From Acidovorax sp. SUPP3334 (GTDB lineage: Bacteria; Pseudomonadota; Gammaproteobacteria; Burkholderiales; Burkholderiaceae_C): a stretch of DNA of 40,135 bases. Both the position numbers and the translations under genes were made by a program. The notes under the pieces were generated by a model. It was not told where the DNA came from and ran no database searches. It worked only from the letters and a program-made list of their open reading frames with translations. Positions 1 to 40,135 of this stretch are shown here, piece after piece; position 1 is the stretch's first letter, and each line of letters opens with the position of its first letter. The stretch spans positions 1-40,135 of the forward strand of contig NZ_BQXQ01000039.1 in NCBI RefSeq assembly GCF_030159055.1. Direction: 5' to 3'.

Positions 1-93
1 AGGCCCAGGAAAGGCCTCGGGGTACGATCACCTCTGGCGGTCTACCGGGAGTTGCTCATCAACAGCCCGCAGCACTCCACCGAGATTCATTGA
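1..93 (+). CDS. IS30-family transposase, C-terminal fragment (cut by window edge)
   Basis: In frame 1 the sequence reads RPRKGLGVRSPLAVY and onward to a TGA at 91-93. The R-P-R-K-G-L-G block followed by a short hydrophobic helix is the usual C terminus of IS30-family DDE transposases, just after the catalytic Glu. Only about 30 residues are visible. The family call rests on this motif and on the downstream inverted repeat. Activity of the element cannot be judged from this fragment. Confidence 0.7.
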   Translation, partial: RPRKGLGVRSPLAVYRELLINSPQHSTEIH

Positions 94-127
94 ACCCAAG
101 GTGTTGCACTTCACTTTTGAATCCGCC
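1..127 (+). mobile_element. Right end of an IS30-family insertion sequence
   Basis: The window opens inside the element. It contains the last codons of an IS30-type transposase (stop at 91-93), then a short tail and a presumed terminal inverted repeat at about 101-127, reading GTGTTGCACTTC then a spacer and TTTGAATCCGCC. That form (GTTGCA-CTT then TTTGAATC) resembles IS30-family right ends as I recall them. The element boundary near 127 is inferred from this repeat and from the point where carbamoyltransferase homology resumes. The left end is outside the window, so the 2-3 bp target duplication cannot be tested. Confidence 0.7.
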
Positions 128-829
128 GATATTTTCATTCCGCCATGTGTGAATGACAGCGGCTCGGCTATCGGAACAGCAATCGATGCTCAACATTTCC
201 TCAGTGGGTATGCGAAAGTAAAGTGGAATGTTTACGCCGGAGAGTTTCCCTACGATGACACTCCCGATCTCAGCGGTTGGGACATTTTTTATTACTCTGC
301 GTCTGCATTTGCCAAGCTGCTCGCAAATGGGGCTGTTCTAGGATGGATGCGCGGCCGCTATGAAATGGGACCTCGTGCCTTAGGGGCACGATCCATACTG
401 GCTTCCCCTTCAACCAAAAACATGCTGGAAAAGCTCAACAAAATCAAAAGGCGGGAAGCCTACCGCCCGATTGCACCGATTTGCCTAGCCAACGATATGC
501 AGGAATATTTCGGCTCATCCGTCCCCAGCCCATATATGTTGCATTTTAGGAATGTCAATTCCGACAAAATTCCAGCCGTCACCCATGTAGACAATTCAGC
601 TAGGCCCCAATCGATCACCCAAGAGAACAACGCAGACATATTCGAATTATTAGTGGAATTCAAAAAATGCACCGGCCTCGGAGTGTTATGCAACACCTCA
701 TTGAATTTTAATGGAGGAGGTTTTTTAAACCGCCTCAGCGATCTGATTCAGTTCACCAAAGAACACGGTTTGGACGGCTTCGTTTTTGAAGACAGAATTT
801 TCACCTCAAAACCCACATATATTTTCTAA
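128..829 (+). pseudogene. Carbamoyltransferase (NodU/CmcH family), 5'-truncated by IS30
   Basis: About 233 residues of the C-terminal carbamoyltransferase domain remain. They start with IPPCVNDSG-AIGTAID and include the family's GRYEMGPRALGARSIL block and a C-terminal NTSLNFNGGG segment. Complete members are about 550-600 residues and transfer a carbamoyl group from carbamoyl phosphate to hydroxyls of natural products or glycans. The N-terminal Kae1-like half is missing. The apparent GTG start at 101 lies inside the IS30 terminal repeat, so it is a start created by the insertion rather than the native one. The MFS gene begins one base after the stop. Base composition is AT-rich compared with the DNA after 2106, which suggests a transferred biosynthetic or surface-glycan cluster. 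Confidence 0.8.
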
Positions 830-830
830 C

Positions 831-2054
831 ATGCAAAAAAATCACCAATCCAAGTATTGGTTTTTGTTGTGCATTCAGACATTGGCAGGATTTTCTTCTT
901 GGATAGATATTTTTTTAATATTTTCAGTGGCCTCTTTTATTTGGAAGTCCTCTCCTTCTGAAGTTGCTTTGGTCGCTGCCCTGTATGGCTTACCTAGTTT
1001 GATTATTGGCCCTATTTTTGGGGCATTTCTTGACAGGAGCGACCCCCGAAAATTGATGCTTTTGGGCGCGATTTTTCGCACTTTTTTCACCGCGCTGATT
1101 GCCTTTTCTCCATCATTTGGGATTTTTGCCATTTTGGTGTTGGCAAAAGGTTTGGCCAATCTGACTTATTGGCCATCAAGTGCCGTTGTCACGAACCAAG
1201 CTATCCACCAAGATGTTCGCACCCGTTATTTTTCAAGCTTAAGCGCTTTGGATCAATTGGCCAAGATCGCAACGCCGGCATTAGCAGGTTTGCTAATTCT
1301 GGCGTTGCCAGCCCAACAGGTCTTCGTCGTGTCTGCAGTTTCGACCGGCATCTGCGCATTGGTACTGCCGCGCTTGTTCCAAGGCATCGACTTCCCAGTC
1401 AAAGAGAATATCCGGGGAGTTAAAAATCTCGCGATGAATCTCATCGATGGCTTCAAATCATTCAGTGGCCTTCCCCCCGCTTTGCTGATGAGCATGTGCT
1501 TGACCATTGGGGCTTCACTGGCGTTGGCAATCTATGACCCCCATTTGGCATCCTTTGTCAGATCAAGGGGATTCGACGCCACTGTTTTCTCTCTCATCGT
1601 TTCGAGCACGGCGGCAGGGGCCATCGCTGCGGCGTTAATAGTACGGTTTCTGTTGAAAAACAAGGAGGCAGGGTTTCTTATCCGCCATGGCGTTATTATC
1701 TTCTCACTGGCCATAGTTTCTTCGGCAGCGATTATTAAAGTGGCGCCACATTATTTGAACAATCTGTCCTTTGCAGCGCTTTGGTTTGCCAACGGGTTCG
1801 GTTATGAATTATTCACGATCGGCGCGAGCGTCAACATTCAGAACCTGTGCCCCCAACATTTACTGGGACGAGTAAGCACCTCCTTGAGAAGTGTGTCCAC
1901 CTTCGCCATTGTGTCGGCCCCGTCTTTTGGTGCTTTGCTTATTGCACATGGGGGGACTGAAATACCGTTCATCGCAGCCGCTGCCATCTCGGTACTGCTG
2001 TTGGCGCTGGTGTTCATGTCACACCGCTGGCCACGCTCCTTTTTTCGCTATTAA
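831..2054 (+). CDS. MFS transporter (EntS-like efflux type)
   Basis: This is a 407-residue, strongly hydrophobic protein with about 12 predicted membrane segments. The loop after TM2 reads GAFLDRSDPRKLMLLGAIFR, a form of MFS motif A (G-x3-D-R-x-x-R). Length and the absence of long loops fit the MFS_3/EntS-like efflux group of the inner membrane. ATG 831 lies one base after the stop of the carbamoyltransferase fragment. An upstream in-frame TTG at 786 would overlap that gene and is less likely. No clear Shine-Dalgarno is seen, so expression may depend on coupling to the upstream gene. The substrate is unknown; export of a carbamoylated product is a contextual guess. AT-rich like its neighbour. 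Confidence 0.8.
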   Translation: MQKNHQSKYWFLLCIQTLAGFSSWIDIFLIFSVASFIWKSSPSEVALVAALYGLPSLIIGPIFGAFLDRSDPRKLMLLGAIFRTFFTALIAFSPSFGIFAILVLAKGLANLTYWPSSAVVTNQAIHQDVRTRYFSSLSALDQLAKIATPALAGLLILALPAQQVFVVSAVSTGICALVLPRLFQGIDFPVKENIRGVKNLAMNLIDGFKSFSGLPPALLMSMCLTIGASLALAIYDPHLASFVRSRGFDATVFSLIVSSTAAGAIAAALIVRFLLKNKEAGFLIRHGVIIFSLAIVSSAAIIKVAPHYLNNLSFAALWFANGFGYELFTIGASVNIQNLCPQHLLGRVSTSLRSVSTFAIVSAPSFGALLIAHGGTEIPFIAAAAISVLLLALVFMSHRWPRSFFRY

Positions 2055-2058
2055 TTTT

Positions 2059-2100
2059 ATAGCAATATGCCCTAGTTGAATATGCGCTGGAGGCCGATTT
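2059..2100. repeat. Degenerate hairpin repeat, copy 1
   Basis: The right arm (GCGCTGGAGGCCGATT at 2084-2099) is identical to the right arm of the element at 11054-11100. The left arm ATAGC is shared but the stem is degenerate. It resembles a short hairpin repeat I associate with intergenic regions of Comamonadaceae. It sits between the AT-rich segment and the convergent helicase gene, roughly at the composition boundary. Confidence 0.6.
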
Positions 2101-2105
2101 GAGCC

Positions 2106-4550
2106 CTAACCCTCCACGGCCCACCAATCGGGCAGCAGGCGCCGCACCTCGGCCCGCGCGAAGCGGTCGTCGATCAGGTGCACCACACCCTCGTCGCTGG
2201 GCGAGCGGATCACGCGGCCGGCCGCCTGCACCACCTTCTGCAGGCCGGGGAAGAGGTAGGTGTAGTCGTAGCCCTCGCCGAAAAGGGCGTGCATGCGCTG
2301 GCGGATCTGCTCGTTGACCGGGTTCATCTGCGGCAGCCCGAGCGTGGAGAGGAACGCGCCGATCAGCCGGCGCCCCGGCAGGTCGATGCCCTCGGAGAAC
2401 GCGCCGCCCAGCACGGCGAAGCCGATGCCCTCGCCGCCTTCGACGAAGCGCGCGAGGAAGTCGCGCTGCTCGGCCTCCTGCATGCGCCGCGACTGGCACC
2501 AGTGCGGCACGCCCGGGTGGCGCTGCGCGAACGCCTCGGCCACCTGCTGCAGGTATTCGTAGCTGCTGAAGAACGCAAGGTAGTTGCCCGGCCGCTCGCC
2601 GAACTGCCGCGCCATCAAATCGGCGATGGGCACGAGCGATGCCGCCCGGTGCGGGTAGCGGGTGGAGATGTGCCGGGCCACCGATACGCGCAACTGCGCG
2701 GCCTGGAAGGGCGAGGCCACGTCCACGCCGGCATGGCCCGCGGGCAGGCCGAGCAGGTCGGCGTAATAGCGCGCCGGCTGCAGCGTGGCGGAAAACAGGG
2801 TGCTGGTGTGCGCCGCCGCAAAGCGCGGCGCGAGGAACGGGGCCGGCACCACGTTGCGCAGGCACACCACCGAACTGCCGGGCGCGCCGCCGGGGGCGCG
2901 GGCCACGTCCACCATCGAATGCGTGTCCAGGCAGTCGGCCAGCCGCTGGGCGTGCAGCAGCTCCAGGTAGAAGGCCTGCAGAGCCGGGTCCATCTGCTCG
3001 GGGTGTTCGGCGAAATGGTCGGCCAGCGTGCTGCCGCACTGCTGCAAGGCGGCCAGCAGCGCGGGCGGAAAGGCATCGTGCATGGCGTAGGGCTGCGGCT
3101 GCGCCTTGTCGAGCGCGACCCAGGCGCGGCGCACCTTGTCGAGCGCCTTCTTCACCGCCGGCACGCGGCCCGCCGTGTCCGAATGCCGGGCCTGGTAGAG
3201 CGAATCGGGCAGCAGTTCGGCGGTGTACATGCGGCGGCCGCGCTCGACGAGGTTGTGCGCCTCGTCCACCAGCACGGCCACGCGCCACTGGTTGGCCTGC
3301 GCCAGGCCATGCAGCAGCGCGCCCGCATCGAAGTAGTAGTGGTAGTCGCCCACCACCACATCGGCCCAGCGGGCCAGTTCCTGCCCGAGGTAATACGGGC
3401 ACACGCCATGGGCCAGCGCGGCATCGCGCACACGGGCCTGGTCCAGCAATTGCCCGCTGGTGGCTTCCAGGGGTGCGGATGGGGATGGGGATGGGGATGC
3501 AGGTGAAGGCGCGGATGCGGTGGCCAGCGCCGCCGCGCGCGCAGCGGGCAGCCGGTCGTAGAAGCCGCGAGCGAGCGGGCACGATTCGCCATGGCAGGCT
3601 TGGCCGGGGTGCTCGCAGGCCTTTTCGCGGGCGATCAGTTCGAGCACGCGCAGAGGCAGGCCGGCACCGCCCGGCGTGCGGGTGGCGCCGGACACCGAAG
3701 CATCGGGCGATGGCGCCACCGCGGCCGGCTCGGCACCGCCACCGGCGGGTACCCGCTGGGCTGCGGCGATGCGGGCCAGCGCGTCCAGCGCCACCTGCCG
3801 GCCCGAGGTCTTGGCGGTGAGGAAGAACACCTTGTCCAGCCGCTCGCCCGGCGCGGCCTTGAGCAGCGGAAACAGCGTGCCCACCGTCTTGCCGATGCCG
3901 GTGGGCGCCTGCGCGAGCAGGCACCGACCCGCGGTGGCGCTGCGATACACGGCCTCGGCCAGGGGCCGCTGGCCGGTGCGAAACCTTCCGAACGGAAACA
4001 CGGCCGCGCGCAGCGCCGCATCGCGCTCGGTGCGGTGGGCCGCCTCCTGCTCGGCCCAGCCCAGAAAGCGTTCGCACTGCGCCTCGAAGTGGGTGCGCAG
4101 CGCATCGGCCGTGCAGGGCACGGTCAGCACCGTCTCTTGCTGGCTGCCGATGTCGAAGTACACCAGCGCCACGTCGATGCGCACGAGCTGCCGCGCCTGG
4201 CACAGCAGCCAGCCATAGACCTTGGCCTGCGCCCAGTGCAGCGCGCGGTGCGAGGCGGGCTGGCGGTCCAGCCGGCCCTTGAAGGTCTTCACCTCGTCCA
4301 GCCGGCAGGCGGCGGGATCGAAGCCGTCCGCGCGGCCCCGCACGCGCAGGCGGCGGTGCTGGCCCTCCAGCGCCACCTCGCTTTCATAGCCCGGCCCTGC
4401 GCCGGCGCCCCGGCCCGCCAGGCGCCGCTGCGCCACGGTGGCATGGCCGGCGATGCCTTCCAGCGCGGTGGGCGCGGGGGTGAACCGCCAATCCAGGTCG
4501 CCCTGCTTGGCCGTGAATTCGCACAGCTCGCGAACGGCCACGGTGTACAT
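2106..4550 (-). CDS. Rad3/DinG-family ATP-dependent DNA helicase with N-terminal PD-(D/E)XK-like domain
   Basis: This is an 814-residue protein. Residues 1-170 contain a PD-(D/E)XK-like core, with D75 in RGRADGF and E86-x-K88 in LDEVKTF. Walker A is at about 214-222 (QAPTGIGKT). The insert after it has four cysteines (KACEHP, GQAC, GESC, HGVCPYY) in the position of the XPD/DinG iron-sulfur cluster. A DEAH box follows (VDEAHNL), and the C-terminal motor domain ends with QAAGRVIRS. The family unwinds DNA 5'-3' in repair. Its ATG overlaps the stop of the upstream nuclease gene (TGATG), so the two are probably co-translated. A hexanucleotide (GGGGAT) tract near 3478-3500 encodes a Ser/Pro-rich linker that may vary between strains. 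Confidence 0.88.
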   Translation of the reverse strand: MYTVAVRELCEFTAKQGDLDWRFTPAPTALEGIAGHATVAQRRLAGRGAGAGPGYESEVALEGQHRRLRVRGRADGFDPAACRLDEVKTFKGRLDRQPASHRALHWAQAKVYGWLLCQARQLVRIDVALVYFDIGSQQETVLTVPCTADALRTHFEAQCERFLGWAEQEAAHRTERDAALRAAVFPFGRFRTGQRPLAEAVYRSATAGRCLLAQAPTGIGKTVGTLFPLLKAAPGERLDKVFFLTAKTSGRQVALDALARIAAAQRVPAGGGAEPAAVAPSPDASVSGATRTPGGAGLPLRVLELIAREKACEHPGQACHGESCPLARGFYDRLPAARAAALATASAPSPASPSPSPSAPLEATSGQLLDQARVRDAALAHGVCPYYLGQELARWADVVVGDYHYYFDAGALLHGLAQANQWRVAVLVDEAHNLVERGRRMYTAELLPDSLYQARHSDTAGRVPAVKKALDKVRRAWVALDKAQPQPYAMHDAFPPALLAALQQCGSTLADHFAEHPEQMDPALQAFYLELLHAQRLADCLDTHSMVDVARAPGGAPGSSVVCLRNVVPAPFLAPRFAAAHTSTLFSATLQPARYYADLLGLPAGHAGVDVASPFQAAQLRVSVARHISTRYPHRAASLVPIADLMARQFGERPGNYLAFFSSYEYLQQVAEAFAQRHPGVPHWCQSRRMQEAEQRDFLARFVEGGEGIGFAVLGGAFSEGIDLPGRRLIGAFLSTLGLPQMNPVNEQIRQRMHALFGEGYDYTYLFPGLQKVVQAAGRVIRSPSDEGVVHLIDDRFARAEVRRLLPDWWAVEG

Positions 4551-5428
4551 CAGTCAGCGCCTTCGCACGGGCCAGGCGGGGAGTCCTCGCCCAGCAGCGC
4601 CTGCACGGGCTCGCCCTCGCTGCGCAGCGGCGTGGCCTTGCACAGCGCCATCCAGACCGCGAACGGCAGGCTGCAGCGCGCGTGGCGCGCGGGCCGCAGC
4701 AACTCGAAGCGGCCGGTATCGATCCCGCCGTGCAGCACCCACACGCCGAACTGCTCGGGGATCTCTTCGGGCTCGGCAACGCCGGCTGGGAACACGTAAT
4801 AGCCTTCTTCGCACAGCCACCGGTAGGCCTGCCGCTTGGCCCCGTGCCGCAGGTCGGACAGCAGGTCGGCGCGGCTGGCCTTCACCTCGTGCACCATCGG
4901 CTGCAGGTAGGCCGGCACGGTGGTGTTGCGCACCGAAAACAGGTCGGGCAGGGCCATGCGCCACACCTGGGCCGCAGCCCGGGCCGGTGCCGCGTCGGCA
5001 TCGGCGTCGGCGCACTCGGCCCAGAGCAGCCCTGCCCCCGCGCGCTGGCCTGGCGGCACCGTCACGGCATCGGCCACGGAGGGCGCGACCGCTGCCGGGA
5101 TCGCGGGCGGCGCGGGCTCGACCGCCGCGCGCAGCGACAGTTCGCGCCACACGATGCGGCCCGCGGCCAGCAGATGCTCGGCGAAGCGCTGGGCCAGCCG
5201 GTCGTGGGCGCTCAAGGCCCTCAGGCCCCGCTGGCGGGCATCGGCCAGCCACTGGATGCCCGCATCGGTCAGGCGCATCACCGTGTGCCCCTGCGGTGCC
5301 ATGTGCTGCGCGACCATGCCGGCGGCCAGCAGGTCGATCTCCAGCGCGTCCTGGCAGGGCCAGCCGGCGGAGCGCCAGATCTGCATCAGGCGGGTGCGGT
5401 GGGAACGGGTGAGCTTGGGCTCGGACAT
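4550..5428 (-). CDS. MmcB-like PD-(D/E)XK DNA-repair nuclease homologue
   Basis: This is a 292-residue protein. The N-terminal part (about 1-100) looks like a winged-helix domain. The C-terminal part has PDLFSVRNT and then HEVKASRADLLSDLR, which supplies D and E-x-K, followed by KRQAYRWLCEEGYYVFP. That arrangement matches the MmcB-type nuclease fold of DNA-repair proteins. The start at 5428 (MSEPKLTRSH) is preferred over the longer frame to 5545, because the extra residues are encoded by a purine-rich repeat tract. The gene overlaps the helicase start by one base (TGATG). Function in repair with the helicase is inferred from this coupling; the precise substrate is not known to me. Confidence 0.7.
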   Translation of the reverse strand: MSEPKLTRSHRTRLMQIWRSAGWPCQDALEIDLLAAGMVAQHMAPQGHTVMRLTDAGIQWLADARQRGLRALSAHDRLAQRFAEHLLAAGRIVWRELSLRAAVEPAPPAIPAAVAPSVADAVTVPPGQRAGAGLLWAECADADADAAPARAAAQVWRMALPDLFSVRNTTVPAYLQPMVHEVKASRADLLSDLRHGAKRQAYRWLCEEGYYVFPAGVAEPEEIPEQFGVWVLHGGIDTGRFELLRPARHARCSLPFAVWMALCKATPLRSEGEPVQALLGEDSPPGPCEGAD

Positions 5429-5471
5429 GCGGATGGCTGGTTGGAGCGGTGAGGCCGTGGGGCTGGCAGGC

Positions 5472-5527
5472 CCCGCAAAGGGCAAAGGGCAAAGGACGAA
5501 AGGCAAAGCGAGAAAGCGAGAAAGGAC
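5472..5527. repeat. Purine-rich direct-repeat tract upstream of the nuclease gene
   Basis: Short direct repeats of GCAAAGG and then GCGAGAAA run through this stretch. It lies between the divergent nuclease gene (start 5428) and serine hydrolase gene (start 5721). It extends the nuclease reading frame artificially on the minus strand. No promoter could be assigned with confidence in the remainder of this gap. Confidence 0.5.
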
Positions 5528-5720
5528 GTGGACAGGCGCCAGCACTGATTATAAAAACAGTGCCCATGCCCCTGCATGCGCCGCTGTCCCACACCCACGC
5601 CGCACGGGGTGTTACGCAGCGCCGCGGACGGGCGGTGTAACTTTGGCGGCTTCGCACCCGCGCGGCCACCGTGCCGCCGAGGGTTCCGCCCGCACTTGTT
5701 GGATCGCCCCCCTGCCACGC

Positions 5721-6959
5721 ATGCAGTCCATTGCCTTATCGCGCCTTCGCCCCTTCGTCCTGGCCTGGGCCACGCTGCTCCTGGCGCTGCCTGCCATGGC
5801 CACCCCCACCGACCCGGCGTCCCCCGCGCCGCTGGCGGGGCCTGCCGGGCCAGCGGTGCCCCCCTGGGCCAAGGCGCTGCAGCGCGAGCTGGAGCGGGTG
5901 GCCGCACACAGCACCGCGGCTTTCGGCGTGCAGGTGCGCGATCTCGACACGGGGCAGGCGTTTTCCTTCCATGGCGACGAACGCTGGTACCTGGCATCGT
6001 CCATCAAGGTGCCCGTGGCCATCGCCGTGCTGCGCGGCGTGGAGCGCGGCGACTACACGCTGGACACCGCACTGACCTTGCGCGCCACCGACTACGTGGA
6101 CGGTGCCGGCCCCGCCAAGAACCAGCCGGTGGGCGCGCCCCTGAGCGTGCGCTGGCTGCTGGAACAGATGATGGTCTACAGCGACAACACCGCCAGCGAC
6201 ATGCTGATCGACCTGGTGGGCCTGCGTGAGATCAATGCGCTGGTGCAGTCGGCGGTGCCGGGCGGCTTCGAGCGCATCACGCACCTGGCCGACGTGCGGC
6301 GCCAGGCCTACAGCCAGTTCACGCCCCAGGCCCTGCACCTGTCGGGACGCGACTTCATCACCTTGCAGCAGCAGCGCACCGAAGCCGACGTGAAAGCCAC
6401 GCTGGCGCGCCTGCTGCGCGTGCCGACCGACACGCTGCGCCCCGTGTCCTTGAACGAGGCCTACGAAACGTATTACGCCAGCGGCTTGAACTCCGCCCGG
6501 CTCGATGCCTATGCCGAACTGCTGGCGCAACTGGTGGAGGGCCGCCTTCTGGAGCCGCGCCACACCGCCTACCTGCTGGCGGTGATGGAGCGCGTGAAAA
6601 CCGGCACGCACCGCATCAAGGCCGGCCTACCCAGCGGTGCGCGCTTCGCCCACAAGACCGGCACGCAGCGCGCCCGAACATGCGACTCGGGCCTCGTGAC
6701 GGTGCCGCGCCTGCCGAAAGACAAACGCATCATCGTGGTGGCCTGCACGCGCGGCGAACTGTCCACGGCCCGGTCCGACCGCACGCTTCGGCAGGTCGGT
6801 GTCGCCCTCTGCCAATCGGGCCTGTTGTCGGATGGAAAACCCCATGAACCTCCCTGCCAAACCGTGCCGAGCCGCGCCGCGTCCCCCTCTGCCAGCACCG
6901 GTGCGGCGGGCCACCCTGGCCCTGGCGGCGCTGACGCTGGCGTGGACGACGAACCCTGA
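5721..6959 (+). CDS. Class A beta-lactamase-like serine hydrolase, paralogue 1
   Basis: This is a 412-residue protein with a signal peptide (about 1-27, ending ALPAMA) and probably periplasmic. The penicillin-recognising triad is complete: S93-S-I-K96, S154-D-N156 and K312-T-G314. The Glu of the class A omega loop (E-x-x-L-N) is not obvious, so beta-lactamase activity is uncertain; it may be a peptidase or esterase-like member. The last ~41 residues (after SGLLSDGKP) are Pro/Gly-rich and come from reading the next gene's signal-peptide region in another frame, so the native stop may have been lost. ATG 5721 is chosen because the signal peptide begins there. The upstream open frame to 4920 is an antisense shadow of the nuclease gene. 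Confidence 0.85.
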   Translation: MQSIALSRLRPFVLAWATLLLALPAMATPTDPASPAPLAGPAGPAVPPWAKALQRELERVAAHSTAAFGVQVRDLDTGQAFSFHGDERWYLASSIKVPVAIAVLRGVERGDYTLDTALTLRATDYVDGAGPAKNQPVGAPLSVRWLLEQMMVYSDNTASDMLIDLVGLREINALVQSAVPGGFERITHLADVRRQAYSQFTPQALHLSGRDFITLQQQRTEADVKATLARLLRVPTDTLRPVSLNEAYETYYASGLNSARLDAYAELLAQLVEGRLLEPRHTAYLLAVMERVKTGTHRIKAGLPSGARFAHKTGTQRARTCDSGLVTVPRLPKDKRIIVVACTRGELSTARSDRTLRQVGVALCQSGLLSDGKPHEPPCQTVPSRAASPSASTGAAGHPGPGGADAGVDDEP

Positions 6960-7989
6960 CCCTGCACACGCCGCCACGGCCTGGGCCGATGCCTTGCGCC
7001 AGCAGGTGGACCGCATCGAACAAGCGACGCCCGGGCAGCTGGGGCTTTACGTCAAGCGGCTCGATAACGGCGAGACCTTCGAGCATGCCGCCGACCGCCC
7101 CTGGTACCTGGCCTCCTCCGTCAAGCTGCCGATTGCGATCACCGTGCTGCAGGAGGTCGAAGCCGGCCGCCTGCGGATGAACCAGGAACTCGTGCTGCAG
7201 GCCACCGACAAGGTCGATGGCTCCGGCGCCGTGGTGTGGCAGCCCGATGGCACGCGCCATACCGTGCAGTCGCTGCTCAAACGCATGCTGATGGAAAGCG
7301 ACAACACCGCCGCCAACCTGCTGATCCGCGCGGTGGGCGAGGAGCCGCTCAACCAGCGCGCCCAGGCCCTGCTGGGCGGCCGCGGCGTGGGCCGCATCAC
7401 CAACTTCACCGAGGTGCGGTATCAGGTCTATGGGGAAGCGCACCCCGATGCCCGCCGGCTCTCCAACATGGACCTGGTGCGCATCGCCGCCGCCCCGGTC
7501 GGCCCCAAGCGCCTGCAGGCGCTGGCCCGCACCCTCGGCGCGGCGCCCGGTGCCATGAAAGTCAAGACCCTGGACGAGGCCTACGACCGGTACTACCGCC
7601 ACCAGACCAACACCGCCACGCTGGATGGCTACGGCGCCATGCTGGAACAACTGGTGCGCGGCCAACTCGTGTCGCCGGCCCACCAGCAGCTGCTCTACAA
7701 GGATCTGAAGTTCGACACCTACGACGCCTACCGGCTCGAAGCCGGCCTGCCGCGCACGGTGCGCTTCATCCACAAGACCGGCACCCAGTTCCATCGGGCC
7801 TGCCACATGGGCGTGATCGACCCACAGGACAACGGGCGACGCGCCATCGTGGTGGCCGCCTGTGCCGAGGGGCTGGACGAGATGAAAGAGGCCGGCAAGG
7901 CCTTCGAACAGATAGGCCGGGCGATCACGCAGACGATGCTGCAGGACCGGTTGGCGGTAAAAGGTATGCGGCCTGCCGCGAGGCCCTGA
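6844..7989 (+). CDS. Class A beta-lactamase-like serine hydrolase, paralogue 2
   Basis: This is a 381-residue protein with an N-terminal signal sequence (hydrophobic stretch about 23-35, then PAHAA). The catalytic motifs are S91-S-V-K94, S152-D-N154 and HKTGT near the C terminus. It is clearly paralogous to the preceding gene over its full length (WYLAS-S-(I/V)-K, DNTA, DEAYDRYY versus NEAYETYY). ATG 6844 or ATG 6832 can serve as start; both lie inside the 3' end of paralogue 1, giving an overlap of about 116 bases in another frame. No clear omega-loop Glu motif is seen. The pair is a tandem duplication. Substrate is unknown. Confidence 0.85.
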   Translation: MNLPAKPCRAAPRPPLPAPVRRATLALAALTLAWTTNPDPAHAATAWADALRQQVDRIEQATPGQLGLYVKRLDNGETFEHAADRPWYLASSVKLPIAITVLQEVEAGRLRMNQELVLQATDKVDGSGAVVWQPDGTRHTVQSLLKRMLMESDNTAANLLIRAVGEEPLNQRAQALLGGRGVGRITNFTEVRYQVYGEAHPDARRLSNMDLVRIAAAPVGPKRLQALARTLGAAPGAMKVKTLDEAYDRYYRHQTNTATLDGYGAMLEQLVRGQLVSPAHQQLLYKDLKFDTYDAYRLEAGLPRTVRFIHKTGTQFHRACHMGVIDPQDNGRRAIVVAACAEGLDEMKEAGKAFEQIGRAITQTMLQDRLAVKGMRPAARP

Positions 7990-8045
7990 CAAGAACCGGA
8001 CACGGCCTGGGCGGGATGGGCGGGATGGCCACCCCAGGCCATCGT

Positions 8046-9044
8046 TCAGCGGGCAGAAAAAGAACGGGGGGAAAGCCGGCCGAGCGGATGGACGCGCACC
8101 GGAGCATCCGGCTGGCACTCGCTCAAGCGCGCCGTTTCCGCCGCGGCTTGCACCGGCTCCACGGCCAGCGCGATGAGCGCATAACGGCGCGGCACCAGGC
8201 CCTTCGCGGGCCAGGTATCCACCACGCCGTATTCAGCGACGCACGCTGAAGCAGCCCTCGCGGCCCGGGCCTCGCGCAGGGTGGAATAAGAGGCCGCGAC
8301 CACCGCATGCAGTGCCGCTGCTGCGGGCTTTTCAACAAACACCTGCCGCCGGCCATCCCACTCCAGACGCTGGGCCGATACCTTGTCCGCGACATCGTCG
8401 GAGGGAGACAGGAACATGGAAAGATGCACGGGCGCGCCGTGCACCGGCACTACGACCCGGGAAACATGAGGCCCCTGGGGATCGCTGCGGGACCACGCGG
8501 TCTTCAATCGAACGGATGAGGCCACATACATCGCATGGCGGCGCTTGGGATGGTCGAAGCCGGCCATCTGCGTGACCCACAGAGCCCGTGACGTGCCAGG
8601 TTTTTCCCGCTCCAGGGGAAGGGTGCGGGCCGAGACGCTGACATGGTTTTCCTCCTCGCCCGTGGACCAGACACGCGGCGCAGGACCCGGGGCCAAAGCC
8701 CAGCCACCGGGCCTGGCCTGCGCATCCACCGACTGCGCCTCAGTCGCATTGGCAGGCCAGCCCAGCGCGATGGAGTCCAGCACCGCAGAGGCCTTGCCAC
8801 CTGGGACCATGCCCGGCTCGGTCTTTCCCGGTCGGGACAGCAAACGCACCTCGAACGGGCAAGGCGCGCTTTGGCAGGAGGCCAGCGAAAGTTCATAGAC
8901 CGGCTTCCCATGGGCGGCCGGCACCGCTTCGACCGGGAACGATTCCAGCACTTGGCGCGATGGCGCATCCTGGGCGAGCGCGAGCCCGGACGCCGATACC
9001 GCCCACGAGATCGCACACGCCAGCCTTCTCCAGAACCGAGCCAT
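8046..9044 (-). CDS. Secreted protein of unknown function
   Basis: This is a 332-residue protein that I do not recognise. ATG 9044 (MARFWRRLACAISW) gives a typical signal peptide ending near ALAQDA, so the product is probably periplasmic or exported. ATGs further upstream (9083) would overlap the recQ stop. The mature part has scattered cysteines (ASCQSAPCPF and SACVAEYG and SECQ) that could form disulfides, and no repeat or catalytic motif that I can name. It lies just downstream of recQ on the same strand, 35 bases away, and could be cotranscribed. It converges with the serine hydrolase pair. Confidence 0.6.
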   Translation of the reverse strand: MARFWRRLACAISWAVSASGLALAQDAPSRQVLESFPVEAVPAAHGKPVYELSLASCQSAPCPFEVRLLSRPGKTEPGMVPGGKASAVLDSIALGWPANATEAQSVDAQARPGGWALAPGPAPRVWSTGEEENHVSVSARTLPLEREKPGTSRALWVTQMAGFDHPKRRHAMYVASSVRLKTAWSRSDPQGPHVSRVVVPVHGAPVHLSMFLSPSDDVADKVSAQRLEWDGRRQVFVEKPAAAALHAVVAASYSTLREARAARAASACVAEYGVVDTWPAKGLVPRRYALIALAVEPVQAAAETARLSECQPDAPVRVHPLGRLSPRSFSAR

Positions 9045-9079
9045 GGCGTTGTTGGAACCACGGCGCATCACCCGCCGCA

Positions 9080-11038
<1,959 letters not shown>

Positions 11039-11053
11039 ACTCGAATACTCTCT

Positions 11054-11100
11054 TTTTGATAGCCTCCACCGCTTGATACATAAGCGCTGGAGGCCGATTG
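11054..11100. repeat. Hairpin repeat, copy 2 (upstream of recQ)
   Basis: GCCTCCACCGCTT (11062-11074) pairs with AAGCGCTGGAGGC (11082-11094), a 13-bp stem with one mismatch and a 7-base loop. The right arm is shared with the copy at 2059-2100. It lies directly upstream of the recQ start and produces a spurious N-terminal extension in that frame. Confidence 0.7.
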
Positions 11101-11212
11101 GATACTGATCTTTTCGCCGTGGCACGGCAAGGCGCCGGGGCGTGCGATGCCGGGAAAGGCGCTTATTGTGCGCCGGGCCAGCGGCTCAACCTTGGGGCGA
11201 TAGCCATCGACG

Positions 11213-11227
11213 ATTCGCAAAACGAAT
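11213..11227. promoter_or_regulatory. Perfect inverted repeat, candidate LysR-type operator
   Basis: ATTCGCAAAACGAAT is a perfect 5-5-5 inverted repeat and contains the T-N11-A arrangement favoured by LysR-type regulators. It lies about 100 bases upstream of the TctC remnant start (11329), where an activator site for this operon would be expected. The LysR gene at 14121 at the end of the operon is the natural candidate to bind it. Binding is inference. Confidence 0.4.
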
Positions 11228-11328
11228 GGATCGCTCCGTTTATTCAATTGGACGCGAATGGCTGCCGCCGACAAGATGCCTTCAGCCCCGGCACAGGGGC
11301 ACGGCCTACCGACCCAGGAGACAAAGAC

Positions 11329-11549
11329 ATGAAGCACCTCATCCAGGCCCTGCTGGCCGCCTGCGGCATCGCCGCCATCTCCGCGGCCCCCGCCCGGGCC
11401 CAGCAGCCCTATCCCAACGCCCCCATCACCCTGATCGTTCCGTTCGCTGCCGGCAGCGGCACGGACTCGGTGGTGGCGATGGAGAGCATCAAGCACATCG
11501 CCCAGGTGGATGTGCTGAGCGTGCCGTACAAGTCCAGCCCCCAGGCCAT
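11329..11549 (+). pseudogene. Remnant of a Bug/TctC-type periplasmic solute-binding protein
   Basis: AGGAG at about 11316-11320 precedes ATG 11329. The product begins with a signal peptide (MKHLIQALLAACG to APARA), then YPNAPITLIVPFAAGSGTDS, which is the N terminus of tripartite tricarboxylate carrier binding proteins. It then jumps to KHIAQVDVLSVPYKSSPQA, which in full proteins lies more than 100 residues further on. A first deletion thus lies near 11470. A second junction at about 11550 fuses the remnant out of frame to a CoA-transferase. Full family members are about 325 residues; fewer than 75 remain. The reading frame runs on to 11844 only as an out-of-frame tail. Confidence 0.8.
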
Positions 11550-11551
11550 AC

Positions 11552-12502
11552 GTGCTGATCAGCAACGTGCGGCCGCAGGCGCTGGCCCGGCTGGGGCTGG
11601 ACCATGCCGCCGTGAGCGCGCGCAACCCGCGCATCATCCACGTCAGCTGCTGCGGCTTCGACCAGGACGGGCCCGATGCCGCGCGCCCGGCCTACGACGA
11701 CCTGATCCAGGGCGCCACCGGCATTCCGTGGCTGATGCAGCAGTACGGCGCGCCCGAGCCCGCCTACGCGCCGACCACGCTGTCGGACCGGGTGACCGGC
11801 CTGCACGCGGTGTACGCCGTGACGGCGGCGCTGTATGCGCGTGAGAAGACGGGCGCGGGCCAGGCCATCGTGGTGCCCATGTTCGAGGCCATGGCGCAGT
11901 TCATTCTGGGCGACCACATGGCCGGGCTCACCTTCGAGCCGCCGCGGGGCGATCCGGGCTACGCACGGCTGCTGACGGCCCACCGCAAGCCCTACGCCAC
12001 GGCGGACGGCATGCTGTGCGTGCTGATCTACAACGACAAGCACTGGCGCAGTTTCTTCGCGGCCATCGGCGAATCGCAAGGGCTGGCGCAAGACCCGCGC
12101 TTCGCCACGCACAGCGCGCGCGCTGCGCACATCGATGCGGTCTATGCCGAGGTCGCACGCATCCTGCGCACGCGCACGACGGCGCAGTGGCAGGCCCTGC
12201 TGGATGCGGCCGACGTGCCGAACATGCCGATGAATTCGCCCGCCGATCTGCTGACCAACGCGCAGCTGCGCGCCACCGGCTTCCTGCACGACAGCGTGCA
12301 CCCCACCGAAGGGCCGATGCACGCCATGGCCCACCCCACGCGCTGGTCGGCCACGCCGCCCGCGCGCACGCAGACGCCAGCGCCGCAGCTGGGCGAGCAC
12401 ACGCGCGCGCTGCTGGCCGAGGCCGGCTACAGCCCCACCCACATCGAAGCCCTGCTGGCGCAAGGCGCCTGCCGCGCCGCCTCCGGAGACACCACCGCAT
12501 GA
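11552..12502 (+). pseudogene. CaiB/BaiF family III CoA-transferase, N-terminally truncated
   Basis: 316 codons match the family from VLISNVRPQALARLGL onward: FDQDGPDAARPAYDDLIQG, then SDRVTGLHAVYAV with the catalytic Asp position kept, and a normal C terminus. Complete enzymes are around 400 residues; the first ~100, with the start of the CoA-binding fold, are missing. The break coincides with the end of the TctC remnant at about 11550, so one deletion removed the 3' part of one gene and the 5' part of the other. A GTG at 11552 could be used but has no good Shine-Dalgarno. The stop overlaps the cupin start (ATGA). The enzyme is probably non-functional. Confidence 0.75.
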
Positions 12503-12906
12503 ACCCCACCCCGCCCCGCTACCTGGTGCGCGCCGCCCAGGTGCCCAGCTACCAGCCCGCCAACCACCACCACACGCACAACCAGCGCCTGATCGGCCCC
12601 GAGACCGTGGGCGCACAGCAGATGGAAGTGCTGCTGGGCACGCTGCACAAGGGCGGCGGCGCCCTGCCGCACGCCCACCCGGGCATCGAGCAGTCTTGCT
12701 ACCTGCTGGAAGGCACGGCGCGGGCCGAGGTGGCGGGCGAAGCCTTCGACATGGTGCCGGGCGACATGTGCTTTTTTCCGGCCGACCAGATGCATGTGTT
12801 CACGGTGACCAGCGACACGCCGGTGAAGCTGCTGGTGATCTACAGCCCGCCCTATGCCGAGTCGCCCGACAAGGTGATCCGCCCGGCGGCGAAGGGCGCC
12901 GCATGA
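12499..12906 (+). CDS. Small cupin-domain protein
   Basis: This is a 135-residue single-domain cupin. Motif 1 is recognisable as H-A-H-P-G-x-E-Q-x-x-Y-L-L-E-G, with metal-binding His and Glu, and motif 2 as PGDMCFFPADQMHVF with a His. It is a cytoplasmic beta-barrel that probably binds a divalent metal; the reaction is unknown. Both ends are translationally coupled: ATGA with the CoA-transferase upstream and ATGA with the acyl-CoA dehydrogenase downstream. This tight packing indicates one catabolic operon for a CoA-activated acid. It may act as an isomerase, dioxygenase or small-molecule sensor of that pathway. Confidence 0.8.
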   Translation: MNPTPPRYLVRAAQVPSYQPANHHHTHNQRLIGPETVGAQQMEVLLGTLHKGGGALPHAHPGIEQSCYLLEGTARAEVAGEAFDMVPGDMCFFPADQMHVFTVTSDTPVKLLVIYSPPYAESPDKVIRPAAKGAA

Positions 12907-14066
12907 GCTTCGCCCTGTCTCCCGAACACGCACAGATCAGGGACGCGATCGAGCGCGTGTGCGCCCCGTTCGACGCGGACTACTGGCTGCACCGCGACCG
13001 CGAAGGCGGCTTTCCCGAAGACTTTCACCGGGCGCTGGCCGACGCCGGCTGGCTGGGCATCGCCATGCCCGAGGCCTACGGCGGCGCAGGCCTGGGCATC
13101 AGCGAAGCCGCGCTGATGATGCACACCATTTCGGCCACCGGCGCCGGCCTGTCGGGCGCATCGGCCGTGCACATGAACATCTTCGGGCTGCACCCGGTGG
13201 TGGTGTTCGGCACCGAGGCGCAGAAGGCACGCTGGCTGCCACCGCTGATCGCGGGCCGGGACAAGGCCTGCTTCGGCGTGACCGAGCCCAACACGGGACT
13301 GAACACGCTCAAGCTCAAGACCCGCGCCGTGCGCGAGGGCGACCATTACGTCGTGCACGGCCAGAAGGTGTGGATCAGCACCGCGCAGGTGGCCAACAAG
13401 ATCCTGCTGCTGGCGCGTACCACGCCGGTGGAGGCATGCACCGGCACCGAAGGCCTGAGCCTGTTCTATACCGATCTGGACCGCAGCACGGTGGAGGTGC
13501 GCGAGATCGAAAAGCTGGGCCGCAAGTGCGTCGATTCGAACCAGGTGTTCATCGACGGGCTGCGCATTCCGGTGGAAGACCGCGTGGGCGAGGAAGGCAA
13601 GGGCTTCCAGTACATCCTGCACGGCCTGAACCCCGAGCGCATCCTGATCGCGAGCGAGGCCGTGGGCCTGGGCCGCGCGGCGCTGGCGCGCGCTGCGGGC
13701 TATGCCAACGAACGCGAGGTGTTCGGCCGGCCCATCGGGCAGAACCAGGGCATCCAGCACCCGCTGGCGCTGTCGTGGATGGAGCTGGAGGCAGCGCACC
13801 TCATGGTGCAGAAAGCCGCATGGCTGTACGACCAGCACCTGCCCTGCGCGGCCGAGGCCAACGCCGCCAAGTACCTGGCGGCCGAGGCCTGCTACCACGC
13901 TTGCGAGCGGGCCATCTTCACCCATGGCGGCATGGGCTACGCCAAGGAATACCACGTGGAGCGCTACCTGCGCGAGTCGTGGATTCCACGCCTGGCGCCG
14001 GTGAGCCCGCAGCTCATCCTGTGCTTCATCGCGGAGAAGGTGCTGGGACTGCCGAAATCGTATTGA
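12903..14066 (+). CDS. Acyl-CoA dehydrogenase
   Basis: This is a 387-residue protein with the standard three-part fold. The N-terminal helical domain includes AMPEAYGGAGLG. The central beta-domain has CFGVTEPNTGLNT and KVWISTAQVAN. The C-terminal helical domain has NEREVFGRPIGQNQGIQHPLA and ends with IFTHGGMGYAKEYHVERYLRES. It uses FAD to oxidise a CoA thioester and passes electrons to ETF. ATG 12903 overlaps the cupin stop (ATGA). It looks intact although the operon's first two genes are broken. Substrate is not identifiable from sequence; a branched or dicarboxylic acyl-CoA is plausible given the CoA-transferase partner. Confidence 0.9.
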   Translation: MSFALSPEHAQIRDAIERVCAPFDADYWLHRDREGGFPEDFHRALADAGWLGIAMPEAYGGAGLGISEAALMMHTISATGAGLSGASAVHMNIFGLHPVVVFGTEAQKARWLPPLIAGRDKACFGVTEPNTGLNTLKLKTRAVREGDHYVVHGQKVWISTAQVANKILLLARTTPVEACTGTEGLSLFYTDLDRSTVEVREIEKLGRKCVDSNQVFIDGLRIPVEDRVGEEGKGFQYILHGLNPERILIASEAVGLGRAALARAAGYANEREVFGRPIGQNQGIQHPLALSWMELEAAHLMVQKAAWLYDQHLPCAAEANAAKYLAAEACYHACERAIFTHGGMGYAKEYHVERYLRESWIPRLAPVSPQLILCFIAEKVLGLPKSY

Positions 14067-14120
14067 AAGGTCTGCGATGCGACGGCGACCGCAGGTAGGC
14101 GCGCTGGCATCATCGCCGCC

Positions 14121-15029
14121 ATGAAACTGCATTTGCTGCGCTACTTCGCCGTGCTCGCCGAAGAACTGCATTTCGGCCGTGCCGCCGAGCGCCTGGCCAT
14201 CACGCAGCCGCCGCTGAGCTCGGGCATCAAGGCGCTGGAAGACGGGCTGGGCGTGAAGCTGTTCGAGCGCACCAGCAAGCAGGTCGCACTGACGCCCGCA
14301 GGCCACGCCTATCTCACCGAGGTGCGCGTGGTGCTGGACCGCGTGGCGCGCGCGGGCGAGACGGCCCGCGCAGTGGCCGCCGGGCAGCGCGGCCGCCTGG
14401 ACATCGGCTTCACCGGCTCCATGGTGTACCGCGACATGCCCGCCATCGTGCGGGCCTTCAGCGAGCGGGCGCCCGGCATCGAGGTGAACCTGCGCGAAAT
14501 GTCCTCGGGCGAGCAGCTCGAAGCGCTGCTGCACCGGCAGCTGCATGCGGGATTCATCAACACCAGCGTGGTGCCCGACCGGCTGCGCAGCCTGCCGCTG
14601 GCCGAAGACCACTTCGTGTGCTGCCTGCCCGAAGACCACGCCATGGCCGCAGCGCCCGCGGTGGACCTGCGCGCCCTGGAGGCCGAGACGTTCGTGATGT
14701 TCTCGCGCGATGTGGCGCCCGCCAACCACGACAACGTGATCGCCCTCTTCCACCGCGCCGGCATCCATCCGCACACGCGGCATGCCACCCGCCAGTGGCT
14801 CACCGTGGTGGCGCTGGTGGCCCTGCGCATGGGGGTGGCGCTGGTGCCGGCCTCGATGGCACAGGCCGTGGTGAAAGGCGTGCGCTTCGTGCCCATCGCG
14901 CATCTGCACCACCCTACGGTGGGCGTGCTGGCCTGGCATGCGGACGCGGCGGTGCCGGCGCTGCAGGTCTTTCTGGAGGTGGCAGCGACGGCGGTGGGGT
15001 CAGCGCGCCAGGAGGGCGCGGCCCGTTGA
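14121..15029 (+). CDS. LysR-type transcriptional regulator
   Basis: This 302-residue protein opens with a LysR winged helix (MKLHLLRYFAVLAEELHFGRAAERLAITQPPLS), followed by a substrate-binding domain. It belongs to the CatR/BenM-like group by overall look. It is placed 54 bases after the acyl-CoA dehydrogenase on the same strand, so it is probably the operon's own regulator. A perfect LysR-type inverted repeat lies at 11213-11227 upstream of the first, decayed gene. It converges with the carbonic anhydrase gene, 51 bases away. The effector is unknown. Confidence 0.9.
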   Translation: MKLHLLRYFAVLAEELHFGRAAERLAITQPPLSSGIKALEDGLGVKLFERTSKQVALTPAGHAYLTEVRVVLDRVARAGETARAVAAGQRGRLDIGFTGSMVYRDMPAIVRAFSERAPGIEVNLREMSSGEQLEALLHRQLHAGFINTSVVPDRLRSLPLAEDHFVCCLPEDHAMAAAPAVDLRALEAETFVMFSRDVAPANHDNVIALFHRAGIHPHTRHATRQWLTVVALVALRMGVALVPASMAQAVVKGVRFVPIAHLHHPTVGVLAWHADAAVPALQVFLEVAATAVGSARQEGAAR

Positions 15030-15080
15030 TGGCACAAGCAAGAAGAGAAGAAGAGCGACGCCGAAGCCGCCGCCTGTTCC

Positions 15081-15917
15081 TCAGCGGCTCTTCAGCAGGA
15101 AGCGGCGGTGCAGCGGCTGAAGCGGCCGCGCATTGAAGGGATAGACGCGCTCGAATGCGTCGATCTGCGCCGCGGAAACCTGCAGGGGCGCATTCAGTAC
15201 CACCCAATCCACGGTTTCGGTGCAAGGCGGCGTGGTCAGCGAGCCTTCATAACGGAAGAAGCGGCGTTGCTTTTGCACTGGCAGAAAGTCGCTCGCCTTC
15301 ACCGAGGCGTTGGCGACCGGCTGGGTCTGGCCTTGGCCCGTGGGCATGGCATCCAGCACCCGCTGAAAGGCGGGGTTGGACTTGCCGGTTTCGAAAAAGA
15401 TCGCCAGCACACCCAGCGTTCCGTCCGGGCCCTGGTGAACGATGTGGGCCTCCATCGGAAAGCGCCGGCCGTTCAGCAGGTGCTCGCTGGGGTGATGGAA
15501 ATGGATTTGCAGCGCCGTGTATTCGCGGCCTCCGGTGCGCATCGTTCCTCCGTTCGGCAGATCCAGCTGGATGGAATGTCCGGTATTGCGCACCGCCATG
15601 GGCACCGCCCGGTAGTCCAGCAGCAGCGGGCCCAGATCGGCCGCAACCGCATGCTGCAGGTCGACCGGGCTGTTTTGCTGCCCGCTTCCGCACAGCGCGT
15701 TTTCCTTGGCCAGGTCGGCCCAGTGGTCTGCACCTTCGGGCCCGGTGTAGCCCCACTCATGCCCGTCGTGTGGCGCCGTCTCATGCGATTCGACCGGTGC
15801 TGCGGCAGGCAGCTCCGGCGTCTGCGCGCCGCCGGCGCCCGCCCATGCGGCTGCAACGCACAGACACAAGGGCCGGAGCCGGCGCAGAAAGGAGGGCTGG
15901 ATGGGGTGAAGGGACAT
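15081..15917 (-). CDS. Periplasmic alpha-carbonic anhydrase
   Basis: This is a 278-residue protein. A signal peptide (about 1-31, ending AGGAQ) targets it to the periplasm. It interconverts CO2 and bicarbonate. Zinc ligands are visible as H139 and H141 in [10 protein letters not shown] and H158 in EAHIVH. The family signatures SPVDL and [15 protein letters not shown] are present, and C76 with the Cys of TPPC should form the usual disulfide. ATG 15917 is chosen for the GGAG five bases upstream; an ATG four codons earlier has no such site. It stands alone between the LysR gene and metH. Confidence 0.93.
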
Positions 15918-16072
15918 GGGGAACTCCAAAGGGCGTGGGGCGGGATGGAAAACACGGATCGAATGGGCATCACCAAGGCGGCATGTTACTCATACATACA
16001 TTTCGCGCTGCACCCCGGCTCCGCCATGCCCTTGCCGCAAGCGCATGCCGCGGTGGTTCTTACAATTCAGCC

Positions 16073-17134
16073 ATGCAGCAGATTACCTACACCCGCGGAC
16101 AGCAATTGCCTGAAATACTGGCCCGACGCATCGCCATCCTCGATGGCGCCATGGGCACCATGATCCAGCGCTTCAAGCTGGGCGAGGCCCAGTACCGCGG
16201 CGAGGGCTATGCCGGCGCGGACGGCACGGGCGACCGGTTCAAGGACTTTCCGCGCGACGTGAAGGGCAACAACGAGCTGCTGAGCCTCACGCGGCCCGAC
16301 GTGATCCGCGACATCCACGAGCGCTACCTGGCGGCCGGCGCCGACCTCATCGAGACCAACACCTTCGGCGCGACCACGATCGCGCAGGAGGACTACAAGA
16401 TGGCCGACCTGGCGCGCGAGATGAACCTCAAGTCGGCGCGGCTGGCCCGCGCGGCGTGCGACAAGTATTCGACGCCGGACAAGCCCCGCTTCGTGGCCGG
16501 CGCCCTGGGCCCGACCCCCAAGACTGCGAGCATCAGCCCCGACGTGAACGACCCCGGCGCGCGCAATGTCGATTTCGAGCAGTTGCGGGCGGCCTACTAC
16601 GAGCAGACCGAAGCGCTGGTCGAGGGCGGCTCGGACGTGCTGCTGGTCGAGACCATCTTCGACACGCTCAATGCCAAGGCGGCGCTGTTCGCGATCGATG
16701 AATACTTCGAAAACAGCGGCGAGCGCCTGCCCCTCATCATCAGCGGCACCGTGACCGACGCCTCGGGCCGCATCCTGTCGGGCCAGACGGTGACCGCCTT
16801 CTGGCACAGCGTGCGCCACGCCCGCCCTCTGGCCATCGGCCTGAACTGCGCTTTAGGCGCCACGCTGATGCGCCCCTACATCCAGGAACTGAACCGCGTG
16901 GCGGGCGATACCTTCATCAGCTGCTACCCCAACGCCGGGTTGCCCAATCCGATGAGCGACACGGGCTTCGATGAAACGCCCGAGGTGACGAGCCGCCTGG
17001 TGCACGAATTCGCGGCCGAGGGCCTGGTGAACATCGTGGGCGGCTGCTGCGGCACCACGCCGGACCACATCGCGGCCATCGGCCGGGCCGTGGCGCCCGT
17101 GGCGACGCGCAAGCTGTTCTACCCCGAAGCCTGA
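16073..17134 (+). CDS. metH: MetH N-terminal module: homocysteine S-methyltransferase domain as a separate protein
   Basis: This is a 353-residue protein. It equals the first domain of cobalamin-dependent methionine synthase: [11 protein letters not shown] at the start, [20 protein letters not shown], and zinc ligands C259 (GLNCALG) and C325/C326 (GGCCGTT). This module binds and activates homocysteine by zinc. The folate, B12 and reactivation domains (~900 residues) are not in this protein. In related betaproteobacteria they are encoded by a second metH gene. Here the next gene is a restriction endonuclease, so the partner must be elsewhere or was displaced by the insertion. The ATG has no strong Shine-Dalgarno. 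Confidence 0.88.
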
Positions 17135-17207
17135 ATTTGAACCTGTTTTTACAGATTAGGGCTGCGGGCAAAGTACTTGCACTTATTGAAAATTTAGCAG
17201 GCAAATA

Positions 17208-17915
17208 ATGTTTGAAACCCGCACTTATGACGATCCCATCGTGCTAAACCCTGCAATACGCCAGCGTTGGGAATTTCTCGAAACGAGCTCAGCTGCAGCC
17301 GTACTTCGGTCTGTATGCCCCAACGAATGGAATGACATTACTCAGATTCTTGGGGCATTTGTGCTCGACCCTTGTCGATGGCTGAAAAAAGGTGGAAACC
17401 GTGGCGACATTGCGCAAGAGATAGATGGGATGTTTAGCGCTCGTGGATGGAAAGAAACACGTGTAGATTTAGTAACGCAAGGTGTTTTGCTTTCTAAAAC
17501 CTTGCAGATTATTGAGCACCTCCCTCCAGTTAAGCAAGAAGGTTACCTAGTTGACAACTTCAAAGGAAGAGTTGCACTAGATGTGGAATGGAACGCGAAA
17601 GATGGGAATTTGGATAGAGATTTATCAGCTTACCGGGCTTGGCACGAAGCTGGAGTGATCTCAGCCGCAGTTCTAATCACGCAAGATCGATTGGCGCTGA
17701 AGGGTTTGGCTGAGAGAATCTGGAAAGATTACCAAGACACACTTCCTGCAGAACAACGAAACTCGAAACTACCCATTGACTTGAATACATCAACTACAAC
17801 CAATTTGGAAAAAGCGGCCCTCAGAGTGCGGCGTGGCGTTATGGGGACTTGCCCACTTCTCATAGCTGCCGCAACTCAAAACACTTGGAATGGACAGCCT
17901 TACTCAGCATTCTGA
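17208..17915 (+). CDS. Type II restriction endonuclease, BglII/BstYI-like
   Basis: This is a 235-residue protein, close to BglII in length (about 223). The active-site spacing D116-x8-D125-x-E127 (in VDNFKGRVALDVEWN) matches the D-x8-E-x-Q of BglII (D84, E93, Q95), followed by the family's W-N-x-K-D and DRDL-x-x-YR. It should cut a GATC-centred site such as AGATCT or RGATCY; this is inferred from the family and from the two AGATCT sites near the methyltransferase promoter. It is convergent with the methyltransferase gene and overlaps it by 16 bases. The gene is visibly AT-rich against both neighbours, which indicates horizontal acquisition. Confidence 0.82.
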   Translation: MFETRTYDDPIVLNPAIRQRWEFLETSSAAAVLRSVCPNEWNDITQILGAFVLDPCRWLKKGGNRGDIAQEIDGMFSARGWKETRVDLVTQGVLLSKTLQIIEHLPPVKQEGYLVDNFKGRVALDVEWNAKDGNLDRDLSAYRAWHEAGVISAAVLITQDRLALKGLAERIWKDYQDTLPAEQRNSKLPIDLNTSTTTNLEKAALRVRRGVMGTCPLLIAAATQNTWNGQPYSAF

Positions 17916-18772
17916 AACATGTCAACACTAGCAGGCCAAGGCCCCGAACTCCGTCCACGAGGTCGCATGTGGGTGCCTGCAGCTTGCAGTAGTGCACGCA
18001 CTCGTTGAATTGAATAACCTGTTTCGTCAGCCAATTGACGAACACTTTGACCTGATTGATACATCGCTCGCAATCTATCGCCAATTATTTCGGCTCGTGC
18101 TTCACCCAAATGCTCATTAGGCAATAGCGGCGGCAAGATGCCCCCCCCTTGATAACCCTTATGAACTACCCCTCGTGGAGCCACATCATCTGAAGACTCA
18201 TCGCCCCAAACAGTCCAGCCAGTGCGTGCATGACGCGCAAACATCTCTAAATATGCACCTGGAGAGCACGACTCAATCAGATCATATTGCTCATCTGGTT
18301 TCCGGGAATGTTCTCGCTTGCGAGTTTCAATCATATTAACCTGCGACCGCCCCGGCGCCAGCGTTCGCATAGAACCTCGCACCCCAAAAAGCAGCAACTC
18401 AGTAACATTCCGAAAATAAAAACCTACACCGCGTCCATCTGGCCCCCCATCTATTCGTCGCTTTGCCCAAACAATATTGCTGACATATCTAAAGCCCCAA
18501 GCAGCCATGACCTCTAAGCCATCGGGCAAAAGAGCATTTGGCACCCAAAGATAAAGGTGTGCATTTGGCGCCAAAACATCCACGACGCTCAGATCTTTGA
18601 TTGCATCAAGAGACATTGTTGAGTATCGATCCAGTCGGCGATGTTCGGGCGCAACCTTTCCGGTGCGATTAGCAAAACGCCAAGGAGGATCCGCCAACAC
18701 TGTAGAAAATCCTCCGGCAATTCGCGGTAGGGGAGCGGGTTCTAGTTCCGGCCTAAGAAGTGTTGTACTCAT
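17900..18772 (-). CDS. MT-A70 family adenine DNA methyltransferase with C-terminal helix-turn-helix
   Basis: This is a 290-residue protein. The catalytic motif DPPW lies at 28-31 (VLADPPWRF), and NIVWAKRR and VTELLLFGVRG complete the MT-A70 core, which makes N6-methyladenine. Residues about 232-280 (GDRLRAMYQSGQSVRQLADETGYSIQRVRALL) have the form of a helix-turn-helix, an unusual extra domain for a cognate type II enzyme. It presumably protects the sites cut by the convergent endonuclease. Two AGATCT sites lie 20 and 32 bases upstream of its ATG. The HTH domain and site position together suggest self-regulation by binding or by methylation of the promoter; this is inference. Confidence 0.85.
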   Translation of the reverse strand: MSTTLLRPELEPAPLPRIAGGFSTVLADPPWRFANRTGKVAPEHRRLDRYSTMSLDAIKDLSVVDVLAPNAHLYLWVPNALLPDGLEVMAAWGFRYVSNIVWAKRRIDGGPDGRGVGFYFRNVTELLLFGVRGSMRTLAPGRSQVNMIETRKREHSRKPDEQYDLIESCSPGAYLEMFARHARTGWTVWGDESSDDVAPRGVVHKGYQGGGILPPLLPNEHLGEARAEIIGDRLRAMYQSGQSVRQLADETGYSIQRVRALLQAAGTHMRPRGRSSGPWPASVDMFQNAE

Positions 18773-18784
18773 TCGCTATCAACT

Positions 18785-18811
18785 GAAAGAAAGATCTAAA
18801 GAAAGATCTAA
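18785..18811 (-). promoter_or_regulatory. Paired AGATCT sites upstream of the methyltransferase start
   Basis: AAAGAAAGATCTA occurs as an overlapping direct repeat, placing AGATCT at 18792-18797 and 18804-18809, spaced 12 bp. These are candidate recognition sites for the adjacent restriction-modification enzymes, located in the leader or promoter of the methyltransferase gene. Single AGATCT sites also occur elsewhere in the window (for example 5377, 18591, 29878, 31995, 37942), but no other close pair was seen. Confidence 0.5.
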
Positions 18812-18948
18812 ATCCACATCATACTGGATATAAATCCGACCATCTACCCCCAAAGAGCGGATGAAAGCCTCCGCGAGTCCGAATCTCTTCTATCTGCAGG
18901 GACATATCTGACCAGTACGATTCGCCGTCCTCACTCCGATGGCCTGCC

Positions 18949-20418
18949 GTGCGGTCTTTGCGCATCCAACTGCTTCTTTTCTGGGCGTTTTTGCTCGCCG
19001 CCTGCGCCCTGGTCGCCGCGATCATCGTGGTGCTGTACCAGACAGGCTCGGGAGCCCAGGTGGCAGCCAGCCGGGCGCGGGCGCTGCAGGCCTGCGAGGA
19101 CATCGCCACGCGCTATGCCAAGTCGGTGCCCGCCGCGGCGCCCGACGCCCCCCAGGCCGACTTGCTGCGCGTACTGCTGCATGTGGTGCTGCTGGAGGTA
19201 CCGCAGGTGGAAGGCGGCGTGTGGCGCGCCGGCAGCGGAATGCTGGCCTATGCCTACCCCACCTATGAAGGCAGCGGCATCAAGGCCGACGTGCCAGCCG
19301 CCGAGGCGCCCCTGATCATCGAATTGGCCAAACAGGCCGGCAGCGCGGGCCAATCCGTGGTGAACCTGGTGCGCGGCAGCCGCGAAGTGCTGATCGTCGC
19401 GGCCTGCCCGCTGACGGCGCACCCAGGCACTGCCGTGTGGACCATGACGCGCGCCCATGCGGGTGCCATCGCCGCGCAGGAAACGCTGCGCATCGGTATT
19501 GCCGTGCTGGCGCTGCTGGTGGTGGCCTCGGGCGCGTGGCTGGGCTGGATGCTGCTGCGCGGCCTGCGCCAGGTGCGCCGCCTGGAGGGCGCACTGGCGG
19601 ATGCGCAGGTCGATGCCGTGCCCCGGCTGGAGCGCACGGGCATTCGCGAGCTGGACCGCATCGTCGATGGCTTCAATGCCTTCGGCACGCGCCTGGAAGA
19701 GGCCCGGGCCCGGCTGAAGGAAGCGCTCGCCCAGCGCCACCGCGATTTGCGCCTGACCGCCCTGGGCCGCATGACGGCCTCGGTGGCGCACGAGATCCGC
19801 AACCCCATCGCCGCCATGCGCCTGAAGGCCGAGAACGCCCTGGCTGCGCCGCCCGCCCGCCATGCCGACGCCCTGGCCGCCATCGTGACGCAGATCGACC
19901 GGCTCGAAGGCCTGGTGCAAAGCCTGCTCTCGCTGGTGCAGCCCTTGAGCCTCAGCCCGGTGACCGTGCCCCTGAACGTGTGGCTGCAAGAGCGGCTGGA
20001 CACGGCCCGCCCCGCCGCCGACGCCCGCGGCGTGCGGCTTGCGCTGCACGGCGATACCGCGGCCGAAGCCCGGTTCGATCCGGTGCATGTGGCGCGCGCC
20101 ATCGACAACCTGCTGGACAACGCCGTGCGCCACGCGCCCGACGGCGGCGAAGCCGTGCTGTCGGTACAGGTGGCCGTGCAGGCGGAGGCGGCCCGCGCCC
20201 TGTGCACCCTGGTGGTCGAAGACGACGGCCCGGGGGTGCCCGAAGACTTGCAGGCGCAGCTCTTCGAGCCCTTCGCCACCGGCCGGGCCGACGGCCACGG
20301 ACTGGGCCTGGCCCTGGCGCGCGAAGTGGCCCTGGCCCACGGGGGTGACCTGCATTACGCGCCGCGCGAAGGCGGCGGCGCCCGTTTCATTCTGGAGCTG
20401 CCATGGCACGCCTCTTAG
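18949..20418 (+). CDS. Sensor histidine kinase of an NtrC-type two-component pair
   Basis: This is a 489-residue protein. TM1 spans about 8-30 and TM2 about 182-203, framing a periplasmic sensor of roughly 150 residues with no domain I can name. A HAMP-like linker follows, then the DHp domain with phospho-acceptor H281 (SVAHEIRNPIAAMRLK). The ATPase domain has the N box (IDNLLDNAVRHAP), DDGPGVP and GHGLGLAL. GTG 18949 is the start that gives a normal membrane anchor. It overlaps the response regulator by 16 bases, so the two are one operon. The signal is unknown. The gene starts just beyond the AT-rich restriction-modification insert. Confidence 0.92.
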   Translation: MRSLRIQLLLFWAFLLAACALVAAIIVVLYQTGSGAQVAASRARALQACEDIATRYAKSVPAAAPDAPQADLLRVLLHVVLLEVPQVEGGVWRAGSGMLAYAYPTYEGSGIKADVPAAEAPLIIELAKQAGSAGQSVVNLVRGSREVLIVAACPLTAHPGTAVWTMTRAHAGAIAAQETLRIGIAVLALLVVASGAWLGWMLLRGLRQVRRLEGALADAQVDAVPRLERTGIRELDRIVDGFNAFGTRLEEARARLKEALAQRHRDLRLTALGRMTASVAHEIRNPIAAMRLKAENALAAPPARHADALAAIVTQIDRLEGLVQSLLSLVQPLSLSPVTVPLNVWLQERLDTARPAADARGVRLALHGDTAAEARFDPVHVARAIDNLLDNAVRHAPDGGEAVLSVQVAVQAEAARALCTLVVEDDGPGVPEDLQAQLFEPFATGRADGHGLGLALAREVALAHGGDLHYAPREGGGARFILELPWHAS

Positions 20419-21776
20419 TCGTCGATGACGACGCGACCTTCCGCGAATCGCTGGTCGAGACCCTGCAAAGCCTTGGCCATGAGGTGCACGCAGCCGATGG
20501 CGGCGAGCAGGCCCTGCGCCGGGTGGAGAGCCACCGCTACGGCGCCATCTTCCTGGACCAGCGCATGCCCGGCATGGATGGCCTGCAGACGCTGGCCGCC
20601 CTGGCCGCGCGCACGGCACGGCTGCCGCCCGTGCTGGTGCTCACGGCCTATGCCAGCGGCTCCGGCACCATCGAGGCGATGCGCCTGGGGGCGTTCGACC
20701 ACCTCACCAAGCCGGTGAGCCGTGCGGCGGTGGCAGCGGTGCTGGAGCGTGCCCTGCGTTCCGAGGCCGATGCCAGCGCCACGGCGCCCGCGGCGCTGCC
20801 CGATGCGCAGGAGGACGGCGAACTCATCGGCATCAGCGAGGCCATGCGCGAGGTGCACAAACGCATCGGCATGGCCGGCGCCAGCGACGCGCCCGTGCTG
20901 ATCGAAGGCGAAACCGGCACGGGCAAGGAACTGGTGGCCCGCGCACTGCACCAGCATTCCGCGCGCGCGGCCGGCCCGTTCGTGGCGGTGAACTGCGCCG
21001 CGATTCCGAAAGAGCTGCTGGAAAGCGAGCTGTTCGGCCACGTGAAAGGCGCCTTTACCGGCGCGGCGGCGGAGCGGCCGGGGTGCTTTCGCGCGGCCGA
21101 TGGCGGCGTGCTGCTGCTCGACGAGATCGGCGACATGGCGCCCGAGGTGCAGGCGAAGCTGCTGCGCGCGCTGCAGGAAGGCGAGGTGACACCGCTGGGC
21201 AGCCACCGTCCGTTGAAGGTGAACGTGCGCGTTTTGGCCGCCACGCACCGCGACCTGGCCGCAGCGGTGCAAGACGGGCGTTTTCGCGAAGACCTGCGCT
21301 ACCGGCTCGACGTGCTGCACATCGTGCTGCCACCGCTGCGCGAGCGCCTGGCCGACATCGTGCCGCTGGCCGAGCACTTCCTGCGGGGCGCCGCCGCGCC
21401 GCAGCCTGCCAAGCGCCTGTCCGCAGACGCGGCACGCGCGCTGCTCGCCCACGCATGGCCCGGCAACGTGCGCGAGTTGCGCAACGCCATGGAGCGCTGC
21501 AACGCCTTGCAACGGGGCCCGGTTATCGGGGTGGCCGACCTGGGGCTGAAGCCATCGCCGGCCCAGGGGGACGCCCTGGAGGGCAGCGCTGCCGATGGCA
21601 CGTTGCCCACTGCCTGGCTGGAAGGGTCGCTGCCCGAAGCCGTGGAACGGCTGGAGCGCTGCATGCTGGAACATGCGCTGCAACAGGCCCAGGGCAACCG
21701 GTCGCTGGCGGCACGCCGTCTGGGCATTCACCGCCAACTGCTTTACAGCAAGCTGTCGCAGTACGGCATCGAATGA
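20403..21776 (+). CDS. NtrC-family sigma54-dependent response regulator
   Basis: This is a 457-residue protein. The receiver domain has phospho-acceptor D52 (FLDQRMPGMDG), T81 and K103. The AAA+ domain has Walker A GETGTGKE (169-176), the sigma54-contacting GAFTGA loop (216-221) and DEIGD. The C-terminal Fis-type helix-turn-helix is at about 430-452. It activates transcription with sigma54 after phosphorylation by the kinase encoded upstream. A sigma54-like promoter lies about 100 bases downstream in front of the next genes, so these are its probable target. A GAFTGA motif that is fully intact argues for an active regulator. Confidence 0.94.
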   Translation: MARLLVVDDDATFRESLVETLQSLGHEVHAADGGEQALRRVESHRYGAIFLDQRMPGMDGLQTLAALAARTARLPPVLVLTAYASGSGTIEAMRLGAFDHLTKPVSRAAVAAVLERALRSEADASATAPAALPDAQEDGELIGISEAMREVHKRIGMAGASDAPVLIEGETGTGKELVARALHQHSARAAGPFVAVNCAAIPKELLESELFGHVKGAFTGAAAERPGCFRAADGGVLLLDEIGDMAPEVQAKLLRALQEGEVTPLGSHRPLKVNVRVLAATHRDLAAAVQDGRFREDLRYRLDVLHIVLPPLRERLADIVPLAEHFLRGAAAPQPAKRLSADAARALLAHAWPGNVRELRNAMERCNALQRGPVIGVADLGLKPSPAQGDALEGSAADGTLPTAWLEGSLPEAVERLERCMLEHALQQAQGNRSLAARRLGIHRQLLYSKLSQYGIE

Positions 21777-21811
21777 TCGCCACGGTGTCTTGAAAGCGGA
21801 CAAGCTGTCGC
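21745..21811 (+). promoter_or_regulatory. Candidate upstream activator sites for the NtrC-type regulator
   Basis: The 11-mer CAAGCTGTCGC occurs at 21749-21759 and again at 21801-21811, 52 bp apart, close to five helical turns. The first copy sits in a palindrome ACAGC-AA-GCTGT (21745-21756) and the second in GACA-AGC-TGTC. Relative to the predicted start near 21901 they centre at about -147 and -95, a normal range for enhancer sites. The first lies in the 3' end of the regulator gene itself. Coincidence cannot be excluded. Confidence 0.4.
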
Positions 21812-21874
21812 CCATTCATCCACGCAACGCGCCTTATTAAAAACGCAAGTCGTTGATTCATAAGGGTTCTTGCG

Positions 21875-21891
21875 TTGGCACGCGTCTTGAG
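21875..21891 (+). promoter_or_regulatory. Sigma54-type (-24/-12) promoter
   Basis: TTGGCACGCGTCTTGAG fits the consensus TTGGCACG-N4-TTGC(A/T) with the -24 half perfect and one substitution (C to A) in the -12 half; spacing is correct. It would start transcription near 21901, some 27 bases before the ATG at 21928. An inverted repeat AACGCAAG (21842-21849) / CTTGCGTT (21869-21876) overlaps the -24 element and may bind another factor. Confidence 0.65.
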
Positions 21892-21927
21892 AGAGTGAGT
21901 GCACCACCACTCGACAGGATGACTTTC

Positions 21928-22635
21928 ATGACGCTCCACCCCTTGCTCCGCACCGGCCTGCTGGCTGCCGCCCTCGCCGCTGCCAACGCCCACGCGCAAC
22001 TGCCGCCCCCTGCCCCGCCAGGCGGGCCCGGCCCTCTGGCCCAGGCGCCGGTGGCCGAGCAGTCCGCGACCGCGAGCAGCCGGCTGCAACGCTGGCTGCC
22101 CAACCCGAATGGCGAGGCCGATGGCTTGCTGCTGCAGGACGGCACGCAGATCGCGTTTCCCCCCCATTTGTCGGAAACGCTCACCGCATGGCTGCACCCC
22201 GGCGACCCGCTGGAAGTGACAGGCTGGCACCGCCCCGACGCCCCGGTGCTGCGCGCCGAGACCTTCCAGTCGCAAGGCCGAACGGTGCAGGACACCCCGC
22301 CCACCCCGGGCCAGCGCCCCCTGCCTCCCCCCCGCGAAGCCCTGACGCCGCTGCAGGCCAACGCCCGCGTCACGCAGGTGCTGTTCAACAGCCGCGGCGA
22401 TGCGCACGGCTTGCTGCTGGAAGACGGCGTGGTCGTTCGCTTCCCGCCCCACATGGGCACCTCGGTCGCCGCGCTGCTGAAGCCCGGCGCCATGGTGGCG
22501 GTGCGGGGCTGGGGCACGCGCAACGCGCTGGGCACCGGCATGGAGGCCGCCCAGATGGGCGCCACGCCGGACACCTTGCAGGACATGCTGGGCGGCCCGG
22601 CCGGCCCCGTGGGCGCCCCGGCCCTGCGCCCGTGA
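21928..22635 (+). CDS. Exported protein with two copies of a DGxxxxFPPH domain
   Basis: This is a 235-residue protein. A signal peptide ends near NAHAQ (about residue 21), followed by a Pro-rich linker. Two similar units follow: one with GEADGLLLQDGTQIAFPPHL then LHPGDPLEVTGW, the other with GDAHGLLLEDGVVVRFPPHM then LKPGAMVAVRGW. The predicted pattern of short beta-strands with a terminal PGD-x-V-x-V-x-G suggests an OB-like barrel; that is inference and I do not recognise a named family. ATG 21928 is chosen over 21919 because ACAGG lies at a good distance. It is the first gene after the sigma54-type promoter. Confidence 0.65.
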   Translation: MTLHPLLRTGLLAAALAAANAHAQLPPPAPPGGPGPLAQAPVAEQSATASSRLQRWLPNPNGEADGLLLQDGTQIAFPPHLSETLTAWLHPGDPLEVTGWHRPDAPVLRAETFQSQGRTVQDTPPTPGQRPLPPPREALTPLQANARVTQVLFNSRGDAHGLLLEDGVVVRFPPHMGTSVAALLKPGAMVAVRGWGTRNALGTGMEAAQMGATPDTLQDMLGGPAGPVGAPALRP

Positions 22636-22696
22636 TGCCGGCACCCGGCACGCTGTCCACCCCTGTTTCTTCCCTCCTCATCCACCCGGAGACACC

Positions 22697-23248
22697 ATGA
22701 GCAAACCCCAGGAATTGATCGACGTCTGGTCCCTTGAAGGCCAGTTCCAGCATGCCCTTCACAGCCCGCGCGGCGATGTCGAGGGCGTGATGATCGACGT
22801 GGACGGCGTACCCGCGCAGTTCGTGTTCGGCAAGCACGACGACCGTGCCGCAAGCGCCTTCGAGGCCCTTCGCGCCGGCCAGACGGTGGTCGTCGATGGC
22901 ACCCTCGCACCACCGCCGCCCCATGGCGAGGCCGCGCACGAGGTCTATGCGTTCGAACGGCTGGTGTCCATCGATGGGCAGGCGTTCGCGCCCGACGACG
23001 CACCCCGCGAGGTGAAAGGCCGCGTTGCGCACCTCCACCACGCCCGGCACGGCGAGCCCAACGGCGTGGTGCTGGACACGGGCGATTTCATCCACACGCG
23101 GCCCGATGGCTTTGCCCACCTGCACCTGAAGCCGGGCGATGCGGTCACGGCCCACGGCCCCGCCCGGCCCCTGCGCGGCACCACCGGTGCCCACGTGATT
23201 GAGGCGCACACCGTGAACGGCCACCCGGTGCCGGGCAAAACCGCCTGA
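22697..23248 (+). CDS. Cytoplasmic protein with two further copies of the same domain
   Basis: This is a 183-residue protein without a signal peptide. It again contains two units: GDVEGVMIDVDGVPAQFVFG then LRAGQTVVVDG, and GEPNGVVLDTGDFIHTRP then LKPGDAVTAHG. The order of conserved features (G-(D/E)-x-x-G-hydrophobic-D-G, Phe/Arg-Pro, L-x-x-G-D-x-V-x-x-x-G) matches the two units of the exported protein upstream, so the genes share a domain. GGAGACACC precedes ATG 22697. It lies 61 bases after the first gene and 11 bases before the transporter remnant, in one apparent operon. Function unknown. Confidence 0.65.
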   Translation: MSKPQELIDVWSLEGQFQHALHSPRGDVEGVMIDVDGVPAQFVFGKHDDRAASAFEALRAGQTVVVDGTLAPPPPHGEAAHEVYAFERLVSIDGQAFAPDDAPREVKGRVAHLHHARHGEPNGVVLDTGDFIHTRPDGFAHLHLKPGDAVTAHGPARPLRGTTGAHVIEAHTVNGHPVPGKTA

Positions 23249-23259
23249 GCCGTGACGCC

Positions 23260-24131
23260 ATGACCGCCGCGCACACCGCCCCTGACGCGCTATCCGCGCC
23301 GACCCCTGCCGGATCGCCGCCTGCACGCGCGGGCGTTGCGGCCGGGGCGTCCCTCACCGCCCTGGCCTGGATGGCGTTCTTCATGGCGGACGTGCGCGAC
23401 GGGCTCGGCCCGTTCCTCGCCACCTACCTGCAGACCCAGCGCATCGACCAGACGATGATCGGCATCGTGCTGTCCGCCGGGGGGCTCGCCGCCATGGCGG
23501 CCACGCCGCTGGCCGGCGCCTTCGCCGACCGTACCCGCGCCAAGCGGGCGCTGGTGGCGGTCTGCGCGCTGGCGGTGCTGGGCGCCAGCGCCATCGCCTT
23601 CCTGACCCGTTCGCCCAGCCTGCTCGTGCTGTCGCAAGTGCTCACCGGCGCCGCGGGCGCGGTGCTGGCGGCCGCACTGGCCGCCCTCACGCTCGGGCTC
23701 GCGCGAAGCACCGGCCTGCGCCACCAGACCGGCCGCAACGAGGCCTACAGCCATGCCGGCAACATCGTGTCCGCGCTGGGGGCTGCGGCCTTCGCGCACT
23801 GGATGGGCGCGCCCTGGATGCTCGTCGTCATGACCGCCATGGCCGTGGGTGCGCTGGCGTGATGGTGGAGCGCTACGTGCGCGGCAGCGGCCGTTACAAC
23901 ACCGCGCTGGGGCTGGTGATGACGCTGCAGGGCGTGGGCGCGGCAATGAGCCCCGCCGTCGCCAACAGCGTGGTCGGGGCACAAGGGCATTTCGGGCTCG
24001 CCTTCGCCGTGCTGGCGGGCTGCGCGGTGCTGGCATTGCCGGTCTTCTGGCTGGCGCAGCGGATCGCCGGCCACCGCAGCGCGACACCAGCCAAGGCGCA
24101 TTCCGCGCCGCGCCGCATCAAACGAGCTTGA
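23260..24131 (+). pseudogene. MFS transporter broken by an internal deletion
   Basis: The first 200 codons (23260-23862) encode an MFS N half: TM1-6 with GAFADRTRAKRALV after TM2. The frame then ends in TGA at 23860-23862. A second frame starting at 23859 resumes with VERYVRGSGRYNTALGLVMTLQGVGAAMSP, which in this family belongs to the TM10 region. The total is about 290 residues instead of about 400, so roughly 110-130 codons covering TM7-9 are absent and the frame has shifted. One deletion near 23855-23865 explains both. It is the last gene of the putative sigma54 operon and overlaps nagAb tail to tail by 14 bases. Confidence 0.75.
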
Positions 24132-24441
24132 GATACACCGTTCCCTGCTCCACGAGCACGGGGTAGCTGCGCAAGCCCTGCGTGAGCGGTGCGCACAGCG
24201 CGCTGCCGCTGCGCACGTCGAAGCGGCCCTGGTGCAACGGGCATTCGATTTCGTGCCCCTCCAGAAAGCCGTCGCACAGCCGCGCATTGCCGTGGGTGCA
24301 CAGGTTGTCGGTGGCGAACACCTCGCCGTCCACGGTGTAGAGCGCCACGTCGCGGCCCTCGACGGTCACGCCCACCACGTCGTCCTCGGGCAGGTCGGCG
24401 CGCGCGGCCGCCTCGGTCCATCCGGTGTCGATTGCTGGCAT
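24118..24441 (-). CDS. nagAb: Rieske ferredoxin of salicylate 5-hydroxylase
   Basis: This is a 107-residue Rieske [2Fe-2S] ferredoxin with ligands C48-T-H50 and C67-P-L-H70. It carries electrons from the NagAa reductase to the NagGH oxygenase. It is the last gene in the order nagAa-nagG-nagH-nagAb, which follows the Ralstonia U2 nag operon apart from the absence of the naphthalene dioxygenase genes nagAc and nagAd. ATG 24441 follows the small-subunit stop by 14 bases, with a GGAGG nearby. The larger open frame to 24855 on the same strand is a shadow of nagH in another frame. Confidence 0.88.
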
Positions 24442-24455
24442 GAAAGTGCCTCCTT

Positions 24456-24947
24456 TCAGATCGGGTAGATGATGGAATTCGGGATCATTTCGCTGTCGTA
24501 GATGCACTCCTTGCGGGCGAAGCGCAGGCCTTCGGGGGTGCGCACCACCACGTCGAGGTAACGCCCGACGTTGAACACCGTGGACGGCTCCGACAGCTTG
24601 GTGCGAAAGACCGCGTAGTTCGCCTCGCACGCCCAGCGGCCCTCCCCGGCCTGGCGCACGAGCGGCGTGCCGATCACGTGGCGCTGGTAGTACGGGTCGT
24701 GGAACAGCGTCTCGCGGATGCCGTAAATGCGGTCCTTCAGCATGCCCTGGCTGTCGAACGACAACGTGGCCAGCGGCAGGCCGCGCTCGTGGTTCTCGCG
24801 CGGCTGCAGGCGGTAGAGGCAGTCTTCGGTGAAGAAGCCCGGCCACCGGTCCCACTGCGCGGCGTCCAGCGCGGCGGCGTAATCGGCATAGAGCTGCTGC
24901 AGGGCGAAGTAGTCGGCGAATTCGATCGCGGTGGATGGAGCGTTCAT
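24456..24947 (-). CDS. nagH: Salicylate 5-hydroxylase, small oxygenase subunit
   Basis: This is a 163-residue ring-hydroxylating dioxygenase beta subunit (NTF2-like fold). It has the length and features of Nag[11 protein letters not shown], the [18 protein letters not shown] segment and the C-terminal [20 protein letters not shown]. This subunit is structural and has no metal centre. It starts 5 bases after the nagG stop, indicating tight coupling. With NagG it forms the hexameric oxygenase that converts salicylate to gentisate. Nothing unusual was seen. Confidence 0.88.
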
Positions 24948-24952
24948 GGGGA

Positions 24953-26218
24953 TCAGTCCTCCTTTTCCATCACGCTGCGCCAGTACTCGTACATGCCGCG
25001 GATCAGCGTTTCCGTGACCATGTGGTCGGCGTCGCCCACCTCCCGGCCGCCGAGCTCCACCAGCGCGCGATGAAAGGGCTTTTGCTCGAAGCCCTGTTGC
25101 GAGAACTCGATCACCTCGCCATCGTCGGCCGAGACGAAGCCCGCCGGGCCGAACAGGTTGGCCTGGCGCAGGCGGCGCTCGGTCATCTCCTCGGTGTCGT
25201 CCTCGAAGCCGAAGTGCGTCCATTCGAAATCGAACGCATCGTGCCCCACGGGCTGGATGTGGCGCGTGGAGACGCTGTTGACCTGCTGCTGCAGGATCAC
25301 GCTGGGAAACAGCGTGGTCATCACCGCCGTGGGACCGCCCCACCAGGGCTCGGGCACGATGTCGAGAAAGCGGGGGTCTTCCAGCTGCATGCCGGCCTTG
25401 AAGCTGGAGACGTTGGACACGTCGGACTGCTTCTTGGCCTCGCCGCGCGTGGACACCATGGCCGCATGGCGGTGGCGCGCGTCCATTTTCAGCTCCGCCC
25501 TGTTGTCGGCCCGCCAGAGGCCGAAGGTGACGAACCAGGTGTGCAGCAGGCCGGGGTGGTACGGGTCCTTGATGTTCTCCTGCATCAGCTTCCAGTTGCC
25601 CGGAATGCGCTGGCGGTTGTAGCCCAGGATCTTGAGCTTTCGGCCGTTGAACAGGCGGTCGAAATAGCCCAGGATCGCCGGGCCCATGAAGTCCTCCAGC
25701 GACTCCACGCCGTGGTCGAACGAGGCAAATACCACGCCGCCGCGCGTGGCCACCTTGAGCCGCGTCAGGCCGTGCTCCTCCAGCTTGAAATCCGCCGGCA
25801 TGCCGCCGTGGACCTTGCCGTCCTGCTTCACGCCGCGCCGAAACGGCACGCCCTGCAACGCGCCGTCGAGCCGGTAGTTCCACTGGTGGTAGGGGCAGAC
25901 GAACTCCTTGCGGTTGCCATGGCGCTCCCGGCAAAAGCGCATGCCGCGGTGCGCGCACACGTTCTCCACCACGTGCAGCTGCAGGTCCTCGCCGCGCACC
26001 AGGATCACCGAACGTTCGCCGATGGCCGTGCGCTTGAAGTCACCCGGGTTCGGCACCTCGGCCTCCAGGCCCACGTAGCACCAGTGGCTGCGGTAGAAGA
26101 ACCGTTCCAGCTCGCGGCGGTAGATGTCCTCGCTGGTGTAGGCCGCGAAGGGCACGCGGTGCGTGCCGGGGCTTTCCCACGTCGGATGCAATGGGAAGAC
26201 GGGATGGGGCGTACTCAT
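24953..26218 (-). CDS. nagG: Salicylate 5-hydroxylase, large oxygenase subunit
   Basis: This is a 421-residue Rieske non-haem iron oxygenase alpha subunit. Rieske ligands are C88-A-H90 and C108-P-Y-H111. The mononuclear iron site shows D218, H221 and H226 in [13 protein letters not shown], which is D-x2-H-x4-H. The sequence is very close to Ralstonia U2 NagG as I recall it ([29 protein letters not shown]), so the substrate is most likely salicylate, hydroxylated to gentisate. Anthranilate-type enzymes (AndAc) are the nearest alternative. CAGGAG precedes ATG 26218. A strong GC hairpin lies between it and nagAa. Confidence 0.9.
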
Positions 26219-26267
26219 GTCGTTGTCTCCTGGGGGCTTGTCTCTGTCGTGGAACGGTGTGCGGGAA

Positions 26268-26285
26268 GGGGGCATGCACGCCCCC
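26268..26285 (-). terminator. GC hairpin between nagAa and nagG
   Basis: GGGGGC (26268-26273) and GCCCCC (26280-26285) pair perfectly around a 6-base loop, four bases past the nagAa stop. There is no U-run after it, so it is more likely a partial attenuator or an mRNA-stabilising element that sets reductase and oxygenase levels than a full terminator. Confidence 0.4.
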
Positions 26286-26288
26286 GCT

Positions 26289-27287
26289 TCAAGGCGTGCT
26301 GGCATAGAAAGCGTCGGCATAGAGATGCTCGGCGGCGACGCCACGCTGGCGCGCCAGCAGCGACACGGCCTCCACCATGGGCGGCGATCCGCACAGGTAG
26401 GCGCGCCAGCCTTCCAGCGTGGGCCAGTCCTGCGCGATCGCGTCGGTGACCAGGCCCGTGCGCTGGCCCGGCGCCGCATCGGCCGCGGCCACCACTGCAT
26501 GCACGTGCAGTTGCGGGTGGCGCTGCTGCAGACCGGCCAGCCACTGCAGGCCATAAACATCGCGCGCCGACCGCGCGCCGGCATAGACGTGGATGGGGTT
26601 GGGCATGCCCGATTCCAGCGCGCCACGCACGATGGAGAGGATCGGCGCCAGCCCCGTGCCGCCCGCCACGCAAAGCATGGGCCCCTCGTACTTGCGGCGC
26701 AGGTAGGCCGAGCCCAGCGGCCCGCTCACCCGCACCGCATCGCCCACCGCCAGCACCTGGGCCACATGGGTGGACACCAGCCCGCCATCGACCAGCCGCA
26801 CGTGGAATTCGAGTTCGTCATCGTGCGGCAGCCCGGCCATCGAATACGGCCGCGCCAGGCCCGGGCCGAACTGCAGCTGCGCGTACTGCCCCGGCGAGAA
26901 GTCCAGCGGCTTGGCCGGCTTGAGGCGCAGCCGGCGGATGTCGTGCGTGAGCGTTTCCACGGCCGTCACCGTGGCCTTGAGCGTGCGGGCGGTGTGCACC
27001 ACCACCTCGTCGGGCTCGGGAATCTCGATGGTGCAGGACTCGCTCAACACCGTCTGGCAGGCCATCACGTAATGCGCCTCGCCGCCACCGCCACCCAGGG
27101 GCGGCATGCGCAGCGCCTGGCCGGCATCGATCACCTCGCCCGAGAGCACCTTGCAGCGGCAGGTGCCGCAGCGCCCGGCCATGCAGCTGTACGAAACGGG
27201 GATCTGGTGCTCACGCAGCACTTCCAGCAGGTTGGCGCCCGGTGCCACGGGCAGCACGCGGCCCAGCGGCTCGATATGCAGTTCCAT
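26289..27287 (-). CDS. nagAa: Ferredoxin reductase of salicylate 5-hydroxylase
   Basis: This is a 332-residue flavoprotein. The N-terminal plant-type [2Fe-2S] domain has C35-x4-C40-x2-C43 and C77. The FAD domain follows with RPYSMAG, and the NAD(P) domain with [16 protein letters not shown]. Sequence and layout match NagAa, the NAD(P)H-dependent reductase that in U2 serves both salicylate 5-hydroxylase and naphthalene dioxygenase. It is the first gene of the operon and is read away from nagR. A candidate NagR site lies 57-71 bases upstream of its ATG at 27287. Confidence 0.9.
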
Positions 27288-27343
27288 CGGGGTGTATCAC
27301 TCGCTGTCGTTGTTATGGCCCCGATCATTACCGCGATTCGATA

Positions 27344-27358
27344 ATCAGCTAATAGAAT
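27344..27358 (-). promoter_or_regulatory. Candidate NagR/NahR binding site in the nagAa-nagR intergenic region
   Basis: On the minus strand the site reads ATTCTATTAGCTGAT. Its ends match the NahR box ATTC...TGAT of the same length (recalled as ATTCAnGCTnnTGAT), with differences in the middle. It lies 57-71 bases upstream of the nagAa ATG and 43-57 bases upstream of nagR, so one site could activate nagAa and repress nagR. A direct repeat CATGAATA at 27361-27368 and 27383-27390 lies on the nagR side. Confidence 0.35.
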
Positions 27359-27400
27359 GGCATGAATACATAGCATCACTCCCATGAATAAAGGTGTCCC

Positions 27401-28312
27401 GTGGAACTGGAAGACATCGATCTGAATTTGCTGGTGGTCTTTCAGCAACTGCTCGTCACGCGCAAGGTGTCGCAGGCCGCGGACAACCTGGGCCTGACGC
27501 AACCGGCGGTGAGCAATGCTCTCGCGCGGCTGCGCCGCCTGCTGGGCGACGAGCTTTTCTTGCGCACCGCCCAGGGCATGCAGCCCACGCCCTATGCCAA
27601 CCAGTTGGCGGAGTCGGTGTCGTACGCGCTGGCCATGATCCACGGCGCCCTCAACCACAAGCTGGGGTTCGACCCCGCCACCAGCCGGCGCGTGTTCAAG
27701 GTGGGCATGACGGACATCGGCGAAATCTACTTCCTGCCCCGCCTGCTGGAGCGGCTGGCCCAGGCGGCACCGGGCGTGCGCCTGACCACCGTGCGCAATT
27801 CAGCCACCGACCTGAAGGACGCCATGGAAGCCGGCAAGGTGGACCTGGCCGTGGGCCTGCTGCCGCAGCTCAAGGCCGGCTTCTTCCAGCGCCGGCTGTT
27901 CCGCCAGCCCTACGTGTGTCTGTTCCGCGAGGGCCACCCGCTGCAAAAGCGCCGGCGCATCGGGCTGGCGGAGTTTTCAAAAGCGGAGCACGTGGTGGTC
28001 GTCTCCGAAGGCACGGGCCACGGCAAGGTGGACGAACTGCTGGAGCGCATGGGCGTGGCGCGCGACGTGCGGCTCACCGTGCCGCATTTCGTCGCCATCG
28101 GCCACATCCTGCAGGCCACGCAAATGGTCGCCACCGTGCCCGAAAAAATGGCGCAAAGCATGGCCGAGCCCTTCGGCCTGGCGTATGCGCCCCACCCGGC
28201 CAAATTGCCGCAGGTGGCGATCAATTTGTTCTGGCATACGAAGTACCACCGGGACCCGGGGAATCAGTGGCTGCGGGGGGTGTTGGTGGAGATGTTTGCG
28301 GAAGGGGAGTGA
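27401..28312 (+). CDS. nagR: LysR-type activator of salicylate catabolism
   Basis: This is a 303-residue protein very like NahR/NagR: MELEDIDLNLLVVFQQLL at the start, LGLTQPAVSNAL in the recognition helix, RVFKVGMTDIGEIYFLPRL, VDLAVGLLPQLKAGFFQRRLF, VPHFVAIGHILQAT, and INLFWHTKYH near the C terminus. These proteins bind upstream of nah/nag genes and activate with salicylate as inducer. GTG 27401 is preceded by AAAGG. It is transcribed divergently from nagAa with a 113-base shared control region. Unlike U2, the operon it faces contains only the salicylate hydroxylase genes within this window. Confidence 0.9.
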   Translation: MELEDIDLNLLVVFQQLLVTRKVSQAADNLGLTQPAVSNALARLRRLLGDELFLRTAQGMQPTPYANQLAESVSYALAMIHGALNHKLGFDPATSRRVFKVGMTDIGEIYFLPRLLERLAQAAPGVRLTTVRNSATDLKDAMEAGKVDLAVGLLPQLKAGFFQRRLFRQPYVCLFREGHPLQKRRRIGLAEFSKAEHVVVVSEGTGHGKVDELLERMGVARDVRLTVPHFVAIGHILQATQMVATVPEKMAQSMAEPFGLAYAPHPAKLPQVAINLFWHTKYHRDPGNQWLRGVLVEMFAEGE

Positions 28313-28840
28313 GGGGATGGGCCCACCCACGGATTGACGATCGTGATTCGCAAGCCTATTGCTGCGACGCTGTTTCCCCGGAGCGGCAAGCGGATGAATG
28401 TCGCCTAAAGGCTGTGAGCTGTCTCTGATATATCCATCCATGACCGACCGCATCGATCAACAGCGAACGTTGGGCGCCTTCTGAAGCATGACGCCTCTGT
28501 CGTGTCATCCCTGGAAAGTCGGGTCAGTGAAGCGCGTCGTTGCTGCCCGCCCACTTGATCTCAGACCATCATCGACACCGTGTCGTCCAGCGGGGAGCGC
28601 CCGAGGGGTAGAGGGGAAGGCAACTTGTGCAGTCATCGGACGGTGATGGCAGCCTGACGGCAGGAACCGTCACCCGTTCATAAGAAGCCCGGAATCTACG
28701 TCAGCCGCGGAGCCGCTCGACGACGAAGCATGCCCGCGAGGCTCGACCCATGTTTCAGCGTCAACCGATAGTCCACACGAGGCGATCTACAGCGGAGGGC
28801 CCATTGACAAGATCGTCAGAAATGACGATGCTTCGGCCCC
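28313..28840. other. 528-base gap between nagR and the accessory island
   Basis: No convincing gene, IS end or tRNA is seen. An inverted repeat TGACGG-CAGGAA-CCGTCA lies at 28655-28672 and could form a small hairpin. Base composition begins to fall here, so the left edge of the island probably lies within this stretch. No direct-repeat attachment site could be paired with the right side by eye. Confidence 0.5.
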
Positions 28841-29524
28841 ATGCGATACCCAGGTGGCAAAGGAAAGACGTACCAGCACATCATCAATTTGATGCCCATG
28901 CACCACGTCTATATAGAGTCGCACCTGGGCGGAGGCGCTGTCATGCGCCACAAGCTCGCGGCCGCGAAGAACATCGGCATCGAGGCTGACCCGAGAGCTT
29001 TTGCGACATGGGCGGCTGAGCCACTTGCGGGTGTAGAGGTGGTGTGCACGCGTGCCGAAGACTTTCTCGCCAGCTATCCGTTCCAAGGAGACGAGCTTGT
29101 CTATGTCGATCCGCCGTACCACCCGGCGAAGAGACGGCAAGAACGCGTCTATCGACTGGACTACACCGAAGATGACCATGAGCGGCTCGCCCTTTTGCTG
29201 CGCGAGCTGCCGTGCATGGTCATCTTGTCGGGCTACGCTAACCCCGTCTACTCGAGAGTTCTAGGCGACTGGCGAACCAAGACATTCGAGGCGAAAACTC
29301 ACGTCGATGTTCGGACCGAGACCTTGTGGTTCAACTTCGAGCCGCCCAAGCAACTACATGACAGCCGATACGTCGGCGCCAACTTCCGCGAGCGACAGAC
29401 CGTTCGCCGACGGATGGACCGGTTACAGGAACGCATTGCACGCATGGACATCGTCGAACGAGCGGCGTTCATGCAGTGGCTACACGAGGCCTACCCAATG
29501 CCCCATAGGAGTTTCTCGCCATGA
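28841..29524 (+). CDS. D12-class N6-adenine DNA methyltransferase
   Basis: This is a 227-residue protein. RYPGGKGK at residues 2-9 and ESHLGGGAV (26-34) form the SAM-binding motif of the D12 class, and D90-P-P-Y93 (VYVDPPYHP) is the catalytic motif. It is shorter than Dam-type enzymes (about 270-280), mainly through a reduced target-recognition segment. An in-frame stop at 28823 leaves ATG 28841 as the only ATG, with a weak Shine-Dalgarno. Its stop overlaps the next start (ATGA), so it is coupled to the OGG-like glycosylase. Lower GC than the nag genes. Target sequence unknown; the context suggests a defence or modification role. Confidence 0.82.
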   Translation: MRYPGGKGKTYQHIINLMPMHHVYIESHLGGGAVMRHKLAAAKNIGIEADPRAFATWAAEPLAGVEVVCTRAEDFLASYPFQGDELVYVDPPYHPAKRRQERVYRLDYTEDDHERLALLLRELPCMVILSGYANPVYSRVLGDWRTKTFEAKTHVDVRTETLWFNFEPPKQLHDSRYVGANFRERQTVRRRMDRLQERIARMDIVERAAFMQWLHEAYPMPHRSFSP

Positions 29525-30345
29525 TGCAGACCGCCGCAATCCTTACCCGTACAGGCTCAATCCAGGTCGAGCTGCCCAGCGCAGAAGTCGAGCTCATGGA
29601 CGGGGTTCGATGGGGTTCCGTCGATGCCTTCCCGACGCCGGCGTACTGGGCCTACCAGGTCGTTGCTCGTCGCCTGGTGGGCAAGCCTGCAGGCTACCGG
29701 CTCGGCCGCACGTTGGCCGAAGAGGTGGCTGCGTGCCTTCTGGGTGGTCATGGCATACCGGCGACTGTCGGCCTGGCTGCGTACGACCGCATGCGCGAAC
29801 GAGGCGTCCTGTCGGGCACTCCCGTGAGCGAGGCCGAACTCGAAGCGCTTCTGAAGGAGCCGCTCGATGTTGACGGCAGATCTATCCGGTATCGGTTCGC
29901 TGCTCAAAAGGCACGATATTTGGCAGCGGCGCTGCCGCTCACTCACGCAGCGCCGAGGTTCGAGGCAGGCCGGCAACTGCGCGACTGGCTCTTGGCGGTC
30001 CCAGGCATTGGTCACAAGACGGCGTCTTGGATTGCGCGAAACTGGCTGGACGCGGACGACGTGGCCATCCTCGACATTCACATCATGCGTGTCGGCCAAG
30101 TCATCGGCCTGTTCCCGAAGAACCTGACGGTCGAGCGCCACTACGCCGAGTTGGAGGAGCGCTTCCTCAGCCTGAGCACATTGCTGGACGTCCGCGCGTC
30201 AGAGCTTGATGCGGTCATCTGGTGGGAGATGGCCTCCTCACCTCTGACAGTGCGGCACCTGATCGAGCACCTTCGCGGAAGCGGCGAAGAGGGCCGCGTG
30301 AGAACCCGAAAGCACGTCCAAACCGAACTGGCGCTTGCGCAGTAA
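29521..30345 (+). CDS. OGG-like HhH-GPD DNA glycosylase/lyase
   Basis: This is a 274-residue protein. The helix-hairpin-helix is VPGIGHKTASWIARNW (160-175) with K166 in the position of the catalytic lysine of OGG1, followed by D185 in VAILDIHIM, the conserved aspartate. It should therefore be a bifunctional base-excision enzyme, perhaps for a modified purine. OGG-like proteins of this kind are known as Cap11 in type IV CBASS, where QueC-like (Cap9) and TGT-like (Cap10) partners occur; a QueC-like gene lies nearby on the other strand. It overlaps the D12 methyltransferase by four bases. No iron-sulfur cysteines are seen. Confidence 0.78.
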   Translation: MMQTAAILTRTGSIQVELPSAEVELMDGVRWGSVDAFPTPAYWAYQVVARRLVGKPAGYRLGRTLAEEVAACLLGGHGIPATVGLAAYDRMRERGVLSGTPVSEAELEALLKEPLDVDGRSIRYRFAAQKARYLAAALPLTHAAPRFEAGRQLRDWLLAVPGIGHKTASWIARNWLDADDVAILDIHIMRVGQVIGLFPKNLTVERHYAELEERFLSLSTLLDVRASELDAVIWWEMASSPLTVRHLIEHLRGSGEEGRVRTRKHVQTELALAQ

Positions 30346-30405
30346 AGAACGCTTGTCTCGTAGCGCGCCACTTCGCATGCGGTCTTGCGACCGCGCACGC
30401 GACTA

Positions 30406-31055
30406 GTGTCCCGTCCCGTTATTTTCTGGCATTAATCGTGCATGCCATTGAGGTATGTTGGAACCGGAGATACCGCGATGAGAATGGGCAGACCGAAGGT
30501 CGAGTTGGCGCTCTCTGACGAGGAGCGATCGCAGCTTCAATCCTTTGCCCGCAGCCGCTCGCTGCCTGCTGCGCTGAGCAATCGGGCTCGCATCGTTCTG
30601 AGCAGTGCCGATGGTGAGCCCAACAACGCCATTGCTGAGAGACTGAAGCTGACCAATGCCACGCTCGGCAAGTGGCGCGCCCGGTTCATCGAGCGACGCA
30701 TCCCTGGGCTGTACGACGACGTTCGCCCCGGCAAGCCGCGCACCATCGACGACGAGCGCGTGGCAAGGTTGATCAATACGACGCTGCACACCAAGCCGGC
30801 CGATGGCTTCACGCACTGGAGCGTGCGTACGGTGGCCGCCGAGACGGGCATCTCCAAGTCCAGCGTCGCACGCTACTCACGGACAAGGCCATTCGCCGGG
30901 GATCATTCACCAGCGTCAAGCAACTCGTCCAACGCATCGACCACTTCGTCACCGCCTACAACGCCAACTGCCAACCCTTCAGGTGGACCGCCACCGCAGA
31001 TTCGATACTCGAAAAGCTGCATCGACTTTGCTCACTTATCAGCGGGACAGAACAC
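30406..31055 (+). mobile_element. Internally deleted IS630-family element
   Basis: The left end starts GTGTCCCGTCCCG (from 30406) and the right end is the inverted CGGGACAGAACAC (to 31055), giving imperfect terminal repeats. A TA dinucleotide flanks it on both sides (30404-30405 and 31056-31057), the target duplication typical of IS630. At about 650 bp it is roughly half the normal size, owing to a deletion inside the transposase. The target was CTAG in the stop region of the adjacent QueC-like gene. Confidence 0.85.
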
Positions 31056-31058
31056 TAG
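30478..31058 (+). pseudogene. IS630-family transposase with central deletion
   Basis: The N-terminal part (MRMGRPKVELALSDEER to GISKSSVARY) is the helix-turn-helix region. The frame then breaks near 30875, and a second frame continues with DKAIRRGSFTSVKQLVQRID and ATADSILEKLHRLCSLISGT, the normal C terminus. About 170 residues, including the catalytic Asp residues, are missing, so it cannot transpose on its own. The final TAG spans the right TA target duplication (31056-31058) and is read on the opposite strand as the QueC stop. Confidence 0.85.
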
Positions 31059-31663
31059 CTGCGGCCAGAATACTCAGGGCCAAGCTCTAGGTAGGTCTCG
31101 ACGTACTTGTTGCAGCCGCGACAGTTTCCGCAGGCGATGCTGGCCTTGTGGCAGCTGTGCGACCAGGCGAGCAGGCCAGCGGGAACTCCAGTCGAGCGAA
31201 TGAGTTCGGCCGTGGACATGCCGATGGCCGGGGCGACCACCCTCAGATGACCTTCCTGGTAGGCCATCAGCTCGTCGATCTTCTGGACGAATTCCGGTGT
31301 TCCATCAAGGTGGCTCTCACCGTCGGAGTGGACCGTCCCGATGTAGAGGGTCCGCATTCCTCGCGAGATGGCGCGCATGCTTGCCAAGGTGATGAGCAGC
31401 TGATTGCGGTACGGCCACCAGTCGGAGGTCTGCGCGGCCGCGTCAGGAGGTGCTCCGGCCATGTCGCCGGAGCCGAGCGAACTACAGTCGACCGAAACGA
31501 TTTCGTGTCGAATGCCCAACTCCTCGCACACCTGCGCGGAGGCGCGCTTCTCGGCCTCTGCGGCTAGCTGGCCGTAGTCGAGGGTGATGGCGAGTTCCGG
31601 ACGCTTCCACCAGGCGATGGCGAGGGAGTCCATGCCGCCGGACAGCAGGAGGGCGTATTTCAC
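31055..31663 (-). CDS. QueC-like PP-loop enzyme, cassette copy 1
   Basis: This is a 202-residue member of the 7-cyano-7-deazaguanine synthase (QueC) family. It has the ATP-pyrophosphatase loop SGGMDS (8-13), WWPYRNQ in the P-x-R-N position, and the four zinc cysteines C171, C178, C181 and C184 (CGNCRGC). Where housekeeping QueC has D-C-R (GYPDCRDEF in E. coli), this protein has D120-G-T (HLDGTPEF), and copy 2 shares the change. No queD, queE or queF is nearby, so a role other than queuosine is likely. The ATG overlaps the kinase-fusion stop (ATGA). The TAG stop lies on the edge of the IS630 insertion, but removing the element regenerates the same stop. Confidence 0.85.
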   Translation of the reverse strand: MKYALLLSGGMDSLAIAWWKRPELAITLDYGQLAAEAEKRASAQVCEELGIRHEIVSVDCSSLGSGDMAGAPPDAAAQTSDWWPYRNQLLITLASMRAISRGMRTLYIGTVHSDGESHLDGTPEFVQKIDELMAYQEGHLRVVAPAIGMSTAELIRSTGVPAGLLAWSHSCHKASIACGNCRGCNKYVETYLELGPEYSGRS

Positions 31664-32877
31664 AGCTTCACCGCTTCCCAGAGGGTTGAATACAGCGCTG
31701 TGGTGTAGTCGGTGCAGATAGTGCAGGCCGACCCTTCCATCATCTTCAGGTGCTCGGTGCTCTGGCGTTCGCTGTAGACGATGACGGGCTTACCCAATGC
31801 GCGGGCGTAGCCGATCTCGTAGACGGTGCCCGCATCGAGCCCGTCGGTGATTGCGAACACGATGTCCGAGTCCACAATGGCTTCGAGGTCCTTGCCGACC
31901 ACGTCGTCAGCCGACCCGAGACCGACGTCGTGATAAGGGGAGAAGACCTTGAGCCCAAGGTCGTTCAGGTTTGCTTGCGCCTGTTCGACCATCCAGATCT
32001 GCATGAGGTCAAAGAACGGCCCGGCCAGGTAGACCTGCCGCTGATTTCCAGACAGATAGTCGGCTGAAAGCTCAACCGGCCGGATGTCGTATGCCGCGAG
32101 GTTCTCCTTCGTCGGCAGGCCTCGAGTTTCACAGTAGTAGGCGGTCGCGCGGGAGGCGATGTCCGCTGCCTGTGCCGCGTTCAAGCCTTCATGCATCCAC
32201 CCGTTGGCGAAGTGAGCGACGAAGCAGTCTCCTGAGCCGATTTTCCAGACGCGCTTCGTCCGGTATGCCGGCACCTGGGCGACGCCAGCGGCCGTCCAGA
32301 CGAATGCGCCGCGCGGCCCCATCTTGATGATGACCACCTCCGCCTTCTCCCGAGCCGCCAGGACGGGCGCGATGCCCTCTGGTGAAGCTCCGGGCATGTT
32401 CGCCAGTTGTGAGGCCTCCCACAGGTTCAGGACGAGTGCAAGGTGGGTTGCCGTCGAGCCGTTGGCACCGAATGGTGTCGCCCCTTGAGCGTTCTGGGGG
32501 TCGTAGACGGCCCAGGTGGCATGGACGACGGCGTCACCCTCCAGCATCCCGAAGCGCACCACCTTCTCTTCGGTCAGGCGGATTGGCTCGTGCGGCGTGT
32601 CGGGTACGCCGACGATCTCCGGCACAGCCATGTCGTGGAGGTACTTGAAGGACAAGTCACCATCGACGCGCGTCGGCGCGACGCCAAAGCTATCCAGCCA
32701 CGCAGACTTCTCGTTGATGACGCCCAGCGTCGCATCCGTGGTGTACGAGTGCAGAACCACGGAGGTTCCGGCAGTCGCAATAGCCAGCGCTGCGCGTCCG
32801 GCAGAGCCGAAGACGTCGTACCAGCGAGGATGAACGCAGTATTCGCGGTAGACACCGCCGACAACGTGAATGGTCAT
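31660..32877 (-). CDS. PfkB-type kinase fused to nucleoside 2-deoxyribosyltransferase-like domain, copy 1
   Basis: This is a 405-residue fusion. Residues 1-265 form a ribokinase/PfkB fold: VVGGVYREYC, an NGSTATHLALVLNLWEA segment, and GSGDCF (214-219) with the catalytic Asp. Residues 282-405 match nucleoside 2-deoxyribosyltransferases: VYLAGPFF, VFSPYHDVG, DGLDAGTVYEIGYA with nucleophile candidate E354, and GKPVIVY. The product may phosphorylate a sugar or nucleoside and cleave or swap its glycosidic bond; the substrate is unknown. It is coupled to its neighbours at both ends (TGATG with the small protein, ATGA with the QueC-like gene). The same fusion recurs at 37854-39068. Confidence 0.85.
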   Translation of the reverse strand: MTIHVVGGVYREYCVHPRWYDVFGSAGRAALAIATAGTSVVLHSYTTDATLGVINEKSAWLDSFGVAPTRVDGDLSFKYLHDMAVPEIVGVPDTPHEPIRLTEEKVVRFGMLEGDAVVHATWAVYDPQNAQGATPFGANGSTATHLALVLNLWEASQLANMPGASPEGIAPVLAAREKAEVVIIKMGPRGAFVWTAAGVAQVPAYRTKRVWKIGSGDCFVAHFANGWMHEGLNAAQAADIASRATAYYCETRGLPTKENLAAYDIRPVELSADYLSGNQRQVYLAGPFFDLMQIWMVEQAQANLNDLGLKVFSPYHDVGLGSADDVVGKDLEAIVDSDIVFAITDGLDAGTVYEIGYARALGKPVIVYSERQSTEHLKMMEGSACTICTDYTTALYSTLWEAVKL

Positions 32878-33203
32878 CAGGCGTGCTCGACTCGCACCCT
32901 GACTTGGCCGCTGACGATCTGGAGAACTCTGGCGGTGTAGTCATGGCCCTGTCCGATGCAGTTCCGAAGCTGGGCAGCCTCAGGGCCGGTGAGGCCGCCA
33001 GCGGGCTGGCCGTTACTCAGAACTTGGACAACCACCTGGCCGTTCATCTGAACCACGGCGATGAGAAGCACGTCATTGACGTTCAGGGTTCTGACAACCG
33101 CCGCCTGAGGACTACTGAGCTGCGAGTCGAACCTGAGGGTATCGCAAGGCGAACTGTAGCCAGGACCGCCACCACCAGAACCGCCGCCACCGCTTCCAGA
33201 CAT
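32877..33203 (-). CDS. Small Gly-rich-tailed protein, cassette copy 1
   Basis: This is a 108-residue protein that I do not recognise. It begins MSGSGGGGSGGGGPGYSS, a flexible Gly/Ser tail, and then PCDTL. The remainder looks like a small beta-domain ending NGQPAGGLTGPEAAQLRNC and Y-x-ARV. The homologue at 39086-39409 keeps MSG, a Gly-rich start, a Cys-Asp/Glu-x-L, PAGGL, LR-x-CI-x-x-G and Y-x-ARV. GGAG lies seven bases before ATG 33203. It is the first gene of the cassette and overlaps the kinase-fusion start by one base. It may be a substrate, carrier or sensor for the enzymes encoded after it; this is inference. Confidence 0.7.
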   Translation of the reverse strand: MSGSGGGGSGGGGPGYSSPCDTLRFDSQLSSPQAAVVRTLNVNDVLLIAVVQMNGQVVVQVLSNGQPAGGLTGPEAAQLRNCIGQGHDYTARVLQIVSGQVRVRVEHA

Positions 33204-33374
33204 CGCTCTCTCCCTGAGTCGTTTGTATGGTCGAGCAGGCTAACCAGAAATTCAGCGCCGCGCAAGGCTAGTCCGCACTCTGTGTCGCGCTTGTCGACCC
33301 CGTGTTGGAGGCAGCCCTGTGCTGGCCACCGGGAGCGCAGTGCGATAATCAACGATCCACTGAGAGCAGCCTAG
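33204..33374. promoter_or_regulatory. Divergent control region between cassette 1 and the HD*-PRTase genes
   Basis: 171 bases separate two divergent transcription units. The small-protein Shine-Dalgarno (GGGAG on the minus strand) is clear at its left edge. I see no confident -35/-10 pair or dyad. Both units must start here unless driven from elsewhere. Confidence 0.4.
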
Positions 33375-33782
33375 ATGACCCGCATCGTTACCTCTGACGA
33401 GTTCGTCACGCTCATCCTGGCGGCGCTGAAGCTGCGATACAGAAATGTTGCCCTGCTCGATGCCGATTTGGACCATGGCCTTCAGGAGGCCTACTTCGAC
33501 TTGTCGCTGGCGCAGCATGGGCTGAACGTGGCCTCTAACTTTACGTTCTTCCCAGATCCGCTTCACGGCAATTCCGCCAAGCTCCGCCGCGCCATTCTGT
33601 GGGCCCGAGATCGGGGCTTCCTTGAGGCTAGCCAAGACAGACAAGGCACCAAATACCAGGTGACTATGTCTGACCAGTTAGCGCGGCGTTTTCTGGCGGA
33701 GCCGGCTACAGGTATTGAGTTCTTGAATAGGGTCGCCGCACATTGTTTCCCCACGTTTCAGAATGCCGAAGCGGCGGTCTGA
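33375..33782 (+). CDS. Small protein, possible winged-helix, upstream of HD*-PRTase
   Basis: This is a 135-residue protein that I do not recognise. Residues about 60-100 (SAKLRRAILWARDRGFLEASQDRQGTKYQVT) have the spacing of a helix followed by a wing, so a winged-helix DNA-binding or adaptor role is possible. The N-terminal part is mixed alpha/beta. Its stop (TGA 33780-33782) is one base from the ATG of the large gene, so the two form one operon. It lies across the divergent region from cassette 1 and could regulate it. Confidence 0.55.
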   Translation: MTRIVTSDEFVTLILAALKLRYRNVALLDADLDHGLQEAYFDLSLAQHGLNVASNFTFFPDPLHGNSAKLRRAILWARDRGFLEASQDRQGTKYQVTMSDQLARRFLAEPATGIEFLNRVAAHCFPTFQNAEAAV

Positions 33783-33783
33783 C

Positions 33784-36552
33784 ATGGCTGAGCCGTTGAC
33801 GCTTGCAGCACTGAAGCAGCTTGTTGAGGATCTTGCCGACCAATTCCTCGGAACCTACACCGAGAGCCTCAGAACCTCGGAGGTGGAGCGTGGCAAGGAC
33901 GTCAACGACGCCCTTTGGGGCACCATCTCGTTTACCAAAATCGAGGTCGCACTCCTCGACTCCCCCCTGCTGCAACGGCTGAGGTTCATTCGTCAGCGTG
34001 GTGCCGCTCATTGGGTGTACCCGGGCGCGGTACACACGCGCTTCGAACACTTGCTTGGTTCGATGCATCTTGTGCAATCGATGGCGACAGCGTTGAACCA
34101 GGCGGCTAAGGCCTTGCCTTTTCCTGAGATCGCCGCTCCGCCGATTCAGGCGGCCACGGTGCAGATACTGAGGCTTGCAGTCATGCTGCGCGAAGCTGCA
34201 CAGATGGCGTTTTCACAGGTTTCGGAAGGTGCACTTTCAGACTCACCAGCCCTCGCTACGATTTCGAAGTATCTCTCTGAGGATCTTCGGGCTCAGCTCG
34301 ATGTTCCTGGCGAAGACGTGTCGTTCACCCAAGTCGTGGGCTATTTCCTTGCCCGGTCTCCAGCGGTTAAGCGGTTCTTGGAGCTGGTGGTGGTGCGTGA
34401 GGGGGAGACCTCTTTGCAGTTCACAGGCACGCCGGCAGCGAAGGTTGAAAAAGTAGTCGCGTGCATTTCGCTCGCTATCACCGGTCGCCGGATGGACGAC
34501 AAGCTTCCGCTCGTGCATGAGCTAGTCGCTGGGCCGTTCGATGCTGAGCGGATTGATGCGCTGATGCGGGACGCGCGCTTCGCGGGCTTGCCTACGCTAC
34601 TCGATGAACAGCGGATCCTGCAGAAACTGGCCGTCAAGAAGATGCGACTGGCTGATATGCCTCCGACCATTCTTACTGCCATGAGCGGTGGGGCAGACGA
34701 CGAAGCTTGGTTGTTCGGGATCAACGGGGCAGCGGCAGGAGTCCTCGACGAGCTTCAGCTCGCGAACATGCTTGCAACGGCTAAGGTCTATCAACACTCG
34801 AAGGTTCTCGCAGTTGAGCAGATGCTTCGCTCTGCTATCAGTGCGCTGATGGAGGTTGCTGATGCCGGAGATGTGTTGCGTTTACTGTTCTCCAAATCTG
34901 ACGATGCGTTTCTTTCAATGCGCGCGGCCGATTTGGGTCCTGCGCTTCAGGTCGACGCTCTCGCCGACGAGGGTAGAGCAAATCAGAAGCTTGAGGCCGC
35001 CGCAGAACTGTTGACGTCTCTCCGAGAGCGGCGCCTCTGGGTTCGGGCGTTCCAATTTCCAGAATGGCGTTCGACACTGGATCTCGGCACCGAGTCCTCG
35101 GAAGCTATGGAGGCGATGCGGGCTGACTTTCGACACATCGAGCGCGGGCCTGTATTCATGGGGCACCTCCGTGATGCGGTCCACGAGATATTGAACATGC
35201 TCGGTGAGCGAGCAGTTGATCGGCCCTCACTTGATGTGCTCGTATCCGCGCGCTCGCTTGAACTGACTTCCACTGAAACGGAAGTTGGGCGTGCCTATAT
35301 CATCCACACTTCTAGGAGACCGTACCAGTTTTCGAGGTCACTTTCAGCACGTGACAGTTGGCTCGATCGTTACAACGCTGGTCAGCCGCGCGACTATATT
35401 TTCTGTCCGCCGAGTCTTGCCGATGTCGTCTTTGTTGCCTTCGAGCGAATGGCTCGCATGCGGCATGAAGTTGTCTTGCCGGACGGCTCATTGGAGGCTA
35501 GCAAGCGCGAGCAGTCGAAGATACGCGTCCTGAAAAGGCGTTTGATTTTGCATGGCTACTGGCATCGGACGCCTTACGACATAAGGCCTGAGCCCGAAGC
35601 CTTGAGACAGTTGGTTCTGCCGAGGTTCTTGAGGTCGTTTCATGAACTGCGTACTCGGTATCTAGCCCCAGTTCGCGGAGAGGCTGCCCAGCGTGACCCG
35701 GACATCGAATCCGATACGAGAGATTGGCTGCGCCAGTTCGATGATGAAGACCACGTCAAGTGCGCGCTTCAGCTGCTCTCCAAAATCAAAATGCTCGATC
35801 GGAATGATTTCTATAAGGCGCTCGTTGGATTCGTAGAAGCTAACGCAGAGTTCATCGGTGCATGGGTCGTTCCCTTCGGATCTACGAAAGACAGCGGCAA
35901 CATTCTTGCGTACTTTGCCGGTGACGGGATCGAGAGAGGCCTTGTTACAAGACTCGGAAGCCTCGAGGACTACGCAAAATATGGTGACGGAAGTCCTCTT
36001 ATCTTCGTGGACGATATTGTGGGTTCGGGTGGGCAAGCATGCGACATGCTTGCGAGGTGGCTTGGCCGAGGCGACCTTGGCCGCGATCTTGGCGAGGAAC
36101 GAGAACCGCTTCCGGAAGAGCAAGCCGTTGCGTTGCGTGCGGCACGTGTCGGATTCCTGTTTGTAGCTGGCTGGAACGTGGGGCTTCAAGCGATACGAGA
36201 CATCTGTCCACAGCTCGGCTTGAATGCCACGGTATCAGCGTCACTGACGGATGGCCAGCTTCCATTTGCTTTAGACGTTCTGAGCCAAGCTGGCGGTATT
36301 ACGACAGTCGCAATCACCGCATTCGTTGCTCGCTGCGAAGACATCGGCCGGCAGCTTGTTATGTCGCAGCCACGCGGTGGAGCGCTACCAGCCGAAAAGG
36401 TCGAGCAGCGAAAGCTCGGATACGGCAATCGAGGCATGCTGCTTGTGACGCCCTTCAACACTCCCACCCAGACGCTCACAGCACTCTGGATGGACGGGGA
36501 AGTTGACGGGCAGCCTTGGAAGCCGCTCTTTCCTCGACGGAAGAAGACGTGA
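33784..36552 (+). CDS. Inactivated SAMHD1-like HD domain fused to a phosphoribosyltransferase-like domain
   Basis: This is a 922-residue protein. Residues 45-290 follow SAMHD1/dGTPase-type HD proteins: LDSPLLQRLRFIRQRGAAHWVYPGAVHTRFEH (59-89) and GPFDAERIDALMRDARFAG. But the catalytic segment reads LREAAQMAFSQ (135-145) where active enzymes have HD-x-GHGPFSH, so the metal-binding His-Asp and both later His residues are replaced. A long helical middle follows. Residues 740-751 (IFVDDIVGSGGQ) form a PRPP-binding-type phosphoribosyltransferase loop. An alternative ATG at 33763 overlaps the upstream gene. A defence-type sensor (dead HD) with a PRTase effector is one reading. Codon use is AT-richer than the chromosome. 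Confidence 0.75.
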   Translation: MAEPLTLAALKQLVEDLADQFLGTYTESLRTSEVERGKDVNDALWGTISFTKIEVALLDSPLLQRLRFIRQRGAAHWVYPGAVHTRFEHLLGSMHLVQSMATALNQAAKALPFPEIAAPPIQAATVQILRLAVMLREAAQMAFSQVSEGALSDSPALATISKYLSEDLRAQLDVPGEDVSFTQVVGYFLARSPAVKRFLELVVVREGETSLQFTGTPAAKVEKVVACISLAITGRRMDDKLPLVHELVAGPFDAERIDALMRDARFAGLPTLLDEQRILQKLAVKKMRLADMPPTILTAMSGGADDEAWLFGINGAAAGVLDELQLANMLATAKVYQHSKVLAVEQMLRSAISALMEVADAGDVLRLLFSKSDDAFLSMRAADLGPALQVDALADEGRANQKLEAAAELLTSLRERRLWVRAFQFPEWRSTLDLGTESSEAMEAMRADFRHIERGPVFMGHLRDAVHEILNMLGERAVDRPSLDVLVSARSLELTSTETEVGRAYIIHTSRRPYQFSRSLSARDSWLDRYNAGQPRDYIFCPPSLADVVFVAFERMARMRHEVVLPDGSLEASKREQSKIRVLKRRLILHGYWHRTPYDIRPEPEALRQLVLPRFLRSFHELRTRYLAPVRGEAAQRDPDIESDTRDWLRQFDDEDHVKCALQLLSKIKMLDRNDFYKALVGFVEANAEFIGAWVVPFGSTKDSGNILAYFAGDGIERGLVTRLGSLEDYAKYGDGSPLIFVDDIVGSGGQACDMLARWLGRGDLGRDLGEEREPLPEEQAVALRAARVGFLFVAGWNVGLQAIRDICPQLGLNATVSASLTDGQLPFALDVLSQAGGITTVAITAFVARCEDIGRQLVMSQPRGGALPAEKVEQRKLGYGNRGMLLVTPFNTPTQTLTALWMDGEVDGQPWKPLFPRRKKT

Positions 36553-36602
36553 AGTCTGCAGACACCGTCGCACCAGGTCGGCCACGTAACGACGATCTGA
36601 CG

Positions 36603-37277
36603 CTAAGTGCGCGCGCCCACGAAGGCTGCGCCGACGCCTACCAGTGACGCGCCCGGAATCAGTTGACTCGCCCACGGCTCGCCGGTGACGCCCATCGGCG
36701 AGAAGTTCAGCGACAACGCCTCCGCAGCCATTGAAAACGTCCCCAAGAGGACGCCGGCATCGCGCCACACCAAGCTTGCGGCGTCCTCGTACTTCGATGC
36801 GGTCAAACCAGGCTCAGCCACGAAAAGAAGCAGCGTGCCGGCAGGAGCGTCGATGACTTCGTACATGGCCGTGCGCAGGGCCGACGGCTTGAGAGATGTG
36901 TCAAGCTTGCTCAGCCCATGTTCGAAAGGGTCGTAGCGACACAGTGCTGCATCGCCCGGTCGGTGCACCACCACGTGAACCGGGTGAATGGCACCTGCTG
37001 AAGGCGCGGGCCGGTGGGACTGGGCGAACGCCAGCGGTCCTGCAAGCGCGGCTCTGACTCGGCATGTGAGTTGCATGAGCGCACCCAGTTGGTCATCCAA
37101 CAGAGGAGCAAACGAATATCGAGTTCTGCGCGCTTCGACGACTACTGCAAAAGGGGGCGTGTCTGGGATCATGCCCTCGGGCAGCGGGACGAACTGCGCC
37201 TCCGGCCAGACGACAGGCCTATATGGCTTGGGCTCAGACCGTGGGCGTGGGTTCTTGAGGTCCGGCCATTCCATCAT
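36603..37277 (-). CDS. SagB/ThcOx-like nitroreductase-family oxidoreductase
   Basis: This is a 224-residue protein. RPAPSAGAIHPVHVVVHR with the following CRYDPFEHGLSKLD is the signature of SagB-type FMN oxidoreductases, which in RiPP pathways oxidise azolines to azoles. The C-terminal SMAAEALSLNFSPMGVTG also fits the nitroreductase fold. ATG 37277 has GAGG six bases upstream and lies inside the QueC-like gene, a 44-base overlap. So it is the fourth gene of cassette 2; cassette 1 has no counterpart. It is convergent with the HD*-PRTase gene. The link to QueC and nucleoside enzymes is unusual; its substrate is unknown. Confidence 0.75.
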   Translation of the reverse strand: MMEWPDLKNPRPRSEPKPYRPVVWPEAQFVPLPEGMIPDTPPFAVVVEARRTRYSFAPLLDDQLGALMQLTCRVRAALAGPLAFAQSHRPAPSAGAIHPVHVVVHRPGDAALCRYDPFEHGLSKLDTSLKPSALRTAMYEVIDAPAGTLLLFVAEPGLTASKYEDAASLVWRDAGVLLGTFSMAAEALSLNFSPMGVTGEPWASQLIPGASLVGVGAAFVGART

Positions 37278-37857
37278 TCAGATCCTCGAGGACTTTGAAG
37301 TACTTGTTGCACCCGCGGCAGTTACCGCACGGAACGTGGGACTTGTGGCAGCTGTGCGCCAACGCCAGCTCCGTGTCCGGGACTCCGGAGAGGCGTATCA
37401 GCTCAAGAGTACTTAGCTTGATCGCCGGCGCCGAGACGGTCATGCCCCCTTCCTGAAGCGCTAACAGGCCGCTCAATGTCTCCACGAACTCAGGCGTGCC
37501 ATCGCGATGGAAGCCGTCCGAGAGGACGGAACCGATGTACAACTTTTCAACGCCCAGGCTGATCGCTTTCATCGCCGCGAAAGTCAACAGCATCTGGTTG
37601 CGGTACGGCCACCAGTCACTGGCCGGAGCGTGTTCGTTCGCGGTCGCGCCCGCCATGTCCCCGGAGCCGAGCGACCGACAGTCGACCTTCGCGACATGGT
37701 GGGCCATGCCGAGGCGTTGGGCAACCGCCGTGGCGGCTGTTATCTCCGCTCGGGCTGGCAACTGACCGTAGTCGATGGTAATGGCCACGCTCGGACGCTT
37801 CCACCAGGCAATTGCGATCGAGTCCATGCCACCTGACAGGAGGAGCGCCGTCTTCAT
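37234..37857 (-). CDS. QueC-like PP-loop enzyme, cassette copy 2
   Basis: This is a 207-residue protein with the SGGMDS PP-loop (8-13), DWWPYRNQ, D119-G-T-P-E-F in place of the QueC D-C-R segment, and zinc cysteines C170, C177, C180 and C183. It is clearly homologous to copy 1 along its length but far from identical, which argues against a recent duplication. ATG 37857 overlaps the kinase-fusion stop (ATGA), the same junction as in copy 1. The C terminus extends past copy 1 by a Pro-rich tail that overlaps the nitroreductase start. Confidence 0.85.
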   Translation of the reverse strand: MKTALLLSGGMDSIAIAWWKRPSVAITIDYGQLPARAEITAATAVAQRLGMAHHVAKVDCRSLGSGDMAGATANEHAPASDWWPYRNQMLLTFAAMKAISLGVEKLYIGSVLSDGFHRDGTPEFVETLSGLLALQEGGMTVSAPAIKLSTLELIRLSGVPDTELALAHSCHKSHVPCGNCRGCNKYFKVLEDLNDGMAGPQEPTPTV

Positions 37858-39068
37858 AGGGCCATCGCCGTCCACAGCGCGCGGTAGATGGATGTCACGT
37901 AGTCCTTGCAGAGCACGCAGTTAGAGCCTTCAAACATCTTCAGATCTTCGCTCAACTCGTTCTCGCAATAGACCACGACAGGCTTTTTCTGCGCGCGCGC
38001 GTATCCGATCTCGTAGACGGTGCCAGAGTCCAGACCATCTCCAATGGCAAATACAAGGTCTGAAATGTGAATGCCCTCAAGGTCGAGCTGCACGACATCG
38101 TCGGCACTCCCGTAGCCAACGTCGTGGTACGGCGAAAACACGTCCAGCCCAAACCCCCTCAGGCTTTCACGAGCCTGTTCGACGAGCCACAACTGTGCGA
38201 GCGTGAATATCGGGCTGGCCAGATAGACGCGAGGCCGCCTTCCAGCTTTCCAGCGCTCGGATGCTTGGACAGGCTTTGCCGGAAAGGCATCAAGCATTGC
38301 GGGCGTGGGGAACCCGCGCCCATCGCAGTAGACCGCAGTCGCCAGCGAGGCGCGGAGCGCGCTATCGGCGGCCGAACGACCCTGCGTCGCCCACCCCAAC
38401 GCGAAGTGGGCAGCAAAGACATCTCCTGAGCCGATCTTCCACACGGTATCAGTTTGGAATGCAGGTACTTCCGACCAATCGTCGCCGTCGAGAACGAGTG
38501 CACCGAGGGGGCCGCGCTTCAGGACGACCCCGCGAGCCCCGTGGAGCGCGCGCGTTGCGTGAGCCAGCTCATAAGGAGTCGTGTCGCCTCCCAGTCCCGT
38601 GGTTGCCCGCGCCTCGCGTTCGTTGAGCACAACGAACAGCTCATCTGCTGATGAGCTGTTCGAGTTGAACGGGCTACCGGTCAAGCCGCCTTGCGGGTCG
38701 TAGACAACGCGCTTGCCGTGCACGACTGCATCGCCTTCCAGGATGCCGAAGCGCAGGATGGCCTCCGATTTCACGACAATGGGGGTGTAGGTTGATCTCG
38801 GGCCTTCGACTTCCGGGCGATGGAGAGCGTGCGTGTAGCGGAAAGAGCAGGTCGCCGCCACGGCAGTCACGACCAGGCGCGTGCCTTCGAGCGCGCAGCG
38901 TGCTTCGAGGACGGGCGCAGTGCGTGCATCGGCGTAGCAATGCAGGGTGCGCTTGACGTCGTCCGCCATGGCAGCGATGGCCGAAGCGGCTCGACCGGCT
39001 GAGCCGAAGACTTCGTGCCAGGATGGTCTCAGGCACCATTCTTCGTAGGCGCCGCCCACCACGTCCAT
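37854..39068 (-). CDS. PfkB-type kinase fused to nucleoside 2-deoxyribosyltransferase-like domain, copy 2
   Basis: This is a 404-residue fusion with the same domain order as copy 1. The kinase part has VVGGAYEEWC, FGSAGRAASAIAAM and WKIGSGDVFAAHF. The transferase part has VYLASPIF, VFSPYHDVGYGSADDVV, DGLDSGTVYEIGYARA and PVVVYCE. ATG 39068 is chosen because GAGG lies eight bases upstream and the product then aligns with copy 1; a GTG at 39086 overlapping the small-protein stop is an alternative. Both domains keep their catalytic residues. It is followed by the QueC-like gene with an ATGA overlap. Confidence 0.85.
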   Translation of the reverse strand: MDVVGGAYEEWCLRPSWHEVFGSAGRAASAIAAMADDVKRTLHCYADARTAPVLEARCALEGTRLVVTAVAATCSFRYTHALHRPEVEGPRSTYTPIVVKSEAILRFGILEGDAVVHGKRVVYDPQGGLTGSPFNSNSSSADELFVVLNEREARATTGLGGDTTPYELAHATRALHGARGVVLKRGPLGALVLDGDDWSEVPAFQTDTVWKIGSGDVFAAHFALGWATQGRSAADSALRASLATAVYCDGRGFPTPAMLDAFPAKPVQASERWKAGRRPRVYLASPIFTLAQLWLVEQARESLRGFGLDVFSPYHDVGYGSADDVVQLDLEGIHISDLVFAIGDGLDSGTVYEIGYARAQKKPVVVYCENELSEDLKMFEGSNCVLCKDYVTSIYRALWTAMAL

Positions 39069-39085
39069 TTTCGCAACCTCGGTCA

Positions 39086-39409
39086 CTATCGAACGGCAGT
39101 CACGCGCACACGAACGAGGGCTTCGCGCTTGGCAGTGACACGAGCTGAGTACAGCGTTCCGCCCTCGATGCACTCACGCAGGCGGCTGATAGCGGGCGAA
39201 GCAAGACCACCCGCAGGCCGACCCCTGAACACGACCTCCACGACCGTCTCGCCGCCATCGCTCGTGGCGAGTCTGACATTAAGGACGTCGCCGGGATTGA
39301 GGTGCTCGACAACCAGTGGCTTGGGTGAGGCGATCAGTGTGTCTATGACCAGTGCTTCGCAGCTGCCGCCGGGGGATATCGGACCGCCCGTACCGTCAAA
39401 TCCGGACAT
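39086..39409 (-). CDS. Small Gly-rich-tailed protein, cassette copy 2
   Basis: This is a 107-residue protein homologous to the product of 32877-33203. It starts MSGFDGTGGPISPGGSCEAL, then HLNPGDVLNVRL (copy 1: TLNVNDVLLIAV), FRGRPAGGLASP and LRECIEGGTLYSARV. GGAG lies at a good distance before ATG 39409. The open frame continues upstream to 39538, but that part lacks homology to copy 1. It is the first gene of cassette 2. As in copy 1, the conserved features are the Gly-rich N terminus, a Cys near residue 17-21 and the PAGGL...ARV core. Function unknown. Confidence 0.7.
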   Translation of the reverse strand: MSGFDGTGGPISPGGSCEALVIDTLIASPKPLVVEHLNPGDVLNVRLATSDGGETVVEVVFRGRPAGGLASPAISRLRECIEGGTLYSARVTAKREALVRVRVTAVR

Positions 39410-40008
39410 CAATTCTCCAGGTTTTCCATTCTCGCTTGGCGGGAGCTCCCCCCGCGCTTCGCGCCAATTGTGATTATGAGCCTCAGGCGCGCGATTGTGA
39501 GCGAAGCCACAGGCATGGCAACATTTGCATCGCACCACTGGCGTTGAACAGCTGATCTTCCCCGATCGAAGCAGTTCGTCTCCAAACAGATCCGCGCGTG
39601 CTTCGACCGAATCGAACCATCGACACGCGGATTTTCAATCGGCATGCCGAGCTGGGCTAGCAAGCCAGAGCGCAGCAGATAAGTGGCTGACCAAAACGAA
39701 AAGCTGCAATCCTCGCCTGCCGAACTGCGCCACATTAGCATCTCTGCGGACACCAACATGGCAGCTGATAGCTGTCGTTCGGCGGACAACGTCGACCGGC
39801 TGCAACCGCTGCCAAGCAGTCTTCAAAAGCGACTGCCGACCGCAACACGCTCTATAGGGCTCCTGAACAGCACATCAAACCCAAAAAAGACAAAAGGCGC
39901 ATAGGAGCTTCACCCCGATACACCTTTTCCACTGGCTGCGCGCTGCCGCGCACGCGGTTGGCACGCAAGCCACCGCAGGAACATGCAGACCAGCGTGGCC
40001 GAGAACGC
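39410..40008. other. Gene-poor stretch between cassette 2 and an IS481 end
   Basis: About 600 bases with only short overlapping open frames on both strands, none resembling a protein I know. It holds the promoter region of cassette 2 at its left end. It probably includes the inactive flank and terminal repeat of the IS481-type element; the repeat itself could not be delimited by eye. Confidence 0.5.
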
Positions 40009-40135
40009 CTAGCTGTCGAGTTGCAATAGGTTATACCCGGCAAGTCGGGAAGCTGGAGGTCTGTAGCCCAAGGCCGAGTGGGGCCTCCTGGCGTTGTAGT
40101 AGCTCAGGAACGCAGGCAACCATGCTGTGCGTTCC
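40009..40135 (-). CDS. IS481-family transposase, C-terminal fragment (cut by window edge)
   Basis: On the minus strand the last codons read WLPAFLSYYNARRPH-SALG, then RPPASRL and NLLQLDS before TAG at 40009-40011. The Y-N-x-x-R-P-H-x-x-L-G block with a terminal P-x-S-R-L...N-N/Y-L-L is characteristic of IS481-family integrase-core transposases. Only about 41 residues are inside the window. With the IS630 remnant it places mobile elements on both flanks of the accessory cassettes. Confidence 0.75.
   Translation of the reverse strand, partial: ERTAWLPAFLSYYNARRPHSALGYRPPASRLAGYNLLQLDS

Follow-up and report, generated by a model that had tools for sequence, protein, structure and literature searches.

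The window analysed here, a stretch of 40,135 nucleotides from Acidovorax sp. SUPP3334, carries two cassettes of a small-protein gene (SMALL), a kinase–deoxyribosyltransferase fusion gene (FUS) and a QueC-like gene (QUEC), and raises the question of what these genes and their neighbours do together. Nucleobase–protein conjugation (NDG), described in a 2025 preprint, has been demonstrated once, for type IV CBASS, and proposed once more, for Qat, in the literature surveyed. On balance, the probable answer is that the locus encodes a mobile conflict system, most likely directed against phages, which works by QueC-type conjugation of a nucleobase to a protein.

Organization of the locus

The genes named in an earlier sequence-only reading of the window were all found where it had placed them, with family support from a family-model scan. 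Both cassettes lie on the reverse strand. Cassette A comprises SMALL-A (32877..33203), in which a disordered tail starting MSGSGGGG precedes a predicted HIRAN-fold domain, FUS-A (31660..32877), a PfkB-type kinase fused to a nucleoside 2-deoxyribosyltransferase-like (NDT) domain, and QUEC-A (31055..31663), a Cap9/QueC-like putative ATP-dependent ligase of the 'Cluster 4' type. Cassette B comprises SMALL-B (39086..39409), with the same domain behind a tail starting MSGFDGTGG, a second fusion, FUS-B (37854..39068 from its ATG at 39068, with a longer GTG-start ORF reaching 39173), a second QueC-like enzyme, QUEC-B (37234..37857), and, as its last gene, the SagB/nitroreductase-like oxidoreductase NITRO (36603..37277); cassette A is devoid of a nitroreductase of its own. 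The junctions had been read as overlapping identically in both cassettes, which holds for FUS and QUEC (4 nt in each) but not for SMALL and FUS, which overlap by 1 nt in cassette A and are separated by 17 nt in cassette B if FUS-B starts at ATG 39068. A recent tandem duplication was considered and dropped, because the nearest relatives of A and B differ.

The forward strand carries a D12-type adenine-N6 methylase (28841..29524; PF02086, 42.1 bits, cut-off 22) and an OGG-like HhH DNA glycosylase (29521..30345; PF22175, 53.7 bits, cut-off 27). The HhH-GPD motif segments GIGHKTAS and VAILDIHIMR of the latter align with GIGYKEAS and VAIIDRHILR of 3fhf, including the Lys and the Asp that are catalytic in OGG-type glycosylases. 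NITRO passes a nitroreductase model (25.5 bits, cut-off 23.5) and scores 48 bits against the SagB model TIGR03605, under its cut-off of 78.4. An IS630-type transposase remnant (about 30403..30877, forward strand; 83% to a Methylibium IS630) lies between the glycosylase gene and cassette A and is placed outside the system; in the sister locus L047 it is absent and the glycosylase gene directly follows QUEC.

Two further forward-strand genes separate the cassettes: a small protein (33375..33782), suspected by eye to be a winged helix and without a match in Pfam, and its partner (33763..36552), an HD-like protein, degenerate by eye, with a PRTase-CE domain (132.2 bits, cut-off 27). Both had been candidates for the system and were dropped as probable passengers, since the PRTase occurs in three of the 93 loci compared (including L039, where the identity is 28%) and its small partner in two, the genome loci being the best 80 of at least 250 relatives.

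Distribution and evolution of the gene set

The gene set recurs together in dozens of other loci, plasmids included, which excludes chance and shows a conserved co-occurrence beyond a single genome, so that the condition named as refuting the earlier reading does not hold; its description as nucleobase-centred is likewise supported. Among the 93 loci, with genome loci taken as the best 80 of at least 250 relatives and plasmid loci from 12 of 76 matching plasmid records, SMALL has 96 matches in 92 loci (L045 being the exception), and the glycosylase, NITRO and D12 methylase families are found in 87, 80 and 44, respectively. The fusion adjoins QUEC in both cassettes of the window, and in the other loci by construction. 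The spread is patchy, with full-length matches in 7 of 299 genomes of the host family, its own included. All six genes are present, for example, in the arrangement on a Citrobacter plasmid. Viral contigs, searched with P0004 alone, gave three pattern matches and no relative, and phage records contained a single partial NDT match.

The members of the set show correlated evolution in a distance comparison, which partly reflects common host ancestry; it covered the 75 loci with all five families, with the window, L047, L102, L107, L110, L111 and L126 excluded. The context suggests a defence role. A test of the flanks of 20 of the 80 loci (112 ORFs, one locus contributing a single ORF) against 20 canonical queC regions of the same genomes (120 ORFs) gave a weak signal: 227 as against 85 PADLOC families were matched, by redundant models, with no family matching more than 3 ORFs in either set.

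The QueC-like enzyme, its fusion partner and the donor base

QUEC-A and QUEC-B match PF06508 with 89.2 and 84.3 bits (cut-off 22), and the enzyme is 202–207 residues long. In 23 aligned sequences, including both copies from the window, Cys171, His172, Cys178, Cys181, Gly183, Cys184 and Lys186 are invariant, in agreement with the C-terminal Cluster 4 motif CH(x)5CxxCxGCxK. Tyr30, Gly31, Gln32 and Glu38 are also invariant and form YGQ(x)5E, where PMC13329287 prints YGQ(x)6E for Cluster 4, with one residue more. Of the pocket motif YPDC, the Tyr is replaced by His and the Cys by Gly. A profile search matched canonical QueC (1.9e-14) as well as Cap9 (2.1e-13), and Cap9 was the best match in a single-sequence search of the PDB. 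Both FUS-A and FUS-B score above the cut-offs of PF05014 and PF00294, and Asp217 (in GSGD) and Glu354 are invariant across the 20 sequences of alignment A1.

The genome of the host itself contains queC, with queE and queD side by side. In hosts of 50 of the 80 genome-contig loci, canonical QueC scored over its cut-off in 40 and did not do so in the other ten. Of 14 of these hosts checked for QueE and QueD (the ten without canonical QueC and four with it), five of the ten had no QueD match; the QueE model matched 11 of the 14 weakly and none over its cut-off, as was also the case for the control genomes. Because ten of the 50 hosts show no canonical QueC above the cut-off and five of those no QueD match, CDG made by the host cannot be the donor everywhere, unless the assemblies are incomplete.

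A predicted HIRAN-fold protein with a conserved N-terminus

The small Gly-rich protein of the earlier reading is present in both cassettes and turns out to be more than Gly-rich. A start of the form M-small-G was found in 85 of 93 distinct copies; Ser, rather than Gly, predominates at position 2. The AlphaFold model of SMALL-A has a mean pLDDT of 88, with values of about 95 for residues 21–108 and about 60 for the flexible tail, and its core adopts a HIRAN fold. That fold is visible solely in this model and by hhalign against HIRAN, which on sequence alone gave a probability of only 59–60%: neither copy matched the NCBIfam models, SMALL-A matched nothing in Pfam or PADLOC, and nothing credible came from a Pfam scan of 67 family members or from a PDB sequence search with alignment A3 (67 sequences representing the 96 matches, with near-duplicates, plasmid copies and the fragment L060 excluded and the starts of L086, L104, L118 and L125 placed by hand at M-x-G). 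HIRAN domains bind DNA and prefer DNA ends, and SMALL is predicted to do likewise. Its modelled HIRAN fold and the conserved tag at its N-terminus together make it the probable substrate of QUEC.

Proposed mechanism and alternatives

Removal of Met1 would expose a free N-terminus on SMALL (Gly3 preceded by Ser2 or by a different small residue), which would enter the active site of QUEC. There, by analogy with Cap9, which acts in this way on the CD-NTase in type IV CBASS, a carboxylated nucleobase would be activated with ATP and coupled to the amine of SMALL. The PfkB–NDT fusion may supply the base from a nucleoside, or extend the attached base by a sugar or sugar phosphate. Tagged SMALL would then be taken by its HIRAN domain to exposed DNA ends, whether the DNA is damaged or comes from an invader, and the glycosylase and the oxidoreductase may act there together with it, while the D12 methylase, in about half of the loci, would mark self DNA. 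Several observations speak against this scheme: the altered pocket residues, the equally good profile score of canonical QueC, the preference for Ser at position 2, the absence of SMALL from L045, the modest HIRAN probability from sequence alone, the weak signal of the flanks and the hosts with no canonical QueC above the cut-off. In an improbable elaboration, the fusion would work on the protein-bound base, adding (deoxy)ribose and then phosphate, so that the HIRAN protein would end in a nucleotide and, positioned by its HIRAN domain on a 3' end of DNA or where the glycosylase has left an abasic site, would join to or cap the invader DNA; were this true, repurposed nucleoside enzymes would be arming an immune protein with a nucleotide warhead.

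A rather unlikely alternative follows the reading of PMC13329287: a small-molecule pathway made up of FUS and QUEC would serve nucleoside salvage or the synthesis of a free modified base, with SMALL as a regulator. PfkB kinases and NDTs are indeed enzymes of sugars and nucleosides, and a queuosine-precursor transporter lies near a Roseivivax plasmid locus; however, such a pathway does not account for the fact that 92 of the 93 loci have a HIRAN protein whose N-terminus is fixed and 87 have the glycosylase (genome loci being the best 80 of at least 250 relatives), nor for the plasmid settings and the patchy spread over 7 of 299 family genomes. That the cassette instead makes a hypermodified DNA base, with SMALL as a guide and the glycosylase and methylase telling modified from unmodified DNA, is quite unlikely: HIRAN binds DNA, QueC-derived bases occur in DNA, and a D12 methylase and an HhH glycosylase with aligned catalytic residues share the operon, but the scan of ten island proteins gave no match to a TGT-type base-exchange enzyme, and D12 was not found in 49 of the 93 loci (with the same best 80 of at least 250 relatives).

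The Gly/Ser-rich tails and the match of NITRO to SagB/CyaGox oxidases would suit a RiPP-like modification, in which the tail is the substrate of the oxidoreductase and QUEC forms or activates backbone acyl groups. This is highly improbable, given that the ten scanned proteins include no YcaO match, that NITRO was not found in 13 of the 93 loci (genome loci again the best 80 of at least 250 relatives) and that the kinase–NDT fusion and the glycosylase would have no explanation.

Comparison with known systems

The likeness to type IV CBASS accessories noted earlier holds, with no match to a CD-NTase or a TGT-like (Cap10) protein among the ten island proteins scanned. Cap9 is a QueC-like ligase of similar size to QUEC, and the CBASS CD-NTase starts with MGGS, a Gly/Ser N-terminus comparable to the M-small-G of SMALL. 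Both systems have an OGG-like accessory, which in type IV CBASS is Cap11. The fourth gene of a Pseudanabaena CBASS locus was considered as a candidate OGG and dropped on visual inspection of its translated sequence. In contrast to CBASS, the putative substrate here is a HIRAN protein and not a CD-NTase, a kinase–NDT fusion, a nitroreductase and a D12 methylase take the place of other partners, and the pocket Tyr is a His.

The pairing of a QueC-like enzyme with the fusion is already in print: Cluster 4 of PMC13329287, with its CH(x)5CxxCxGCxK and YGQ motifs and a PfkB–NDT neighbour, appears to be the same enzyme family as QUEC. The paper puts forward purine salvage and mentions helix-turn-helix neighbours, and the terms 'HIRAN', 'glycosylase', 'nitroreductase' and 'small protein' are absent from its main text. 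The fold of the modelled SMALL core is also that of the HIRAN domains in HLTF and Rad5 and of a domain in Hachiman HamB; in contrast to these, it is a stand-alone domain of ~90 residues with a Gly/Ser tail and without a helicase.

The qatABCD system also combines a QueC-family enzyme (QatC) with a partner that has a flexible tail and an N-terminal Gly motif (QatB, starting MGTS). On the other hand, QatC has ~400 residues, with extensions and a remodelled pocket, as against 202–207 in QUEC, QatB is helical whereas SMALL is predicted to have a HIRAN fold, and neither a KAP ATPase (QatA) nor TatD (QatD) was matched among the ten proteins scanned. Since SMALL has a fixed Ser/Gly start and a partner enzyme related to one that attaches a nucleobase to the N-terminus of an immune protein, the gene set may represent a third case of immunity by nucleobase tagging of a protein. 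If so, a third family with its own putative HIRAN substrate would show nucleobase–protein conjugation to be a general modification in bacterial immunity, assign a role to the kinase–NDT fusion and, within the QueC superfamily, to the Cluster 4 branch, and offer in SMALL, with ~108 residues, a compact substrate for mass spectrometry and structure determination.

Gene content of the island

All the genes named in the sequence-only reading are present, as ORFs, translations and family scans agree. On the minus strand lie two cassettes, each encoding in order a small HIRAN-fold protein with a Gly/Ser N-terminal tail (SMALL), a PfkB-NDT fusion (FUS) and a QueC-like enzyme (QUEC): cassette A at 32877..33203, 31660..32877 and 31055..31663, and cassette B at 39086..39409, 37854..39068 and 37234..37857, with a nitroreductase/SagB-like gene (NITRO; 36603..37277) as an additional member of the latter. 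Genes for an OGG-like HhH glycosylase (OGG) and an adenine-N6 methylase (D12) are convergent with cassette A, from which an IS630 remnant separates them, and the inter-cassette space (33375-36552) holds a small-protein gene and an HD-like/PRTase-CE gene, the PRTase half of which has PRTase_III-A as its best PADLOC match (4.7e-16). The GC content drops at the island from about 0.65-0.70 to about 0.55-0.64. The genes at about 24118-28312, a LysR-type regulator and a set for a Rieske-type ring-hydroxylating dioxygenase (translations judged by eye), apparently represent host catabolism adjoining the island.

Conservation and origin of the gene set

Relatives were sought with a 19-fusion alignment in 84,980 genomes, one per species, giving at least 250 relatives; the best 80 of these, 12 plasmid loci and the window formed a set of 93 loci, near-duplicates counted, in which families were detected with profiles made from the window proteins. 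FUS occurs in every locus by construction. For genome loci restricted to the best 80 of at least 250, QUEC was found in 93/93 loci, SMALL in 92 (L045 being the exception), OGG in 87, NITRO in 80, D12 in 44, the PRTase gene in three and its small partner in two, the absences being upper bounds because contig ends cut some loci. The small protein, fusion and QueC-like gene, whose co-occurrence was proposed as a check, stand together in 92 of the 93. Two layouts recur: SMALL-FUS-QUEC-NITRO facing OGG and D12 on the opposite strand, and OGG-SMALL-FUS-QUEC-NITRO in one direction. The hosts, named as recorded, include alpha-, beta- and gammaproteobacteria, Geobacter, Myxococcus/Archangium, Rufibacter, Coraliomargarita, Sphaerochaeta, a melainabacterium, Synechocystis and Halorubrum. 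The window's own family shows a patchy spread, since full-length fusions (above 200 bits, counted by hand) occur in 7/299 genomes, its own included; 92/299 match at E 0.001, mostly via short kinase-domain stretches. In the 75 loci where all five families occur, the pairwise distances are correlated, with r of 0.79-0.94 against a shuffled maximum of 0.18; this correlation also contains shared host ancestry, but it fits inheritance as one unit.

Among the 93 loci (the genome loci again being the best 80 of at least 250 relatives), the nearest relative of cassette A and of OGG is L047, from an uncultured betaproteobacterium (82-87%; D12, 78%), followed mostly by L048-L052. L047 aside, FUS-B and NITRO are nearest to L055, L059 and L060 (55-56% and 50-55%, respectively), and QUEC-B, setting aside the L047 pieces, to different loci, L065 and L074 among them (69-70%). 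Because their nearest relatives differ, two lineages stand side by side in the window, with a single NITRO and a single OGG-D12 pair between them. The same composite order is seen in L047, with OGG right after QUEC, but its cassette B is decayed, FUS-B being matched over its last 48 residues only, QUEC-B lying in two pieces and PRTase being matched at its ends only.

L110, L111 and L126 contain a first cassette and then a second SMALL-FUS pair, with one QUEC detected per locus and SMALL starts of MAGK, MAGY, MGGY or MSSK, versus MSGS. On a Halorubrum plasmid (L044:5910-6998), SMALL has 362 residues, starts with MGGGSGG and has an apparently repeated HIRAN-like domain (judged by eye). The variant locus without SMALL, on the Agrobacterium MA01 plasmid (L045:6947-11358), has a diverged NDT half of the fusion and TIR-domain genes interspersed with FUS, OGG and QUEC.

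Defence context

Flanks were compared using PADLOC (1e-10): 112 ORFs around 20 loci, against 120 ORFs that surround canonical queC in those 20 genomes. More families were matched in the locus flanks (227 versus 85), a weak, qualitative contrast because the models are redundant and the ORFs few. The locus flanks were headed by TniQ (three ORFs), followed by type I methylase, type I specificity models, dGTPase, TnsB, mad5 and AriA (two each), and the control flanks by mad3 (three), followed by PD-T4-6 and other models (two each). Annotated neighbours of the plasmid loci include TIR proteins, multiubiquitin/ThiF operons and dGTPases, the last beside cassettes on Citrobacter (L037:11343-12707), Moraxella (L042:8780-10270) and Rhizobium (L046:4391-5758) plasmids.

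Enzymes and the nucleobase

In alignment, the SGGxDS loop, RN pair and Cys cluster are all present in QUEC; of the YPDC substrate motif the Asp is retained, with Tyr replaced by His and Cys by Gly. A single-sequence search of the PDB ranked Cap9 first (2.4e-7) and QueC second (2e-5), and a profile search placed QueC (1.9e-14) and Cap9 (2.1e-13) level. The GSGD Asp and NDT Glu of FUS, its predicted catalytic residues, are conserved in 20/20 aligned sequences, and OGG matches the catalytic Lys and Asp of archaeal Ogg.

The Cys motif of QUEC is that of QueC 'Cluster 4'; PMC13329287 gives about 89% for a PfkB-NDT neighbour of this cluster and proposes a role in purine salvage. In the literature searched, which takes in few subscription papers and no bioRxiv collection, the FUS/QUEC pairing was met in that paper alone, and it may be described elsewhere. 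None of six terms occurs in the main text of DefensePredictor (PMC13092281), and a term search of PMC10952713 located QueC only under qatABCD and type IV CBASS.

The window's genome has queC, and its queE adjoins queD. Canonical QueC over the cut-off is absent from 10/50 host genomes, and five of these ten (the hosts of L051, L091, L093, L100 and L111) also have no QueD match, although some assemblies may be incomplete; these absences argue against an obligate donor role for CDG. With the QueE model, 11/14 hosts gave matches at E 0.001, all of them below the cut-off, and the control genomes likewise stayed below it. On a Roseivivax plasmid, a VUT-family gene annotated as queuosine salvage lies near the cassette (L041:9501-10040), a hint of a deazaguanine base.

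Relation to known and proposed conjugation systems

In type IV CBASS, the CD-NTase starts with MGGS and has a deazaguanine attached to its Gly2 by Cap9, and in Qat, QatB starts with MGTS and defence is abolished by G2D (PMC13279940, PMC11996544). On the simplest reading, by analogy, SMALL would be the putative acceptor in a third QueC-type conjugation system, after type IV CBASS and Qat, and FUS may supply the base, or elaborate it, for conjugation onto SMALL. The cyclase of a CBASS locus from a Pseudanabaena plasmid, typed as type IV through its QueC-like gene, starts with MGGSGGGF, and SMALL of L076 and L090 with MSGSGGGF.
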